A stretch of 64,000 nucleotides of DNA from Echinicola rosea. GTDB taxonomy: Bacteria > Bacteroidota > Bacteroidia > Cytophagales > Cyclobacteriaceae. The stretch spans positions 4,802,501 through 4,866,500 of the forward strand of contig NZ_CP040106.1 of the NCBI RefSeq assembly GCF_005281475.1, given 5' to 3'. Position numbers and translations under genes: made by a program. Shown piece by piece: positions 1 through 64,000 of this stretch. The notes under the pieces are model-generated. The model ran no database searches and was not told the origin of the DNA. It saw only the letters and a program-made list of their open reading frames with translations. The stretch's first letter is position 1. Each line of letters begins with the position of its first letter.

Positions 1-1509
1 ATCCGAACTCCCCTAAACGGCGTTATCGGCTTCTCCGAACTGCTCAGCTCCACCACTTTGGACGCTAGCCAAAGGCAATATATCAACCTCATCAATCAAT
101 CGGCTAAGTCCTTGATGGAAATCGTCAATGATATACTGGATTTCTCCAAAATAGAAGCCGGCAAACTCGAAATTGAGAAGTCACCCACAGAGGTGTACGC
201 TTTGGGTATGGAAGCCATTAACCTTATTGCTTTCCATGCCCATAAGAAACAACTCGAACTGATCCTGGATATCGATGAGGACATTCCCTTCTCGGTGATG
301 GCCGACCAGCTCAGGCTAAAACAAATCCTCATAAACCTCCTGAGCAATGCCGTGAAGTTTACTTCCAAAGGAGAAATCACCCTTAAAATAGCCCATGTCC
401 GATCGCTCCCTAACGGGGAGGCCACGATTCGTTTTAAGGTAATAGACACCGGAACGGGCATCAACAAAAAAAACCAAGCTAAGATCTTCCAGGCTTTTAC
501 CCAAGAAGATTCTTCTACTAGCCGAAAGTTTGGTGGAACAGGACTCGGACTGGCCATTTCAAAAAAACTGCTGGAGATGATGGATAGCGATATCAACTTG
601 GAAAGCGAAATGGAAAAGGGCAGTTCTTTTTGGTTTGACCTGGACCTTGTCGTCCTAAAGAAAAAATCTGACGCAAAAGCTCCGCAAATCCTAAAGGGCC
701 GAAAAACACTTATCATCGACGATAATAACAGCCACCGTCAGGTTATCAGCACAATCATACAAAAACTAAACGGTTCCGTTGAACTGGCCAAAAATGAGCA
801 AGAAGCCTATGAGTTATTGGAAAAGCAAGGCCCGTTTGACCTTATTCTCATCAATCAAAACCTCTTTAGCATTGACGGCATTTCCTTGATCAAAAAGTTA
901 AAAGAACAAACCGATATCCCTGCCACTTCCAAGGTAATATTGATGCACAACGCATTTGTACGGGACATCACCCTTCCAGAAAGCATTGATGCATTTCTTA
1001 TTAAGCCATTCAAAAAGCCGGATTTTCTCCAAATTGTCCAGAAATTGTTTAACACGGAAGAAGCCCATACAACTGGCCTTCCATTCCTGAACCAGCCACA
1101 TGAAATGGAAGAACTGAAAACAATTTCTCCAACGTTTCTGATTGCCGAGGACAACATGGTAAACATGATCCTGACCAAAAAACTACTCCGATCCTTAGTG
1201 CCAAATTCTGCTATTTTAGAAGCCAAAAACGGAAAGCAAGCTGTAGAAGTATTCCAAAAAAACCATGTGGATATGATATTTATGGACATTCAAATGCCCA
1301 TACTAAATGGGTATGAGGCCACTCAAATTATCCGTAGATTGGAAGGATCTGATAGACACACCCCTATCATTGCCCTGACGGCAGGAATTCTAAACAACGA
1401 AAAGCAAAAAAGCCAAACGGCAGGCTTGGATGATTTTACCGCCAAACCAATGGACAAGGAGGCCATCACCAAAATACTCCTCCACCACCTCACCCAAAAG
1501 GTAAGTTGA
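1..1509 (+). CDS. Hybrid sensor histidine kinase/response regulator, 5' partial
   Basis: This is the C-terminal 502 residues of a hybrid two-component kinase; the reading frame is open from base 1. It opens with IRTPLNGVIGFSELL, the end of a HisKA motif, so the phospho-accepting His lies just before the window. The HATPase domain follows, with the N box NLLSNAVKF (about residues 112-120), a DTGTGI G1 box and GGTGLGLAI. Two receiver domains come next. The first (about bases 700-1050) is degenerate: the usual phospho-acceptor Asp is Asn, codon 853-855, in LILINQN. The second (about bases 1135-1480) is intact, with IFMDIQMP and a later TAKP Lys. The sensor part is outside the window, so the signal is unknown. 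Function by family: autophosphorylation and relay to a partner. The TTG at 58 is internal, not a start. Confidence 0.93.
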   Translation: MRTPLNGVIGFSELLSSTTLDASQRQYINLINQSAKSLMEIVNDILDFSKIEAGKLEIEKSPTEVYALGMEAINLIAFHAHKKQLELILDIDEDIPFSVMADQLRLKQILINLLSNAVKFTSKGEITLKIAHVRSLPNGEATIRFKVIDTGTGINKKNQAKIFQAFTQEDSSTSRKFGGTGLGLAISKKLLEMMDSDINLESEMEKGSSFWFDLDLVVLKKKSDAKAPQILKGRKTLIIDDNNSHRQVISTIIQKLNGSVELAKNEQEAYELLEKQGPFDLILINQNLFSIDGISLIKKLKEQTDIPATSKVILMHNAFVRDITLPESIDAFLIKPFKKPDFLQIVQKLFNTEEAHTTGLPFLNQPHEMEELKTISPTFLIAEDNMVNMILTKKLLRSLVPNSAILEAKNGKQAVEVFQKNHVDMIFMDIQMPILNGYEATQIIRRLEGSDRHTPIIALTAGILNNEKQKSQTAGLDDFTAKPMDKEAITKILLHHLTQKVS

Positions 1510-1754
1510 TCCTAAATCTCTTTATTAATTGGGGCAATCATACCGCTCCTATGGCACATTGTGCCCGAGAGCTAGCCTTGGAGGGGAGGCACATCCATGC
1601 TAGAACTCAGGTAAATGTTATGAAAGGGGGACGAAGGAACCTCTTACCTGCCTCCCCTTTAATCGCATTTCCGATGATGGATTCAATTTAACCCGGATTA
1701 TGCGTTGGGAATCGGAGTGAGAGCTGAAAGTGCAAGAAAATCAGTTAGTTTGGA

Positions 1755-1785
1755 GGCATTAGCGTAGCGGTGCTACGCTAATGCC
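1755..1785. terminator. Perfect 14-bp inverted repeat with 3-nt loop
   Basis: GGCATTAGCGTAGC at 1755-1768 is exactly complementary to 1772-1785, leaving a GGT loop. It sits between convergent genes, the kinase (+) and hslV (-). There is no T-run directly after the stem, so it could be a bidirectional terminator, an mRNA 3'-end stabiliser or a REP-like repeat. The stem is certain; the role is inferred. Confidence 0.5.
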
Positions 1786-1813
1786 GAAAACAAAAGTGAA
1801 ACGACTGATTTTG

Positions 1814-1827
1814 TCCGCCGCGGCGGA
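1814..1827. repeat. 14-bp GC-rich perfect palindrome
   Basis: TCCGCCGCGGCGGA reads the same on both strands. Its core CGCCGCGGCG recurs at 53211-53224, again in an intergenic stretch and again followed shortly by a GCAACACC/GCCACACC-like sequence. This looks like a small dispersed intergenic repeat. Confidence 0.45.
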
Positions 1828-1882
1828 TCAGGTCGCAACACCTGTGCGCCGTGGCGTAGATAGGCTAATGCATATTCCGGGT

Positions 1883-2425
1883 TTAACCAGTTACTTTTTC
1901 GATCACCAGGTTGTGGTTGGTATAGATGCAGATATCCGCAGCGATGTTAAGACTTTCCCTTACCATCTCTTCTGCAGAAAGCTGCGTCCCGAATTTCTTC
2001 AGCGCCCTGGCCGCTGATTGTGCATACATGCTTCCTGATCCTATCGTAGCGATCCCCATATCCGGCTCGATTACATCACCTGTACCGGAAATGATGAGGA
2101 CATCTTCCGCATCCGCCACGATCATCATCGCTTCCAATTTGCTCAGCATCCTGTCTGTTCTCCATTCCTTGGCCAGTTCCACCGCGGCCCTTTTCATATT
2201 GTTTCCATAAGCTCCTAACTTCTCTTCGAATTTCTCCAATAGCGTAAAAGCATCCGCCGTAGAGCCTGCAAAACCGGTAACAATCTTACCTCCTTGCAGT
2301 TTTCGCACTTTATTGACACTGCTCTTGGCCACGGTATTTCCCAGAGTCGCTTGACCGTCTGCGCCGATGACTACTTCTCCGTTATGCTTAATGGCCACTA
2401 CTGTGGTAGATCTTAGTTTTTCCAT
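1883..2425 (-). CDS. hslV: ATP-dependent protease subunit HslV
   Basis: Peptidase subunit of the HslUV (ClpYQ) proteasome-like protease, a cytoplasmic double hexameric ring that degrades proteins fed by the HslU ATPase. The start chosen is ATG at 2425, giving 180 residues, the normal family size. The frame extends to 2488 but those residues have no family match. The short propeptide MEKLRS precedes [10 protein letters not shown], so Thr7 becomes the N-terminal catalytic nucleophile. Further family features are [25 protein letters not shown] and [15 protein letters not shown]. No hslU lies nearby, so the two subunits are not encoded together here. Downstream, the gene converges on the hybrid kinase. 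Confidence 0.95.
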
Positions 2426-2645
2426 GATTTTTAATGTTGTATAGTTGAAAGGCTGTAATGTTTCGGGAGCCAAATGACAGCGTGGCAAAAGCCAAGTGAA
2501 ATTCCAACATCACTCCCACTAATAACCTACCTACTGGTTTGTTTTACATTTCACCTTCAAGTAAATAATGTTTTTTTATCGTTCGTCTGGACAGGTTAAC
2601 CTTGACACTCATGTTCATCCCAATTTGGCAAAAACCATACTAAAA

Positions 2646-2685
2646 GAAAAAGCCCTGTCAGGAATACACCGAACAGGACTTTTTG
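2646..2685. terminator. Bidirectional intrinsic terminator
   Basis: AAAAAGCCCTGT at 2647-2658 pairs with ACAGGACTTTTT at 2673-2684, with one mismatch. Read on the minus strand, the stem is followed by a T-rich tract just after the E2 stop codon, so it should end the E2 transcript. The remaining bases between hslV and E2 show nothing else. Confidence 0.75.
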
Positions 2686-2722
2686 ACATATTTTACCAGC
2701 ATCAATGTGCTGTTAGGTTAGC

Positions 2723-4402
2723 TTAAATCAGGATTCTTACAGGATCTTCCAACAATCCTTTAAGCGTCTTGAGGAAACCAGATCCTACAGCTCCATCCAC
2801 TACTCTATGGTCACATGACAAGGTTACTTTCATCACATTACCTACTTGCATCTGTCCGTCTTTCACGACTACTGTCTCCTTGATACCTCCCACGGCAAGG
2901 ATACAAGCATCTGGCGGATTCACAATGGCTGTAAATTCTTCAATGCCAAACATTCCAAGGTTTGAAATGGTAAAGGTGTTTCCTTCCCAGTCTTTAGGCT
3001 GAAGCTCTTTGTTTTTGGCTTTTCCACCCAAGCTTTTGGCTTCTTGGGAGATCTGGCTTAGGGTCTTACTGTCAGCAAAACGAATCACTGGCACCAAAAG
3101 CCCTTCCTCTACAGCCACGGCCATACCGATGTGCACGTGGTCATTGTATCGGATCTTATCTCCTAGCCAGCTGGAATTTACTTTTGGATGTTGTTTCAGC
3201 GAAGCGGCTACCGCTTTGATCACCATATCGTTGAATGAGATCTTCACTGGGGCAATTTCATTCATGCTCTTCCGTGCTTCGATCGCCTTATCCATGTTGA
3301 TCTCCATGGTCAGGTAGAAGTGCGGCGCACTGAACTTGCTCTCTGCCAATCGCTTGGCAATGGTTTTCCTCATTTGGGAAACCTTCTCCTCTGTGTAGGA
3401 TTCCTGACCTACTGCTGCTGGAGCGGCCGCACCGGATTGGGCAGCAGCTTGTGCAGTGGCAGGGTCAAAACTCTCAACATCACGTTTGATGATTCGTCCG
3501 CCTTCGCCGGATCCTTTGACCAATGCAATATCCACTCCTTTGTCCTCTGCCAATTTCTTGGCCAAAGGAGAAGCTTTGATCCTTCCGGTATCAGTGGTAC
3601 TGCTGGAAGAAGTGGTCTTTTGTGAAGCTTCTTCTTTCTTAGGTGCTGGCTTAGACGCTGCCTTAGGTTCTTCCTTCTTTTCTTCCTTGGCTGCAGGTTT
3701 CTCTTCGCCGCTGCCGCTACCACTGGACTTCTGCTCGTGTGCCTTCAGAAGTTTTTCATAATCGGCACCTTTTTCACCAATCACTGCAATGACGCCATCG
3801 ATCGGCACACTATCTCCTTCCTCGACACCGATGTGCAGCAGCACACCGTCATCATATGACTCCAGCTCCATGGTCGCCTTATCGGTTTCCACTTCTGCCA
3901 GGATGTCACCTGACTTCACTTCGTCACCTACTTTTTTCAGCCAAGATGCAATCGTTCCCTCCTGCATGGTATCACTCATTTTGGGCATGGTGATCAAGTT
4001 GGCATTGACATCAGATGTATCGATTTCTTCGGCAGCACTACTCTCGCTGCTGCTTTCAGAAGTTGTCTCTTCTTTTTTCTCTTCCTTGGATTCTTCTTTA
4101 TCAGCGCCTGAATCTCCAGAACCTCCACCTTCTACTTCTTTGAGCAGCTCATCGATGTCTTCACCTTTTTCACCGATAATGGCGATTACACCATTCACAG
4201 GGACAGCGTCTTTTTCCTCCACTCCAATGTGCAGCAACACTCCTTCATCATAAGACTCCAGCTCCATGGTGGCTTTGTCGGTTTCTACTTCTGCCAGGAT
4301 ATCCCCAGCTTTTACATCGTCTCCTACTTTCTTTAACCAAGCTGCGATCACCCCTTCTTCCATGGTGTCGCTCATTTTGGGCATTCTTATTACTTCGGCC
4401 AT
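2723..4402 (-). CDS. pdhC: Pyruvate dehydrogenase E2, dihydrolipoamide acetyltransferase
   Basis: E2 core of the pyruvate dehydrogenase complex: it transfers the acetyl group from lipoamide to CoA. The 559 residues show two biotinyl/lipoyl domains with ETDKATMELES motifs (lipoylated Lys43 and Lys175). Ala/Glu/Ser-rich flexible linkers separate them. An E3/E1-binding domain (about 275-313, ASPLAKKLAEDKGVD) is followed by the catalytic domain ending in SCDHRVVDGAVGSGF, with the active-site His. The doubled lipoyl domain and MPKMSDTMEEG opening fit pyruvate rather than 2-oxoglutarate dehydrogenase. ATG at 4402 has no competitor. The gene stands alone; E1 and E3 are not in the window. It is divergent from the hydrolase at 4487. 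Confidence 0.93.
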   Translation of the reverse strand: MAEVIRMPKMSDTMEEGVIAAWLKKVGDDVKAGDILAEVETDKATMELESYDEGVLLHIGVEEKDAVPVNGVIAIIGEKGEDIDELLKEVEGGGSGDSGADKEESKEEKKEETTSESSSESSAAEEIDTSDVNANLITMPKMSDTMQEGTIASWLKKVGDEVKSGDILAEVETDKATMELESYDDGVLLHIGVEEGDSVPIDGVIAVIGEKGADYEKLLKAHEQKSSGSGSGEEKPAAKEEKKEEPKAASKPAPKKEEASQKTTSSSSTTDTGRIKASPLAKKLAEDKGVDIALVKGSGEGGRIIKRDVESFDPATAQAAAQSGAAAPAAVGQESYTEEKVSQMRKTIAKRLAESKFSAPHFYLTMEINMDKAIEARKSMNEIAPVKISFNDMVIKAVAASLKQHPKVNSSWLGDKIRYNDHVHIGMAVAVEEGLLVPVIRFADSKTLSQISQEAKSLGGKAKNKELQPKDWEGNTFTISNLGMFGIEEFTAIVNPPDACILAVGGIKETVVVKDGQMQVGNVMKVTLSCDHRVVDGAVGSGFLKTLKGLLEDPVRILI

Positions 4403-4454
4403 AAGTTTTCTATATCCTGTTCAATTTTACGCAAGTCAAAAATAGTTCTTAAAA

Positions 4455-4462
4455 TATCTTTA
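4455..4462 (+). promoter_or_regulatory. Possible -7 box upstream of the YheT-like gene
   Basis: TATCTTTA matches 7 of 8 positions of the Bacteroidota -7 consensus TAnnTTTG and lies in the 84-bp divergent gap before the gene at 4487. No clear -33 element was seen, so this is weak. Confidence 0.25.
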
Positions 4463-4486
4463 TTCAAATTTAATAATGGTAATTTC

Positions 4487-5485
4487 ATGACTGCAAATCA
4501 TGAAAACGTTTCGATTCTTTCTAAAATGCCTTTGATTACCAACACCACGTATTCCGGACCGTCTGTCCTGTTCAATGGTCATTTGCAAACCATCTTTCCC
4601 GCACTATTCCGAAAGCACCTTTCATTACCCTTTGATAGAGAAAGAATTACCACTCCTGATGGGGACTTTCTCGATCTGGATTGGTTATGCCAAGATAGTA
4701 AAAAACTTGTCATTATCTGTCATGGTCTGGAGGGGGACAGCAGAAGACCTTACATGCGGGGAATGGCCAAACATTTTTTTCAAAATAAATATGATGTCCT
4801 CACCTGGAACTTCCGAGGATGCAGTGGCGAACTCAATATCAGGCCTTTTTTCTATCATTCTGGCGCCACATATGACCTGCAGACGGTCATTGACCATGCT
4901 GAGGGAAAATATGCCCAAATCTATCTGATCGGCTTTAGCCTAGGAGGAAACCTCACTTTAAAATACCTCGGTGAGCCCCTTCCCAAAAGCTCGAAAATAA
5001 AAAAAGCCGTCGCCATATCCGCTCCACTTCACCTCAAAAGCAGTTGTACCAAAATCAGCAATAAGGAAAACCTGATCTATTCCAACCGCTTCTTAAAAAC
5101 CCTCAAAGTAAAAGTTCGGCAGAAAGCACTTATGTTTCCTGATGAGCTATCCATAGAAGGGCTGTATAAAATAAAGACCCTCAAGGAATTTGACGATAAA
5201 TTTACCGGCCCCATGCATGGCTTCAGGGATGCCGATCATTATTATGACCAATGCTCTTCACTTTACTTTTTGGATGGAATCACCATCCCTACGCTCATTC
5301 TAAATGCCAAAAATGATCCCTTCTTAAGCGAAAAATGCTTTCCCGTGGAGAAAGCCCATTCCTTGGAAAAAGTCTTTATGGAATTTCCTGAGATCGGCGG
5401 ACATGTCGGCTTCACACCCCGAAAAAGAAAAGAAATCTACTGGTCTGAAAACCGGGCATTTGAATTTATCGATTCCGATGACTAA
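4487..5485 (+). CDS. Alpha/beta-fold hydrolase, YheT family
   Basis: Predicted cytoplasmic serine hydrolase of the YheT/ABHD1-3 type, 332 residues; the substrate is not known, and esters or lipids are typical for the family. The family opening GPSVLFNGHLQTIFPALF is present. The catalytic triad is readable as Ser151 in GFSLGG, Asp277 in NAKNDPF and His306 in GGHVGF. The oxyanion-side motif CHGLEG (79-83) and WNFRGCSG are also typical. A second ATG at 4526 (MPLITNTTYSG) would remove 13 poorly conserved residues and may be the real start. The SRAP gene follows 26 bp downstream and may be co-transcribed. Confidence 0.85.
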   Translation: MTANHENVSILSKMPLITNTTYSGPSVLFNGHLQTIFPALFRKHLSLPFDRERITTPDGDFLDLDWLCQDSKKLVIICHGLEGDSRRPYMRGMAKHFFQNKYDVLTWNFRGCSGELNIRPFFYHSGATYDLQTVIDHAEGKYAQIYLIGFSLGGNLTLKYLGEPLPKSSKIKKAVAISAPLHLKSSCTKISNKENLIYSNRFLKTLKVKVRQKALMFPDELSIEGLYKIKTLKEFDDKFTGPMHGFRDADHYYDQCSSLYFLDGITIPTLILNAKNDPFLSEKCFPVEKAHSLEKVFMEFPEIGGHVGFTPRKRKEIYWSENRAFEFIDSDD

Positions 5486-5511
5486 TTTACCAAAAACTCC
5501 CACTGACCACC

Positions 5512-6210
5512 ATGTGTGAACGATACTCTTTAGCCACGACCAAACAAGATTTGGAAAACAGATTTGAAGCAGAGATGTTGGATAATTTCCAACCCCGGTA
5601 TAACATTGCCCCTACGCAGCTTCTGCCCTTGATCACTTCGGATAGTCCACGGGGATTTTCACATTTTTATTGGGGAGTGACTCCGGAATTTTCCAAAAAC
5701 AAACCTGTTTCCCTCAAATACATTAACACAAAAGCAGAAACGGTCCACCTGAAAGCTTCCAGCAAATCAGCCTTCCAAAGAAGGAGGTGTATCATACCCG
5801 CCGACGGCTATTACATGTGGAAAAAAGTGGGCAAGAAAACCAAAATCCCCTACCGCATCACTTTCCATGACCGCCGGCTGTTTAGCTTTGCAGGAATATG
5901 GGAGGAATTTGAAAACGAATCCGGCAAGGTAAACCACACTTTTTCCTTACTTACCACAGAAGCGGATGCCATGCATCAGGATTTTGGTGACCGGATGCCG
6001 GTAATATTAGGACGGGAGCAAGAAAAAATCTGGCTGGACAAATTCAAAGGGATGGACCAGCTGCTGGCTACATTGCACGGTCCGGAAGCCGATAGTATGA
6101 CCGCTTACACCGTCTCCCAAATGGTCAATCAAATCAGTGTGGACGCTGAATTCCTCCTCAAAAAAACAGGGCCAATGGACCAGTTTGGCAATTATACGCT
6201 GTTTGGTTAA
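5512..6210 (+). CDS. SOS-response-associated peptidase (SRAP, YedK/HMCES family)
   Basis: SRAP proteins bind abasic sites in single-stranded DNA through Cys2, forming a protective thiazolidine crosslink. The 232-residue protein starts MCERYS, so Cys2 is exposed after Met removal, which fixes the start. Asn72 (YINTKAE) and His155 (MHQDFGDRMP) occupy the expected places. The position held by the catalytic Glu in the usual PADGFYEW motif is Met102 here (PADGYYMWKK), which may change crosslink formation or release. It follows the YheT-like hydrolase by 26 bp; no SOS box could be recognised. Family assignment is firm; the effect of the substitution is inference. Confidence 0.88.
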   Translation: MCERYSLATTKQDLENRFEAEMLDNFQPRYNIAPTQLLPLITSDSPRGFSHFYWGVTPEFSKNKPVSLKYINTKAETVHLKASSKSAFQRRRCIIPADGYYMWKKVGKKTKIPYRITFHDRRLFSFAGIWEEFENESGKVNHTFSLLTTEADAMHQDFGDRMPVILGREQEKIWLDKFKGMDQLLATLHGPEADSMTAYTVSQMVNQISVDAEFLLKKTGPMDQFGNYTLFG

Positions 6211-6336
6211 CCGGCCAAATCATTTGGATCCGGTTAGCTTTTCCTTGTGTTTGTTTCTATCCTGCTTAGGTGCTCTCCCTAAACCTGGCGGCACCCGATA
6301 ATTTAAATTCTTCATGAAATTTTGCTAAAGATGGTG

Positions 6337-6344
6337 CATATTTG
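6337..6344 (+). promoter_or_regulatory. Possible -7 box upstream of fabH-like gene
   Basis: CATATTTG differs at one position from TAnnTTTG and lies 68 bp before the ATG at 6412. No -33 element is clear at the usual spacing, so confidence is low. Confidence 0.25.
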
Positions 6345-6411
6345 TACTCACTGCTGCGATAAAAGATGGTATATAAAAAAGACTTATGGTAGCTATTAAC
6401 CAGAATTGATC

Positions 6412-7410
6412 ATGAAAAAATCCAAAATAATCGGTGTAGGTCATTATGTTCCCGAAAATATCGTCACCAATGACGATCTCACCAAGATGATGGACACCAA
6501 CGACCAATGGATCACCGAAAGGACAGGAATCAAGGAAAGGCGATGGTTTACACCTGGGGTGGACACAGTGGCCAACATGTCCACCAAAGCCACCATAATG
6601 GCTGCCAAACGTGCAGGCATCGACCTTAAAGACATTGACTTCATCATTTTTGCGACCAGCACACCCGATTATTTTGCTCCCGGCAATGGTGTATTGCTGC
6701 AGCGGGAACTGGGCCTTCAGGGCATCGGTGCCTTGGATATCAGAAATGCTTGTTCTGGCTTTATATACGGGCTTTCGGTCGCGGATCAGTTTATCAAAAC
6801 GGGCATGTACAAGACCATCTTACTGGTCGGTGCCGAAATCCAATCCTCCGCACTGGACAAAAGTACCGCTGGAAGATCCAATGCAGTCATCTTTGCCGAT
6901 GGTGCTGGCGCGGCGATCATACAAGCCGCCGAGGGCGATCATCAAGGAATCCTCTCCAGCCACCTGCATGCCGACGGTGACTATGCAGAGGAACTGTACC
7001 TAAAAGATCCCGGCAGTAGCCGTGAGGTGAGACTTTCACCAGAAATGGTAGATCATGACAGTTTTAGAATGCAGATGAATGGCAATGTGGTCTTCAAACA
7101 TGCCGTGGTACGCTTTCATGAAGTCATTCAGGAAGCCCTTGCCGCCAATCATAAAACGGTCGATGAGCTGGATCTCCTCATCCCTCATCAGGCAAACTTG
7201 AGAATTAGCCAATTTATACAACAAAAATTTGGCTTGCCGGACGAAAAAGTATTCAATAACATCCAACATTATGGCAATACAACTGCCGCCACCATTCCAC
7301 TTGCCATGAGCGATGCTTGGGAGCAAGGTAAGATCAAAGAAGGTGATCTATTATGTCTGGCGGCATTTGGAAGTGGTTTTGCCTGGGGATCGGTATTGCT
7401 CTACTGGTAA
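6412..7410 (+). CDS. fabH: Beta-ketoacyl-ACP synthase III (FabH-like)
   Basis: Condensing enzyme of the KAS III type, which joins acyl-CoA to malonyl-ACP to start fatty-acid synthesis. The ATG at 6412 (MKKSKIIGVGHYVPEN) is preferred; the frame also allows a TTG two codons upstream. The 332 residues match FabH length. The catalytic triad is intact: Cys114 in RNACSGF, His259 in IPHQAN and Asn289 in YGNTTAATIP. GGxxSG-type glycine-rich ends (AAFGSGFAWGS) are present. Unlike a housekeeping fabH, it is not next to plsX, rpmF or other fab genes. It could therefore be a second KAS III paralogue for a special acyl chain. A gene of unknown function starts 10 bp after its stop. Confidence 0.85.
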   Translation: MKKSKIIGVGHYVPENIVTNDDLTKMMDTNDQWITERTGIKERRWFTPGVDTVANMSTKATIMAAKRAGIDLKDIDFIIFATSTPDYFAPGNGVLLQRELGLQGIGALDIRNACSGFIYGLSVADQFIKTGMYKTILLVGAEIQSSALDKSTAGRSNAVIFADGAGAAIIQAAEGDHQGILSSHLHADGDYAEELYLKDPGSSREVRLSPEMVDHDSFRMQMNGNVVFKHAVVRFHEVIQEALAANHKTVDELDLLIPHQANLRISQFIQQKFGLPDEKVFNNIQHYGNTTAATIPLAMSDAWEQGKIKEGDLLCLAAFGSGFAWGSVLLYW

Positions 7411-7420
7411 ACGAACGATC

Positions 7421-7990
7421 ATGGAAGAGAAAGCGATCAACACTAATATACTTCAAGACGAAAAACTGTTTTTTGCCATCCACCGGCTCAAAGCGCAATT
7501 CGTCTCGCTGTTTTCTGCAATTGCCAACTACATCCCCGACCAAGAACTGGCGATCTTCCATCCCCACCCCAAAGGCAAAAAAATCACCAAAGGCAACGAA
7601 TTGCAACATTGTCCTTACCAAGTGCTGGACCTGGTGAGGAATTTTGACAAAAAAGAAGGGCTTAACATACGCTTTCTCAACTGGTGGGGACATGGACTCT
7701 TTATCCTGGTGTTCTTTGGTAGCGACCAGCTGCCAAAATCACATGTTTTTAAAAACTATACCGACCATGGATTTGAGGCCTGCCTTACGGGTTCTCCCTG
7801 GGATTATACCGGTATCGTGAAGCATCACCGACACACCTCGTCCCTCCTTTACGACGATCTTCCCCATCATGTCAAACGATTCCGCCACCTGCAATTGGTA
7901 AAGCATATCCCTTTTCATACCGACATCGAAAAGCTTCATGAACACATTATCGCTGAATGGCATGCCATGAAGAAGTTTCACCATGTCTAA
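7421..7990 (+). CDS. Conserved-looking hypothetical protein, 189 residues
   Basis: I do not recognise the family. The start chosen is ATG at 7421 (MEEKAINTNIL), 10 bp after the FabH-like stop; the frame extends further upstream only inside fabH. The protein is soluble, with no signal peptide or membrane helix, and rich in His, Phe and Trp. Clusters such as HHRHTSS, LPHHVKRFRHL and KFHHV could bind metal, but no known metal motif is clear. Tight spacing suggests co-transcription with the FabH-like gene, so a role in lipid metabolism is possible but unproven. Confidence 0.65.
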   Translation: MEEKAINTNILQDEKLFFAIHRLKAQFVSLFSAIANYIPDQELAIFHPHPKGKKITKGNELQHCPYQVLDLVRNFDKKEGLNIRFLNWWGHGLFILVFFGSDQLPKSHVFKNYTDHGFEACLTGSPWDYTGIVKHHRHTSSLLYDDLPHHVKRFRHLQLVKHIPFHTDIEKLHEHIIAEWHAMKKFHHV

Positions 7991-7994
7991 TCGT

Positions 7995-8002
7995 TATTTT
8001 TG
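7995..8002 (+). promoter_or_regulatory. Bacteroidota -7 promoter box
   Basis: TATTTTTG is an exact match to TAnnTTTG and lies in the 100-bp gap before the repeat protein at 8091. A TTTG -33 element at the usual distance is not clear. Confidence 0.4.
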
Positions 8003-8090
8003 AAGAATTAATTCTAATTTAGAAACAAGAAAAGAACAGAAAACGTAAACCCCTCATACAAAAACCGATCAGAAACGCCTTATAACGCTA

Positions 8091-9677
8091 ATGAAATATC
8101 TTTTTATAATATGTTGTCTTTTGGCGAGTACCACCCTGACCTATTCGCAAAAAAAAGCTGTACAAATATACAATGCCGACTCATCAGTGGTAGCATCTGG
8201 TGTAGTCGTGGATGGCAAGATGGAAGGGTTATGGCAACTAAGCTCTCCCAAAACGGATAAACTGCTGGAGGAAGGCTATCTAAAAGCAGGAAAAAAAGAT
8301 GGCACTTGGACCACTTACCATCCCAACGGCACCAAGCATATCGTGGCGGAGTACCGCAGCGGAAAACTCACAGGTCCCTTCAAGGAATTTGATAAAGAAG
8401 GCTACCTACTGGTAGATGCCACCTATAAGGACAGTGTATCTGTAGGAGAGTATAAGGAATATTATGGTGCAAGTGTAGCCCTTTATGGTTTTAACCCCTC
8501 CAAAAGGAGAAAACGAGAAGGCCAGTTCAAAAACGGAATGATCGATGGTGAATGGCTTTCTTATTACGAAAGTGGTCAGCTGGCCATTAAAAGCACCTAC
8601 AAAGAAGGAGATCTCCACGGCCCTTACCTTGAGTATAGCCGTGAAGGCCAACTCGTCATTGAGGTCAATTATGTGGAAGGAGAACCCGACGGGACATTTA
8701 CCCGCTACTCGATCGACAATGTGGTGGAGCAAACCGGTGAGTACAAAAACGGGAAGAAGACAGGCCGGTGGACGACCTATTTTCCCGGAACCAAAACAGT
8801 CTCTTCGGAGGAAGAATACGATAAAAACGGCCATAAAACTGGCACCTGGAAATATTATTATGAAAACCGAAGGCTAGCCAGGGTGGAACGCTACGAAAAT
8901 GATATTCCAGTAGGCACTTGGGAAGAGTATTTCCCCAATAAAAACCTCGCCAAACGCAAAACCTATGAACTTGGAATGCCTGTTGGGGAATACCAAGAGA
9001 ATCATGAAGATGGTGAAGCTTCCGTACGGGGGCAGTATTCCGGAGGAGTAAAAACAGGACTTTGGAAAAGCTATTACACCGACGGACAGCTTTATTCTAT
9101 TGGTGAATACAAAAATGGAGTAAAAACAGGGCTTTGGAAATATTTCAATAAAATAGGCATCCTTATCGCAGAAGGTGAATATGAACTGGGCTCCGAACAT
9201 GGCCAATGGTTCTATTATTATGACGGTGGCCAGCTCAAATCCGTCGGCAGCTACTTTTATGGATTTGAAGAAGGTACATGGGGGCTTTTCTATGACAATA
9301 AAAAACTCACCCAAGAAGAGTATTGGAGCAATGGCAGGCTGATGAACGTAAGCGAGTACCATTCCTATGATGGCAAAAACACCTTGGACAAAGGAACCCT
9401 TAAAGACGGTGAAGGCACCCGCTACACCTATTATGTCAATGGCACCAAGGAATCCGAAGGCACCTATGCGTTTGGCAAACAGACGGGAAAATGGACCTAT
9501 TACCATGACAATGGAAAAATAGCTTCTTCCGGCAGCATGGAAGATGGCAATAAAGAAGGTCGATGGAACTACTACACCAGATCCGGCAAATTAGCGGAGA
9601 TCATCACCTACAAGGATGATGAAATCGTTCCGGATAAACTCCCCGATCCAGACCTTCCCTTTCAAAATTTTGAATAG
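8091..9677 (+). CDS. Exported MORN/YwqK-like repeat protein
   Basis: A 528-residue protein with a Sec signal peptide (about residues 1-20, FIICCLLASTTLTYSQ). The rest is built from about 20 tandem units of roughly 23 residues. Their pattern is G-x-W-x-x-Y-Y-x-x-G-x-L followed by a polar turn and E-Y-x-x-G-x-K-x-G. These are the MORN-variant repeats annotated as YwqK-family 'antitoxin', but no toxin gene is adjacent and the length and signal peptide argue against an intracellular antitoxin. Such repeats form an elongated beta sheet and usually bind proteins or surfaces. No enzyme domain is present. An exact -7 box and a 3' terminator suggest a single-gene transcript. Confidence 0.8.
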   Translation: MKYLFIICCLLASTTLTYSQKKAVQIYNADSSVVASGVVVDGKMEGLWQLSSPKTDKLLEEGYLKAGKKDGTWTTYHPNGTKHIVAEYRSGKLTGPFKEFDKEGYLLVDATYKDSVSVGEYKEYYGASVALYGFNPSKRRKREGQFKNGMIDGEWLSYYESGQLAIKSTYKEGDLHGPYLEYSREGQLVIEVNYVEGEPDGTFTRYSIDNVVEQTGEYKNGKKTGRWTTYFPGTKTVSSEEEYDKNGHKTGTWKYYYENRRLARVERYENDIPVGTWEEYFPNKNLAKRKTYELGMPVGEYQENHEDGEASVRGQYSGGVKTGLWKSYYTDGQLYSIGEYKNGVKTGLWKYFNKIGILIAEGEYELGSEHGQWFYYYDGGQLKSVGSYFYGFEEGTWGLFYDNKKLTQEEYWSNGRLMNVSEYHSYDGKNTLDKGTLKDGEGTRYTYYVNGTKESEGTYAFGKQTGKWTYYHDNGKIASSGSMEDGNKEGRWNYYTRSGKLAEIITYKDDEIVPDKLPDPDLPFQNFE

Positions 9678-10179
9678 CAACGCACCACCGCGATTTATCA
9701 TAGCTAAAAGACAACAACCCTGTTATTCAACTTTTCGGAGCAGGGTTTTGTACTTTTGGGTCGGGAATACGGATGACATAATCGGCACCCCGCAGCTGTA
9801 TCCGATGGATGCAAACGGGGACTGTACGTCCATATACCACATACCTGAACCTGATACTTTACAAGTGTTCCGGGATGGATCATTGAGCAAAAGCCCCACT
9901 TTTCACTTGCCCCCATAAAACTAAAGTGGGCCTTCCCTTTTCCATTTGTTTTAATTTTCAAAATTTTCATTTTTCATTCCACACTTCGTTTACCAAGGAC
10001 TTTTCTTCTTCGTTTTCCACTATTATTTGAGTACATTTCTTAACAATCTCTCCGATAAGAACGCGCACCAATCAATATTTTAACATAAACACATAAATCT
10101 TTTTTAATTTTTTTATAAAAGTATTTTTTATATTGAGGCATATTTTGTTTATTTGAATACCCTAATAAATAAAACACAC
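9678..10179. other. Intergenic region with two hairpins
   Basis: No supported gene. It holds the terminator at 9716-9751 and a second hairpin at 9891-9934 (AAGCCCCACTTT against AAAGTGGGCCTT, one mismatch). From about 10040 to the ATG at 10180 an AT-rich leader probably contains the promoter of the ROK regulator. TATTTTG at 10141-10147 resembles a -7 box but is one base short. Confidence 0.5.
9716..9751 (+). terminator. Intrinsic terminator of the repeat-protein gene
   Basis: AACCCTG (9716-9722) pairs with CAGGGTT (9741-9747), followed by TTGTACTTTT. It lies 38 bp after the stop codon at 9677. Confidence 0.6.
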
Positions 10180-11418
10180 ATGAATTTAATCGATCCAAAA
10201 AAGAGCCTAGACGAAAAAGAAGGGGTAGTGGAAATCAAAAACTACCTCAACAAAATCAAGATCATTAAAAATCTCTATACCAATGGCAGCAACACTGCAA
10301 GCGAGATTTGTAATGAAGTGGGCATCAGTCTGCCTACGGTAAACTCATTACTGACTGATCTGATCAAGGCTGGAAAACTTGTCAAACAAGGCCGCGCAGA
10401 GTCGCAAGGTGGCCGAAAGCCAGACCTCTACAGGTTAGCGCAAGATTCCTTTTATGTCTTAGCACTTGATATTAGCAAGTTTGCGGTCCGTGCAGCCATC
10501 TATGACAGTGGCAACAAAGCGGTCACAGAAATCGGCACGTTCAAAATCACCTTAAACAATGAAAAGTCCACGTTTGACAAAATAGGTGATTTCATGGAAA
10601 CCTATATGCAAGAGTCTGGGATTCCAAATGAAAAGATTATTGCGATTGGCATGTCCATGCCAGGCCTGGTGGACTCAGTAAATGGTGTAAACCACACCTA
10701 CTTGAAATTTGGCAAGAAAAGCCTGGTCGAAAACTTCGAAGCACGTTTTGACAGAAAAGTATTCATAGAGAATGATGCCCGAGCCATGACATTGGCCGAA
10801 TTCAAGTTTAGCCAGGATCAAAAATACAATAACGTACTCGGCATCTTCGTGGGCTGGGGAATTGGTCTTGGGATCATCATTGACGGAAAGCTCTACAGGG
10901 GTGGAGCAGGATTTGCAGGTGAATTCAGCCACTCCCCTATCTTCGAGTCCCGTGAGATCTCCTGTACCTGCGGCAAAAAAGGTTGCCTGGAAGCCGTGGC
11001 TTCCGGGACGGCCATGGTAAGGATGGCAGAGGAAGCCATCGAAAAAGATAGTGATTCCATCCTAAGCCGAATGGCCAGGGAGCGAGGAGAGGGCATTGAT
11101 CCGTCCCTCATCGTCGATGCGGCGCTTGCAGGTGACCAAAGGGCCATCACCATCCTGTCTGACGTGGGGCTGGACTTGGGACGAGGGATTTCGATCCTCA
11201 TCCAATTGCTCAATCCGGATTTGATCATCGTGGGTGGCAGCGTGGCAGAGGCACAGCAATACCTGATCACGCCGATCCAGCAGGCGCTGAACATCTTCAG
11301 CATGGCCAAGTCCCGTGAAAAGTCAGAGCTGACCCTGTACAAGCTGGGCAAGGAAGTAGGCCTATTGGGAGGCGTGGCCGTAGTAATAGAAAATATATTT
11401 GAAGATATCATAAACTGA
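10180..11418 (+). CDS. ROK-family transcriptional regulator (NagC/XylR type)
   Basis: DNA-binding ROK protein of 412 residues, probably sensing a sugar or sugar phosphate and controlling the amino-sugar genes that follow. The N-terminal winged helix-turn-helix spans about residues 24-80 (TASEICNEVGISLPTVNSLL, then wing RKPDLYRL). The ROK domain follows, with the glycine-rich VGWGIGLGIIIDG segment. A zinc motif CTCGKKGC sits in the usual place, and EFSH stands for the usual ExGH. The ATG at 10180 is preferred over the upstream in-frame TTG at 10153. The NagB-type gene begins shortly after the stop and a ROK kinase comes next, so all three probably act on N-acetylglucosamine or a related sugar. 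Confidence 0.88.
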   Translation: MNLIDPKKSLDEKEGVVEIKNYLNKIKIIKNLYTNGSNTASEICNEVGISLPTVNSLLTDLIKAGKLVKQGRAESQGGRKPDLYRLAQDSFYVLALDISKFAVRAAIYDSGNKAVTEIGTFKITLNNEKSTFDKIGDFMETYMQESGIPNEKIIAIGMSMPGLVDSVNGVNHTYLKFGKKSLVENFEARFDRKVFIENDARAMTLAEFKFSQDQKYNNVLGIFVGWGIGLGIIIDGKLYRGGAGFAGEFSHSPIFESREISCTCGKKGCLEAVASGTAMVRMAEEAIEKDSDSILSRMARERGEGIDPSLIVDAALAGDQRAITILSDVGLDLGRGISILIQLLNPDLIIVGGSVAEAQQYLITPIQQALNIFSMAKSREKSELTLYKLGKEVGLLGGVAVVIENIFEDIIN

Positions 11419-11490
11419 TCCCGGCAGCAGGAAACCTGTATGCCCAAGGATCATTTTGACCATAGCATTAACATAAAAAACAATTTTAAT

Positions 11491-13818
11491 ATGCTAAGCA
11501 ACTATCCTTTATCGGAAGTAGAAGAATGTTTCTTAAAAGAGTCAGGCGTGAAGGAGATCACCACCAAGATCCCTTACCTGACTGTGGACAATTTCCCAAA
11601 GCTTGGGTTATTGACGGCATGTAGGTTCCTGGAGTGGGCTGCCCACAACCCTGACGGGGTGATCAGCTTACCAACTGGCAAAACTCCTGAGTTTTTCATC
11701 AAATGGACCCAATTTCTGCTTGAGAATTGGGATAGCAAAAAAGGCAAGCAAATCCGTGAACAGTATGGGATGAGCGATCTCAAAAAGCCGGTTCTTAAAG
11801 ACTTGCATTTTGTACAGATCGATGAGTTTTATCCAATTTCCTCTTCCCAGCACAATAGCTTCTACCATTATGTAAACAAGTTTTACATTGATGGGTTTGG
11901 CCTGGATCCAGAAAAAGCATTGCTGATCAATTCCGATGATATTCCATTGGCCGAAGGCAAACACTTTTCTGAAATATTCCCAGACCTTAAGGTGGACCTT
12001 TCCCTTCGATTTAGAGAAGCCTCGAACAAACAAGAAAAACTGCAGCAGGAGTCTATCTTCCTGATCGACAAATGGTGCGGCGAATATGAGCAAAAAATCA
12101 GGGAAAAGGGCGGAATAGGCTTCTTCTTGGGCGGCATTGGCCCCGATGGACATATTGCTTTTAACACCAGGGGTTCTGACATTTTCTCCACTACAAGGCT
12201 GACAGAGACCAATTTCGAAACACAAGCCGTAGCGGCGGGTGACCTGGGAGGCATAGAGGTATCTGCCAACCGACTCGTCATCACCATCGGGCTAGACTCC
12301 ATCGTGTACAATCCCGAAGCGGTGGGCATCATCATTGCCGCTGGCGAAGCCAAGGCACAGATCGTAAAAGATTCGTTGGAAACAGACCTGACCAATATCC
12401 ACCCGGCCACGGTACTCCAAAAATTGAAAAATGGCCGTTTTTACCTGACCAAAGGTGGCGCTTCCAAACTGACTGACAGCATCAACAGCTATTACAAAAC
12501 AGGCGAATGGACACAGGCCAAGACCGAAAAATCCATCCTTGAGCTATGTAAGAAGTTGGGCAAGTATGCCAGTAGGCTTAAATTGGAAGACCTCAAAAAC
12601 GATCCATATACTTCACTTATTCCCAATCTTTCTGAAAAAACGGTAGCTTCTGTCATCCAAAGCACCATCGATAAGCTAAACAGGGGAATTGAGAAAGAAG
12701 AAAATGAAGTGCTTCTTCATACCGGACCTCACCACGATGATATTTCCTTGGGGATTTTGCCCCATATCACGAACCAACTGAGTGAGAAGACCAACGAAGC
12801 CCATTTCTCCGTATTGACTTCTGGCTTTACAGCAGTGACCAACACCTTTGTGATCGACACCTTGCTCTACACCAAGAAGCTGTTGGATGCAGACCAAATC
12901 CAAATGGTCAATTATGAGGACTTCTTTCAGACAGGCTATAAGCTAAAAATGGACAAGGATGTGTACCACTACCTTACCAATGTAGCATCAGAAGATCCTG
13001 AACAACAAAAAAGAGGACTTTGCCACCGTGTGGTAAGGGCTGTGGTAGAAGTATTTGAAGTCAAAAACAACCAAAAGCTTCGTGAGACCATTAATGATGT
13101 GATCAGCATCCTTAAGAATTCTTACGACGGCGAGAAAAACCCACCAAAAATCCAGAAACTGAAGGGCATGATCCGGGAGTTTGAGGAAGAATTGGTTTGG
13201 GCGCACTTTGGCGTGAAAGTAAGAAATGTACATCACCTGAGACTGGGCTTCTACACCGGAGATATATTCACCGAGCAGCCGGACAAGAAACGTGATGTGG
13301 AGCCGATCGTGGAGATGTTCCGCGAAATCAATCCAACCAAAATCAGCTTGACGCTGGACCCGGAAGGAAGCGGTCCCGACACCCACTACAAAGTACTTCA
13401 GGCAACTGCCGAAGCGGTAAGACAGTGGAGCAAAGAAAAAGACCTGAGTGATCTCCGCATCATCGGTTACAGAAACGTATGGTTTAAGTTTGAAGCGGCA
13501 GAATCCAATGTCATCGTACCGGTTTCATTGGGAGACCTCTCCGTTATGGAAGATTCATTTGCCAATTGCTACCTCAGCCAGGTGAATGCATCATTCCCAA
13601 GCTATGCCCACAATGGTAAATTCAGTACCATCGCCAAGCGTACATGGGTAAATCAACTGAACGACGTGCAGTTGCTGCTTGGAAAAGATTATTTCTATCA
13701 GCACGACATGGCTAAGGTAAGGGCAAGCCACGGCCTGATTTTCTTCAAGGACATGAATGTGGAAGAATTTATCGCCCATGCCAGAGAATTGGAAAAATCC
13801 ATTGAAGGGATGATCTAA
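11491..13818 (+). CDS. nagB: Glucosamine-6-phosphate deaminase fused to a PIG-L/LmbE-type domain
   Basis: Two-domain protein of 775 residues from ATG 11491; an ATG at 11440 would add 17 unconserved residues. The N-terminal half is the NagB fold, converting glucosamine-6-phosphate to fructose-6-phosphate and ammonia. It shows QIDEFYP with the enolising Asp and FLGGIGPDGHIAFNTRG with the ring-opening Asp-x-His pair. The C-terminal half resembles a PIG-L/LmbE zinc deacetylase: PHHDD in place of AHPDD, and DTHYKV for the third metal ligand. Such fusions are known in Bacteroidota. The PIG-L half could deacetylate GlcNAc-6-phosphate, which would let one protein do both steps, but this is inference. 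It sits between a ROK regulator and a ROK kinase. Confidence 0.87.
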   Translation: MLSNYPLSEVEECFLKESGVKEITTKIPYLTVDNFPKLGLLTACRFLEWAAHNPDGVISLPTGKTPEFFIKWTQFLLENWDSKKGKQIREQYGMSDLKKPVLKDLHFVQIDEFYPISSSQHNSFYHYVNKFYIDGFGLDPEKALLINSDDIPLAEGKHFSEIFPDLKVDLSLRFREASNKQEKLQQESIFLIDKWCGEYEQKIREKGGIGFFLGGIGPDGHIAFNTRGSDIFSTTRLTETNFETQAVAAGDLGGIEVSANRLVITIGLDSIVYNPEAVGIIIAAGEAKAQIVKDSLETDLTNIHPATVLQKLKNGRFYLTKGGASKLTDSINSYYKTGEWTQAKTEKSILELCKKLGKYASRLKLEDLKNDPYTSLIPNLSEKTVASVIQSTIDKLNRGIEKEENEVLLHTGPHHDDISLGILPHITNQLSEKTNEAHFSVLTSGFTAVTNTFVIDTLLYTKKLLDADQIQMVNYEDFFQTGYKLKMDKDVYHYLTNVASEDPEQQKRGLCHRVVRAVVEVFEVKNNQKLRETINDVISILKNSYDGEKNPPKIQKLKGMIREFEEELVWAHFGVKVRNVHHLRLGFYTGDIFTEQPDKKRDVEPIVEMFREINPTKISLTLDPEGSGPDTHYKVLQATAEAVRQWSKEKDLSDLRIIGYRNVWFKFEAAESNVIVPVSLGDLSVMEDSFANCYLSQVNASFPSYAHNGKFSTIAKRTWVNQLNDVQLLLGKDYFYQHDMAKVRASHGLIFFKDMNVEEFIAHARELEKSIEGMI

Positions 13819-13908
13819 ACTCAGGTATTAAACCTTGCGCCTGATAATTATTAAGGTATCCGTGGGCGTACCTGCCTGCGGATATCTTTGGTTTTTAAAC
13901 GTAGATAC

Positions 13909-14784
13909 ATGAAAAAAAATCGGCTGATTCTGGGACTTGATATTGGAGGGACTTCTATCAATGCCGGTATTATGAAGGATGGGGAACTGATCGAAAAGCG
14001 AGAGATCTCCACACCTTCGCAAGAGCCCCAAGAAGTAATACTATCGACCATCGCTGACTTTATCGCTTCCTATTTTTCCCATGAGATAGATGGAATAGGC
14101 ATAGGCATTCCCGGTTTGGTGGATGCTGATAAAGGCATCGTTTATAACCTAGAGAATATTCCTGCTTTCACCAAGGTAGCCCTTAAAGGTTACTTGGAAA
14201 AAGCACTTGACAAACCCGTCTATATCAATAACGATGCAAACTGTTTTGCCCTCGGTGAATATAAGTTTGGGGGAGCCAATAAGCACAGGCACATCGTGGG
14301 GATTACGTTAGGGACAGGGATCGGCACCGGTGTCATCACCAATGGTGAACTCTATCCGGGATTTCTGTGCGGAGCCGGTGAATGGGGAGGTGTGCCTTAC
14401 CTGGACAGTAATTTTGAGAACTACTGCAGTAGTAAGTTCTTCAGGAAACTCCACCATACCACTGCAAAAAAGCTGGCCGCCAAAGCTGCCAGCGGAGATC
14501 AGGAAGCATTAGACCTGTTTTATGAATACGGTACACATATCGGAAATCTGATCAAGTATATACTGTTTACCTTTGCTCCTGAAGCAATTGTAATTGGTGG
14601 ATCCATTAGAAAGGCATTTCCTTATTTCTCCAAGGGGATAGAGGAAACGGTAAAGACTTTTCCTTATGCTTCCATCAGTGAAAACCTGACCATTTACACC
14701 TCTTCGTTTGATGACTCGGCCATCATGGGAGCTGCTGCGCTGATGACAGAAGCAGAAGCCCACGTAGCCAATATCGTCAAATAA
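13909..14784 (+). CDS. ROK-family sugar kinase
   Basis: Predicted cytoplasmic glucokinase-like kinase of 291 residues. ATG 13909 (MKKNRLILGLDIGGTS) is preferred over an upstream in-frame TTG. The phosphate-binding LGLDIGGTS, IPGLVD, NDANCFALGEYKFG with the catalytic Asp, and ITLGTGIGTGVI are all present. The CxCGxxGC zinc cluster of typical ROK glucokinases is missing; EWGGVPYLD is found there instead. This subgroup recurs in Bacteroidota and its sugar is uncertain. N-acetylglucosamine or glucosamine is the natural guess given the NagB fusion 90 bp upstream. A strong terminator follows the stop codon. Confidence 0.85.
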   Translation: MKKNRLILGLDIGGTSINAGIMKDGELIEKREISTPSQEPQEVILSTIADFIASYFSHEIDGIGIGIPGLVDADKGIVYNLENIPAFTKVALKGYLEKALDKPVYINNDANCFALGEYKFGGANKHRHIVGITLGTGIGTGVITNGELYPGFLCGAGEWGGVPYLDSNFENYCSSKFFRKLHHTTAKKLAAKAASGDQEALDLFYEYGTHIGNLIKYILFTFAPEAIVIGGSIRKAFPYFSKGIEETVKTFPYASISENLTIYTSSFDDSAIMGAAALMTEAEAHVANIVK

Positions 14785-14867
14785 AAAAGCTGTCTCATCA
14801 TTCCCCGAAATAACCTGAAAAAAACAGGCTGTTTCATAAGTGGATATATGAATGGGACAGCTTTTTC
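14783..14867 (+). terminator. Intrinsic terminator after the ROK kinase
   Basis: AAAAAAGCTGTCTCAT (14783-14798) pairs with ATGGGACAGCTTTTTC (14852-14867) with one mismatch, and a T-run follows on the plus strand. The loop itself contains a smaller CCTG/CAGG stem. Confidence 0.7.
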
Positions 14868-14917
14868 TCATTTTTATGACTGCTTTCCTATCTTTAAAAG
14901 ATCCGCAAGGTTTTTTG

Positions 14918-15210
14918 GCCACGAAGACGCTAAGGCTCTAAGGTTTTTGGGAGCTGGTCCGTCGCTTACTTCCACCCACCTAATCCGAATTTGTATTGCG
15001 GATGACAGAGTATGGTATTTGTAATGACCTACATCACAATGTTTTTATCGCCACGAAGACACTAAGGCACTAAGATTTTTGGGACTGGTCCGTCGCTAAC
15101 TCCCACCCACCTAATCCGAATTTGTATTGCGGATGACAGAGTATGGTATTTGTAATGACCTACATCACAATGTTTTTATCGCCACAAAGACGCTAAGGCA
15201 CTAAGATTTT
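14918..15210. repeat. Tandem array, 131/132-bp unit, 2.2 copies
   Basis: Copies start at GCCACGAAGAC (14918), GCCACGAAGAC (15050) and GCCACAAAGAC (15181). The first two are 132 and 131 bp long and nearly identical; differences fall in the first 60 bases, while the last 75 are the same. The third copy stops after about 30 bases. Each unit starts with the dispersed motif GCCACnAAGnCnCTAAGGC and carries a small ATCCG...CGGAT hairpin. Confidence 0.9.
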
Positions 15211-15262
15211 TTTTGGGGGGTGCCCTTGGATAGACAATACTTTTTTACCTGGATTTTAGCTG

Positions 15263-15283
15263 TTCGGGATTTGTGATCCCGAA
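15263..15283. repeat. Short hairpin repeat of the GGATTTGCAATCC type
   Basis: TTCGGGAT-TTGTG-ATCCCGAA is a perfect 8-bp stem. Similar stems occur at 27207-27221 and 27264-27274, which suggests a small dispersed hairpin family. Confidence 0.45.
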
Positions 15284-15544
15284 TCGGAATAATGGAAATT
15301 TAAAATGCCTCTAAGCCATTTGTGAGGAGCTCAACCATCAATAAGGATATAGATTTTCAACAACTTACATGTGCTAGCCTAACGGCTATGGCCGGTACGG
15401 AAGCCTTGATATGCCTCAGGTCCACCACGTTTAGTGTTTTGCAAGGACCGAACTGTTCTTTGCCCAAACCATTGAAATAACAAATTATCCTTTTATATTA
15501 TACATGCTTAATTCACATAAATATTCAACCACTTACAATATAAA

Positions 15545-18500
15545 ATGTTTGGAAAACGATATACGGCTATATTCCTTTTTATAACCCTTTTTTTAATTGG
15601 AAAAAACGTCCATGCACAGGACGTTCCCTATCCTGTTTTCTTTCAAGAAAAGAAGCCCAAAAAGAGTGGGATTGCATTCAAAAATGAAATCACAGAGGAT
15701 GCACACCACAACATCCTGACCTACGAATACTTCTACAATGGTGGCGGTGTGGCAGTGGGTGATCTCGATAATGACGGGCTGGACGATATTTTCTTTACGG
15801 GAAACATGGTGGACAATGTCCTTTACCATAACGAAGGAAACTTCAATTTCAAGGATATCAGCAAGAAAGCCGGTATAAGGGGAAAGGACAGTTGGACCAC
15901 TGGCGTCACCATGGCCGATATCAATGCTGATGGATTTTTGGACATCTACGTTTGCTATTCTGGAGATGGAGATGCCAAAAGCCGACAAAATGAGCTTTAC
16001 ATTAACAATGGTGATCTCAGTTTTTCAGAAAAGGCATCCCAATACGGCTTGGACGATGCCTCAAACAGTACCCAGGCACTTTTCTTTGATTTTGACAAGG
16101 ATGGTGACCTGGACATGTTTTTACTCAATCATAACATTGAAGTCATTCATGAACTGGAGTTTGCAGCAGCCAAAACCGACCGTCATCCCACTGCAGGGGA
16201 TCGTCTCTACAGAAATGACAGCGGCACTTTTACAGACATCAGTGAAGCTGCTGGCATCATCGGGAATTCACTGGGCTTCGGCCTGGGCATTATTGCTTCG
16301 GACATCAATGACGACGGCTGGCCTGACCTTTACATTTCAAATGATTATGTGGAGCATGATTACCTCTATATCAATAACCAAGACGGCACTTTTTCTGAAA
16401 AACTCGCCGAGAAACTACAACACATCAGTCATTTCAGCATGGGCCTGGACATTGCTGACATCAACAATGACGGCATGAAGGACATCTTCACCTTGGACAT
16501 GTTACCAGAAGACAACAAACGCCAAAAGCTCCTCTATGGCCCGGAGAATTACGAACATTACGGATTGATGGTCTCAGAAGGCTTCCACCACCAAAATATG
16601 CGAAACATGCTGCAGGTAAATAACGGCAATAGCACCTTCAGTGAAATTGGCCAATTGGCGGGTATTTCCAATACAGATTGGAGTTGGTCTTCCCTTTTCT
16701 TTGATGCCAACAACGATGGATACAAAGACCTCTACATCACCAATGGCTACTACAGGGATTATACCAACCGTGATTTCCTCAAATACAAAGGGGATTATTA
16801 TTTCCAAAAGGCCATCAATCGTGAAAAAGCAGACACGCTAGAACTGGTCACTTCCATGACTTCCACTCCCCTCCCCAATTACGCCTTCCAAAACAAGGGT
16901 GACTTGACCTTCAGGGACGTCTCTGAAGAATGGGGCCTGGCCAAGCACGGCTTCTCCAACGGGGCTGCTTATGCAGATCTCAACAACGATGGACGGCTAG
17001 ATTTGGTGGTAAATAATCTAAACGACTTTGCCTCCATTTACCAAAACACCTCCAATCCTGGCACCAAAGGAAATTTCCTGAAGGTAACACTTAAAGGCGA
17101 AGGCAAGAACACCTACGGCATTGGCAGCCAAGTAACCGTTTTCACCGAACACCGTGCGCTGATACTCGAACAAATGCCTACAAGAGGCTTTCAGTCATCG
17201 ATCAGCTATACCTTGCACTTTGGATTGGGGGGCAGTGAAAAAGTGGATTCTCTGCGGGTCTTGTGGCCTTCCGGCAAAACCCAAACCTTACAAGCGATCT
17301 CTGCTAACCAGACCATCCTGCTCTCTGAATCCCAGGCTACCCCAATGGAAAGCAGAAAAATGCCTCGCACAGTCGCGGCTTACTACGAATCAGCCCCATC
17401 TCCGGTACAATACCATCACAAGGAAAAAGGATACAATGACTTCAAGCGACAACCGCTTTTAACGGAAATGCCCAGTTACCTAGGCCCTAAGCTGGCCGCC
17501 ACGAATGCGGTGGACGGTAGCACGCTATTATATATCGGAGGCACTAAAGGTAATCCTGGAAAACTTTTTAAAGCCGATACCACTGGCCACCTCACCCCCA
17601 CATCCGCCATCGTAACAGGCGAAGAATATACAGACGCCGATGCCCTCTTTCTGGATGCCAATCAGGACGGCCATCCTGATCTGTACTTGGCCAGCGGCGG
17701 GTACCATAACTATACCCCCAAGGACGAGGCACTACAGGACCGACTTTACCTTAATGATGGCACAGGAAAGCTGCTCCAAAATCCGGAAGCATTGCCAAAA
17801 ATGCTGACAAGCACAGCCGTGGTCAAGAGTGCCGATATCAACCAAGATGGATTTCCAGACCTGTTCGTAGGCGGGCGGATCGTCCCAGGAAAATACCCGG
17901 AGATTCCCAATAGCTACCTGCTTATAAATGACGGAACCGGAACATTTACCGACGCCACTTCTATCCTCGCCCCGGACATCAGCAATCTGGGAATGGTAAC
18001 CGACGCGGCTTGGACAGACCTCAATGGCGATCGGTTCAGCGATCTTATCATTGTAGGTGAATGTATGTCCGTTCAGGTTTTTATCAACCAACATGGCAAA
18101 CAACTGATCAACCAAACATCCCAATGGCTCGCGAGTTCACCTCATGGCCTCTGGAACAGCCTGGCCAAAGGCGATTTTGATGGGGACGGAGATGACGACC
18201 TGATCCTGGGAAATTACGGATTAAACTCACAACTGAAAGCCTCCAAAGAACATCCCATCACTTTGTACTATGGCGATTTTGACGAAAACGGTTCCATTGA
18301 CCCGCTGATGGTGAGGTACGTGCAAGGCGAGGCCTATCCATTTGCTAGCCGCGATGAGCTGCTGGACCAGCTGTACGGCATGCGCAGCAAGTTTACCGAT
18401 TATGAATCCTATTCCAAGGCGAAGATTGAGGACATTTTGACCAAGTCACAATTGGAATCGGCCGATAGACTTACCGTCAATGAACTCAAGACACTGTATC

Positions 18501-18850
18501 TTGAAAACACGGGCAACACCTTCACGATCCATTCCCTGCCGATTGAAGCGCAATTTGCGCCTGTTTACAGCATTGAGGTGATGGATTTTGATGAAAATGG
18601 AACATTGGATTTTATCCTTGGCGGAAACCAAACGTTTACCCGGCTTCGAATCGGTGCAATGGACGCGAATTATGGACAGGTGTTTTTGGGTGATGGCAAC
18701 GGTCATTTCAGTTACTTGCCCCAAAACCAGTCTGGGCTCACCATCAAAGGGGATATCAAGTCCATCCTTCCCATTCGCTTGCCTGAAGGAGATTTTCTGC
18801 TTTTTGGCCTGAACAACCAAGGCATCGTGGCCTACAAAAAAGTAAAGTAA
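15545..18850 (+). CDS. Exported FG-GAP/VCBS repeat protein with ASPIC/UnbV domain
   Basis: A 1101-residue secreted protein with a signal peptide (about 1-24, ending VHAQ). Many FG-GAP/VCBS units follow, each with a calcium-type DxDxDG loop such as DLDNDGLDD, DFDKDGDLD and DINQDGFPD. These blades build beta propellers. An ASPIC/UnbV segment (about residues 510-600) includes the motif RVLWPSGKTQ; more FG-GAP units follow. The protein resembles CRTAC1-like surface proteins common in Bacteroidota and probably binds a surface ligand or carbohydrate; its substrate is unknown. The PAP2-type gene starts 6 bp after its stop, a pairing that suggests joint expression and function. Confidence 0.87.
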   Translation: MFGKRYTAIFLFITLFLIGKNVHAQDVPYPVFFQEKKPKKSGIAFKNEITEDAHHNILTYEYFYNGGGVAVGDLDNDGLDDIFFTGNMVDNVLYHNEGNFNFKDISKKAGIRGKDSWTTGVTMADINADGFLDIYVCYSGDGDAKSRQNELYINNGDLSFSEKASQYGLDDASNSTQALFFDFDKDGDLDMFLLNHNIEVIHELEFAAAKTDRHPTAGDRLYRNDSGTFTDISEAAGIIGNSLGFGLGIIASDINDDGWPDLYISNDYVEHDYLYINNQDGTFSEKLAEKLQHISHFSMGLDIADINNDGMKDIFTLDMLPEDNKRQKLLYGPENYEHYGLMVSEGFHHQNMRNMLQVNNGNSTFSEIGQLAGISNTDWSWSSLFFDANNDGYKDLYITNGYYRDYTNRDFLKYKGDYYFQKAINREKADTLELVTSMTSTPLPNYAFQNKGDLTFRDVSEEWGLAKHGFSNGAAYADLNNDGRLDLVVNNLNDFASIYQNTSNPGTKGNFLKVTLKGEGKNTYGIGSQVTVFTEHRALILEQMPTRGFQSSISYTLHFGLGGSEKVDSLRVLWPSGKTQTLQAISANQTILLSESQATPMESRKMPRTVAAYYESAPSPVQYHHKEKGYNDFKRQPLLTEMPSYLGPKLAATNAVDGSTLLYIGGTKGNPGKLFKADTTGHLTPTSAIVTGEEYTDADALFLDANQDGHPDLYLASGGYHNYTPKDEALQDRLYLNDGTGKLLQNPEALPKMLTSTAVVKSADINQDGFPDLFVGGRIVPGKYPEIPNSYLLINDGTGTFTDATSILAPDISNLGMVTDAAWTDLNGDRFSDLIIVGECMSVQVFINQHGKQLINQTSQWLASSPHGLWNSLAKGDFDGDGDDDLILGNYGLNSQLKASKEHPITLYYGDFDENGSIDPLMVRYVQGEAYPFASRDELLDQLYGMRSKFTDYESYSKAKIEDILTKSQLESADRLTVNELKTLYLENTGNTFTIHSLPIEAQFAPVYSIEVMDFDENGTLDFILGGNQTFTRLRIGAMDANYGQVFLGDGNGHFSYLPQNQSGLTIKGDIKSILPIRLPEGDFLLFGLNNQGIVAYKKVK

Positions 18851-18856
18851 ACTACC

Positions 18857-20200
18857 ATGAGAAACCACACTACTCTTTCTTGCTATACCCTACTCGTGGC
18901 GCTGCTGCTATTTCAGCTTCCATTTATGGCTAAAGGCCAAAGCCGACAACAAAAAGTCAATTTATACGTGGAAAATTTATTCGAAACCACTAAAATCATG
19001 GTTTCTGACGTCACTTCTCCCACCGGAGCCGCACGGTTTTATGCCTATATTACATTAGGTGCCTATACTGCCCTGAACCAGTCGGTCAGGATAGAAACAC
19101 CCCTGCAGCAGGTTTTTATCGTTCCCCTCACCATTCGCTATCCGGCCGCTGCGGATATCGACAGTACTTTTGCGGCCATTTACAGTATGCTCAGTGTGGG
19201 CAAAGGGATAATGCCCTCCGGAATCAGCTTAGTTTCCGCACAACAAAACCTCATCAGCCGATACAAAACCAACAAGTGGATCACGGCCAAAAAGCTTCAA
19301 AATAGTATTGCCTACGCAGACAGCATTGCCCATCAAGTATTGGCCTACGGCAAAAGTGACGGCTATGGTAAACTCAGTGCCCTACCACGCTATTCCCCCT
19401 CCAATGAGCCCGGCACTTGGTACCCCACTCCCCCCGCATACCTTGGTGCCATCGATCCGGAATGGAAGACCATCCGCCCCTTTTACCTTTCCGAGCTAGC
19501 GCAATTTAAACCAGCTCCACCTGTCCCCTACTCCATGGACAGCACCAGTGTTTTTTACAAGCTGACCAAGGAGGTGTACGATACCACACAGGTGCTGAAC
19601 AACGAAAAGCGGCTGATTGCCAATTTTTGGGACTGCAATCCCTTTATGGTTTCCTACAGCGGGCATATGGCCATTGGACTCAAAAAAATAAGCCCGGGAG
19701 GCCACTGGGTAAACATCACCGGCATCGCCTGCAAAAAAGCTGACATCACCTTTGCTGAAGCAGTGGAAGTACATGCGCTCCTTTCCACAGGCCTCCACGA
19801 TGCCTTTATCAGCTGCTGGGAAGAAAAGTATGACAGCGACCGGATCCGGCCAGAGACGGTCATCAACCGTCATATCGACCCAAAATGGCGACCGATACTC
19901 CAAACGCCGCCTTTTCCCGAATACACCAGTGGACACAGCGTGATTTCCCGTACGAGTGCCACGCTCCTCACCTACTATTTTGGGGATAACTTCACCTATA
20001 CGGATACATCTGAAGAATATTTTGGCCTTCCCGCAAGGAAGTTCAACTCCTTCCTACAAGCATCTGATGAAGCGGCCATTTCCCGGCTCTACGGCGGCAT
20101 CCACTACCGCGACGCCATCGAGGTAGGCGTCAAACAAGGCCACAAAATCGGGAAATATATTATTGGACTGCTCGAAAAGGAGAAGGTGGCGAGGAGGTAA
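18857..20200 (+). CDS. Vanadium-dependent haloperoxidase / PAP2 superfamily protein
   Basis: Exported enzyme of 447 residues; the signal peptide is about residues 1-27, ending AKGQ. The acid-phosphatase/vanadate site is complete. The first part is K-x(6)-R-P (KYDSDRIRP), the second the SGH triplet (EYTSGHS, about residue 358), the third R-x(3)-G-x-H-x(3)-D (RLYGGIHYRD, about 410). The family includes haloperoxidases and phosphatases that share this site, so either halide oxidation or phosphate-ester hydrolysis is possible. Its close coupling (6 bp) to the FG-GAP/ASPIC gene is typical of Bacteroidota vanadium-haloperoxidase-like proteins. It acts outside the cytoplasm. Confidence 0.85.
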   Translation: MRNHTTLSCYTLLVALLLFQLPFMAKGQSRQQKVNLYVENLFETTKIMVSDVTSPTGAARFYAYITLGAYTALNQSVRIETPLQQVFIVPLTIRYPAAADIDSTFAAIYSMLSVGKGIMPSGISLVSAQQNLISRYKTNKWITAKKLQNSIAYADSIAHQVLAYGKSDGYGKLSALPRYSPSNEPGTWYPTPPAYLGAIDPEWKTIRPFYLSELAQFKPAPPVPYSMDSTSVFYKLTKEVYDTTQVLNNEKRLIANFWDCNPFMVSYSGHMAIGLKKISPGGHWVNITGIACKKADITFAEAVEVHALLSTGLHDAFISCWEEKYDSDRIRPETVINRHIDPKWRPILQTPPFPEYTSGHSVISRTSATLLTYYFGDNFTYTDTSEEYFGLPARKFNSFLQASDEAAISRLYGGIHYRDAIEVGVKQGHKIGKYIIGLLEKEKVARR

Positions 20201-20318
20201 TTGGGAAGGATTAGACTACCTATTTGATTTTGAGTTGGTCAAAATAAAGAAGCTTACTGGCCTGCCTTTGGATCCAGACAAGCTCCCAGTGACGGTATCC
20301 TTGGCAAATTTATCTTTC

Positions 20319-20345
20319 GCCACGAAGACACTAAGGTACAAAGGG
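20319..20345 (+). repeat. Dispersed repeat, GCCACGAAG family
   Basis: GCCACGAAGACACTAAGGTA followed by CAAAGGG matches the start of the 131-bp tandem units and lies between the PAP2-type gene and the TlpA-like gene. Confidence 0.6.
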
Positions 20346-20428
20346 TTTTGGTGACCCCTGTCTAATTTTGTGGTGCTTAATAATGGGAAGCTTACAGGCC
20401 CTAAATGCTTGGATATTAGGCAGCTTTC

Positions 20429-21316
20429 TTATTCAATAATATTCATTTCCGTTAAGTGTTGGTCTATTTCTTGCCAAACAATTTCATTTCCTCCTTCTTT
20501 GTAAAAAGTTATCTTTTTATTACTGTCAATTATAATGTTTTTTGGGTAGGAATTACCAAATAAAACCCTGTCCTTTTCTGAAATGAAAGTTATATCATAC
20601 TCAAATTTATTTTTTTCTAAAAAACCAGATACTTTATCTTTTGAGTCATCGGTTATTGATACAAACTTTACATCTTTATCCGAATATTTGCTGACTAGTT
20701 TATTCAATCCTGGAATTTCTTTTCTACAAGGTGCACACCAAACAGCCCACCAATTAACAACAATAGTTTGCCCGTTGAGGTTATCTAAATTGAATTCCTC
20801 TCCGTTAATATCTGTTAGTTCAATAGAAGGAAATATGTTCCCCTTAAGTAAAGGTTTGTCGATTGTCAGAACAGTCAACGAGTCGGTTAAATCGGCTTGA
20901 TCAAGCCAAGAATAAATAATTTTATTCGCTGTTGTATCTAATTCTTTTATTCTTAAAGACACTCTACGTGTGGAATTATCAAACGCTATGTCAATATCAT
21001 TCTCTTGTGAATTTTCTGAACCTTGTTTAAAATTAACGGTGGTAAATTGTTTTAATTGGTTGTTTGAAGCTAGTGCAATCCAATTTCCTGATTGTTTTCC
21101 CTGCTTAAGATATCCAACATAAATGTCGATTGAATCATTAGTAGATTCTAAAATGGAATGGCTTAAAATTTTAAGGGGTAAATCCTTTTCAATAGGTTTT
21201 AAAATTTCAGGAAAACCTTCTTGAAACTCCGCAGTTTTATATGAACTTTTTTGTTCTTTCTGACAACTACATAAAAATGTTAATATTAACATCGAAAAGA
21301 AAAGGTTATTCAGCAT
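20429..21316 (-). CDS. TlpA-like thioredoxin-fold lipoprotein
   Basis: A 295-residue membrane-anchored thiol-disulfide protein. The lipobox LCSC places the lipidated Cys at residue 18. The C-terminal thioredoxin domain (about 165-290) has the active site WCAPC (about residue 192) after VNWWAVW. The N-terminal domain is a substrate-recognition module as in other Bacteroidota TlpA/ResA lipoproteins. It probably reduces disulfides in the periplasm. The gene is visibly more AT-rich than those to its left, and the neighbour upstream is a DUF2185 gene with attC-like flanks, so recent acquisition is plausible. Confidence 0.85.
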   Translation of the reverse strand: MLNNLFFSMLILTFLCSCQKEQKSSYKTAEFQEGFPEILKPIEKDLPLKILSHSILESTNDSIDIYVGYLKQGKQSGNWIALASNNQLKQFTTVNFKQGSENSQENDIDIAFDNSTRRVSLRIKELDTTANKIIYSWLDQADLTDSLTVLTIDKPLLKGNIFPSIELTDINGEEFNLDNLNGQTIVVNWWAVWCAPCRKEIPGLNKLVSKYSDKDVKFVSITDDSKDKVSGFLEKNKFEYDITFISEKDRVLFGNSYPKNIIIDSNKKITFYKEGGNEIVWQEIDQHLTEMNIIE

Positions 21317-21334
21317 TATGAGGGGGTTAAATGG

Positions 21335-21404
21335 TTGTTAGCGTCCCGGCTAAAAAGCGTTGCTGTCCCGCAGGGCAGCTATGATTTTTTAGCCATTGTT
21401 AGGC
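21335..21404. repeat. attC-like hairpin between accessory genes
   Basis: GGCTAAAAA (21348-21356) pairs with TTTTTAGCC (21386-21394), and an inner stem GCTGTCCC/GGGCAGC (21362-21379) fills the loop. The two direct flanks are TTGTTAGCG (21335-21343) and TTGTTAGGC (21396-21404). GTTAGGC equals the integron attC R' core GTTRRRY, but the other box is not in the inverted orientation a true attC needs. Confidence 0.5.
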
Positions 21405-21544
21405 TTTCGTTTTTATTTAGTTTTTATTTTCTTCCAAGTTTCAACAGCCCAATTTTTATCCTTTTCATCATCAAAATAAAAGACCATTTGAAGAATTTGT
21501 TCGTCTACAATGGAAAAGGCATAAATCACATTATAATTTTTATT

Positions 21545-22177
21545 TCAATCCTGTTCCTTAATTTCATACCCAATTCTTTTGATTTTATGATCAGAAAAAT
21601 CGTAGGTATCCAATGTTTTTGAAGCAGACTGGTCTCGATTTTCAATTTGTAATTGGTGTTCATCACAAATCTGTTCACGCTTTTTCCCTTCTTCATTCCA
21701 TATCGCTATTCTTAAAGATTTATCTCCAGTTGTGTAAAGTAAATCCCCACTTTCCTCCTTAACTCGTTCAAACAGATTATTTATTTCAAGAGTCCAATTT
21801 TCAGTCAATCTGTGCTTGGTCAAATAATCATCTTCCAATTTATAATCATCCACTTCATACCAATTTGATTTTTCGGATTCTCTTTCGAAAACGGAACCGA
21901 CACCTTTTAATAAGAGCTCTTTTATACTAGAGTCAATTTTCAAAATTGTTGATGGGTTATTAATTCCAGTATTGTTTGGATTAGCAGTATATTCTTGAGA
22001 TTCATATCCTGAAAAAATTCTCCAACCACTATCTTCTGGTCTAGTTCTTTTTTCTCTATACATAAATAGTGGCTTCTTTTTCTCTTCGGATACCATTTTA
22101 GAAACCATTAAACCTCCAATGGCAGGAAAGTCATCAAAATTTTCTTCCTTTTTCTTTTTTCTGCTAAATATTCCCAT
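21545..22177 (-). CDS. DUF2185 (Imm33-type) domain protein
   Basis: A 210-residue cytoplasmic protein with no signal peptide or membrane segment. The N-terminal half carries the DUF2185 pattern: VSKMVSEEKKKPLFMYRE, then DSGWRIFSGYE, NNTGINNPSTILKID and GSVFERE. This domain is listed as immunity protein Imm33 in polymorphic-toxin systems. The C-terminal half (about 115-210) is not recognised. No toxin gene is adjacent, so it could be an orphan immunity gene. It is AT-rich and bounded by GTTAGGC (21398-21404) and GCCTAACG (22195-22202), like a gene cassette. Start ATG 22177. Confidence 0.75.
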   Translation of the reverse strand: MGIFSRKKKKEENFDDFPAIGGLMVSKMVSEEKKKPLFMYREKRTRPEDSGWRIFSGYESQEYTANPNNTGINNPSTILKIDSSIKELLLKGVGSVFERESEKSNWYEVDDYKLEDDYLTKHRLTENWTLEINNLFERVKEESGDLLYTTGDKSLRIAIWNEEGKKREQICDEHQLQIENRDQSASKTLDTYDFSDHKIKRIGYEIKEQD

Positions 22178-22610
22178 TGTCTTGTTTTAATGAAGCCTAA
22201 CGCCTTTATATCCACTATAAACCGTTTACAAACGGCTATAAACGTTTACATTCGACTAAAAATCGGATATTCTCGAAAATTACCGAATATTTATTTGCTG
22301 TAAAATACCCTAAATGGGGTATTTATTCGTTGATTGGGAATTTTACAGAAAATGAGAAGTAAGCCTGTTTACTGCCGCTATTGACCACCTACACACCTAC
22401 AGCCAAAACACTGTCGAGACTGCCCCAGCGCTTGTCCATAAATCACATCCGACGCCCTGTTTGGCTTTAGACAAGCCTGTAGTGACGGTGTCTAAACTGG
22501 TCTCTCTAAGAAACGAAGGGAAAAGAAAAACCCCTTCAGCTTAACCTGAAGGGGTTATTGAGAATATTCGATCTACTGTCTTTTATCTCACATCTATTTT
22601 CTCACAGCGT
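22178..22610. other. Intergenic region with small hairpins
   Basis: No gene is supported. It contains the GCCTAACG box (22195-22202), a stem AAATACCC/GGGTATTT (22303-22324), a TTAGACA/TGTCTAA pair near 22470-22495, and the terminator of the cupin gene at 22525-22556. Base composition changes from AT-rich to balanced at about 22340. Confidence 0.5.
22525..22556 (-). terminator. Intrinsic terminator of PUL A
   Basis: AACCCCTTCAG (22529-22539) pairs with CTGAAGGGGTT (22546-22556). On the minus strand the stem is followed by TTTTCTTTT, 55 bp after the stop of the cupin gene. Confidence 0.85.
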
Positions 22611-23123
22611 TTATTTCCGCTGGAAGTCATCCTGTACGCGGACGATGTCTTCTTCATTGGATGGGTTGGACGGGTCGGTGTGCATCCAGATTTCGGCCAC
22701 TACGCCCCAATTGTCCATGCCTACCAAGCGGTGACGCTCGCCTTTGGCCAGTTCTACTACTTCTCCAAGTACCAATGGTTGCAGCTCGCCTTCATCGTCT
22801 GTTGGGCTGGTCACGATGCCACCTTCTCCGCCTACCAATTTCCATATCTCGGCTCTTCTGTGGTGATATTGCCAAGAGAGGCGCTTTTCTGGTCCTACGA
22901 TCAAGATTTTAGGACTTAGTTTTTGCTTCAACTGCTCCTCTGAAAACTCAACGCTGGCAAAAAACTGTGACCTGAATTTGGCAATCTGGCTTTCCTCAAT
23001 CACGAAGAAACCGCCCCAAGGCCTTTCTCTATCCTCTGCGGCTACTTCATATCCGTTAAAATCCAACCAGTCTTTGATCTGCTTAAAAATGGCTTCCTTC
23101 GAAGCGTTCTTTTCTATCTTCAT
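22611..23123 (-). CDS. Mannose-6-phosphate isomerase-like cupin protein
   Basis: A 170-residue single-domain cupin resembling the C-terminal isomerase domain of type II phosphomannose isomerases. The family hallmark RPWGGFFVI is near residue 35. KILIVGPEKRLSWQYHHRRAE carries the metal-binding His pair and Glu, and GERHRLVG the second cupin His. The end EEDIVRVQDDF matches the EDDIVRxxD tail of the family. As last gene after the mannosidase and kinase genes, it could turn mannose-6-phosphate into fructose-6-phosphate. A general sugar-phosphate isomerase is the alternative. Only 51 bp separate it from the GH92 gene upstream. Confidence 0.78.
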   Translation of the reverse strand: MKIEKNASKEAIFKQIKDWLDFNGYEVAAEDRERPWGGFFVIEESQIAKFRSQFFASVEFSEEQLKQKLSPKILIVGPEKRLSWQYHHRRAEIWKLVGGEGGIVTSPTDDEGELQPLVLGEVVELAKGERHRLVGMDNWGVVAEIWMHTDPSNPSNEEDIVRVQDDFQRK

Positions 23124-23174
23124 ATTGTTCTACGGTTTAATAGATTTGCACTTAAAATTAGGAATTGCTATAGA

Positions 23175-25481
23175 TTAATCCTTGGAAAAAATCTTTTTAT
23201 TCGGCCTTCTTTTCATAATAAATGTCAATTTACCCCCTTTTATAATATCGGCATGCTGAATAAACGGCTCGCTCAGCACTTCCCCATTGAGGAGCACTTT
23301 GCTCACATACACATTTTCCTCCGATTGATTTTGGGCTTCCACGGTAAAAGTATTCCCATTTTCCAGGTTAATTGTCGCCTCTTTCACGAGAGGACTTCCC
23401 AAGGCATAGTCCACCGACCCGGGCGCAACGGGATAAAATCCCAATGCACTGAACAAGTACCAAGCACTCATCTGGCCGAAGTCATCGTTTCCTCCAAGCC
23501 CATCGGCACCGGTTTGGTACATGGCCCTCAGGATCATCCGAATTTTGTCCTGGGACTTCCAAGCCTGATCCGTCCAATTGTAAAGGTACACTACATGGTG
23601 TGACGGCTCGTTACCGTGCACGTAATTTCCGATAATGCCCTCCCGGGAAATGTCCTCGGTATTGGCAAAATACCTGTCAGGCAAATCCATACTGAAAAGG
23701 GAATCCAAATGCTCCACAAACCGCGTATCCCCTCCCATCATACCGATCATTTCCTTTGGTGCATGCGGTACATACAAGCTGTAGTTCCAGGCATTTCCTT
23801 CGATAAAACCCTGACCGTGAGTATCCAGTGGATCGAAACCTTGCTTCCAGGCTCCGTTCTTCAGCTTGGGACGCATAAAGCCTGATTGGTGATCAAATAC
23901 ATTTTTATAGTTCCCTGCACGATCCGCAAATTCTTGGGCAATTTCTTCCCTTCCTATTTTCGTAGCCATCTGGGCGATCGCCCAATCGTCATAGGCATAT
24001 TCCAGTGTTTTGGACACAGATGCTCCACTCACGTCCTCGGGTACATAGCCCTTCTCCATATAAGCTCCGATCCCATCAAAATAAGCGGTCTTAGCCGTGG
24101 TGACGGAAGCATTAAGGGCATGGTCCAAGTCGGACGTTACCGTTCCTTTGACCACCGCATCGGCAATGACTGAGGCACTGTGATAGCCGATCATGCACCA
24201 GTTTTCATTGGCATAATGTGACCATATGGGCAACATCGGATGGACACTCTGGTCAAAATGCGCCAGCATCGATTTTACCATATCACGGTTCCTAGCTGGC
24301 TGCAGCACGTTAAACAGCGGATGCAATGCCCGGTAGGTATCCCATAGAGAAAAACTGGTGTAATTGGTAAAACCTTCGGCCTCGTGTATATTCATGTCCA
24401 AGCCGCGGTATTTTCCGTCCACATCACCATAGACTGTTGGCCCCAAAAAGGCATGGTACATGGCCGTGTAGAAATTTACCTTATCCGTGTCTCGGATGGT
24501 GCTTACCTGCACCTTGTTCAATTCTTTGTTCCAACTATCTACCCCTGCTTGATGAATGGCATCGAAGTCCCACCCTGGAGTCTCTTCCTGCATGTTTTTG
24601 ATAGCTCCCTCCGTGCTTACAGGTGATATAGCCAACTTGGCGATTAGCTCATCACCGTCCTCTAGGTCAAAATCAAAATATGCCCTGATCTTCCTTCCTG
24701 CGATTTCGGGAAAATTCTCTGATTCGTTAAATCGCCCCCAAAAACCTCGATAGGCCTGCTTATCATCATATTTTTGATTGCCATATTTGGCGATCGGCTT
24801 GTCAAAGGAGAGCGCAAAAAACACTTTCCTGGTCCTCGCCCAACCTGTAGTCTCACGAAATCCAGTAACCAGCGTATCATTTTCGACACGCATAAACGTC
24901 CAGACATTCTTGTCATCATAATTGTAAATTCCGGACATAAGGTCCAAGATCACATGAGCATCTTCGCCTTCAGAAAAGGTATAACGGTGCACCCCTACCC
25001 TTGTAGTGGCGGTAAGTTCTGCGTTGATTCCATAATCGTCCAGCTCCACTTGGTAATAGGCCGGGGAAGCATTCTCACGATCATGGGAAAATCTCGAACG
25101 ATAACCCGAGTCAGGATCAGTTTCTGTACCAGGATTAAGCTGTAGAGGGCCACTGGTGGGCATCATTAAAAAATCGCCCAAGTCGGAGTGCCCCGTGCCA
25201 CTAAAATGTGTATGGCTAAAGCCAACAATCGTCACATCATCATACTGGTAGCCGGCACAATAACGGTACACTTCCGGATTATACCGGCCATTTACCTCGT
25301 AGGGAATCGTATCCGTATCAGGACTGAGCTGGACACTACCAAACGGAACCGTCGCCCCTGGGTAGGTGTGTCCCATTTTGGCCGTTCCGATCATCGGATC
25401 CACGTATTGGCTAAGGTCTTCTTGCGCTTGGACGCCCCAAGCCATGAAGCCCATAAGACTTGTTAATAGTATTTTTTTCAT
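23175..25481 (-). CDS. GH92 family alpha-mannosidase (copy b)
   Basis: Calcium-dependent exo-alpha-mannosidase of 768 residues, exported (signal peptide about 1-19, WGVQAQ). Family GH92 signatures are readable throughout: YVDPMIGTAKMGHTYPGATVPFG at the N-terminus, LEYAYDDWAIAQMA, HGNEPSHHVVYLYNW (about residue 620) and GGNDDFGQMSAWYLFSALGFYPV near the C-terminus. GH92 enzymes remove alpha-1,2, -1,3 or -1,4/6-linked mannose from N-glycans and mannan. The GNEPSHH segment differs from GNQPIQH in the second GH92 of this locus. A 228-bp gap separates it from the permease gene, so it may have its own promoter. Confidence 0.92.
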   Translation of the reverse strand: MKKILLTSLMGFMAWGVQAQEDLSQYVDPMIGTAKMGHTYPGATVPFGSVQLSPDTDTIPYEVNGRYNPEVYRYCAGYQYDDVTIVGFSHTHFSGTGHSDLGDFLMMPTSGPLQLNPGTETDPDSGYRSRFSHDRENASPAYYQVELDDYGINAELTATTRVGVHRYTFSEGEDAHVILDLMSGIYNYDDKNVWTFMRVENDTLVTGFRETTGWARTRKVFFALSFDKPIAKYGNQKYDDKQAYRGFWGRFNESENFPEIAGRKIRAYFDFDLEDGDELIAKLAISPVSTEGAIKNMQEETPGWDFDAIHQAGVDSWNKELNKVQVSTIRDTDKVNFYTAMYHAFLGPTVYGDVDGKYRGLDMNIHEAEGFTNYTSFSLWDTYRALHPLFNVLQPARNRDMVKSMLAHFDQSVHPMLPIWSHYANENWCMIGYHSASVIADAVVKGTVTSDLDHALNASVTTAKTAYFDGIGAYMEKGYVPEDVSGASVSKTLEYAYDDWAIAQMATKIGREEIAQEFADRAGNYKNVFDHQSGFMRPKLKNGAWKQGFDPLDTHGQGFIEGNAWNYSLYVPHAPKEMIGMMGGDTRFVEHLDSLFSMDLPDRYFANTEDISREGIIGNYVHGNEPSHHVVYLYNWTDQAWKSQDKIRMILRAMYQTGADGLGGNDDFGQMSAWYLFSALGFYPVAPGSVDYALGSPLVKEATINLENGNTFTVEAQNQSEENVYVSKVLLNGEVLSEPFIQHADIIKGGKLTFIMKRRPNKKIFSKD

Positions 25482-25709
25482 TGGGTTGCTATTCTTTAGG
25501 TAATAAAAAACGCTGCAGTACTTAACATTAAGTAAGAAAAAGGCTATATATACTCTTTCTTCATAACCGTAGGTACCTCTCGCCCCCTAAAAGGGGGAAT
25601 TTTCAAATGCTGGTCGACGACAAGTGTCTTTCTTAATCCGGGGGCTGAGCGGAGCCGAAGCCCTATCGAAAGTCTCAAGACTCAAATCTCAAGACTCCCT
25701 ACTCAAAAC
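25482..25709. repeat. Intergenic repeats between permease and GH92b
   Basis: This gap holds a CCCCCT-AAAA-GGGGG stem (25583-25597). It also holds a GCTGAGCGGAGCCGAA segment (25645-25660) and two direct copies of TCTCAAGACTC (25673-25683 and 25687-25697). Sequences of this type are recurrent intergenic filler in Bacteroidota as far as I recall. The first stem could act as a transcription pause or terminator. Confidence 0.45.
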
Positions 25710-27119
25710 TCAACTCTCCTCTACCCGATACCCTTTCACACCATAAAATACGATATAAAGATAACAGGCCAAAGGCACTATAAAGGATAGCTGGACACTT
25801 CCTGTCAAGTCAGCCATCAATCCTTGCAATAGCGGAACAATTGCGCCACCTACAATGGCCATCACGAGCAATGAGGAGGCCTGTGCCGTATATTTCCCAA
25901 GGCCTTTGATCGCCAATGAGAAGATCGTGGGGAACATGATGGAATTGAACAATCCCAAGGCTACGATAGACCAGAGTGCCAATTGTCCGTCGGTCAGTAG
26001 GCCAATGATCAGCAACGCGATTCCCGTGATACCGAAGAGCCACAGGGTCCGGTTGGGAATAAATTGGCCAATGATGATCACCAAAATATTGAGTCCGATA
26101 AAGGCCAAGGCGTAAAGCGCCATTTCACTTCCATAAACATAATGAATGGTCACGTATGATATTGCCGAAATCCCGCCAATGATCAGGAAACGATTGAGGT
26201 TCTTTTTGAAATCGGCCAATGCTACCGCCCCAAAAAACCTTCCTACCATGGCTCCTCCCCAAAAGAGTGCCAGGTAATGGCTGGCTTCAGCTTCATCCAA
26301 TCCGGCTATTTCCGGTAACCGGGCGAAATTGATCAAATTACTTCCCACCGTTACTTCACCACCTACATAGGCAAAAATGGCCCCTATGCCCAGAAAAAGA
26401 TGGCGATGCTTTAATGCTCCACTATCTGAGATGATGACTCCCTGGGAACCAATTTCTGGCAATTTAAACATTTTGAAAATCATGGCGATCAACAATAAGG
26501 TCACAGCCAGGCCCACATAAGGCATTTTTACAGCGTCAGCACTGATATCTACCTCTCCAATGGTACCAAAAATAAGGTAACCACCGATCAAAGGCGCAAT
26601 CGTGGTCCCCAGTGAGTTAAAGGCTTGGGTCATGTTCAGGCGACTGGAAGCCCCAGAAGGCTTGCCCAAAATGGTCACGTAGGGATTGGCCGCAATCTGC
26701 AAAATGGTAATTCCCGAAGCCAACACAAACAAGGCAAATAGAAAAAAACCAAAACTCACCAAGCTGGCAGCTGGATAGAAAAACAGACAGCCCACTGCGG
26801 AAATCACCAAGCCCAGGATAATCCCGTTTTTATAGCCTATTCTGCCAATCGGATCCCCTTTGGTAATGGAGATCAAATAATACCCTAGGGAAATAAAGAA
26901 GTAAGCCCCAAAAAAAGCCGTCTGGATCAGCATGGCCTGCCAGTTTTGCAAGGTGAATACTTGCTGTAAATGGGGAATCAAAATATCGTTCATGCAGGTG
27001 ATAAATCCCCACATAAAAAACAGCATGGTGACCAAAAACAATGGCCCCAAATATTGCTGACCGGAATCAAATTCTACATTATTATCTTCGGTTTCTTTTG
27101 AAATGCTAACTGACGCCAT
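25710..27119 (-). CDS. FucP-type MFS sugar permease
   Basis: A 469-residue inner-membrane sugar:H+ symporter with 12 predicted helices. ATG 27119 (MASVSISKET) is preferred; an upstream TTG at 27185 would add 22 unlikely residues. Family features are FFMWGFITCMNDILIPHLQ in helix 1, QIAANPYVTILG, and NMTQAFNSLGTTIAPLIGG. The relatives are L-fucose and glucose/galactose permeases. In this locus, between a ROK kinase and GH92 genes, mannose is the likely substrate (inference). The gene lies 168 bp downstream of the kinase. Confidence 0.88.
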   Translation of the reverse strand: MASVSISKETEDNNVEFDSGQQYLGPLFLVTMLFFMWGFITCMNDILIPHLQQVFTLQNWQAMLIQTAFFGAYFFISLGYYLISITKGDPIGRIGYKNGIILGLVISAVGCLFFYPAASLVSFGFFLFALFVLASGITILQIAANPYVTILGKPSGASSRLNMTQAFNSLGTTIAPLIGGYLIFGTIGEVDISADAVKMPYVGLAVTLLLIAMIFKMFKLPEIGSQGVIISDSGALKHRHLFLGIGAIFAYVGGEVTVGSNLINFARLPEIAGLDEAEASHYLALFWGGAMVGRFFGAVALADFKKNLNRFLIIGGISAISYVTIHYVYGSEMALYALAFIGLNILVIIIGQFIPNRTLWLFGITGIALLIIGLLTDGQLALWSIVALGLFNSIMFPTIFSLAIKGLGKYTAQASSLLVMAIVGGAIVPLLQGLMADLTGSVQLSFIVPLACYLYIVFYGVKGYRVEES

Positions 27120-27206
27120 GGGCTTTTGAGTTATTGGGTTGAATGGTAAATTAAGTTTTTGGGACACAGTTTGATGTTTAGTCAATAGTCCACAGACTCG
27201 CTGGTA

Positions 27207-27274
27207 AGGATTTGCAATCCTAACTATCCATTAGCAGGGTCATATAATCCACTAGATGTTCGAGATTTGCAATC
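27207..27274. repeat. Two short GGATTTGCAATCC-type hairpins
   Basis: AGGAT-TTGCA-ATCCT (27207-27221) and GATTTGCAATC (27264-27274) are small perfect stems in the gap between the kinase and the permease. They match the hairpin at 15263-15283. Confidence 0.45.
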
Positions 27275-27287
27275 CCATTTTTAGTAT

Positions 27288-28169
27288 TTACTTATAATCT
27301 TCCTTTTGGACTTTCCAGCTACATGCTGCGCCGATCAGGGCCGCCTGCTCTCCCAATTCAGTAATTCTGATGGGCGTATCGAGGCCTGCACGGTCAAGTT
27401 CCTCCTTCACAATGGGCAGGAAAAGTTCTTCGGCTTTAGAAATATTCCCCCCAAGTACTATGACCTGGGGGGATTCTTTTTTAATAAAACCGATGAGAAA
27501 ACGCGCCAGATTTTCACCAAATTCCTTGAAAATATCTGCTGCATAGGCCCTGTTTTCTGGCTCTACAGTGAGCTCTCGGACTTCAGTTATAGCCCTACCG
27601 GTGTTTTTCTGGTAAGCTTCCACAAACCATCTCGTAGAGACATAGTCCTCCACTATACTTCCTTTAAATGGACTGCACCAGAGCGCGGCATCTTCGGCAA
27701 ATTCCCCATGATACCGGGAACTCCCCAGCCCCGTCCCAAGCGTCAGACCGATGGCATGATCATATGATCTAGCGGCACCACTGGCCACTTCACCCTGCAA
27801 AAAGCACGCAGCGTCATTTTCGAAGTGGATGCTTTCGGTATCACAGCCTAAAGCTTCTGCAAGCATTTTTTTCACTTCCAAGCCATACAAAGAGGTGTAT
27901 TTGCCTTGCTGCTCGATCAGTGAGACACCATTTGGGTAATCAAACGGCCCCGGCATCGCAATGCCGATCTTAAGGTGCTGCAGGGAATATCCCGGAATGG
28001 CCTCTATGGCCCTTTTCCATTCATCGATAATAGAGCCTGCACTACCGGAAGAATCCACCTCCCTTCTTACCAAAGAGGCCTCATCCAACACGTTCGTATC
28101 CAGGTCCACCAGTCCTGCGGTAATGTGAGACCCACCGATATCTATTCCTACTACATTTCTTTTGTTCAT
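27288..28169 (-). CDS. ROK-family sugar kinase of PUL A
   Basis: A 293-residue cytoplasmic kinase. ATG 28169 (MNKRNVVGIDIGGSHITAG) is chosen; the longer frame upstream overlaps the GH92 gene and lacks conservation. Readable motifs are VGIDIGGS, AMPGPFDYPNG, ENDAACFLQGE with the catalytic Asp, and LTLGTGLGSS. As in the kinase at 13909, the CxCGxxGC zinc cluster is absent. It lies 31 bp after the GH92a gene and 168 bp before the permease, so it probably phosphorylates the mannose released by the GH92 enzymes. Glucose is an alternative. Confidence 0.86.
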   Translation of the reverse strand: MNKRNVVGIDIGGSHITAGLVDLDTNVLDEASLVRREVDSSGSAGSIIDEWKRAIEAIPGYSLQHLKIGIAMPGPFDYPNGVSLIEQQGKYTSLYGLEVKKMLAEALGCDTESIHFENDAACFLQGEVASGAARSYDHAIGLTLGTGLGSSRYHGEFAEDAALWCSPFKGSIVEDYVSTRWFVEAYQKNTGRAITEVRELTVEPENRAYAADIFKEFGENLARFLIGFIKKESPQVIVLGGNISKAEELFLPIVKEELDRAGLDTPIRITELGEQAALIGAACSWKVQKEDYK

Positions 28170-28200
28170 CTGTGGTCGTTGCTCTTGTGTTGAACTGCCT

Positions 28201-30495
28201 TTATTCGTTGGAGAGTGAAAAAGGGAAGTCTGCTTTTTTAGTACCTCGCTTTTTGTTGGGAGTGGCTGACATATCAAAGTCCAGCAGGGCACCCTTCATC
28301 AGCTCCTTGTGGCTTAGCCAGTTCTTCGAGTAGCTTTTGCCATTTACCTTCAGCCCCTCAATGTATCGGTTTTCAGCACTGTTTTCAGGAGCACTGATCA
28401 CTATTTCTTCTCCATTTTGAAGCGAAAGGGTTACTTTCTTAAACAGTGGCGCACCGATCACATACTCGTCCGTTCCTGGACATACGGGATAGAAGCCCAA
28501 GGCAGAAAACACATACCAAGCAGAAGTCTGTCCATTGTCCTCATCACCGCAGTAGCCGTCTGGCGTAGGCATGTACATGCGGTTCATGGTCTCTCTCACC
28601 CAGTGCTGTGCTTTCCAAGGTTCTCCTGCATAATTGTACAAATAAATCATGTGCTGGATCGGCTGGTTTCCGTGGGCATACTGGCCCATATTGGCGATCT
28701 GCATCTCTCTAATTTCGTGGATCACGCCACCGTAATAGCTGTCATCAAACACTGGAGGCAAGGAAAAAACCTTGTCCAGCTGAGCCACAAACTCCTTCTG
28801 ACCGCCCATAAGGTCGATCAAGCCCTGTACGTCGTGGAAGACAGACCAGGTGTAATGCCAGCTGTTCCCTTCGGTAAAAGCATCTCCCCACTTGAATGGG
28901 TTAAAAGGAGCCATAAATTCACCATCCTTGTTCTTGCCCCGCATCAGCTTGGTTTCGGGATCATACAGCTTTTTGTAGTTAAAACTTCTTTGCTTGTACA
29001 GCTCAATTTCCTCTTTAGGCTTGTCCAAAGCTTTTGCCAATTGGTAGATGGTAAAATCATCGTAGGCATACTCCAGCGTTCTCGCAGCATTTTCATTGAT
29101 GCCTACATCATAAGGCACATAGCCCAATTCTTTGTAGTATTCTGCACCTGCACGTCCCACTGCGGTCAACGGACCGGCATTATTGGCGCCGTGGATCACG
29201 GCTTCATAAAGTGTCTCAATATCATAATCGTAGTCTCCTTCATATTTCAAGAAAGCATCAGCCACTACTGAAGCAGAATTATTGCCCACCATCACATTCC
29301 GCAGACCGGGGCTGGCCCATTCTGGCAACCAACCACTCTCCTTGTAGGCATTGGCAAGACCTTCCTGCATCTGGGCATTCAGTTCGGGATACATCAAGTT
29401 CAGGAAAGGAAACAATGAACGGAATGTGTCCCAAAAACCCGTATCGGTAAACATATAACCCGGCAGTACTTCACCATTATAGGGACTGTAGTGCACCACA
29501 TTGCCATCGGCATCGTATTCGAAGAATTTTCTTGGAAACAACAGTGACCGGTATAGGCAAGAATAAAAAGTCTCCATTTGATCTTGAGTACCACCAGAAA
29601 CGTCGATACGGCCGAGCTGCTCATCCCAGGTTTTTCTTCCTAGCGCTTTTAAGGCATCGAAGTCATGGTTTCCAATTTCCTGAAGGTTGATGGCAGCTTG
29701 TTCATAACTGATAAATGAGGAGGCCACTTTGGCATTCACCACTTCACCTTTGGCAGTCTTAAAGCCAATAACAGCTCCTGCGTGATTGGCATCTGCTTCA
29801 AGCGCATCCTGAAGGTTGCCGTCTTGGAAGGTCTTGTTAAAGGTAAATTCCTTATCAAATTCCACTACAAAATAATTGCGGAAATTATCCGGAACACCAC
29901 CGCTATTTCGTGTGGTATAGCCGATAATTTTATTTTCTTCCGGAAGAACCTTCACATATGACCCCTTGTCAAAAGCATCCAATACCACAAAAGCATCATC
30001 CGTTTCGGGAAAGGTAAATCGGAATCGGGCCGCTCTTTCTGTCGGTGTTATCTCAGTGGTCACATCATGGTCAGCGAGATAAACGCTGTAATAATACGGC
30101 GTCACCGTCTCCGCTTTGTGGGAAAACCAACTTTGACGTTCTTCTTCTTTAAACTTCGGTTCACCGGTCACCGGCATGATCGAGAATTGCCCATAATCAT
30201 TCATCCACGGGGATGGTTGGTGGGTTTGCTTGAAGCCTTTGATTTTGGTGGCATCGTACATGTACGCCCATCCGTCGCCCATCTTTCCGGTTTGGGGAGT
30301 CCAAAAATTCATCCCCCAAGGCATCGCAATAGCGGGATATACATTGCCATTGGATAAACTGTAATCGGAATCCGTACCCATCAGGGGTTTGGCGTAGTCC
30401 ACTGGATGATCCACTTTCTCGACAAGGTCAGACTGGCCATAAGCCGTCACGGCCAAGGTCATCATTGCCAAGGTTTTGGTCAAAAATGTCTTCAT
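28201..30495 (-). CDS. GH92 family alpha-mannosidase (copy a)
   Basis: Exported GH92 enzyme of 764 residues (signal peptide about 1-20, AVTAYGQ). It shows YAKPLMGTDSDYSLSNGN at the N-terminus and LEYAYDDFTIYQLA. HGNQPIQHMIYLYNY is at about residue 610 and GDEDNGQTSAWYVFSALGFYP near the end. It belongs to a different GH92 branch than copy b: identity looks limited outside motifs, and the GNEPSHH Glu is Gln here. This suggests another linkage or aglycone preference. It has its own promoter with a -7 box at 30589 and the shared 19-bp element at 30612. Confidence 0.92.
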   Translation of the reverse strand: MKTFLTKTLAMMTLAVTAYGQSDLVEKVDHPVDYAKPLMGTDSDYSLSNGNVYPAIAMPWGMNFWTPQTGKMGDGWAYMYDATKIKGFKQTHQPSPWMNDYGQFSIMPVTGEPKFKEEERQSWFSHKAETVTPYYYSVYLADHDVTTEITPTERAARFRFTFPETDDAFVVLDAFDKGSYVKVLPEENKIIGYTTRNSGGVPDNFRNYFVVEFDKEFTFNKTFQDGNLQDALEADANHAGAVIGFKTAKGEVVNAKVASSFISYEQAAINLQEIGNHDFDALKALGRKTWDEQLGRIDVSGGTQDQMETFYSCLYRSLLFPRKFFEYDADGNVVHYSPYNGEVLPGYMFTDTGFWDTFRSLFPFLNLMYPELNAQMQEGLANAYKESGWLPEWASPGLRNVMVGNNSASVVADAFLKYEGDYDYDIETLYEAVIHGANNAGPLTAVGRAGAEYYKELGYVPYDVGINENAARTLEYAYDDFTIYQLAKALDKPKEEIELYKQRSFNYKKLYDPETKLMRGKNKDGEFMAPFNPFKWGDAFTEGNSWHYTWSVFHDVQGLIDLMGGQKEFVAQLDKVFSLPPVFDDSYYGGVIHEIREMQIANMGQYAHGNQPIQHMIYLYNYAGEPWKAQHWVRETMNRMYMPTPDGYCGDEDNGQTSAWYVFSALGFYPVCPGTDEYVIGAPLFKKVTLSLQNGEEIVISAPENSAENRYIEGLKVNGKSYSKNWLSHKELMKGALLDFDMSATPNKKRGTKKADFPFSLSNE

Positions 30496-30588
30496 TATTT
30501 TGGTTATTTAGTTATTTGGTTATTTGCTATTCATGTATAGGGTGATCAGTATTTATCCATCCCTCCTGTCACATAATTGGCATTGTTA

Positions 30589-30596
30589 CAAATATA
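30589..30596 (-). promoter_or_regulatory. -7 promoter box of GH92a
   Basis: On the minus strand the sequence TATATTTG is an exact TAnnTTTG match, 93 bp before the ATG at 30495. The shared 19-bp element lies 15 bp upstream of it, where the -33 element would be. Confidence 0.6.
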
Positions 30597-30611
30597 TTAT
30601 CTAAACGTTAA

Positions 30612-30630
30612 AAAGCTAAACCCTTTTAGT
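30612..30630. promoter_or_regulatory. Candidate operator, copy 1
   Basis: AAAGCTAAACCCTTTTAGT is identical to 35971-35989 upstream of the susC gene. It contains a palindrome CTAAA-CCCT-TTTAG. It overlaps the expected -33 region of the GH92a promoter. The LacI-type regulator encoded at 36549-37583 is the likely binder (inference). Confidence 0.65.
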
Positions 30631-30848
30631 TTTTATTTTTGATTAATTTTCAGGGCATCATATGGTCATCATCCGAACGCGATCAAAATCTCGTCACTGA
30701 AAAGTATAGGGTGGAACGCGGAGAGGATTGGAAGGATTACTGCAAAGGTCTCCGCTACGGCTATCAAATCCGGGATAACGACGGATCAAGGGTAAAAGTT
30801 GGGGATTGGGAGTTTAGTAATTGGCAAAACCACGGAAAAACAAAAAAA

Positions 30849-30937
30849 TGCCACCAAGTTCCTAAGGCACTAAGTGCATGTTTATCCTGCATGGAAAGGA
30901 ATACATAATTGCTTTGTGCCTGGGAGCCTTGGTGGCA
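30849..30937. repeat. Inverted pair of the dispersed GCCAC repeat
   Basis: TGCCACCAAG-TTCCTAAGGCAC (30849-30870) is matched in reverse by 30916-30937, whose complement is TGCCACCAAG-GCTCCCAGGCAC. The right arm with its neighbour AATTGCTTTG (from 30907) recurs at 44551-44585. The pair forms a 22-bp imperfect stem. Confidence 0.65.
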
Positions 30938-31047
30938 TATGATTGTTCCGGTAACTAAATTGACCTACTCACAGAAGTATTGCTTGATCCAAAATGACGC
31001 CAAACCGTGCATTCAAGGGCAATTTCGGTAGGTTCTTTAGTGACAAA

Positions 31048-31129
31048 AAAGCCACAGACACACAGATCGTAGATGAGCAGCGGTGCTTTTGGGGCTACTT
31101 CCATCATTTATCTGTGAATCCGTGGCTTT
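31048..31129. repeat. Inverted repeat, AAAGCCAC...CACAGAT arms
   Basis: AAAGCCACAGACACACAGAT (31048-31067) is complementary to ATCTGTGAATCCGTGGCTTT (31110-31129) at 17 of 20 positions. It lies 34 bp after the susD stop codon and could act as terminator or mRNA stabiliser. Confidence 0.6.
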
Positions 31130-31162
31130 ACTATAATTTGTTGTGTTCCTTATCCTGACCGT

Positions 31163-32791
31163 TTATTGGTTATAGCCAGGGTTTTGCTCTAGGTTAGGAT
31201 TAAGGGCCGTTTGAACGTGAGGAATCGGAAACAACTCCTTATTGGGGTCGTTAGTAGCCTCATGATCCCACCAGCTTCCTTGGGTAAAATCACCAAAGCG
31301 GATCAGGTCTGTCCTTCGCTTGCCCTCGAAGATAAACTCTCTGCCACGCTCTGCGAGCAGTTCCTCTAGCGTCAGCGTAGAAGTAGTGTACATCGCATCC
31401 GCCCAGTCAGCATCGGTAAATGCGCGCTGCCTGCTGGCATTGATCAGGTCCACCGCTTCCTGTGTGGCCATACCTCCATTTTGGCGCAAAATTGCCTCCG
31501 CTTTGTTGAAGTACAGCTCAGTCAATCGGTAAATGATGTAGTCATTTTCCCAGTAATTTTCATCATCCTTGGTGCCAGACCGGTATTTATTGAAGCGTGC
31601 TCCACTGTTTTCCTCTCCTTCGGTCATGCTGCCTTCTCCAGTAGCCCCTTCACTGTTTCTCCGGATGGTATTCACATACTCCAAAGGCTGGCCATCATAT
31701 TCTTCTGTACCAAGTATAGGCTCTTCGGTTCCGTACTTATATTGTGTCCCAAAGAGGAACCATTCCTGCTTTCTGAGGTCATTTTCCTGATAAGCATCAA
31801 AAGCTGAAGGAATCACCACAAAAGCATTCCAGCCACTGAAAGTAACATCCCATACTTCAGAAATATTGCTATAGCCCACATAGAATCCTCCCCAATTAAA
31901 CTCAAAGCCACCTTTTCGGCTAAAAGCAAACTGGAAGATATTTTCAGGAGACATATGGTTGGTATTGTTAAATGGCCCCAAAATATCAGGGTCCAGCTCC
32001 ATGGTGCCCGTAAGACTTCCTCCCTCACCATCTATGACCTTATCACTGTATTCGATACACTTATCATACATCGCTGTCCCAGCCCATTTTTCGGCATTCA
32101 GGTAAAGCTCCGAAAGCATGGCATAACCTGCTGCCTTGGACACTCGACCTACCATCTCTTGCGACAGCGGCTGCAGCAGCTCCACATTGTCCAACAACTC
32201 CTGCTCTACAAAAGCAAAGACTTCTTGTCTGGTGGCCGTTGGTGGATTGATGGGCTCTCCCACTGTGGTCACGATAGGTACATTGCCCCACATGTCCATA
32301 ATTTTCAGATAGTGGTATGCATGCATAACCCTTAGCTCTGCTAAAATGGAGGCCTTATCGTCCGAGGTCATTCCTATGCTTTCAAAATTAAGCTCTTCCA
32401 TATCTGCAATTACTGCATTTACATAGCCTAATCCTTCCCACATCAATGCCCATGAACCTCTCAACCTTGGCTCTTGGGAAGTCCAAGTATGGTAATGCAA
32501 CCTGATATGGTCTCCTCCATCATATCCATGACGACCTTTCTGAGGCCAAGCTACTTGATCTGCGGCCATTTCACCGTGATAATAGTAGCCGCTCTGCCCG
32601 GTAGGCGCTAACCAGGCCTGCATATGGGTAAACGGCCGAAGCACTCCTTCCATCACCTCTGTTTCATTGCTATAGAAGCTGTCTTTTGTTAGTTCATTAT
32701 AGACAGTTTCATCCAAATCCATACAGGATACCGTTCCCAATATCGCTGCAGGAGCAAGTATTCCTACTATTTTATTGATATATTTTTTCAT
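31163..32791 (-). CDS. SusD/RagB-type glycan-binding lipoprotein (PUL A)
   Basis: Outer-membrane surface lipoprotein of 542 residues that captures glycan and lids the partner SusC pore. The lipobox TVSC gives a lipidated Cys23 after a 22-residue signal. N-terminal TPR-like helices contain ATRQEVFAFVEQELL and KAAGYAMLSELYL. The C-terminal end RGREFIFEGKRRTDLIRFGDF is the SusD/RagB signature, and it finishes LNPNLEQNPGYNQ. Its gene starts 12 bp after the susC stop, as expected for a pair. Confidence 0.93.
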   Translation of the reverse strand: MKKYINKIVGILAPAAILGTVSCMDLDETVYNELTKDSFYSNETEVMEGVLRPFTHMQAWLAPTGQSGYYYHGEMAADQVAWPQKGRHGYDGGDHIRLHYHTWTSQEPRLRGSWALMWEGLGYVNAVIADMEELNFESIGMTSDDKASILAELRVMHAYHYLKIMDMWGNVPIVTTVGEPINPPTATRQEVFAFVEQELLDNVELLQPLSQEMVGRVSKAAGYAMLSELYLNAEKWAGTAMYDKCIEYSDKVIDGEGGSLTGTMELDPDILGPFNNTNHMSPENIFQFAFSRKGGFEFNWGGFYVGYSNISEVWDVTFSGWNAFVVIPSAFDAYQENDLRKQEWFLFGTQYKYGTEEPILGTEEYDGQPLEYVNTIRRNSEGATGEGSMTEGEENSGARFNKYRSGTKDDENYWENDYIIYRLTELYFNKAEAILRQNGGMATQEAVDLINASRQRAFTDADWADAMYTTSTLTLEELLAERGREFIFEGKRRTDLIRFGDFTQGSWWDHEATNDPNKELFPIPHVQTALNPNLEQNPGYNQ

Positions 32792-32803
32792 GATTTCCTC
32801 GCT

Positions 32804-35800
32804 TTAAAATCCAACTTTTAGGCCCAACGCAAATGATTTTGTTCGAGGGTAAAATCCCCTACCATCTATACCGGTGTTCAGCCCAACATCTTGTAACTCA
32901 GGATCTATACCAGAATAGCCTGAAATAGTCAACAAGTTTCGCCCTGTGGCGTACACCCTCAGATTCCTGAAATACTGACTGTTCAGTTCAAAATTATAAC
33001 CCAATGTTATATTATCCAGCTTCACAAAACTTCCGTTTTCTAAATAGTAATCCGAGTACTGCGGATCGTCATCGAGTTCGGCGTGGGTAGTGATCGCACT
33101 TTCTAACAGGTTATTTGGTAGCCATTTCATGTTACCGAAATACATCTCCTTGGTATTTAGAATATCAAAGCCAAATTTCCCTCTGAAGAATATGGAAAGG
33201 TCAAAATTCTTATAAGTAAACGTATTGTTCAATGAAGCCATATACTTCGGAACACCGTTACCGATGACCGTAAGGTCTTCTGTGGTCATGTCCTCGGCTT
33301 CCCCAATCGAACCATCTGCTTTGTAAAATTGCCACTTGCCATCTTCGGAAAATCCTGCAAACCGTTTTCCATAAAAGTTCCCGATAGGACCGCCATCTTC
33401 TATCCTAATGGCATTTCCAAGATTTCCGGGACTTGGCAAACCTCCCTCTTCAATCCATGAAATCGTAAAGACATCATTGGAAAGTGACGTTACTTTATTT
33501 CGTTGGGTATTGGCAGTAAGATCAGCTCTCCAGCTAAAGTCCGTATTCTTTATTATGGTAGAAGTCAGGTAAAGCTCAATCCCTCTATTGTTGATACTAC
33601 CAACGTTCGTCAATAGATTATTCTTGGCATATGCTGGCTGTTGGGAGGTATATTCATAAAGTAAATCTACCGTTTCCCTATTGTACAAATCAAGGGAACC
33701 ACCTAGCATGTTATTGAACAATAAAAAGTCAAACCCTAAATTCCATTCTTTCTTCTTTTCCCATCTCAAATCGGGGTTCGGGTTTCTTGACAGACCATAA
33801 GTTTGATAATAAACCCCTTCCTGAGGATATACCCCGCCTTCAGAAAGCGTGATCAACGACTGGTAATTATCTATTCCTTGGTTTCCGGTAACCCCATAGC
33901 CCAACCTCACTTTTAAGTTGTTTACCGCTGAACTATTAGCGAGGAAACGCTCTTTGGTCAATTCCCAACCTACGGATACCGCTGGGAAATTTCCCCACTT
34001 ATGGTTGGCACCAAACCGAGAAGAACCTTCTCTTCTTAGGGTCGCTTGCACAAAATACTTTTCTTGGAATGCATAACTCGCTCTTGCAAAAAAGGCTATC
34101 AAGGTATTGTCTTCTTTAAAACTATCCATCCCTGGACGAGGAAGTTGTGTATTATTAATAGCACTACCTGCGCTCAGGTTCCAATCGAGAAAGCCATCCG
34201 TCGTAAAGCCATTATTGTTGACATTGAACTCTTCTGTTGTAAAGTACTGGTAACTGTAACCGACGATGGCATCAAACGAATGATCGGTATTGAATATCTT
34301 CTTATAGTTTAGGGTACCTTCGAAGGTGTTGGACCAATCCAGGTGATTGAACTTAGAAGCATAGCCCATCCCTTGGTATTCAGATGTGGGACGGTTGGCG
34401 AAGTCATTCATCGACTGGTAATACCGGTCATTGTAATTGTTCCTGATATAGGCACCAAAAGCGGAAGCTTTCAGCCCATCGATGATTTCATAGGTCAACC
34501 GCACATCCCCCGAAAAGGTGGACTTGTTCCGTTCATCGATCCGATTGGCATAGCGGGAAAGGGGATTGTAATTGTTATAGGCTTGCGTCTCTACATATGA
34601 ACCATCGGGGTTAAAAATAGGAGCTGTGGGGTTTCGCTGAATGGCCTGCTCAAAGTCCCCACCTTGTCCACCTAGCCTGTTGGCATCACTGAAGTTGACC
34701 GCAAGGTTGGATGCCAAGGTAAGTTTGTCCTGAAATCCCGTCTGACTAAAGCTAACCCGGCCACCAAATTGTTTATTACTGTTTTCCTGCGCAATTCCCT
34801 CGGCACCATTATAATAAAACGAAGCCCTGTAAGTGGAATTTTCGCCACCACCGGAAGCAGCAAAATTATGGTACTGGCTAAGGTTCTGCTTGTTCAGCAA
34901 TCGATCATACAAGTCTGTGGAGCTACCCAGGTCATTACCTTCCTCGATCAAGCCTTGGTCGATCAGGCCACGATATTGGTCTGCTGTAAGAAAATCAGGT
35001 TTCCTGTCCACATATTCCCGTTGGAAATAGGTCGAATAATCAAATCGGGATTCTCCCGCTTTTCCTTTTTTGGTAGTGATGAGAATTACCCCGGCATTGC
35101 CTCGGGTACCATAGATGGCCGCAGCAGAACCGTCTTTCAGTACATCAAAGGAAGCAATATCATCCTGCTGAAGCAGGTCCAAACTCCCTCCGGGAATACC
35201 ATCGATAACAATCAATGGACTGGTCGTGCCCACTAAAGAGGTCAAGCCCCTCAACTGGATATCCGTAGATCCATTGGGATTGTTTCCTTGAGGTCGATTG
35301 ATGTTAAGGCCGGCCACTTTACCTTGGATCAGCTCCATCGGTGAACGCATACCGCCCTGTACAAAGTCATCTTCCTCGACATTGGCCACCGCAGAAGTAA
35401 TCTCCCGCTTCTTTTGAGATCCATAGCCGATCACCACAAATTCCTCCAGAGATTCCGTATCGGAAGTCATCTCCACATCCAAGGTCGATTGGCCGCCCAC
35501 AGGAACTTCCTGGCTCGCCATTCCGATAAAGCTAAAGACCAACACCGCCTCATCGGAGGCTACGTTGATCTTATACTTGCCGTCCAGGTCTGTCACGGTA
35601 CCATTGGTTGTACCTTTTTCTAAAATGGAAACGCCCGGAAGAGGCTCTCCCGATTCATCGGTCACGACACCGGTCACTTCCTTAGCTGTGGTTTGAAAAA
35701 ACGAAACACCATCTGCGGCGCCCGCTTCACCTGCTACAAAAACTGCTTCTTCCGCCTGTGTGGCGGAGCTGATTGCTCCTGAGAATAGCATCATTAAAAC

Positions 35801-35875
35801 GCCTCCTCTCAATGTGCGAAAGCCAATACTGCTGCTGCCGCCAAAGCGACTGACAGCTGGTAACTTTTCTTTCAT
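32804..35875 (-). CDS. SusC/RagA-type TonB-dependent transporter (PUL A)
   Basis: Outer-membrane TonB-dependent glycan importer of 1023 residues. The signal region is long (about 1-42, ending ATQAEE). A carboxypeptidase-like regulatory domain follows (GVVTDESGEPLPGVSILEKGT). The plug carries the SusC motif FVVIGYGSQKKREITSAV and AAIYGTRGNAGVILITTKKG. The barrel ends in LGLKVGF with a terminal Phe, as the BAM machinery requires. No STN domain is present, so it is not controlled by FecR signalling; the LacI regulator upstream fits instead. With SusD it probably imports mannose-rich oligosaccharides. Confidence 0.93.
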   Translation of the reverse strand: MKEKLPAVSRFGGSSSIGFRTLRGGVLMMLFSGAISSATQAEEAVFVAGEAGAADGVSFFQTTAKEVTGVVTDESGEPLPGVSILEKGTTNGTVTDLDGKYKINVASDEAVLVFSFIGMASQEVPVGGQSTLDVEMTSDTESLEEFVVIGYGSQKKREITSAVANVEEDDFVQGGMRSPMELIQGKVAGLNINRPQGNNPNGSTDIQLRGLTSLVGTTSPLIVIDGIPGGSLDLLQQDDIASFDVLKDGSAAAIYGTRGNAGVILITTKKGKAGESRFDYSTYFQREYVDRKPDFLTADQYRGLIDQGLIEEGNDLGSSTDLYDRLLNKQNLSQYHNFAASGGGENSTYRASFYYNGAEGIAQENSNKQFGGRVSFSQTGFQDKLTLASNLAVNFSDANRLGGQGGDFEQAIQRNPTAPIFNPDGSYVETQAYNNYNPLSRYANRIDERNKSTFSGDVRLTYEIIDGLKASAFGAYIRNNYNDRYYQSMNDFANRPTSEYQGMGYASKFNHLDWSNTFEGTLNYKKIFNTDHSFDAIVGYSYQYFTTEEFNVNNNGFTTDGFLDWNLSAGSAINNTQLPRPGMDSFKEDNTLIAFFARASYAFQEKYFVQATLRREGSSRFGANHKWGNFPAVSVGWELTKERFLANSSAVNNLKVRLGYGVTGNQGIDNYQSLITLSEGGVYPQEGVYYQTYGLSRNPNPDLRWEKKKEWNLGFDFLLFNNMLGGSLDLYNRETVDLLYEYTSQQPAYAKNNLLTNVGSINNRGIELYLTSTIIKNTDFSWRADLTANTQRNKVTSLSNDVFTISWIEEGGLPSPGNLGNAIRIEDGGPIGNFYGKRFAGFSEDGKWQFYKADGSIGEAEDMTTEDLTVIGNGVPKYMASLNNTFTYKNFDLSIFFRGKFGFDILNTKEMYFGNMKWLPNNLLESAITTHAELDDDPQYSDYYLENGSFVKLDNITLGYNFELNSQYFRNLRVYATGRNLLTISGYSGIDPELQDVGLNTGIDGRGFYPRTKSFALGLKVGF

Positions 35876-36548
35876 TTAACTTTGGGTTTTAGGTTATCAA
35901 TTAACTCTCAGGCCCTTGTACAAAATCGACCATTTTTTTAAACGACCGATTTTTCCAAAAATCCTGTTATAAAGCTAAACCCTTTTAGTATAAAAGCAAA
36001 GTCGATTTAGTCCTACGTAGTCTTACTAAATTTTTGGTTCATAAAAATAACGTCCAAATACGGACAGAAAAAAACCTTTGAAATACCTTAAAATTCAATT
36101 CGTATAGTTAGTCCAGATGTACAATTTCATCTATTTAAAATAATAAAACATAAACCATCAACTTTATACATCAGATTATCGCATTGGTTAAAAAAATATT
36201 TAAAAATCACTTGTTTCATTAAAAATGAGTAAAATCAGACCATCTAATAGGATTTTTTTGCTTAAAAAAAGTTAAAAAACTCAACCATACTAAGTAATTA
36301 AAAGACTAAAGAAATATTAGTTTCACTAAAAAATAATATTCTATAGATTTTAAATTTAAAAAAATCAAAAAAAGTCGACCATATTTACATCACCCAGTTT
36401 ATTAACCATTACATCATAAACACAAAATATACATAGGGGAAAGGTTGGGAAAATAATCATGGAGAGGTATCATAATAGGCTTAGGGAAACAACGACTAAA
36501 ACAATCCCAAAGCCCCCTTCAATGAAATCAAAATAGCCACTATAGTGG
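35876..36548. promoter_or_regulatory. Long AT-rich promoter region of PUL A
   Basis: No gene. It separates susC from the upstream LacI gene, both on the minus strand. It holds the 19-bp element (35971-35989) and an ATTTAGT...ACTAAAT inverted repeat (36005-36031) around a CTACGTAG palindrome. A third pair, ACTAA...TTAGT, is at 36305-36321. A CCACTATAGTGG hairpin (36537-36548) abuts the lacI-type stop codon. No exact TAnnTTTG box was found on the minus strand near susC. Confidence 0.55.
35971..35989. promoter_or_regulatory. Candidate operator, copy 2
   Basis: Same 19 bases as 30612-30630, located 96-114 bp before the susC ATG. The two copies lie at similar distances from their genes and both sit in PUL A. 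Confidence 0.65.
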
Positions 36549-37583
36549 TTACTTCTTGGATCTATTGGTGGACTCCCTTTCTTTTAGTGACGCTTGCAAG
36601 ACGATTTTATTGGCTTCCCTTTCTCCTTGAGGGGTATTGATGGATTGGAGCATGGATTGGATAAGACTTCTGGCGATCTCCTCCTTTGGCTGAACGATAC
36701 TGGATACCGAAGGCGTATTGAATTTGAAGAACTCATTGTCATCAAAAGCAATCACAGCGAGATCGTCGGGAATCTTCTTCCCCATTTGCTTAATGACTTG
36801 CATTCCCTTCATGGCCAAATAATTGGTGGCAAAGAACACTGCTTCCAAATCCCCATTTGATTCAAAATATGCCGTCATGGCATCCTCTGTCTCTTTTGAC
36901 GAGTAAGTATCATAAGGAATTTCCAAAATTTGCTCATCAATTCCCTCTTTGTTACACATCTGGATATAGGCTTCCCTCCTGTCATGCATCTGTGACTGAT
37001 CGGAATCAATGGTCACAAAACCTATTTTTCTCAAACCATTTTCCAAGAACAAATCCAGCCCTTGCTTGGCTCCTTGGAAATTATCGATCACCACATAACT
37101 GCAATCCACCTCCGGCAGGTACCGGTCAAAAAGGATCAGTGGATTCCGGTCCCTGGAAAGCTCTGACAAAAAACCTGCGTCCATCCCCACTGGCGGGGTA
37201 AGGATATACCCGTCCACTTGCAAATCCCTAAACATACTGATCAGCCCCATGGTCTTAGCGGGATCATTGTTGGTACTGGAATAAATAATCTTGTACCCAT
37301 CCTTGAAGGCCCGATCTTCGATCATTTTTGCTATTGTTGCAAAAAAGGGATTGGAAATATCCTCCACCATAAAAACGATGATATTGGACTTCCCAGTCCT
37401 GAGACTCTTGGCCAATTGACTGGGTTGATAGCCGATTTTCTTCACATAGGCCTGCACCTTATCGATCAGCTTCTGACTGATCCTGTTTTCTTCGGCTTTG
37501 CCATTCAACACAAATGAAACGGTGGTAACTGAAATATTCAGCTCCTTCGCAATGGCTTTAATGGAATGTTTCTTTTTCTGCAT
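36549..37583 (-). CDS. LacI-family transcriptional regulator
   Basis: A 344-residue DNA-binding regulator. The N-terminal LacI helix-turn-helix is about residues 6-27 (SIKAIAKELNISVTTVSFVL), followed by the hinge YQPSQLAKSLRTGKS. The periplasmic-binding-protein-like sensor domain includes IVFMVEDISNPFF and DLAVIAFDDNEFFKF. It stands directly upstream of the susC gene of PUL A in the same direction, so it is the obvious candidate regulator of that locus, responding to a sugar such as mannose. Most LacI proteins repress, but some relatives activate. Start ATG 37583, with a -7 box at 37645. Confidence 0.92.
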   Translation of the reverse strand: MQKKKHSIKAIAKELNISVTTVSFVLNGKAEENRISQKLIDKVQAYVKKIGYQPSQLAKSLRTGKSNIIVFMVEDISNPFFATIAKMIEDRAFKDGYKIIYSSTNNDPAKTMGLISMFRDLQVDGYILTPPVGMDAGFLSELSRDRNPLILFDRYLPEVDCSYVVIDNFQGAKQGLDLFLENGLRKIGFVTIDSDQSQMHDRREAYIQMCNKEGIDEQILEIPYDTYSSKETEDAMTAYFESNGDLEAVFFATNYLAMKGMQVIKQMGKKIPDDLAVIAFDDNEFFKFNTPSVSSIVQPKEEIARSLIQSMLQSINTPQGEREANKIVLQASLKERESTNRSKK

Positions 37584-37644
37584 TCTTAATGGTTATACGA
37601 AAACTACCTCCCTGCTTCTAGGGAAAATAAAATCCAAGAAACGC

Positions 37645-37652
37645 CAAATATA
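37645..37652 (-). promoter_or_regulatory. -7 promoter box of the LacI-type gene
   Basis: TATATTTG on the minus strand is an exact TAnnTTTG match, 62 bp before the ATG at 37583. It lies inside an AACGCCA/TGGCGTT hairpin (37640-37667), which may be a binding site for the regulator itself or a terminator for plus-strand transcripts. Confidence 0.45.
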
Positions 37653-37792
37653 ATTGATTCTGGCGTTTTTATTGCGATCACTTATCTGAGAGTTGATCGA
37701 AAATGGTTAATTGGGAGATTTTGGATAAAAGAGAATGGAATATAAGGTTTTCATTAGTTTGATGAAAATTTTCAGGAAGATTTCACCCAACT

Positions 37793-37827
37793 AAAAAAAG
37801 GTTGCCCTATTTCTAGGACAACCTTTT
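37793..37827 (-). terminator. Intrinsic terminator after susD of PUL B
   Basis: AAAGGTTGCCCTA (37797-37809) pairs with TAGGACAACCTTT (37814-37826), one mismatch. On the minus strand a T-run follows (TTTTTTT). It lies 32 bp after the stop at 37859. Confidence 0.85.
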
Positions 37828-37858
37828 GAATATATTAAATATATGAAAACTGATACAT

Positions 37859-39463
37859 TTAGTTCCCTGGATCCCACCAGGTAGTGGTCGTCCAAGTATT
37901 TCCCCCCATATTTGAAATCGCATCGTTCAGGTTTTGAGGATTGGTGGTCCCTTCTGATGAAGGGTAAATCTGTCTTCGTGGAATTTCACCATTGGAGAAG
38001 TTTCCGGTATAATTTACCGGGGTAAGCACCGGGTACCCGGAACGCTTCCAGTTGTTCCATGACTCCACAAAATTGGCCAGCAGTCCAGTAGTGGCCCATA
38101 TTTGCTCGTTGATCATCATCATGGCACTTTCTGTGGAGCTCATATCCAATGGATTGGCCGCTACATAGGCACTTGCATCACTACTGGAAACAGCCCCACC
38201 ACCGAACTTGCCAATGGTGGTCATGGCTCCCAGCACTCCGTTTTCATAATGCTCGGCCGCCGTTCCCGGCACACTGTATCCTCTCAGGGCCGCTTCGGCA
38301 AGCAAAAGCTGCACCTCTGCATACGTCAAGAAGAAAATAGGGGCATCCCTGTCACGGTAGATTCCAGTTGGTCTGGAATATTGCCCGATAGGGGCCACAT
38401 CACCACCTGTACCTGTGCTACCGGGATAGTTTGGCTCGGTGGTAATGTCGGTGGACCCGCCTCTAAGGTCGTATCCATTGGGCATTCCGATCTGATCAGC
38501 GGGATCATTGTTTCCTACTACATTTCCGTTCCTGTTGGCTGTCAATCCTGCTGGTGGCACTTCTGCGATTACAGGCAATCGAGGATCGTCCGAAGCTTGG
38601 AGAAAATCGATCATGGTCTTTGACCAGCGTACTTCGTAGATATCATCCTGCACGTTCAAGGCATTTGCACTGGAATTTGAATAACCATTGTCCTGATCAG
38701 AAAACATCAAGGATTCATCCGCAGGAGAATCAAACACCCCTCCGGCCACTGCCTTTTCCACATAACTTTGTGCAGATGCAGGATCCACCTCTACCATTCG
38801 CATGGCCATTTTTAACATCAGCGAATAACCGAACTTTTTCCACATCGCTATATCTCCACCATAAATCACATCATTGGTGATCTCATCACTGCCCGTGCCC
38901 AAAGAATTGATCGCATTTTCGAGATCCGCCAACATGCTCATGTACACATCAGACTGTCCATCGTAACTAGGCTGGGTAAGGCCTTCTCCTCCCTGCAAGG
39001 CCTCGCTATAAGGAATGTCTCCATAAATATCCGTAACAAAGGACAAGGTCATCACCTTCATGATATCTCCCGCCGCAACAAGATTGGTCAAGCCTTTTTC
39101 CATCGCCAACTGTTGCATCTGATTGATCCTGGAAGAAGCTTCATAACCTAAGTTCCAGACCCCTTGGATATAATTATTGGTACTACCGGAAATGACGTAT
39201 TTATCGGCATTGGAGTAATAATTGGCGCCGCCGGTGGAGGTAGAAGCAAGCACTTGTACCCACATACTTTGAAACAAGATTGACCCCGTATAGCCGGTCA
39301 CCATATTCCCGTAGTTGTAAGATACTGTAGGCAAAATCAAGTTGGGATCAAATAGACCACCATCAGCCCTGTTGGGGTCAGTATTGATTTCTTCAAAATC
39401 TCCATCACAGCCGGTAAAAGCCACAAACAAGCCTACCAGCATTAAACTTATATATCTTTTCAT
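37859..39463 (-). CDS. SusD-like (SusD/RagB type 2) lipoprotein (PUL B)
   Basis: A 534-residue surface lipoprotein; lipobox FTGC with Cys19. The opening CDGDFEEINTDPNRADGGLFDPNLILP and GDIPYSEALQGG match the SusD-like_2 group rather than classic SusD. That group often pairs with SusC proteins for unknown or peptide-like substrates. The C-terminus carries NWKRSGYPVLTPV and a final TTTTWWDPGN. Its ATG lies 2 bp after the susC stop. No enzyme gene accompanies the pair. Confidence 0.88.
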   Translation of the reverse strand: MKRYISLMLVGLFVAFTGCDGDFEEINTDPNRADGGLFDPNLILPTVSYNYGNMVTGYTGSILFQSMWVQVLASTSTGGANYYSNADKYVISGSTNNYIQGVWNLGYEASSRINQMQQLAMEKGLTNLVAAGDIMKVMTLSFVTDIYGDIPYSEALQGGEGLTQPSYDGQSDVYMSMLADLENAINSLGTGSDEITNDVIYGGDIAMWKKFGYSLMLKMAMRMVEVDPASAQSYVEKAVAGGVFDSPADESLMFSDQDNGYSNSSANALNVQDDIYEVRWSKTMIDFLQASDDPRLPVIAEVPPAGLTANRNGNVVGNNDPADQIGMPNGYDLRGGSTDITTEPNYPGSTGTGGDVAPIGQYSRPTGIYRDRDAPIFFLTYAEVQLLLAEAALRGYSVPGTAAEHYENGVLGAMTTIGKFGGGAVSSSDASAYVAANPLDMSSTESAMMMINEQIWATTGLLANFVESWNNWKRSGYPVLTPVNYTGNFSNGEIPRRQIYPSSEGTTNPQNLNDAISNMGGNTWTTTTWWDPGN

Positions 39464-39465
39464 GA

Positions 39466-42400
39466 TCAGTTCAATTTAAAGTTAAGGTTAAACCCATAAG
39501 ACCTGGTGCTCGGCAAGCTCGTTCCCTCGATACCGGTAAAGTTGATATTGGAACCAAAGGAAGCCTCCGGATCTATGTTCTCAGCATGCCGCATCAAAAT
39601 CGCCAAGTTTCTTGCAACTAACGACACATTCAAGCCTTTAATTACCGGTGTATTGGCAAACCATTTTTCAGGCATCGAATAGCCAAGGGTCAATTGCCGT
39701 AATTTGATAAAATCACCATCCACCACACTGGTGCTGGTCACATTTTGGGCCAAGGCTTTATAGTAATCCTCTGCAGTAGCGGTGCTTCCATCAGTGGTCA
39801 CACCACCTTCTCTTCCCTCCAGGGTCCTTTGGTGAAGCCCTCTCCAAGTGGAATAATATTCCGTGGCGGAAAGCACTTTATTTCCAAAACTATAATCAAT
39901 CAGGAAGGAGAATGAAATGCCGTTATAGGTCAACGTATTGTTCCACCCTCCATAGAATGTAGGCAATACAGATCCCCAATTTTTCAATTCTCCTTGTACA
40001 GGTAAGCCCGAATCATCCACCATTACGCTGCCATCTTCGTTATAGGCATAGTCAAATGCCCTGATCTGTGGGCCGGATTCTCCTACCACAAAAGCAGTTA
40101 CAGCATTTCCCAAGGTCGCCCTGTTTTGGCCCAAAGTGATAGGATTATTGTCCGGGCCGGTACTGAGCACTTCATTTTTTACACTGGTCATGTTTACTGA
40201 AGTATTCCAAGAAAACTTCGATGTCTGTACCGGTATCCCTGAGACCAGTACTTCAAGTCCTTTGTTTGACACCGAACCGGTGGCCACCACACCACTATTA
40301 AAACCAGAAGTAATGCTATAGGTAGCATTCATAATCTCATCATGGGTGGTCTTGGTAAAGTAGGCGACATCAAAGCTCAATCGGTTTTTAAAGAAACTCA
40401 GGTCAACGCCAAGTTCCACTTCATCCGTTGTAAACGGCTTCAAATCCTGGTTTGGTATGGATAGCGGCGCAGACCCTGCCGGAATGCCGTTAAAGGGGTT
40501 TTCAGAACTATAATAGAATTGTGTTTGGTAAGCCTGCGTAGGCTCACCACTGGTCACGGCGTAGGATGCCCGAAACTTACCAAAATCCATCGCATCGATG
40601 TTCAACAAGCGATCAAAAACAAACGCCAAGGTCACCGATGGTGAAAAGATGCTGTTGTTTTCAGGATTCAGCGTACTGTACACATCATACCGGCCCGTCG
40701 TGGTCAAGGTCAAGAAGTCCTTATACCCAAAGCCCAATGAATAATAGGCAGAGTGCACTTCACGTTCTTCATACTGGAGGGTGTTATTGTTCCTGTTGAA
40801 TATCTCAGTATTGAACGGTGAGTACAAATAAGGCAAAACAAACCTGCTACCGCTCAATCCAATGGATTCGAATTTGTTTTTTCTCATATTCACCCCAGCC
40901 AAGGCATCCAATTCAATGTCTTCGGTCAGGTCCACTACAGCACCCAGAATACCGTCAATATTGAGTTCAGAACGTGTGGACTGGCCGCGGTTATTAAGTG
41001 CTCCTTGTAGGTCTGCCGTATAGGCCAAACCGTAGGGCTCCACGGTATTCACTTTATCATTGGATACATCATTGCCTAATCGGACCATCGCATAGATCTC
41101 AGGGGTAAAGCTATACTTGGCCGACAAGGCGGAAATAGTCCGGTTTCTTTCCAGATCATTAATGCCTTTTTCGGTAATAAAATATGGATTGGTCACGTAA
41201 ATATCGTCACTGAAAACCGTTTCTGCCCCAGTATCAGGATTAAAACCAGGAGCAAAGATGTTGTGGTCGATATTGGGTGCCAAGAACAGGAAGTTGTTCG
41301 GGTTTCTTGGTCCATCACTTAGGAAAGGAATATTGGTCGATAACTGGTTAACATAGTTTACCATAGCGGTCACGTTCAGCTTATCGGTAATATTCTGATC
41401 CACATTTAGGTTGATCGTCTTTCGGTCCATTCCACTATTCGGCACGATCGAATTGGCGTCAAGATTGGAAAATGAAAGCCTGAATGAGCCGTCATCGCCC
41501 AGTCCCTTGGACACGGATACAGTATTGGTGAAGTTGGTACCGGTTCTATAAAAATCGATGTAGTTTTCACTGGCGGGTGAATACGGGTAATTATTGCCAT
41601 CAAAGCCAATCACTTGGCTCCCGTCCATCATGGCTCCCCAAGCAAGACGTCCGGTAGTCTGTGCATCTGACGCCGTGGTTGGCTTTTGGCCACCGGTTCC
41701 CTGTCCGTAAACATCTTGGAAATCGGTAAAGTCCACTGCTTGTTCGGCCATAAAGTTCATCGTATAGTTCAGCGTCCAATCCCCTCCTTTTTTACCCGCT
41801 TTAGTGGTAATTAGGATCACACCGTTAGAGGCCCTGGAGCCGTACAGCGCCGAGGCGGCCTGTCCTTTCAATACCGTCATCGACTCAATGTCATCGGGGC
41901 TTAGGTTACCGATGCCGTCACCATTATCGCTACCGCCCCATTGACCGGCAGATCCCCGCTGTGTATTGTCCATCGGGATACCATTGATCACATAAAGTGG
42001 CGATCCGGTACCACTGATACTGGGTAGTCCCCTGAGGGTGATTTTGGAGGTTCCTCCCGGACCACTGCTGGTGCCCTTCACGACCAGACCGGCCACCCGG
42101 CCGGCCAAGGAGTTGGCCACGTTTGTTTCCCGTGCTTGGTCCAAGGCTTCACTGCCCACTTCCGTAACCGAGTAGCCCAGCTTTTCTTTTTCTTTACTGA
42201 TCCCGAGAGCGGTCACTACCACCTCTCCAAGTTCTTCGGCATCTTGAGAAAGCGCTATATCAATAGTGCTTTTGCCTTTGACAGCCATTTCCTGGCTGGT
42301 ATAACCTATAAATGAATACACCAAAGAAGCATTCTCCGGTATATTGGTTAAGGTATATTTTCCGTCCAAATCTGTCGAGGTACCCGTGGTGGTACCTTTG

Positions 42401-42564
42401 ATAAAGACATTTACGCCCGGAATGGGCTCACCACTATCTGCATCGGTCACCGTACCAGAAACGGTCTTGGCCTGGGATGCATTTGTAATTGATTGGTTTT
42501 GGGCCATTATCGACTGCCCTCCAACCAACACCATGAAAAACATGGCAAGTAGAATTTTTCTCAT
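39466..42564 (-). CDS. SusC/RagA-type TonB-dependent transporter (PUL B)
   Basis: Outer-membrane importer of 1032 residues from ATG 42564 (MRKILLAMFFMV); a GTG 33 bases upstream is less likely because the signal peptide begins at the ATG. The signal (about 1-22, ending IMAQ) is followed by a carboxypeptidase-like domain (VSGTVTDADSGEPIPGVNVF). The plug has GEVVVTALGISKEKEKLGYSV and ALYGSRASNGVILITTKAG. Barrel segments end in the typical aromatic-polar strand FNLNFKLN. No STN domain is present and no regulator is adjacent, so its control is unknown. Confidence 0.92.
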   Translation of the reverse strand: MRKILLAMFFMVLVGGQSIMAQNQSITNASQAKTVSGTVTDADSGEPIPGVNVFIKGTTTGTSTDLDGKYTLTNIPENASLVYSFIGYTSQEMAVKGKSTIDIALSQDAEELGEVVVTALGISKEKEKLGYSVTEVGSEALDQARETNVANSLAGRVAGLVVKGTSSGPGGTSKITLRGLPSISGTGSPLYVINGIPMDNTQRGSAGQWGGSDNGDGIGNLSPDDIESMTVLKGQAASALYGSRASNGVILITTKAGKKGGDWTLNYTMNFMAEQAVDFTDFQDVYGQGTGGQKPTTASDAQTTGRLAWGAMMDGSQVIGFDGNNYPYSPASENYIDFYRTGTNFTNTVSVSKGLGDDGSFRLSFSNLDANSIVPNSGMDRKTINLNVDQNITDKLNVTAMVNYVNQLSTNIPFLSDGPRNPNNFLFLAPNIDHNIFAPGFNPDTGAETVFSDDIYVTNPYFITEKGINDLERNRTISALSAKYSFTPEIYAMVRLGNDVSNDKVNTVEPYGLAYTADLQGALNNRGQSTRSELNIDGILGAVVDLTEDIELDALAGVNMRKNKFESIGLSGSRFVLPYLYSPFNTEIFNRNNNTLQYEEREVHSAYYSLGFGYKDFLTLTTTGRYDVYSTLNPENNSIFSPSVTLAFVFDRLLNIDAMDFGKFRASYAVTSGEPTQAYQTQFYYSSENPFNGIPAGSAPLSIPNQDLKPFTTDEVELGVDLSFFKNRLSFDVAYFTKTTHDEIMNATYSITSGFNSGVVATGSVSNKGLEVLVSGIPVQTSKFSWNTSVNMTSVKNEVLSTGPDNNPITLGQNRATLGNAVTAFVVGESGPQIRAFDYAYNEDGSVMVDDSGLPVQGELKNWGSVLPTFYGGWNNTLTYNGISFSFLIDYSFGNKVLSATEYYSTWRGLHQRTLEGREGGVTTDGSTATAEDYYKALAQNVTSTSVVDGDFIKLRQLTLGYSMPEKWFANTPVIKGLNVSLVARNLAILMRHAENIDPEASFGSNINFTGIEGTSLPSTRSYGFNLNFKLN

Positions 42565-43120
42565 ACGAAAACAGGGTTTTAGGTAAGGATTAAGCACTTT
42601 AATTAACTTAGAAATCTCATATTATGGCAAAACAAAAAAACGCATTACCACAAAACTCGATCACCTCGACATCAATACTTCAACACCACCAATAAAGTTA
42701 TTACAAACGGATAAATACCAGTTTATACCCGATTATAACCTTTATAAACGGTCATTGAATTGCCTTTACTAAAGATAGGAAATTGAAAACAAATTCAAAA
42801 TAGACATTTGTTTTTTTTGATTTCAATAACATAAAAAACCATTTTTTAATATATTTAAAACATATTTCTTGCATTTTTTACATTAATAATAAAATATAAA
42901 ACTATTTTTTTGTTCAACTAGCTTCAAAAAATAGATTACAATCCGTGCTGATCACACCCTATTATTAAAAATTCCCCTAAAAAAAACTATAAAACCATTT
43001 AGCAATATTCTTTTTTGCCATCAAATCAAATTGGAACGGTTTTAGCTTCTGCTTCTCTAGCATACGATTAACCCCGTATCACACAACCAACCTATTATTA
43101 ATTTATTAACTACAGAAGAC
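42565..43120. other. AT-rich divergent intergenic region
   Basis: No gene is supported. The region serves as the upstream region of PUL B (minus) and of the DUF6600-like gene (plus). Long A and T tracts fill 42780-43000. No exact TAnnTTTG box was found on either strand. Confidence 0.45.
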
Positions 43121-44461
43121 ATGGATAATAGAAGAAACTTAAAATGGATAGGTGTATCGCTGTTGTTATGGTTGGTGTTAGCGGTAAATACGAAGACAGC
43201 ACAAGCAGAAACTTCTTACGGTGTATCTTTCCAGGTGTTTTATGATGAACTCGCTCCTTACGGTGATTGGGTAAATGATCCCAGACACGGATATATCTGG
43301 TTGCCCTATGTTGACCGTGATTTTCACCCATATGGATCAAATGGCCACTGGGCCATGACAGAATATGGCAATACTTGGGTATCATATTACGATTGGGGCT
43401 GGGCTCCTTTTCACTACGGAAGATGGCTATATGATGAGTATTATGGCTGGGCATGGGTTCCTGGCTATGAATGGGGACCAGCATGGGTCAACTGGAGAAC
43501 TGGTGGCGGCTATTATGGCTGGGCTCCTTTGGGACCTGGTGTATCCATCAATGTTTCGGTGGGCATACCAAGTTATCATTGGGTATTTGTACCTAGGACC
43601 CGTTTTATGAACAGGCACGTCTATCGATATTATGCGCCCAGGCGAAACATTGTAAACATATATCACAGAACCACGATCATAAATAACACGGTTGTTTACA
43701 ACAATAACCGATATGTATGTGGCCCTCACAGACGAGATATTGAACGATATAGCAGACGCTCTGTAGATGTATATAGAATTAACAACACCAGAAACGCAGG
43801 ACGTGCTGCTTTATCCAGATCCAGAAACACGCTAAGCGTGTACCGACCTGATTTAAGAACGGCCAGAAACGACAGGGGCGTCAGCGCTAAACCCAGAAAG
43901 GTTACTTCCCGAGAACAAGCCAGGTCAAGCCGATCAAACGTGAACCGCGGCCATTCAAGTTCTCGTTCAAACAGTGCTTCTCCTTCAAGGAGACAAGGCG
44001 AAAGATCCAATGAGAGGGCTGTAGTACCATCTAGCAGGTCGTCAAGTTCATCTTATAATATCAACAAAGGTAACGCTAGAGAGCGCACCACTACGAGAAC
44101 GCCCTCTAGAACAAGGAACTCACAGCGCGAAACGATAAATACTAACAGGAGTAGAAGTAATGCATATGAGCGGAAATCTGTAGGTACCAAAAGCCATGAG
44201 CAGCGCTCCCCCGAAAGATCAAAGGCACAGAGCAGGACCTCAAAACCTAGCCCAAGCAGGGAATCTGTAAGTAGGTCTTCAAACGCTCGAAGTCAATCCT
44301 CAAGGCCTACTGCTGCCCCATCGAGAAGTCAGCGTAATGCTGCTGCCAGCAGAGGAAGCTCCTCAAATGTGAGCAGGTCTTCAGGATCCACTTCCAAAAG
44401 CAGAAGCAGTTCAAGCAGCTCTTCAAGAGGTAGAAGTAGTCGTTCGAGAGGAAATAATTAA
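43121..44461 (+). CDS. Exported DUF6600-like protein with Ser/Arg-rich tail
   Basis: A 446-residue exported protein with a signal peptide (about 1-29, ending AQAE). The N-terminal domain (about 30-200) is rich in Trp, Tyr and Gly, with repeats such as YGDWVNDPRHGYIWLP, YDWGWAPFHYGRW and YYGWAWVPGYEWGPAW. This matches what I recall of DUF6600. A variable linker follows. From about residue 225 to the end the protein is low complexity, dominated by Ser, Arg and Asn (SSSSSRGRSSRSRGNN). The tail is strongly basic and could bind polyanions such as polysaccharide, DNA or LPS. Function is unknown. A terminator follows the stop. Confidence 0.75.
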   Translation: MDNRRNLKWIGVSLLLWLVLAVNTKTAQAETSYGVSFQVFYDELAPYGDWVNDPRHGYIWLPYVDRDFHPYGSNGHWAMTEYGNTWVSYYDWGWAPFHYGRWLYDEYYGWAWVPGYEWGPAWVNWRTGGGYYGWAPLGPGVSINVSVGIPSYHWVFVPRTRFMNRHVYRYYAPRRNIVNIYHRTTIINNTVVYNNNRYVCGPHRRDIERYSRRSVDVYRINNTRNAGRAALSRSRNTLSVYRPDLRTARNDRGVSAKPRKVTSREQARSSRSNVNRGHSSSRSNSASPSRRQGERSNERAVVPSSRSSSSSYNINKGNARERTTTRTPSRTRNSQRETINTNRSRSNAYERKSVGTKSHEQRSPERSKAQSRTSKPSPSRESVSRSSNARSQSSRPTAAPSRSQRNAAASRGSSSNVSRSSGSTSKSRSSSSSSSRGRSSRSRGNN

Positions 44462-44501
44462 CAAACAGCAATAGATTTTAATGTTAGGTGATAGATTACA
44501 G

Positions 44502-44534
44502 AAAAGCACAACTGGATGTCTGGTTGTGCTTTTT
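44502..44534 (+). terminator. Intrinsic terminator of the DUF6600-like gene
   Basis: AAAGCACAAC (44503-44512) pairs with GTTGTGCTTT (44523-44532), followed by a T-run. Confidence 0.85.
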
Positions 44535-44550
44535 CATCCCTACCAAAAAC

Positions 44551-44585
44551 AATTGCTTTGTACCTTGGAGCCCTTGGGGCGCAAT
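44551..44585 (-). repeat. Dispersed repeat, GCCAC/AAGGC family
   Basis: AATTGCTTTGTACCTTGGAG and the following CCCTTGGGGCGCAAT match 30907-30937 closely, both being the reverse orientation of the GCCACnAAG family. Confidence 0.55.
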
Positions 44586-44897
44586 ATTGCTTTCATCATA
44601 AACAAAGAAATTCCTCCCTCTCAGAAAATTTGGATTGATCATTTAAGAGCAGCCCATAAAGAAATAACTACCAGTATATTAACGAATTAACAACCAAAAC
44701 ACCAGGATTGCAAAAGAGCAATTTTAAACTGTCTTTACCATAAATGTTAAATTTTGGTAAAAAACACCCTAAAAAGGGCAAATAAGCCGAATAAATCGAT
44801 TAAATTAAATGCTGAATCTCGTGAAAGGGCTATTGAAAAATAAATAAACTCCCTATATTCACGTTTTTAATGACATAAACTTAAATAATTTAACACT

Positions 44898-45077
44898 ATG
44901 AGCAGATTCACAGAAGTAAAGGAATTAGTTGATTCTCTAGAGGACGATTTCGAAAAGTTCTACGAAAAAGGCAACAAAGCCGCAGGTACCCGAGTAAGAA
45001 ACGGCATGCAAGCCATCAAAACCCTTGCTCAGGACATCAGAAAAGAAGTCACTGAAATCAAGAACTCCGGTAAATAA
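44898..45077 (+). CDS. Histone H1-like protein, Hc1 family
   Basis: A 59-residue protein, MSRFTEVKELVDSLEDDFEK at the start and DIRKEVTEIKNSGK at the end. It matches the short Hc1-like histone proteins carried by many Bacteroidota. It is helical, lysine-rich and free of signal peptide or Cys, and is expected to bind and compact DNA in the nucleoid. It lacks the long Lys/Ala-rich C-terminal tail of chlamydial Hc1. The ATG at 44898 follows an AT-rich leader, and an excellent terminator comes 27 bp after the stop, so the gene is a single transcription unit, probably strongly expressed. Confidence 0.85.
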   Translation: MSRFTEVKELVDSLEDDFEKFYEKGNKAAGTRVRNGMQAIKTLAQDIRKEVTEIKNSGK

Positions 45078-45103
45078 TCATTTGCCAAATAGCATTAAAA
45101 AGC

Positions 45104-45140
45104 AAAAAGCCGCTGAATTGATCGTTCAGCGGCTTTTTTT
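45104..45140 (+). terminator. Intrinsic terminator of the Hc1-like gene
   Basis: AAAAAGCCGCTGAA (45104-45117) pairs with TTCAGCGGCTTTTT (45125-45138). T-runs on both strands make it bidirectional, also serving the convergent DUF1080 gene. Confidence 0.92.
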
Positions 45141-45155
45141 ATGGGCATAGGTCTA

Positions 45156-45821
45156 TCAAAGGTCTTTGATACTAATATTACGGAACTTCACCACGGAGCC
45201 ATGTCCTAAAAAGCCAATATGTCCTTTTTTACGAGACAATCCCGGGTGGTCCTTACCGTCTAAGGTACCGTTTTTACTGGCCTTGGCAATATTCCCTTTA
45301 AGGATGGTATGACCATTTAGGATCACCTTTACCTTGTCTCCTTTGACGATCACTTCTTCACTGTTCCATTCTCCCACCGGATTTTGAAATCCCTTTTTGG
45401 CGGGAATAACACCATATACGGATCCATGGTATTGATATGCATGCAAATCAGCGTATTTCTCAGCGGAGTTATCCAAAATCTGAAGTTCCATGCCGACATA
45501 AGCTGCATCGCCTTCGAGTGGTGCCCTTATTCCCAAGCCATTATTGGCACCTGGTGTAAGCAGAAAATCAAACTTTAAATGAAAATCCTGGTATTCCTCT
45601 TCGGTATAAAGGTTCCCATGTCCTCCCCTTTCAGGCCTAATGACCAATACACCGTCTTCCACGACATAATCCTGCTTATTCCCCACCCAACCACTCAAAT
45701 CTTTGCCGTTAAACAGGCTTACAAACTCACTTTTCGGAACAAATCCAGCCATCAAGACCAGTGCACTGCAAACCAGTCCTATGATCAGGTACTTATTGCT
45801 GTATTTCGATTTTCTGTTCAT
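45156..45821 (-). CDS. DUF1080 (3-keto-disaccharide hydrolase) domain protein
   Basis: A 221-residue exported protein (hydrophobic signal or anchor about 11-28). It is one DUF1080 jelly-roll domain: FVSLFNGKDLSGW at the start, NGLGIRAPLEGDAAYVGMELQILDN in the middle, and HIGFLGHGSVVKFRNISIKDL at the end. The family is related to concanavalin-like lectins and includes 3-keto-glycoside hydrolases. It is the last gene of PUL C, 79 bp after susD, and may act on the imported glycan. A lectin role is the alternative. Confidence 0.85.
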   Translation of the reverse strand: MNRKSKYSNKYLIIGLVCSALVLMAGFVPKSEFVSLFNGKDLSGWVGNKQDYVVEDGVLVIRPERGGHGNLYTEEEYQDFHLKFDFLLTPGANNGLGIRAPLEGDAAYVGMELQILDNSAEKYADLHAYQYHGSVYGVIPAKKGFQNPVGEWNSEEVIVKGDKVKVILNGHTILKGNIAKASKNGTLDGKDHPGLSRKKGHIGFLGHGSVVKFRNISIKDL

Positions 45822-45900
45822 TATTTATTATTTAAAGATAAAACATCTCTTTGGGGTTAATTTGCACCATGTATCATCATCATCAAGGCAGTGAGATCCA

Positions 45901-47661
45901 TTATTCCAGCGTAGGGTCAAATGTACCTCCCCAGCCCTCATTTTGCTCCAAGCTAGGATTTCGATCCAATACCGCTTTCTGTACAGGAAAGAAATAGTAA
46001 TTGTCCGGCAACACACTTACCTTAACTCCTGATCGTGGCACCTGTAAGATGGAGTAGTTGAAATCATCCTCTTCAAGACTAAAGTCATTTGCCAAATCCC
46101 GGGCTTCCGAAAGAGGCATTTCCGTACCATCTTCCTCAATGGCTATGGATTCAACGCCGTGCTTTGTCGCCCCATCCAACCGATCCAACATCCTCAGTCT
46201 TCTCAAATCCCAAAATCGATGACCTTCAAAACAAAGCTCAATATTGCGTTCTGCCAAAATCGCTTCACGCATCTCATCCCTATTGGTAGCCTGAATTCCG
46301 AAATTACCATCTTCTCCGGCGTCAATGCCGGCTCTTTCTCGGATCTGACGGAGTATTTCCATTGCTGTAGTCATATCCCCCGTCTCATTGGCGGTCTCTG
46401 CATAATTCAGCATTACTTCAGCAAAACGCATCAGCACATAATCAAGATCGTACTGCTGCACTTCGGCTTGGGTAAGGTTCAGCAGGCTGTTTTTAAGGAT
46501 AAAGAAGCCCGTATATCGATCCAGGTTGGTAGAGTTTGTCTGGGCGGCAGGATTGACCCCAAAATCATCCAACTCATGGGCAATCCCCAAGGCCGTATAT
46601 TGACGCTTACCTGCTTTACCTGACACTTCGTATGGCTTTCCTGCCCATACGATGGATTTTTCAAATCTCGGGTCACGGTTTTTCCAGTAATTCTGCAAAA
46701 ATGCTTCATCTGACATGTAGTACGCACCACTGGGATCATGGTATAATTTGCCGTCTTTCATTGGAAACTCCTTGACAAATTCCCACGTAGGGCACGCCGA
46801 TGCCGGCCCCCTACTTTCAGACCCCGGACGGACGCCATGGTCCCAGGCCGCGGTTTTGTTGGGGTAGCTATTGATCACCGAAAATACCACCTCACTGTTC
46901 CTTTCCTCCAGTGCCACATTACTATAATCATCCACCAGCATATACCCTTGCTCCAACAGCGTTTCGTAGGCCAATTTATTGGCTTCATGAGCTTCCTGCC
47001 AATAGTTATTGTCAAAGGGATTGGAAGGGTTAAATTGCGGCGACGCTTTGTAAAGCAGCACTTTTGCCTTAAATGCCAAGGCAAAGTTCCTGTCAATTTT
47101 ACCATAATCCGAACTGGAAGATTCTATGTGTGCGGGCAGCAGGTCAATCGCTTGGTCCAAGTCCTCTACCAAAAAATCAAAGCACTCTGCCGAACTGTTT
47201 CGGGCCACATACAGGTCATCTTCATAGCGATCCTGTGGCACTTTGATATAGGGAACACCACCATGGTACATGACCATTTCAAAATAGGCATAAGCCCGCA
47301 TAAAAAGCGCCTGTCCGGTCACCTCATCTTTGACTTCCTGTGGCAAAGTCCCCGTTTGTACATCTTGGATAGCTTGGTTGATCAATCGAATCTGTTCGTA
47401 ATTCCAGCTCTTGAAGTTTCCATTGGAAATGGTGATCTGATCTTCATACCAAACGATACCGGCTATTTGCTGACTGGTACGGTCAGCACCGGTATTCCAG
47501 TTTCCAAACATGCCGTACAAATTGGCCAAATACGCATTGGCCAATCGCTCGTCATTCCACACTTGCTCGGGATCATAATTATCGATATTCTCGATGTCAA
47601 GTACATCTGAACATCCCGTCATCCATACCAGTATTGTCAGTATATATATGATTTTCTTCAT
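45901..47661 (-). CDS. SusD/RagB-type lipoprotein (PUL C)
   Basis: A 586-residue surface glycan-binding lipoprotein, lipobox MTGC with Cys17. It shows the N-terminal SusD-like LANAYLANLYGMFGNW, TPR-like helices (GQALFMRAYAYFEMVMYHGG) and the RagB signature AERNIELCFEGHRFWDLRRLRML. The end FPVQKAVLDRNPSLEQNEGW is classic. It is 11 bp downstream of the frameshifted susC, so its partner may not be made unless the frameshift is an error. Confidence 0.92.
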   Translation of the reverse strand: MKKIIYILTILVWMTGCSDVLDIENIDNYDPEQVWNDERLANAYLANLYGMFGNWNTGADRTSQQIAGIVWYEDQITISNGNFKSWNYEQIRLINQAIQDVQTGTLPQEVKDEVTGQALFMRAYAYFEMVMYHGGVPYIKVPQDRYEDDLYVARNSSAECFDFLVEDLDQAIDLLPAHIESSSSDYGKIDRNFALAFKAKVLLYKASPQFNPSNPFDNNYWQEAHEANKLAYETLLEQGYMLVDDYSNVALEERNSEVVFSVINSYPNKTAAWDHGVRPGSESRGPASACPTWEFVKEFPMKDGKLYHDPSGAYYMSDEAFLQNYWKNRDPRFEKSIVWAGKPYEVSGKAGKRQYTALGIAHELDDFGVNPAAQTNSTNLDRYTGFFILKNSLLNLTQAEVQQYDLDYVLMRFAEVMLNYAETANETGDMTTAMEILRQIRERAGIDAGEDGNFGIQATNRDEMREAILAERNIELCFEGHRFWDLRRLRMLDRLDGATKHGVESIAIEEDGTEMPLSEARDLANDFSLEEDDFNYSILQVPRSGVKVSVLPDNYYFFPVQKAVLDRNPSLEQNEGWGGTFDPTLE

Positions 47662-47672
47662 GGTATTGCTGA

Positions 47673-50600
47673 TTAAAATTTAACATTAAGGCCAACTGTC
47701 AGTGATTTCATGAGCGGAAATGAATCGTAATTTTTCTGCTCTGGGTCATGAAATTCCTTCATATCGGAAATGGAAAACAGGTTGGTCCCATTAAAAAACA
47801 CTTGGGCGCTGGCCACATTTACGCTGGATACCCAAGACTGTGGAAGATTATAGGCCACATTAAGGTTCTTGAGCCTCAGGTAAGCGCCATTCCTGATCCA
47901 AAAAGAGGTGGACCCTGTTCCTGACTCATACCAATTATAGCCAATTGGCCGGGGATATTGTGCATCGGGATTATCGGGAGTCCACACATCATCTGCCCAG
48001 ATGGGATAATAAGGGCGTATGGTACCACCATGTTGCCGCATTCCGGCGCCTTCCTGATTGCTGATGATCCTATCATAGACTCCTACTCCCTGAAAATGCG
48101 CATTGACGGAGAAATTGCTCCAGTTGACATTAAACCCAAAACCATAGTTCAACCTTGGCGCAGCATTATTGGAAAGCAACTGAAAATCATTGCCGTCAAT
48201 TTTGCCGTCAGGCCCTTCAGAAAATCCGTCTCCTCTGACATCCTCAAAGTACAGTCCTCCCAGATAAGGGTCACGTCCATATTGCTTAAAGCCCGCTTCC
48301 ATAAGCTCATCCAGCTGCTCTTGGGTACGGATAATCCCCAGTGCCCTCAGCCCAAAGATCCGGTTTGCGGGCTGTCCAATCTGGGATTCCGATGCCCGGT
48401 TACCACCTTCTTGGAAAATAGGGTTTTGGTCCAGAACATCCCACTGATCCCTGGCATAGCCTAAGTTACCGTAAACAGAATAATCCAGCTTCCCCTCTGC
48501 GGCCACATCCCGCCACATGAGGGAAAGTTCGCCTCCTTTCCACGACCGGGCAGCATAATTTTCAGGGGCCAGGGATTGGCCATAATTGTCTGGCAGTGTC
48601 ACCAGTCGGGAACCAAGGATATTTTCTTCCTTCTTGTAAAACACATCCAATGAACCCGAAAGCCTGGTATCGATCAATTCAAAATCAACGCCGACATTGT
48701 AAGTAGTCGAAGTAGCCCAAGTCAGGTTTGGGTTCGGTGTATCTCCCGGTGCAATGCCCCGGTAAAGGTCATTTCCAAAAATATAGCTGCCGCTATTTCC
48801 GTACGTTTGGAGATAAGAAAACGGGGTGATTTTATTGCCATTGACATCCAGATCATTTCCTGTAGTCCCCACAGAAGCACGCAATTTCAAATCAGTCAAC
48901 CAGTCGCTAGTATTCATAAACGGTTCGTCGATGATCCGCCAAGCGGCTGATACAGATGGGAAGAAGCCCCAACGCTTGTCTTTTGGGAATAATGTATTGC
49001 CATCATATCGAAAAGAAAACTCTGCAATGTACTTTTCGGCAAAGTTATAATTCACCCTACCGATCAAGGACCTCCTTGCACCGATTTCCTCATAGCCATT
49101 GCCAAACCGCATCTGGGCATCCGTAGAATACACAAAATCCTGGTCATAATCCGTCACAGGATCCTCGGCTTTGGAATAAGCCCCGTACAGTCCATTTTCT
49201 GCTTGCTCATATACGGCCATCGCATCGATGCCATGCTTTCCAAAAACCTTGGAATAATTCAAAAACCAATCGAATTGATAACTCCATGCAGTATTGATGT
49301 CATAGCTTAAAAACTCTTGATTTTGGCTAAAAGTAAATACATTGGTCTTATTGGGATCAGGAGGTGCCGGTAGGAACCTGTTCCCATCAGGATCTGCTTG
49401 ATTAAACACATAATTGGTCTGGAAGGTGAGGAACTTCTTACGCATGAAATCCTCAGCCAAATAATTTCCCACCACCTTAGTGGTAAGTCCAGGCACCAAA
49501 TCGCCCAAATCAATGTCCAAGGTTAGAATATTGTTTAGCTGTCGTTTTCGTGTCTTGATATACCTATTGCCTACGATTTGGTCGATTACACTCCATGCGA
49601 GCCAACTACCCATAGGGGTCTGCACGGGATAGTCGGTCACATAATTGGCAGGTGTACCATCCTCTTCCAAATAATATGGATATACCTTCGGCCAGTTAAA
49701 GGTCACCCGGTACAAATCCGACACATCATAATCATCATCTCCGGAAAATGGCCAATAAAAACGATCGTGGTTTTGCTGATTAGCTGAAATATTGACGCCC
49801 AATTTTATCCGATCCGAGATCTGTGCCGTGACATTCGTTCTTAAATTAAATTTACCATGCTCAAGGCTTTTGTAAGACCCTTCCTCGCCCCGATAGCTCA
49901 AAAGAGAATAATAGGTCAGCTTATCACTTCCCCCAGCCACACTCAAGGAATAGTTTTGACTCCAGGGATTTTGCCAGATAAAGTCGTTTACGTTATAGCT
50001 CCGATCACTGAAGTAAGCAAATTCTTCCTCTCCATTGGGCGGGGCAGTTCCCCGATACTCAGCTACCCTGTTTTGATAAATCAGCTCATCTGTGGCCGTG
50101 GTCTTATCCGAAAGCAGCTCCATGGTAGGGGAAAAAAATGCATATGACGTCTGGAAATTAAACATGGGTTTTGTTTTGTTCCAGTTTTGGTCGTGACCAT
50201 TACCACACCATTGCCTGCACGGGAACCGTAAATGGAAGCCGTAGCGGCATCCTTCAAAAAGCTGATTTGATCCACCTCTTGTGCCTCCAGGGCATCAAAA
50301 GCCGTTTTGTCGCGTACAATCCCGTCGATCACATATAAGGGATCACCAAAACTCCCTCTGATCCTGATCGAAGAAGTAGATCCCGAAAGACCTGAAGTAC
50401 CGGTCACATTCACCCCCGGCGCCCTACCGGCCAAGGTATTGGACAGGTTGTTGGTAGGTATCTGGGTGAGGTTATCGGTTTCCACGGCGGTGATGGCACC
50501 GGTAATATTCACCTTCTTCTGACGGCCATAGCCCACGACCACAAATTCTTCCAGCGCCTTAGTGTCCTCCAGCAGTGTGATATCAATTACACTTTTACCT

Positions 50601-51190
50601 CCAATGGCCACAGTCTGGGTAGCGTAGCCTATAAATGAAAAGATCAGCGAACCCTCCTCTGGTGCCATGATGGTATAGTTTCCGTCTATGTCCGTCACAG
50701 TACCTCTGGTAGTACCCTGAACCGTGACGGTCACACCGGGAATGGGCATCCCGTCTTCGTCCAAAATGGTACCGGTGACTTTTACATCCGCCCTGTTCAC
50801 CTCTTCCAGCATCGCCGTACTGTCCACCGTCTTCTTTCCCACATGGATGACATTATTGATTCTCTTGAATTTTAGGTCAACATCCATCGAAATTTGCCTT
50901 AGCACATTTCCAAGGGATATTTCTTCCTCCTGGACCGAGTGGCTAAGGGCTCGTTTCCGGACGTCTCCTCTCCTATAGCTAAAACGAAAAGCTGTTTTTT
51001 CCTCTATAAGTTTAAAAATCTCTTCTACAGAGACTTCGCCCCCATCAAAGGATACATACACCTCTTCCAAACTCGTCTGTCCATTGGTCTCGCCAGCCAA
51101 CAAACTACTCAGGAAAAGGCACTGAATGAGCATACCGAAAAAGGCGTACTTTCCCACGGTTACAATTTTTTTTAGTAACTTTGATTTCAT
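47673..51190 (-). pseudogene. SusC/RagA-type transporter with STN domain, frameshifted (PUL C)
   Basis: Two overlapping frames form one SusC. The upstream part (to 51190) has a signal peptide, STN domain (about 35-110, EVSVEEIFKLIEEKTAF) and carboxypeptidase-like domain (GTILDEDGMPIPGVTVTVQG). The plug (FVVVGYGRQKKVNITGAI) runs to GVVMVTTKTGTK. The frame then breaks inside the A/C-rich sequence at 50166-50180. The downstream part starts in the next frame with PMFNFQTSYAFFSP and runs through the barrel to LTVGLNVKF. One missing base in AAAACAAAA would restore GTKTKPMFN. A natural mutation, phase variation or a sequencing error are all possible. The STN domain and the adjacent FecR and sigma genes show trans-envelope signalling control. 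Confidence 0.85.
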
Positions 51191-51331
51191 ACTTAAGTTG
51201 TTTTATGGATAAATAATTGTCTTTGAAACAATCGGATCATTGGGCTAGCTGGACGACCAAATACAGCTATGCCTGATGGTCTTTTTGTTTGTGGTTAAAG
51301 TGTTTTTTATGTCATAGGCAGTTCTTATTGT

Positions 51332-52357
51332 TTAATAGATGGTCACTTTATTGTTTTCTATTTGAAACCTGAACCCAAAAGTAAAACTCAATCCATCTAG
51401 GATCTGCTCTAGCGATTGCGGCTCAAACTTTCCCGTAAAATCCTTCTTGCTTGTAAAGCCCTTGCGGATCTCAAACTCCACCCCAAACCACTTGGTCAGC
51501 ACATCCACCACTTCCTTAAAGCTCGCCCTCTTAAAACTGATGACATTATCCTTCCATGCAAACATATCATCATAGTGTACCCTACGCTTTTTCATGCTTC
51601 CATCTACAGAAGAATAACTGACAGCCTCCATAGGCAACAAAAAGTAACTTAACTCCTCTCCACTATTTTGGGCTGATACTTTTACTTTTCCTGTCAACAC
51701 ACCTACCTTGGTTTCATCCGAATTGGTAAGCTCCTTGACGACAAAGGATGTTCCTAGCACTTTGGTCAAGGTATGGGGAGTTTTGACGATAAAGGGCTTT
51801 TTCTCATCCCGGTGTACATCAAAAAAGGCTTCACCTTCCAGGTAAACCTCCCGCATGGCACCTTCAAAGCGCTTCGGAAAAACCAATTTACTCCCTGCGT
51901 TCAAGTGCACATGACTGCCATCAGCAAGGGTGAGCTTTAGCTTTTGACCGTATTCGGTGGTCTTGGTGACCATTGCGACAGGAACCTCCGTTTTCGTCTC
52001 TTCCTTCATGCTGCTTTGTTTCAGGATCAAAAAAGAAACTATCGCTAGCATACCGATCATCGCTGCTGCCATGTACCAACGCTTTATCCTTTTATCCTCT
52101 CCCCTACGGACTGTGCTTACCCGGTCAATTTTAATATTTCTAAGAGCTTGCTCCTCTTTGCTAATCTGTTCTTCAATTTTTTCAAATAGTTTTTTGCTGT
52201 CCACCATCCCCTTAGCTCCTGCCTTCGGCTCAAAATCATCTAGCTCCGCCTCCAATTGCTGTTTACCGGTTTTGGAATTTATCCAAACCAAGATCATATG
52301 CACCTCTTCTGGTGAACACTTTCCTGCAAAAAACTTTCTTAACAATGATGAATCCAT
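51332..52357 (-). CDS. FecR-type anti-sigma factor (PUL C)
   Basis: A 341-residue inner-membrane signal transducer. The cytoplasmic N-terminus (about 1-90) should hold the sigma factor; one membrane helix follows at about 95-113 (MAAAMIGMLAIVSFLIL). The periplasmic FecR domain contains GQKLKLTLADGSHVHLNAGSKLVFP and EVYLEGEAFFDVHRD. A DUF4974-type domain ends the protein (FKRASFKEVVDVLTKWFGVEFEI). It should bind the STN domain of the adjacent SusC and release the sigma factor encoded divergently at 52553. Confidence 0.93.
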   Translation of the reverse strand: MDSSLLRKFFAGKCSPEEVHMILVWINSKTGKQQLEAELDDFEPKAGAKGMVDSKKLFEKIEEQISKEEQALRNIKIDRVSTVRRGEDKRIKRWYMAAAMIGMLAIVSFLILKQSSMKEETKTEVPVAMVTKTTEYGQKLKLTLADGSHVHLNAGSKLVFPKRFEGAMREVYLEGEAFFDVHRDEKKPFIVKTPHTLTKVLGTSFVVKELTNSDETKVGVLTGKVKVSAQNSGEELSYFLLPMEAVSYSSVDGSMKKRRVHYDDMFAWKDNVISFKRASFKEVVDVLTKWFGVEFEIRKGFTSKKDFTGKFEPQSLEQILDGLSFTFGFRFQIENNKVTIY

Positions 52358-52552
52358 TGACTATTCTTTCTTAGTAATACGCCATTCGTCTGCCTTCCCC
52401 CTAATGGATATCAAAATTTTCTCAGAATAGGTTTATAAATAAAATACTTTATTTTTACTTAGTTTATACAAAAAAATAACTTTCATTATCTATATTACAG
52501 TATAATTTAAAACTATAACCGCTTTCATTTACTATAAAATCAGGTAGACTTA

Positions 52553-53134
52553 ATGAACACCCTTACTGACGATATAGCATTTAAAATAAAGAACAATGAC
52601 AAAAATGCTTTTTATGAGCTTTATCAGTTATTTCATGAAAGAATCTACCTTTTTTGTGTCCATTATGGACTAAAGACAGTGGATGCAGAAGAAATCACAC
52701 AGGATGTTTTCGTGAAGCTATGGACCGCCAGGCAGAAAATTGATCCTTCAAAATGCCTAAAAGCCTATTTATTTACCATTGCAAAAAACACCATGCTGGA
52801 CATGTTCAAAAAGCAAATTAGGCAAAAGGCTACCAAAACATACCAAATGCAACTCATCCTCCCGGTAAACAATACGCAAAACACCGTGGAGTACAATGAA
52901 CTGATGGGGCTGGTAGAAAAAACGCTGACCCGTCTGCCCGAAAGGCGGAGGATGGTCTTCGAAATGTCCCGGCTCCAAGGGCTTTCCCATAAGGAGATCG
53001 CCGCCCAATTGGACATATCCACTAAAACGGTCGAAAACCATCTGACCCTTGCACTACAAAATTTCCGAGAAGTTTTTCAGGATGCCCAAATCTTATCACT
53101 TGCTCTATTGGCACTTTACTTTTCTTATCAATAA
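52553..53134 (+). CDS. ECF sigma factor (PUL C)
   Basis: A 193-residue extracytoplasmic-function sigma-70 factor of the Bacteroidota FecI-like group. Region 2 spans about 20-90 (EEITQDVFVKLW, YLFTIAKNTMLDMFKK) and region 4 about 125-175 (LPERRRMVFEMSRLQGLSHKEIAAQLDISTKTVENHL). A hydrophobic C-terminal tail LSLALLALYFSYQ is typical. It is divergent from fecR, so the 195-bp gap between them likely holds both promoters. It probably directs transcription of the PUL C susCD genes. Confidence 0.92.
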   Translation: MNTLTDDIAFKIKNNDKNAFYELYQLFHERIYLFCVHYGLKTVDAEEITQDVFVKLWTARQKIDPSKCLKAYLFTIAKNTMLDMFKKQIRQKATKTYQMQLILPVNNTQNTVEYNELMGLVEKTLTRLPERRRMVFEMSRLQGLSHKEIAAQLDISTKTVENHLTLALQNFREVFQDAQILSLALLALYFSYQ

Positions 53135-53445
53135 AATCGGTTCCGTACAGTGGTCGGAACGTGCACTGCGAGGCTTAGAGGGAGATTTGAGGGGGTAGAA
53201 GCCGTTGCAGCTCGCCGCGGCGAGTTGCCACACCCTTTTCCAACCCACACCCTTCTTAAAAGGGTTCGCTTTTAATACTAAAATTAAGTCGAGCTCAGGT
53301 CAATAAGGACATCGGTCTACAACCTTTTGGCCAATCAAAACTGAATATTGACGGGTAGTTCTAAACCATTTGTAGTCTATTTCTCGTATTAAACTTTAGG
53401 CAGGAAGAATATCCCTGCTGATCAAATCTTTCACCCAAAAGTACA
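53135..53445. other. Intergenic region with GC palindrome
   Basis: No gene. The notable element is a 22-bp inverted repeat, with one mismatch, at 53207-53228 (core CTCGCCGCGGCGAG). The rest is likely the 3' end of the sigma gene transcript and the promoter region of msrA. Confidence 0.5.
53207..53228. repeat. GC-rich palindrome related to 1814-1827
   Basis: GCAGCTCGCCG and CGGCGAGTTGC face each other with one mismatch and no loop. It shares the CGCCGCGGCG core with the palindrome after the hybrid kinase. Confidence 0.5.
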
Positions 53446-54063
53446 ATGAAACACATCTTATTCTTCATAATTGCATTGATGACAACATTTGGTTCTTTAC
53501 GGGCGGCGCCTGACATGACTGCTTCATCCGATACAGCTACCTTTGCTGCCGGATGTTTCTGGTGTGTAGAAGCGCAGTTTTTACAGCTTGAAGGCGTATC
53601 CAAGGTAGTGTCGGGATACACGGGTGGCCATGTGGCCAACCCCACTTATAAAGCGGTATGTACGGGTAAAACAGGACACGCCGAAGCCATTTCGATTGTT
53701 TATGACCCAGCGGTGATCACCTATGATGAGCTGTTGGAAGCGTTCTTCGTAGCGCATGATCCTACGCAGCTTAACCGACAGGGAAATGATGTGGGAACAC
53801 AGTATAGAAGTGCGATATTCTACCATTCTGCCGCGCAAAAAGAAAAAGCCAAATACTACATCAATAAACTCGACGAAGAAAACATCTATCCCAAAAAGAT
53901 TGTTACGGAAGTGGCACCGATGGAAAAGTTCTATGTAGCGGAGGATTACCACCAGAATTATTACAACCTCAATAAAGAGCAAGGCTATTGCCGCTATGTC
54001 ATTACTCCTAAGTTGGAAAAATTCCAAAAGGTGTTTAAAGATAAACTGAAGGAAGGTAAATAA
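53446..54063 (+). CDS. msrA: Peptide-methionine (S)-S-oxide reductase MsrA, exported
   Basis: Repairs the S form of methionine sulfoxide. The 205-residue protein has a Sec signal peptide (about 1-20, ending LRAAPD), so it works in the periplasm. The catalytic motif GCFWC puts the reactive Cys at 37 and is followed by the family sequences VVSGYTGGHVANPTYKAVCTG and GNDVGTQYRS. The end shows ENIYPKKIVTEVAP and AEDYHQNYYNLN. msrB starts 1 bp after its stop, so the two are one operon. Confidence 0.95.
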   Translation: MKHILFFIIALMTTFGSLRAAPDMTASSDTATFAAGCFWCVEAQFLQLEGVSKVVSGYTGGHVANPTYKAVCTGKTGHAEAISIVYDPAVITYDELLEAFFVAHDPTQLNRQGNDVGTQYRSAIFYHSAAQKEKAKYYINKLDEENIYPKKIVTEVAPMEKFYVAEDYHQNYYNLNKEQGYCRYVITPKLEKFQKVFKDKLKEGK

Positions 54064-54064
54064 T

Positions 54065-54601
54065 ATGAAACGAATACTGATGATCGGTGTCCTACTGACA
54101 ACCATTATTGGCTGTAGCAAAGGGCAAAGCAATCAAACCCAAGGCACCCATAAAGAGAAAGCTGACAACCCCTACTACTCCCGGACAGACACCACTTCTC
54201 TGGATGTTTCGGACGAGGAATGGAAAAAAATCCTGCCGCCATTCCTTTACGCAGTGGCAAGGGAAGCGGCTACAGAAAGGGCTTTTACGGGCCAATATTG
54301 GGACAGTGATACCAAAGGCACGTACTACTGCGCTGTCTGCGGCAACAAACTGTTTCTCTCTGAAGCCAAATTTGAAAGTGACTGCGGTTGGCCAAGCTTC
54401 TTCGAAGCTGTACGAAAAAACAGCGTGATCTATAAAGAAGACAACTCCCATGGCATGAACCGGATAGAAGTGCTTTGCGGCCGATGTGATTCCCATTTGG
54501 GACACATCTTTAACGATGGTCCTCCTCCTACCCACAAGCGGTTTTGCATGAATTCCGTTTCCCTGGACTTTGAGCCACTGGGGACGGTGGGGCTGAACTA
54601 A
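54065..54601 (+). CDS. msrB: Peptide-methionine (R)-S-oxide reductase MsrB, lipoprotein
   Basis: Repairs the R form of methionine sulfoxide, complementing MsrA. The 178-residue protein has a lipobox (IIGC, Cys17), so it is membrane-anchored and faces the periplasm. Zinc ligands are two CxxC pairs, Cys89/92 and Cys138/141. The catalytic Cys161 is in RFCMNSVSL, and CGWPSFF holds Cys107, a possible resolving residue. Electrons might come from a TlpA-like thioredoxin such as the one at 20429, which is speculation. Confidence 0.95.
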   Translation: MKRILMIGVLLTTIIGCSKGQSNQTQGTHKEKADNPYYSRTDTTSLDVSDEEWKKILPPFLYAVAREAATERAFTGQYWDSDTKGTYYCAVCGNKLFLSEAKFESDCGWPSFFEAVRKNSVIYKEDNSHGMNRIEVLCGRCDSHLGHIFNDGPPPTHKRFCMNSVSLDFEPLGTVGLN

Positions 54602-54617
54602 CGGCTATTTTAAAAAC

Positions 54618-54658
54618 AGGCCATCTCCTCTAGCGCTTTATAGAAGAGGGGATGGCCT
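54618..54658. terminator. Bidirectional terminator between msrB and sulfatase
   Basis: AGGCCATCTCCTCT (54618-54631) pairs with AGAGGGGATGGCCT (54645-54658), one mismatch. On the minus strand the stem is followed by TTTTTAAAAT, suiting the sulfatase transcript. Confidence 0.75.
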
Positions 54659-54684
54659 ATACAAATATATATGACGACTTTTTA

Positions 54685-56136
54685 TTATTTTTTAACAGGC
54701 ATTTTAGCCTGAGTATTTTCCAGCCAGTTTTGGAGCATATTGGTCATTTTTTCCACCCGCTTCTTTTGCTGGGCAATAAGATTATGCTTTTCAGATAGAT
54801 CTTCAGAAAGATTATATAATTCATCCGATTTACCATCATAATAATGAATAAGTTTAAAATCTCCTGATCGGACAATTGAATAAGGTACCACGTCCTTTCC
54901 GCGATAATGGGGAAAGTGCCAATAAAGGTCTCTGCTGTACGTTTTCTCTGGATTGTTTATCATTTCAACCAAATTTACACCATCCCAGTTATCTTCAGCC
55001 ACTTCACCATCCACATAATTTAGAATCGTAGGAATAATATCCATGGTAATCATAGGGGATGCCGTTTCTTTTCCTTGGGGTATTTTACCTGGCCACCTCA
55101 TGATGGTGGGCACCCTTATCCCTCCTTCGTAGGGGTATCCTTTTTGGGACCTCAGCGGTGTATTATTGGTGATAAGGTGGGATGGATTACCCATAAGCCC
55201 TCCATTGTCAGAAGTGAAAATCACTAGTGTGTTTCCACTGATCCCTAAACTATCCAAGGTCGCCACTACTTTTCCCACATTTTCGTCGAGGCTTTTGACC
55301 ATGGCTGCATAAACAGGGTTTTGCTGATCTCCTGGCTCTTTGGATTCATAATCACTGACCAAATCTGCTTTTCCCATCAATGGCGTGTGCACAGTATAAC
55401 TGGCCCACTGCACAAAAAATGGCTTGTCTTTATTCTCTTGGATAAAACCTACTACCTCGTCTCCTTCCCTGTCTGTAAGGTACTCCCCTTCTTTTCTCGG
55501 AGCCAAATTTGGAATGTTATATTCCTCATTTCCATTAAATGGCTTATAGGGATCAAAGTAACTCGGCGGTTGTCCTAAATCACAGCCTCCTATGTTCACA
55601 TCGAACCCTTGATGTTCAGGAAAGTATTCATCAGGTCCCAAATGCCACTTACCAATATGGGCTGTCCTATATCCTCTCTCTTTTAAAAGCTCCGCAACGG
55701 TCACTTCTGACAATGGCATGTAAAGGTAGTTTTTGGGTGTTTTCAAGGGTTTATCGCCATTTTCATCATAGCCTTGGGGATTTTGGCCATTCGGTGGTAT
55801 GATTCCTCCTTGAAACCTAGCCCTGATCCAGTCCGTAATACCTGTCCTCGAAGGGTATTTACCAGTCATCATCGCCGCCCTAGTAGGCGAACAAATGGCT
55901 GCAGCAGCATACGAATTGGTAAATCTCAGACCCTCACGTGCCAGTGCATCGATATGTGGGGTATCGTAAAAATCACTCCCAAACGCTCCCACATCCGTCC
56001 AGCCTAGGTCATCGACATGAATCAAAACGATATTGGGAAGGGAATCGCTAGCTCCTGTTTCCTCAGTTGTAGCTGATTGTTTGGAACATGACGATCCGAC
56101 CATCAGCAATACGATAACAATAATTAAGTTCTTCAT
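54685..56136 (-). CDS. Sulfatase (S1 family), lipoprotein (PUL D)
   Basis: A 483-residue sulfate-ester hydrolase, anchored by a lipobox (SSC, Cys17). The metal site LIHVDDLGWTDVG is near the N-terminus. The modification motif CSPTRAAMMTGKYPSRTGI has Cys82, which must be turned into formylglycine by an FGE or anSME enzyme encoded elsewhere. Later features are IGKWHLG and FTSDNGGLM. The gene is 49 bp downstream of susD in PUL D, so it probably desulfates the glycan captured by that SusCD pair. The exact sulfate position cannot be told. Confidence 0.92.
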   Translation of the reverse strand: MKNLIIVIVLLMVGSSCSKQSATTEETGASDSLPNIVLIHVDDLGWTDVGAFGSDFYDTPHIDALAREGLRFTNSYAAAAICSPTRAAMMTGKYPSRTGITDWIRARFQGGIIPPNGQNPQGYDENGDKPLKTPKNYLYMPLSEVTVAELLKERGYRTAHIGKWHLGPDEYFPEHQGFDVNIGGCDLGQPPSYFDPYKPFNGNEEYNIPNLAPRKEGEYLTDREGDEVVGFIQENKDKPFFVQWASYTVHTPLMGKADLVSDYESKEPGDQQNPVYAAMVKSLDENVGKVVATLDSLGISGNTLVIFTSDNGGLMGNPSHLITNNTPLRSQKGYPYEGGIRVPTIMRWPGKIPQGKETASPMITMDIIPTILNYVDGEVAEDNWDGVNLVEMINNPEKTYSRDLYWHFPHYRGKDVVPYSIVRSGDFKLIHYYDGKSDELYNLSEDLSEKHNLIAQQKKRVEKMTNMLQNWLENTQAKMPVKK

Positions 56137-56185
56137 AGTATTTTATAGTCAAAGGTGGGGCATATGCCCACCTTTGACTGATTAT

Positions 56186-57673
56186 TTAGTAGCCAGGGTT
56201 TTGTTCTAAGTTTGGATTGGTATCTATTTGCTGTAGTGGAATGGGATAGAGAACTTGGTGTGGTTTGGCATCATAACCTCTACCTTGGGCACTTAAAATA
56301 AACTTGTCATGACGGATCAAATCCTCTCTTCTCAGCCCTTCGCTGTAAAATTCCCTACCTCTTTCTTCAAGAATAAAATCCCTCAAAGCCTCTTTGGAAG
56401 GAAAATCTGACAGTGAAATTTCCCCGGCATTTACACGGTTACGAATTTCATTGATCAGGTTGATGCTTTCTTGGTTTGGCCCATTAACCTCATTTAACGC
56501 TTCTGCCCTTGACAAAAGCACATCTGCATACCGGATATACACAATATCGTTTCCATGGGATTCTCCTATGGCATCCGGATCCGGCCAATACTTAAAACTC
56601 CTTACATTGTCCAAAGCTGTCCCGTCCTCTCGCTCAACAAGCTCTACGGGATCACCGGAAATGTTGGTATATTCCGTCACGAAAAGATCCCTCCTTAGGT
56701 CTTCTTCACCAAAGGTTTTGTAGAAAGCGGTGTAGGTCCTGAACTGCGCACCATAATTGGCCCAAGAGTCCAAAACAGGATATCCAGGAGGAAATGCATG
56801 CGCCATGTAATTGTTTTGGTAACCCGACTGTGGTAGGCATGGAGCCCTGAAAATATATTCTTTGTTTTGTTCTCCATCTACAGAGAATAATTCTTCATAA
56901 TCATCATACAACGCATAATAACCCAAGTCAATCACTTCCTGAGCGATAGCGGCTGCCATCTCCCAGTTTTTATCGTTTAGGTACAACTTCATCAGGTATC
57001 CTAGTGCGGCTCCTTTGGTGGCCCTACCTATCAAGGTTTCTTCGGTAGGCAAGTTAGCTGCTGCAAATTCCAAATCAGCCACTACATACTCAAAAAACTC
57101 TTCTTTAGTAGCCCTCGGAGTGCTTTGGCCGATTTCCTCAATCTCTTCTGGGCTGGCACCTTCGGGAATTTCGATAATCGGTGTAGGACCAAATAGGTTG
57201 TAGAGATAATAATATGCCGATGCACGAATAAACCTGGCTTCTCCGATAATGGCATTCAATTCCTCCTCAGGTAAGTCCGTCAGGTCATTGGCCACGATCA
57301 GTACCGTATTGGCACTGGCTATGGCTGCGTACATTTTGTTCCATTGGCCATTTAGGATGCCATTGTTTACCGGCCAAGAAAACTGTATAAACGGAGCCGC
57401 CACTGCTTCTAGTCCTCCGCCAGTTTCGAATGAGACATCCGTACAAAACTCATTGAGCAAATAGGTATAATTTCGATGATCATAGGAGATAATCCTCGAC
57501 CTAGCATAAGCACCGGTAAGCAGTGCATCCACCCCTGATGGATCCTGAAGGAAGCTATCAGGATCATATTGGGTATAGACTTCTTCTTCCAAAAATCCCA
57601 TGCACCCTGTAAAGCCCGCAAGCAATATAAGTGCTATGATTCGATTGATATATATTCTATTTAGCGTTTTCAT
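56186..57673 (-). CDS. SusD/RagB-type lipoprotein (PUL D)
   Basis: A 495-residue surface glycan-binding lipoprotein; lipobox FTGC with Cys24. It carries VDALLTGAYARSR at the N-terminus, IIGEARFIRASAYYYLYNLFGPTPII in the TPR region, and the RagB signature ERGREFYSEGLRREDLIRHDKF. The end is PLQQIDTNPNLEQNPGY. It lies 13 bp after susC and 49 bp before the sulfatase. Confidence 0.93.
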   Translation of the reverse strand: MKTLNRIYINRIIALILLAGFTGCMGFLEEEVYTQYDPDSFLQDPSGVDALLTGAYARSRIISYDHRNYTYLLNEFCTDVSFETGGGLEAVAAPFIQFSWPVNNGILNGQWNKMYAAIASANTVLIVANDLTDLPEEELNAIIGEARFIRASAYYYLYNLFGPTPIIEIPEGASPEEIEEIGQSTPRATKEEFFEYVVADLEFAAANLPTEETLIGRATKGAALGYLMKLYLNDKNWEMAAAIAQEVIDLGYYALYDDYEELFSVDGEQNKEYIFRAPCLPQSGYQNNYMAHAFPPGYPVLDSWANYGAQFRTYTAFYKTFGEEDLRRDLFVTEYTNISGDPVELVEREDGTALDNVRSFKYWPDPDAIGESHGNDIVYIRYADVLLSRAEALNEVNGPNQESINLINEIRNRVNAGEISLSDFPSKEALRDFILEERGREFYSEGLRREDLIRHDKFILSAQGRGYDAKPHQVLYPIPLQQIDTNPNLEQNPGY

Positions 57674-57686
57674 TAGTTGCGTTTTT

Positions 57687-60600
57687 TTAAAAGGTTACAT
57701 TCACTCCAAACCGTACTGTTCTGCTGAGCGGGTAGCTATTATAACTCACCTTGGAAACATTACTTGCTCCCGAGGCACTGGCATCTGGGTCAAACCCTTC
57801 AAAATCGGTAATGGTCAATAAATTGTCCCCAGCCACATAAGCATTAACATTGCTAAACACCTTGTTTCCTTTGAGCGGAAAATTATACCCCAATGTTACC
57901 GTCTTCAGTCGGAAAAACGATGCATCTTTTACCGTCATCGAATTGATCACAAAGTCCCCTCCGTACGCTGTAGGATTTACCCCGCTTGGGTATTCATTAG
58001 TGGGGTTTTCTGGTGTCCATCTGTTTAGCAGGTATTCGGAGATCCGGTTTCGATATTCGTTTGTTGGATATAGCGATTCGGTCACATTGGCATCCAAGGT
58101 TTGTATCCCGTTTACCCATTGCATAAAAACATCCAATGACCAGTTTTTATAGTTCAAGGTATTGCTAAACCCTAAAGTAAAGTCAGGAAAAGGATCCCCC
58201 AATATTACCCTATCCTCTAAATCTATCGCCCCATCATTGTTTTGGTCCTTGAACTTTATGTGTCCAGGAGCTGCATTTGGCTGAGCAGAATTTTCTATAT
58301 CATCATCTAACTGAAAAATTCCTTCCGTCTCAAAACCGTAAAATGAGCGCATTGCCACTCCTTCACGAACCAGTAAAAAGTTATTGATGAAGGTTCCTAT
58401 ATTACCCGAAATAATTTCAGGAATAAAATCAGGCAACTCCGTCACCTCATTCTTCAACAGTGAAAAATTAAGTGTTGAACTCCATTTGAAATCATTGTTT
58501 TGGATATTGACTGAATTCAGCATAAAATCTATCCCTGAATTTTTGGCAGAACCGAAGTTGACCAAAATATTGGAAAAGCCTACTACTGACGGAATGGGCT
58601 TACTGAAAATCTGATCTTTGGTCGTTCGGATATAGTAATCAATGGATCCGTATATCCGGTCATTGGCAAAGCCAAAGTCAAGTCCAAAATTGATCTCTTC
58701 GGTCGTTTCCCATTTCAGGTTTGGATTGGGCAATCGAGCTGGCACTACTCCTTGATAAATAGCGTCTCCAAACACGGCACTTCCACCAGCTACCAACGTT
58801 TGGATGGTACTGAAATTGGGTACTCCCTGGTTTCCCAGTTGTCCATAGCCAAGTCGCAACTTTGCCGTACTCATGGTATTGGCTATTGGCTTAAAGAAGG
58901 GTTCGTCAGTAATCCTCCAAGCAAAAGCTCCTGAAGGGAATATTCCGTACTTATTAGTGTCAGAAAACCTGGATGTACCATCTGCCCTGATGGAAGCTGT
59001 AAACAAATATTTACCTTTCAAATCATAATTTACACGTCCCAAAAAGCCATTGAGACGGTTTCTGTTTCTGGACGAACTTACATCATCACCATTATCCCCA
59101 TCTCCACTTTGGAGTAAATCAGCATAGGTCACATCGGATAAGAAATCCCTGGAACTGGCATTGACTCCAACCGTTAGAAACTCCTCAAAAGTAGCTCCTA
59201 CCATTACGTTCAAATGATGGTCTTCATTGAATTGCTTATCATATTTCACCAGAAACTCGGCCAGCCATTGCACATAATCGGATGAATTTCTAGATCCAAT
59301 CCCTCCATTGCTCCGGCCATTTAATGTGGACCGATCCCGGTAATTGGAAGTCATTCCAGTGGCATTTGTCCCTCCTAATCGTACCGATCCTACCAAGCCT
59401 TTTATGGGCTCAAATTCTGTAGTAAATGTTCCATAAAACCGGCTATCAAGGTTTTCCTGTGTTACACCATTGATCAGTGCCTGTGGATTGTCCAATGCGA
59501 TAAAATCATTCAGGTAATACCGGCCACTTCCATCCAGTCCTGCTGGTAAAGTAGGATCAAACTGGATGGAAGAATTGATTGGCCCTGCTGCTTCATTTGC
59601 AGCATTTGAAAATAGAATGGCATTTTGAGTCGATCTAGTATAGTTGATATTGAACTTGAACCTCAAAAACTCCTTTGGCCTAAAGTCCAAGTTGGTTCGT
59701 AAGTTCAACTTTTTAAAGTTGGAGTTTTTCACTAACCCCTCTTGGTTAAAGTAGTTTAATCCAGCATAATAGGTGCTTTTCTCAGAACCTCCTGACATGC
59801 TGATTTGGTGGTTTTGCACTGGTGCGCGATCATTGAAAATCACATCCTGCCAGTTGGTTCCCGCTCCCATTTGAGCGATTTCATCTTGTGTATAGATCGG
59901 GTCTCCCCCACCTTCTTCACGAATGGCATTTAATGTCTCCATGTATTGTCGACCGTTCAGGACATCTATTCTTTTGGCTACCGACTGCGTACCATAATAG
60001 GCGTTATATTTTAAAACAGGCTCGCCTTTTTTGCCACTCTTGGTAGTGATGAGCACCACTCCATTTGCAGCCCTAGTACCATAGATGGCAGCAGAGGATG
60101 CATCCTTGAGCACTTCAATAGAAGCGATATCATCTGGTGACAGGTCTGACGGATTGATTCCTGGGAGACCATCCATTACGATCAGCGCATCGTTATCTCC
60201 GTTGATTGATCCAGCACCTCTTATCTGGATTTTTGTTTGGGCGCCGGGAGCCGAATTTGGTTGGCTGATATTGACACCTGCTGCTCTACCATTGAGCAAT
60301 TGCAGGGCATTGGAATTGGCTCCTTGGGTAAAATTATCCTCGCTCAAAGACACTACCGCCCCAGTGAGGTCACTCTTTTTTTGCACACCATATCCCACCA
60401 CTACTACCTCGTTCAGTCCACTTAGGATTTCTTGCATGACGACATTGATCTCTGTTCTGTTTCCCACGGTTTCACGCGCTGTTTCATAGCCTATAAACGA
60501 AAACTCCAGCACAGCATCTTCATCTTCTACTTCTATCTGATAGCCTCCGTCAATGTCCGTGACGGTACCTTTTTGGGTGCCGATTATGCGTACATTGACC

Positions 60601-61103
60601 CCTGGAACTCCTGCAGGTTCTGCTGGTGAAGTTACTTTCCCCCTCACCATTATCGCTGCATCATCCGGTGACGTGGGCCTCTGTTCCTTTGATGTAGTCG
60701 TTTTTATTTTGGGGGTAATCACAATACTGTTATCTATCTTCTGATACTGCAAATCGGTGTTTTCCAATAGAAGATCCAAGGTCTTCTTGAGTGTTCTCCT
60801 TTCTGTAGAAATACTGACCTTATTGTATTCTTTTACATATTCCAATTTGTAAGAAAATCGATAAGGGGTATTGTCTTCTATTTTTTTAAAAGCCGCTATC
60901 AGTGGTTCATCCTCCAGTTCTATGGTTATAAACACATCATTCAGTCCTGGAATTTGATTACTCGCTTTTACAGTATCGGTGATGAATACCGAAAGCGTCA
61001 GCAACATCCAAAATGTCCAAATCTGCCTGCTTGAAACTGGCCAAACACTGTCGCGTTGGTCCATTTCGGGTACATAATTCGTCCCATGTAAAGTTAATTT
61101 CAT
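57687..61103 (-). CDS. SusC/RagA-type transporter with STN domain (PUL D)
   Basis: A 1138-residue outer-membrane TonB-dependent importer. The start is ATG 61103; the membrane part of the signal is about residues 28-46. The STN signalling domain follows (about 55-130, IELEDEPLIAAFKKIEDNTPYRFSY), then the regulatory domain (GVPGVNVRIIGTQKGTVTDIDGG). The plug (NEVVVVGYGVQKKSDLTGAVVSL) and the barrel, ending RTVRFGVNVTF, complete it. Intact STN plus adjacent fecR and sigma genes indicate substrate-induced expression. A sulfated glycan is the probable cargo, given the sulfatase in the same operon. Confidence 0.93.
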   Translation of the reverse strand: MKLTLHGTNYVPEMDQRDSVWPVSSRQIWTFWMLLTLSVFITDTVKASNQIPGLNDVFITIELEDEPLIAAFKKIEDNTPYRFSYKLEYVKEYNKVSISTERRTLKKTLDLLLENTDLQYQKIDNSIVITPKIKTTTSKEQRPTSPDDAAIMVRGKVTSPAEPAGVPGVNVRIIGTQKGTVTDIDGGYQIEVEDEDAVLEFSFIGYETARETVGNRTEINVVMQEILSGLNEVVVVGYGVQKKSDLTGAVVSLSEDNFTQGANSNALQLLNGRAAGVNISQPNSAPGAQTKIQIRGAGSINGDNDALIVMDGLPGINPSDLSPDDIASIEVLKDASSAAIYGTRAANGVVLITTKSGKKGEPVLKYNAYYGTQSVAKRIDVLNGRQYMETLNAIREEGGGDPIYTQDEIAQMGAGTNWQDVIFNDRAPVQNHQISMSGGSEKSTYYAGLNYFNQEGLVKNSNFKKLNLRTNLDFRPKEFLRFKFNINYTRSTQNAILFSNAANEAAGPINSSIQFDPTLPAGLDGSGRYYLNDFIALDNPQALINGVTQENLDSRFYGTFTTEFEPIKGLVGSVRLGGTNATGMTSNYRDRSTLNGRSNGGIGSRNSSDYVQWLAEFLVKYDKQFNEDHHLNVMVGATFEEFLTVGVNASSRDFLSDVTYADLLQSGDGDNGDDVSSSRNRNRLNGFLGRVNYDLKGKYLFTASIRADGTSRFSDTNKYGIFPSGAFAWRITDEPFFKPIANTMSTAKLRLGYGQLGNQGVPNFSTIQTLVAGGSAVFGDAIYQGVVPARLPNPNLKWETTEEINFGLDFGFANDRIYGSIDYYIRTTKDQIFSKPIPSVVGFSNILVNFGSAKNSGIDFMLNSVNIQNNDFKWSSTLNFSLLKNEVTELPDFIPEIISGNIGTFINNFLLVREGVAMRSFYGFETEGIFQLDDDIENSAQPNAAPGHIKFKDQNNDGAIDLEDRVILGDPFPDFTLGFSNTLNYKNWSLDVFMQWVNGIQTLDANVTESLYPTNEYRNRISEYLLNRWTPENPTNEYPSGVNPTAYGGDFVINSMTVKDASFFRLKTVTLGYNFPLKGNKVFSNVNAYVAGDNLLTITDFEGFDPDASASGASNVSKVSYNSYPLSRTVRFGVNVTF

Positions 61104-61160
61104 AATTTTAGGTAGGTTTTGTTAATAATAAAATTGACAAATTCAACTCCATTTGGAGTC

Positions 61161-61188
61161 AGCTGTCCCGGCGGCATCCGGGGCAGCT
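61161..61188 (+). terminator. Terminator-like hairpin facing against the operon
   Basis: AGCTGTCCCGG (61161-61171) folds with CCGGGGCAGCT (61178-61188), followed by TTTTTTA on the plus strand only. It lies between fecR and susC of PUL D, which are both on the minus strand, so it would stop plus-strand (antisense) transcripts. A small ACTCC/GGAGT stem precedes it. Confidence 0.5.
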
Positions 61189-61218
61189 TTTTTATTTAAT
61201 TTTCGGTTATTTTTAAAC

Positions 61219-62214
61219 TTAAAGACACTTTTTCCCATCAAAATACACGGTACCGTCCTCTACTCTATAAGTAACTCCATTCAGCTTTGAGAGGACTTCA
61301 AGTATATGATCCAGGGATTCTTGTCCAGAGAACTTGGATGTAAACCGACAGGTTTTCAGTCGTTCATTTTCAAATTTGAATAGCTTACCAAAGTGCTTTT
61401 CTAAAATGACTACAGCATCCTGAAAGGTGGAATTTTCGAATATCAAATCTCCATTTCGCCAAGAACATAATGATGAGGCATCCACTTCACTAAATGCAAA
61501 TGCATCATTTTCCAAACTATATGAAATCTGCTGATTTGGTGTGATTGTCGCCATTCCTTCCTGTCTTTTCCCCACGCCTACTTTTCCAGTCTTCACTGTT
61601 ACCTGTATATTATGGTCCTCTTGATAGGCTCTAACGTTGAATGAGGTACCCAAAACACGTGTCGTAACGCTTCCAGTCTTGACAGTAAATGGACGGCCCT
61701 TATCTTCTTCTACCTCAAAATAGGCCTCACCTATTACCTCCACATTTCTTATGGAAAAAGTTTCCAAATACCTTATCTCGGAAGCAGCATTAAGCCATAC
61801 CTTACTTCCATCTGGCAAAACCACCGGCACTACCTCTCCTATTTCAGCACGCCTGTATTGCCATTTCTCCTGTTCTTCTTGGTTGATGTCATTCCAGAAC
61901 CAACCGCCTCCCAATAATGACAACACCAAAATAGCGGCAATACTGCTCCACAACTTCCATTGCTTATTCCTTTTTCTCTTCGTTACCCTCAGATGACTTG
62001 TTTTGGTTTGATTGATTTTCTCTAAAAGTACTGCGGTATCATAAGGCGGCTTGGATACCCCCTCCTGGTTCCAAGTCTCTGACATATCCTTCCCTATCAA
62101 TTCCGAAATTTCAGGATCTTCCAATGATTCAAACAATTCGTCTAACTCATCTGGAGAGCACTCACCAATTACATATCTATTCCATAAGGATAAAAACCGT
62201 TCTTTCTTATTCAA
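61219..62214 (-). CDS. FecR-type anti-sigma factor (PUL D)
   Basis: A 331-residue inner-membrane regulator. The only usable start in this frame is TTG at 62214 (protein begins MNKKERFLSLWNRYVIGECS), because the frame closes 18 bp upstream. The cytoplasmic N-terminus (1-88) is followed by one helix (about 89-107, SIAAILVLSLLGGGWFW). The periplasmic FecR domain contains PVVLPDGSKVWLNAASEIRYL and EAYFEVEEDKGRPF, with a DUF4974-like end (FSGQESLDHILEVLSKLNGV). It should hold the sigma factor at 62432 until the STN-type SusC signals. Confidence 0.9.
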   Translation of the reverse strand: MNKKERFLSLWNRYVIGECSPDELDELFESLEDPEISELIGKDMSETWNQEGVSKPPYDTAVLLEKINQTKTSHLRVTKRKRNKQWKLWSSIAAILVLSLLGGGWFWNDINQEEQEKWQYRRAEIGEVVPVVLPDGSKVWLNAASEIRYLETFSIRNVEVIGEAYFEVEEDKGRPFTVKTGSVTTRVLGTSFNVRAYQEDHNIQVTVKTGKVGVGKRQEGMATITPNQQISYSLENDAFAFSEVDASSLCSWRNGDLIFENSTFQDAVVILEKHFGKLFKFENERLKTCRFTSKFSGQESLDHILEVLSKLNGVTYRVEDGTVYFDGKKCL

Positions 62215-62431
62215 CTTTTTACTGGTTACTTTTTAGGTAGGACGACTCTCAACCGACAAGAGGACTAGTGACCTGTCCATTTATTTTAAAAAAAATTAAG
62301 TCCGCTCTTTCCTGCCAAAATAATAATGGCAAAATCCAAAAATCCAAAAGCCACTTTTCAGGCTAAGCAAAAAACAGGTGAATGGATTGGTTATGCAAAA
62401 ACCATGGATCCACAATGTTACACTGACCAAA

Positions 62432-62980
62432 TCAGAACAAATACAAATTCCTTTTCAAGGCTTTTTTCAACACTTTAAGTGCTTCCACCATGTGATTTCG
62501 AACAGTGTTTTTGGATATATTTAACTTGAAAGCTATATCCTCGTAAGTGAGTCCCTGATTTCTACTCAGATCAAATACCAACCGCTGCTGGGCAGATAGG
62601 TTTTCCTTTATTTTGGACAGATATCCTGTATTATCATCTTCCATATGGGGATTGAAAGTAGGTGTCAAATTCATTTTAATAGTCTCAGCCAATTTTTTAT
62701 CCCTTGCTACCTTTCGAAGTACGTCAATGGATTTTCTCTTGACCATTGTAAAAAGATAACTATCAAAATTATCTACCTCTTTTAGTTTCCCCTTTTCTTG
62801 CCAGATTTTAATGAAAATTTCTTGTACCAGATCTTCCGAAAGTGCCTTGTCTTTTAAATAAGTCTTCGCAAAGTGATAGACTCTATTATGGTACAATTCA
62901 AATAAGACGCGGAAGGCTTCTTCATCACCATCGGCAACTGCTAAAAAGAAATCCCTCCTTTCATTCGAAAGACAAAGCAT
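62432..62980 (-). CDS. ECF sigma factor (PUL D)
   Basis: A 182-residue sigma-70 factor of the FecI-like group. Region 2 is about 15-80 (FRVLFELYHNRVYHFAKTYL, EDLVQEIFIKIW). Region 4 is about 120-172 (LSAQQRLVFDLSRNQGLTYEDIAFKLNISKNTVRNHM). It is transcribed in the same direction as fecR, with a 217-bp gap, unlike the divergent arrangement in PUL C. Start ATG 62980; an MLCLSNERRDF opening is plausible, though shorter forms cannot be excluded. Confidence 0.92.
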   Translation of the reverse strand: MLCLSNERRDFFLAVADGDEEAFRVLFELYHNRVYHFAKTYLKDKALSEDLVQEIFIKIWQEKGKLKEVDNFDSYLFTMVKRKSIDVLRKVARDKKLAETIKMNLTPTFNPHMEDDNTGYLSKIKENLSAQQRLVFDLSRNQGLTYEDIAFKLNISKNTVRNHMVEALKVLKKALKRNLYLF

Positions 62981-63267
62981 ACTATTTCATTTACAAACAA
63001 ATTAAATACGAAACAAAATAATACATTTTTATTTCAAATCCATATTTTTTTATAAGTAATAATTTAACCTCATCATTAACCTAGTGTCAAGTCAAACCTG
63101 CCTTTGCCGGCAGGCAGGCCTAAACCTACGTGTAATCCGGTGTGTCTTTTGGCCGATCCCTACGTTGCAAAAAGACTTCCTTAGCTGCGGCTAGGGGCGT
63201 TTTTTGCGCCTTGATCTCGTCCAAAATCCGCTACCGTCTTACCCGTCATTTAAGCGTTGACTTGACA
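62981..63267. other. Intergenic region with MITE-like element
   Basis: The first 100 bp are AT-rich and probably contain the promoter of the sigma gene. The rest is the 191-bp element. No gene is supported here. Confidence 0.5.
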
Positions 63268-63271
63268 CTAG
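63081..63271. mobile_element. MITE-like element with 15-bp terminal inverted repeats
   Basis: CTAGTGTCAAGTCAA (63081-63095) is the exact reverse complement of 63257-63271. The 191-bp unit encodes nothing recognisable. Inside are a CCTGCC...GGCAGG stem (63098-63117 area) and a GGCG...CGCC stem around a T-run near 63195-63210. No target-site duplication is evident. The right end provides the stop codon of the gene at 63268. Confidence 0.65.
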
Positions 63272-64000
63272 TCCAGCACCACCTCATCCACAAATACCCA
63301 AGCCTTGTCTCCTGCTCCACGGTGCCATGGAGGTAGTTTGTTCAAGGGGATAAGCTGCAGCCTGATTTTTTGGTAGTTTCCTGCAGGCATAGGAAATATT
63401 TTTTGGTCCATTCTGCTTTTATCAAGTTTCGAAGGAATGGATGGAGTTTCTGTATATACGGTCTCCCAACTATTTTTTCCTTCACGAACAGCCGATACTA
63501 TCACTTTAGCAGGCGGGAAAATATAAGCTCCCTCTTGATACAATAAACTGACTGCCAACTGATTTACCTTATCCCCATCAAACTCCATGGTCAGATCGAA
63601 TGGTTCGTCCTTGAAACCCAACCAGCCTCCGGAGGTGTAGGTTTCTCCACCTTTTTTCAGGTCAAATAGTGTTTCCTTACCATTTCCAGCATACTGTTTT
63701 GCAGGAAGGTTTTTCAAGTGCGCCTCATTGGGAAGTACCCCTACACTATAAAAAGTCCCTAAAGCGGGCTCACTGCTCTTCCAACCTTCTGCCAGGGCAA
63801 TAGCCTTGAGCTGTCCCGTTTGGCTCATGGTGATGGGGCCTTCATAAAGGGGACTCGAAGCACTGTCCGGCTCCGAACCATCCAAGGTATACCGTAACTC
63901 CACCGAACCAATAGGATGCTTCAGAATGATTTGTTGTGGTCCTTTGGCAATCGGCTTGTCGAGAACTACTTCCGGTGGGTTCAACTGATATACGACCCCA
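63268..64000 (-). CDS. Protein with chitobiase/hexosaminidase C-type domain, 5' partial
   Basis: C-terminal 243 residues; the frame stays open to the window edge, so the catalytic or main part is outside. It starts GVVYQLNPPEVVLDKPIAKG. A domain of the CHB_HEX_C / fn3-associated type follows (VELRYTLDGSEPDSASSPLYEGP, then TGQLKAIALAEGWKSSEP). The rest (about 110-243) looks like a beta-sandwich, with YTSGGWLGFKDEPFDLTMEFD, KNSWETVYTE and AWVFVDEVVLD. Such ends occur in GH20 beta-hexosaminidases, which would suit the sulfatase-bearing PUL D, but also in other exported proteins. The TAG stop lies inside the terminal repeat of the MITE-like element, so the original 3' end may have been altered. 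Confidence 0.7.
   Translation of the reverse strand, partial: GVVYQLNPPEVVLDKPIAKGPQQIILKHPIGSVELRYTLDGSEPDSASSPLYEGPITMSQTGQLKAIALAEGWKSSEPALGTFYSVGVLPNEAHLKNLPAKQYAGNGKETLFDLKKGGETYTSGGWLGFKDEPFDLTMEFDGDKVNQLAVSLLYQEGAYIFPPAKVIVSAVREGKNSWETVYTETPSIPSKLDKSRMDQKIFPMPAGNYQKIRLQLIPLNKLPPWHRGAGDKAWVFVDEVVLD

Follow-up and report, generated by a model that had tools for sequence, protein, structure and literature searches.

A conserved palindrome probably serves as the operator of a PUL-linked LacI-family regulator in Echinicola and also precedes an unlinked, predicted sugar dehydrogenase operon

Introduction

Two promoters of a GH92-containing PUL (PUL A) in Echinicola rosea carry an identical 19-bp element, close to a gene for a LacI-family regulator. 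Which protein reads this element, and which genes does it control? An earlier note on the 64,000-nucleotide stretch of DNA analysed here (the window) interpreted the element as an operator bound by the neighbouring LacI-family protein and as defining a two-promoter regulon; many copies at unrelated genes, or a lack of conservation alongside the regulator, were named as findings that would speak against this proposal. We examined the element within the window, across its genome and in the corresponding loci of related genomes.

Results

All genes of PUL A lie on the minus strand. The LacI-family gene (36549-37583; 344 aa) sits immediately upstream of susC and is indeed the first gene of the locus. 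It is followed by susC, encoding a SusC/RagA TonB-linked protein (32804-35875; TIGR04056), susD (31163-32791; PF07980), and GH92a, encoding an alpha-mannosidase-family glycoside hydrolase (28201-30495; PF07971, TIGR01180). Located 3′ of GH92a are a ROK-family sugar kinase (27288-28292; from the gene list and a profile search), whose listed start overlaps GH92a and whose true start is probably later, an MFS sugar transporter of the gluP/fucP type (25710-27185; TIGR01272), and a second GH92 enzyme, GH92b (23175-25481; TIGR01180). The regulator belongs to the LacI family, scoring 35.3 bits for PF00356 (cut-off 27) and 96.5 bits for PF13377 (cut-off 26.5). For a named LacI subfamily, 18 NCBIfam models match the protein and none reaches its cut-off; the model with the best E-value scores 187.9 bits against a cut-off of 382. 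Other LacI homologues in the same genome are 38-39% identical.

The 19-mer AAAGCTAAACCCTTTTAGT occurs without mismatch at 30612-30630 and 35971-35989, which are its only matches in the window when up to three mismatches are allowed; in a shuffle control (100 shuffles), the mean was 0.05 matches and two matches arose in none. The whole 6,064,527-base (6.06-Mb) genome holds no third exact copy, and thus not the many copies at unrelated genes that would have weighed against an operator. A genome scan with up to three mismatches adds two places, each with three mismatches, as compared to eight places for the 19-mer read backwards. The earlier note gave the element in its plus-strand form; susC and GH92a are encoded on the minus strand, on which the sequence is ACTAAAAGGGTTTAGCTTT. 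Operator O1 precedes susC (35971-35989, minus strand; 14-bp core 35975-35988) and operator O2, the same 19-mer, precedes GH92a (30612-30630, minus strand; 14-bp core 30616-30629), at 95 and 116 bases from the respective ATG codons, roughly the 100-130 bp first given. The core had been described as palindromic; this holds for the arms CTAAA and TTTAG but not for the four centre bases CCCT. In Echinicola, the site has the form of a LacI-family operator, an even-length palindrome of 14-16 bp upstream of its target genes, but lacks the central CG pair that is a usual, not universal, trait of such operators: the centre is CC/GG in 20/20 Echinicola PUL sites, found by a scan that left the centre free, so that CC was not imposed.

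The LacI orthologue is present in all ten congeners (76-95% identical), and both O1 and O2 are kept in 10/10 Echinicola PUL A loci, namely the window and nine of the ten congeners. All 20 sites have the arms and the CC centre, while the two bases flanking CC vary. When the susC upstream regions of ten genomes are aligned, the site is the most conserved 14-base window, with 13 of 14 columns invariant; upstream of GH92a (ten genomes), it ties with the candidate -7 box as the best window, again with 13/14; and upstream of the dehydrogenase operon described below (11 genomes), it is the best window with 12/14. Overall, 12-15% of the columns in these alignments are invariant. Two alignment rows, G001 for susC and G005 for GH92a, were cut out around the site itself. 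In G001, SusC and SusD have been replaced (33% and 32% identity), yet the operator stayed. Across the genus, the sites are therefore conserved alongside the LacI orthologue, and the proposal that they are its operator is well supported by comparison.

The sites coincide with candidate promoter elements, assigned by the Bacteroidota sigma-A TTTG/TAnnTTTG pattern. At susC, the candidate -7 box TAGCTTTA (35970-35977, minus strand) overlaps the 3′ half of O1, which would explain why the AAAGC flank of O1 is kept, and a candidate -33 TTTG (35997-36000, minus strand) lies 19 bases before it. This box is found in 9/10 Echinicola genomes, the full TAnnTTTG form TAGCTTTG in G005 and in 3/3 loci of a sister genus, and the TTTG at the -33 place in 8/10 Echinicola promoters. 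A G at -10 is virtually absent from the -7 boxes reported for Flavobacterium johnsoniae (PMC6847099), which counts against the susC box. At GH92a, the perfect TAnnTTTG box that had been noticed is present as TATATTTG (30589-30596, minus strand), 19 bases past the palindrome of O2, and recurs with unchanged spacing in 9/9 congeners with PUL A (10/10 Echinicola including the window). The dehydrogenase promoter has the box TATATTTC or TATCTTTC in 10/11 Echinicola genomes and TATATTCC in G002. The site thus lies over the candidate -7 box at susC; at the GH92a and dehydrogenase promoters, it would cover the -33 region.

The regulon probably extends beyond two promoters. A third site, unlinked and about 3 Mb distant, lies in front of an operon whose products, in the window's genome, score above cut-off for PF00732 and PF05199 (GMC N and C) and, in the adjacent gene, for PF13618 (Gluconate_2-dh3), which identifies a predicted GMC-type FAD sugar dehydrogenase with a small partner. 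Across 11 Echinicola genomes, the pattern CTAAANCCNTTTAG is matched 43 times: 20 times at PUL promoters, 11 times at dehydrogenase promoters (one per genome), and 12 times elsewhere. Since the dehydrogenase site is found in 11/11 genomes, a regulon of two promoters is rejected, and the element probably controls at least three gene sets instead. Because the congeners are related, these are not 11 independent events.

Nine of the 12 matches elsewhere were read (L064, L070, L072, L073, L075, L076, L078, L079 and L081); one is inside a coding frame, five are before ECF sigma-like genes, and two are before a SusC-like gene. The 12 are completed by G006:3707313, G008:3484922 and G008:4278461. Searching with the pattern read backwards gave 36 matches as compared to 43 in the 11 genomes, and 36 as compared to 2 in the G002 search; taken at face value, this shows no overall excess of matches. 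However, this control was judged a poor null because words with CTA and TAG are rare, and the 12 non-core matches were used as the background instead. For CG-centred sites of the form CTAAANCGNTTTAG, considered as possible further targets, no link to this LacI protein was found; one such site occurs in each of 8/11 Echinicola genomes, just 5′ of a gene of 197-204 aa, and Pfam, applied to 2 of these 8 loci, identifies an ECF sigma factor in both. The two three-mismatch places of the window's own genome were not counted as regulon members: one is the CTAAANCGNTTTAG site, and the other, too, lies in front of an ECF sigma gene.

Beyond Echinicola, a sister genus (g62) has a LacI orthologue (59-62%) in 3/8 genomes. 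These three have the site before susC in 3/3 cases and before the dehydrogenase in 2/3; it is found in 0/5 of the g62 genomes without the orthologue. The susC sites have GG at the centre in one g62 genome and GC in two, and an O2-type site at GH92a was not found in any of the three loci. Altogether, every genome with the LacI orthologue (14/14; 11 Echinicola and 3 sister genus) carries the site at PUL A, at the dehydrogenase or at both. G139, with both the LacI orthologue and a PUL site, has none at the dehydrogenase. The dehydrogenase loci of 30 further genomes, which have no LacI orthologue and no PUL seen in the flank, have the site in 0/33 cases. In three genomes from two other genera (G109, G158 and G077), the dehydrogenase operon and a SusCD-GH92a-ROK PUL point away from each other, and operator-like sites lie in the interval that separates them. 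In G077, the 27 kb read holds the PUL and site and no LacI gene, and a 46% homologue is on another contig; another protein may therefore read the site there.

In other genera, CTAAA-N4-TTTAG-like sites are present at many of the loci with a related LacI homologue and include CG-centred forms near the regulators; some of the homologue loci that were read have no such site. In a GH92 PUL of G132 (L113), two perfect CG-centred sites are flanked by SusC on one side and a LacI homologue (46%) on the other. A hinge-residue rule for CC versus CG centres was dropped: Echinicola proteins have the hinge AKSLR and many relatives with CG sites have AQSLR, but the locus of L058 pairs a CG site with AKSLR.

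Discussion

From sequence, conservation, placement and co-occurrence, all directly established, we infer binding and repression, a shared transcript for the genes 3′ of GH92a, an effector and a substrate. The element is very probably the operator of the adjacent LacI-family protein, and its overlap with the candidate -7 box or the -33 region suggests repression that is relieved by a sugar. In this mechanism, a LacI dimer would bind the palindrome, reading ACTAAA-N-SS-N-TTTAGC on the gene strand, and would block RNA polymerase at three promoters: that of susCD, where it would cover the -7 box, and those of GH92a-ROK-MFS-GH92b and of the dehydrogenase operon some 3 Mb distant, with its small-partner gene, where it would cover the -33 region. 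Mannose, a mannobiose or another sugar set free from a glycan of the alpha-mannoside type would release LacI from the DNA, and uptake, hydrolysis, phosphorylation and oxidation would be switched on together.

Several observations were counted against the operator reading. The LacI gene's own promoter has no site: the aligned upstream regions from 11 genomes show a conserved TTATATTTG instead, and one one-mismatch form of the site occurs in G002. The centre is CC and not the usual CG, and there are the dehydrogenase of G139, the G077 site without a linked LacI gene, and the site-free homologue loci.

Alternatively, the adjacent LacI protein could regulate something else, and the sites could be read by a LacI paralogue or by some unrelated factor. 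The homologues at 38-39% identity within the genome, the site-free LacI promoter, and the unlinked site in G077 favour this explanation, but we consider it unlikely: the site tracks the LacI orthologue, with 14/14 genomes that have it as compared to 0/33 dehydrogenase loci without it, the loci of 41-48% LacI homologues often hold variants of the same arms, and even-length palindromes are typical of LacI-family factors as described in PMC4052901. The dehydrogenase sites, considered separately as the third target, might be a chance ancestral match kept by slow regional divergence, as the genomes are congeneric and G139 has no site. This is very improbable, considering that only 49 of 380 columns of that region are invariant as compared to 12 of 14 in the best window, which falls on the site; that 2/3 sister-genus genomes with the orthologue have the site; that two further genera have the operon next to a GH92 PUL; and that a match is expected in a given 200-bp stretch at about 4 in 100,000 per genome (arithmetic from the 12 elsewhere-matches and 11 genomes).

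Some LacI-family members activate some promoters, and the protein could therefore be an activator here; the operators, however, overlap the candidate -7 box or -33 region and are not upstream of them, making activation quite improbable. The palindrome could also act as RNA, as a terminator-like hairpin with T residues that attenuates transcription. On the GH92a gene strand, CTTTTT does follow the palindrome and the predicted hairpin has a folding energy of -4.0 kcal/mol, but the energy is only -1.0 kcal/mol at the susC and dehydrogenase sites, the z-scores of the three sites are -1.3, 0.6 and -1.6, and a terminator scan of window positions 30400-36600 lists neither copy. Moreover, the site precedes or overlaps the candidate promoter elements, and transcripts starting from these elements would not include it. 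Considering the weak predicted folding and the terminator scan, the hairpin was rejected as scarcely credible.

Read as a LacI operator, the element belongs to an already known kind of system, the LacI-family sugar regulon. The local regulons described by Ravcheev et al. (2014; PMC4052901) similarly combine a LacI/Peripla_BP_3 protein with an even palindrome and a few target operons around one sugar pathway, and over 75% of their sites lie 30-140 bp from the start, comparable to about 80-190 bp in Echinicola. In that study, 1251 of 1303 LacI-family factors have even palindromes, of which 1173 have CG, 49 another pair and 29 a degenerate centre, and 72% of the studied factors are autoregulated; the Echinicola regulator differs in its CC/GG centre and its site-free promoter. 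Bacteroides is treated there as a single taxonomic group, and the string "cytophag" has no occurrence in the main text. In Bacteroides thetaiotaomicron, as reported in PMC3878776, alpha-mannan PULs are controlled by hybrid two-component systems and ManR (GntR family). They similarly have a regulator beside SusCD and mannosidase genes and a motif-defined regulon, but the regulator families are different and the hybrid systems use direct-repeat sites; the LacI-family regulators tabled in that source (KdgR, UxaR, UxmR and UxuR) serve uronates.

The predicted dehydrogenase also has known counterparts. A small partner is known for FAD glucose/fructose dehydrogenase-type enzymes, and the Gluconate_2-dh3 partner found in Echinicola resembles this arrangement. 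Its GMC-type large subunit is like those of the bacterial enzymes (PDB 6a2u, 8xcm and others), but the Echinicola enzyme, predicted from its genes, shares a probable operator with a PUL. The operator would thereby tie an unlinked sugar dehydrogenase to alpha-mannoside use. It is conceivable, though we hold it doubtful, that GH92 PULs in the bacterial family of Echinicola include, as a built-in step, the oxidation of a mannose-type sugar by the GMC dehydrogenase, that the operon was once adjacent to the PUL as in G109, G158 and G077, and that it is now held in the regulon by its operator at a distance of about 3 Mb in Echinicola; the oxidised product, and not the free sugar, could then be the LacI signal.

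Our search of the literature by title or abstract found no report of a regulon joining LacI, PUL A and the dehydrogenase. New here, as a prediction from genome comparison, is a PUL-linked LacI regulon in Echinicola with a CC/GG operator centre, an unlinked target, and no site at its own gene. With the operator defined, the DNA sequence can show which genes belong to the regulon of a PUL-linked LacI regulator, here in a genus of marine Bacteroidota. G002 offers a natural case of a regulator outliving most of its PUL: SusCD is lost and GH92a is reduced to a remnant, with the LacI protein (76%) and the dehydrogenase site retained, the regulator having been kept because another target probably remains.

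Conservation of the palindrome in PUL A

The 19-mer AAAGCTAAACCCTTTTAGT occurs without mismatch at 30612-30630 and 35971-35989, as the earlier note stated, and no further copy exists in the window when up to three mismatches are allowed. A scan of the whole genome (6,064,527 bases, one contig) likewise recovers two exact copies, together with two places at three mismatches; a backwards-read control gives eight places. The genes of PUL A lie on the minus strand, on which the element reads ACTAAAAGGGTTTAGCTTT: a LacI-family regulator (36549-37583), susC (32804-35875), susD (31163-32791) and GH92a (28201-30495), followed in order by a ROK kinase, an MFS sugar transporter and GH92b. For a second SusCD pair (37859-42597), upstream of the LacI gene and on its strand, the 19-mer gives no match at up to three mismatches, and the pair is clearly orthologous in only four of nine congener PUL A loci (G003, G004, G010 and G005); it seems to lie outside the LacI regulon.

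The LacI orthologue is present in all 10 congeners searched (76-95% identity), and 19 kb around it was examined in each. Nine carry PUL A, and in each of them a CTAAA-N4-TTTAG site precedes susC and a second precedes GH92a, giving 20 sites in 10 genomes when the window is included. All 20 share the arms, the CC centre and a one-sided AAAG flank; variation within the 14-base core is confined to the two bases adjoining CC. In G001, identity to the window's proteins is only 33% for SusC and 32% for SusD, yet the operator is retained. The tenth congener, G002, has no SusCD at its LacI locus, where the LacI gene, the ROK kinase and a piece of GH92a remain; the latter is a decayed 3′ fragment between the other two (L050:12271-13019).

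In upstream alignments, 12-15% of columns are invariant overall. The site is the most conserved 14-base window before susC (13 of 14 positions invariant, 10 genomes) and before a dehydrogenase operon described below (12 of 14, 11 genomes), while before GH92a the site window and the candidate -7 box window both reach 13 of 14 (10 genomes). The rows of G001 (susC) and G005 (GH92a) were excised around the site itself, which favoured alignment there. The alignment of the LacI gene's own promoter shows no site, only a conserved TTATATTTG.

A third putative target promoter

A pattern search with CTAAANCCNTTTAG across 11 Echinicola genomes returned 43 matches: the 20 PUL sites, 11 dehydrogenase sites and 12 elsewhere. 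The dehydrogenase sites occur once per genome (11/11), 119-183 bp ahead of a common operon encoding a GMC oxidoreductase of 580 aa together with a partner of 236-237 aa; in this genome, the site (G000:C1:1720540-1720553) is separated from PUL A by about 3 Mb. Among solved structures, glucose and fructose dehydrogenases score best against the 580-aa protein, and the partner contains a Gluconate_2-dh3 domain (one genome tested). The partner's N-terminus, MNRRENLKLL, is a possible twin-arginine signal, by which the protein may be exported.

Candidate promoter boxes lie close to the sites; the consensus is TTTG/TAnnTTTG (PMC6847099). Before GH92a, the palindrome is followed by 19 bases and TATATTTG (10/10 genomes); before the dehydrogenase, it is followed by 15-16 bases and then TATATTTC or TATCTTTC (10/11), or TATATTCC in G002. 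At susC, the box is TAGCTTTA in nine of 10 Echinicola genomes, preceded 19 bases earlier by TTTG (8/10), and its first three bases are the palindrome's end; this overlap would explain why the 19-mer of the earlier note overhangs the palindrome on one side. Against this placement of the susC box, positions -10 and -9 are almost never occupied by G in Flavobacterium johnsoniae (PMC6847099). A full TAnnTTTG box, TAGCTTTG, is found at susC in G005 and at all three loci of a sister genus, g62. Read on the gene strand, PUL sites have a GG centre and dehydrogenase sites a CC centre, and the outer bases keep their A...C order in 30 of 31 sites.

These observations are best explained by a LacI-type repressor that would act on three target promoters in Echinicola, extending the two-promoter regulon proposed earlier. 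The targets would comprise SusCD for uptake, the GH92 enzymes, kinase and transporter for hydrolysis and processing, and the dehydrogenase for sugar oxidation; membership of GH92 suggests alpha-mannosides as substrates. That G002 retains both the LacI gene and the dehydrogenase site is consistent with a regulator still useful after most of the PUL was lost. Repressor binding, the direction of control, the effector and the substrate are all inferred here. LacI regulons as such are well known (PMC4052901). New in the Echinicola member are its operator, the CC centre, a regulator gene that has no site of its own and a dehydrogenase target at an unlinked position; a literature search, mostly of papers outside subscription, found no published account of this regulon.

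Sites outside Echinicola and at related regulators

In g62, three of eight genomes carry the LacI orthologue (59-62% identity), which groups with the Echinicola proteins in a 42-protein tree (full support). All three have a site before susC (GG centre in one, GC in two), none has one before GH92a, and two have a CC-centred site before the dehydrogenase, the exception being G139. Further, 400 bp before 39 non-Echinicola dehydrogenase loci (36 genomes) were surveyed for sites with intact arms, or with one arm mismatch and a CC, GG or CG centre. Five loci have a site: G173 and G195, which carry the LacI orthologue, and G109, G158 and G077, where the dehydrogenase operon is divergent from the SusC gene of a PUL with SusD, ROK and a GH92a (72-74% identical). 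The 34 loci without a site are that of G139, although its LacI orthologue is present, and 33 loci in 30 genomes lacking the 59-95% orthologue, for which the flank covered was 1.5 kb; one of these 33, L164, carries a site in which two arm bases are mismatched.

Same-arm sites, mostly with one mismatch and a CG or CC centre, occur at many loci of LacI homologues (41-48% identity), either upstream of SusC or in the LacI-ROK interval. For example, a GH92 PUL in G132 (L113) has two perfect CG-centred sites between LacI and SusC. The scan found no site at homologue loci L040, L052, L053, L057, L059, L060, L109, L118, L120 and L171. In other genera, a paralogous LacI subfamily repeats a two-site layout, in which one-mismatch sites lie both upstream of SusC and between LacI and the ROK gene (L107, L108, L110, L111, L115, L116, L173 and L174).

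A second mannan-type cluster, with GH92, GH125, GH76-like, ROK and SusCD genes, lies about 120-140 kb from PUL A (L061 and L121; G000:C1:4953000-4980000), and the parts read contain no CC-centred operator match. The CG-centred form CTAAANCGNTTTAG occurs once in eight of 11 Echinicola genomes (L137-L144; G000:C1:4961004-4961017 in this genome), in every case a short distance ahead of a gene of 197-204 aa, which is an ECF sigma factor in both cases tested (L138 and L139). The CC-centred non-regulon matches L072, L078 and L079 are also ahead of sigma-factor genes, as are their like-placed counterparts L073 and L081, where the genes are putative sigma factors.
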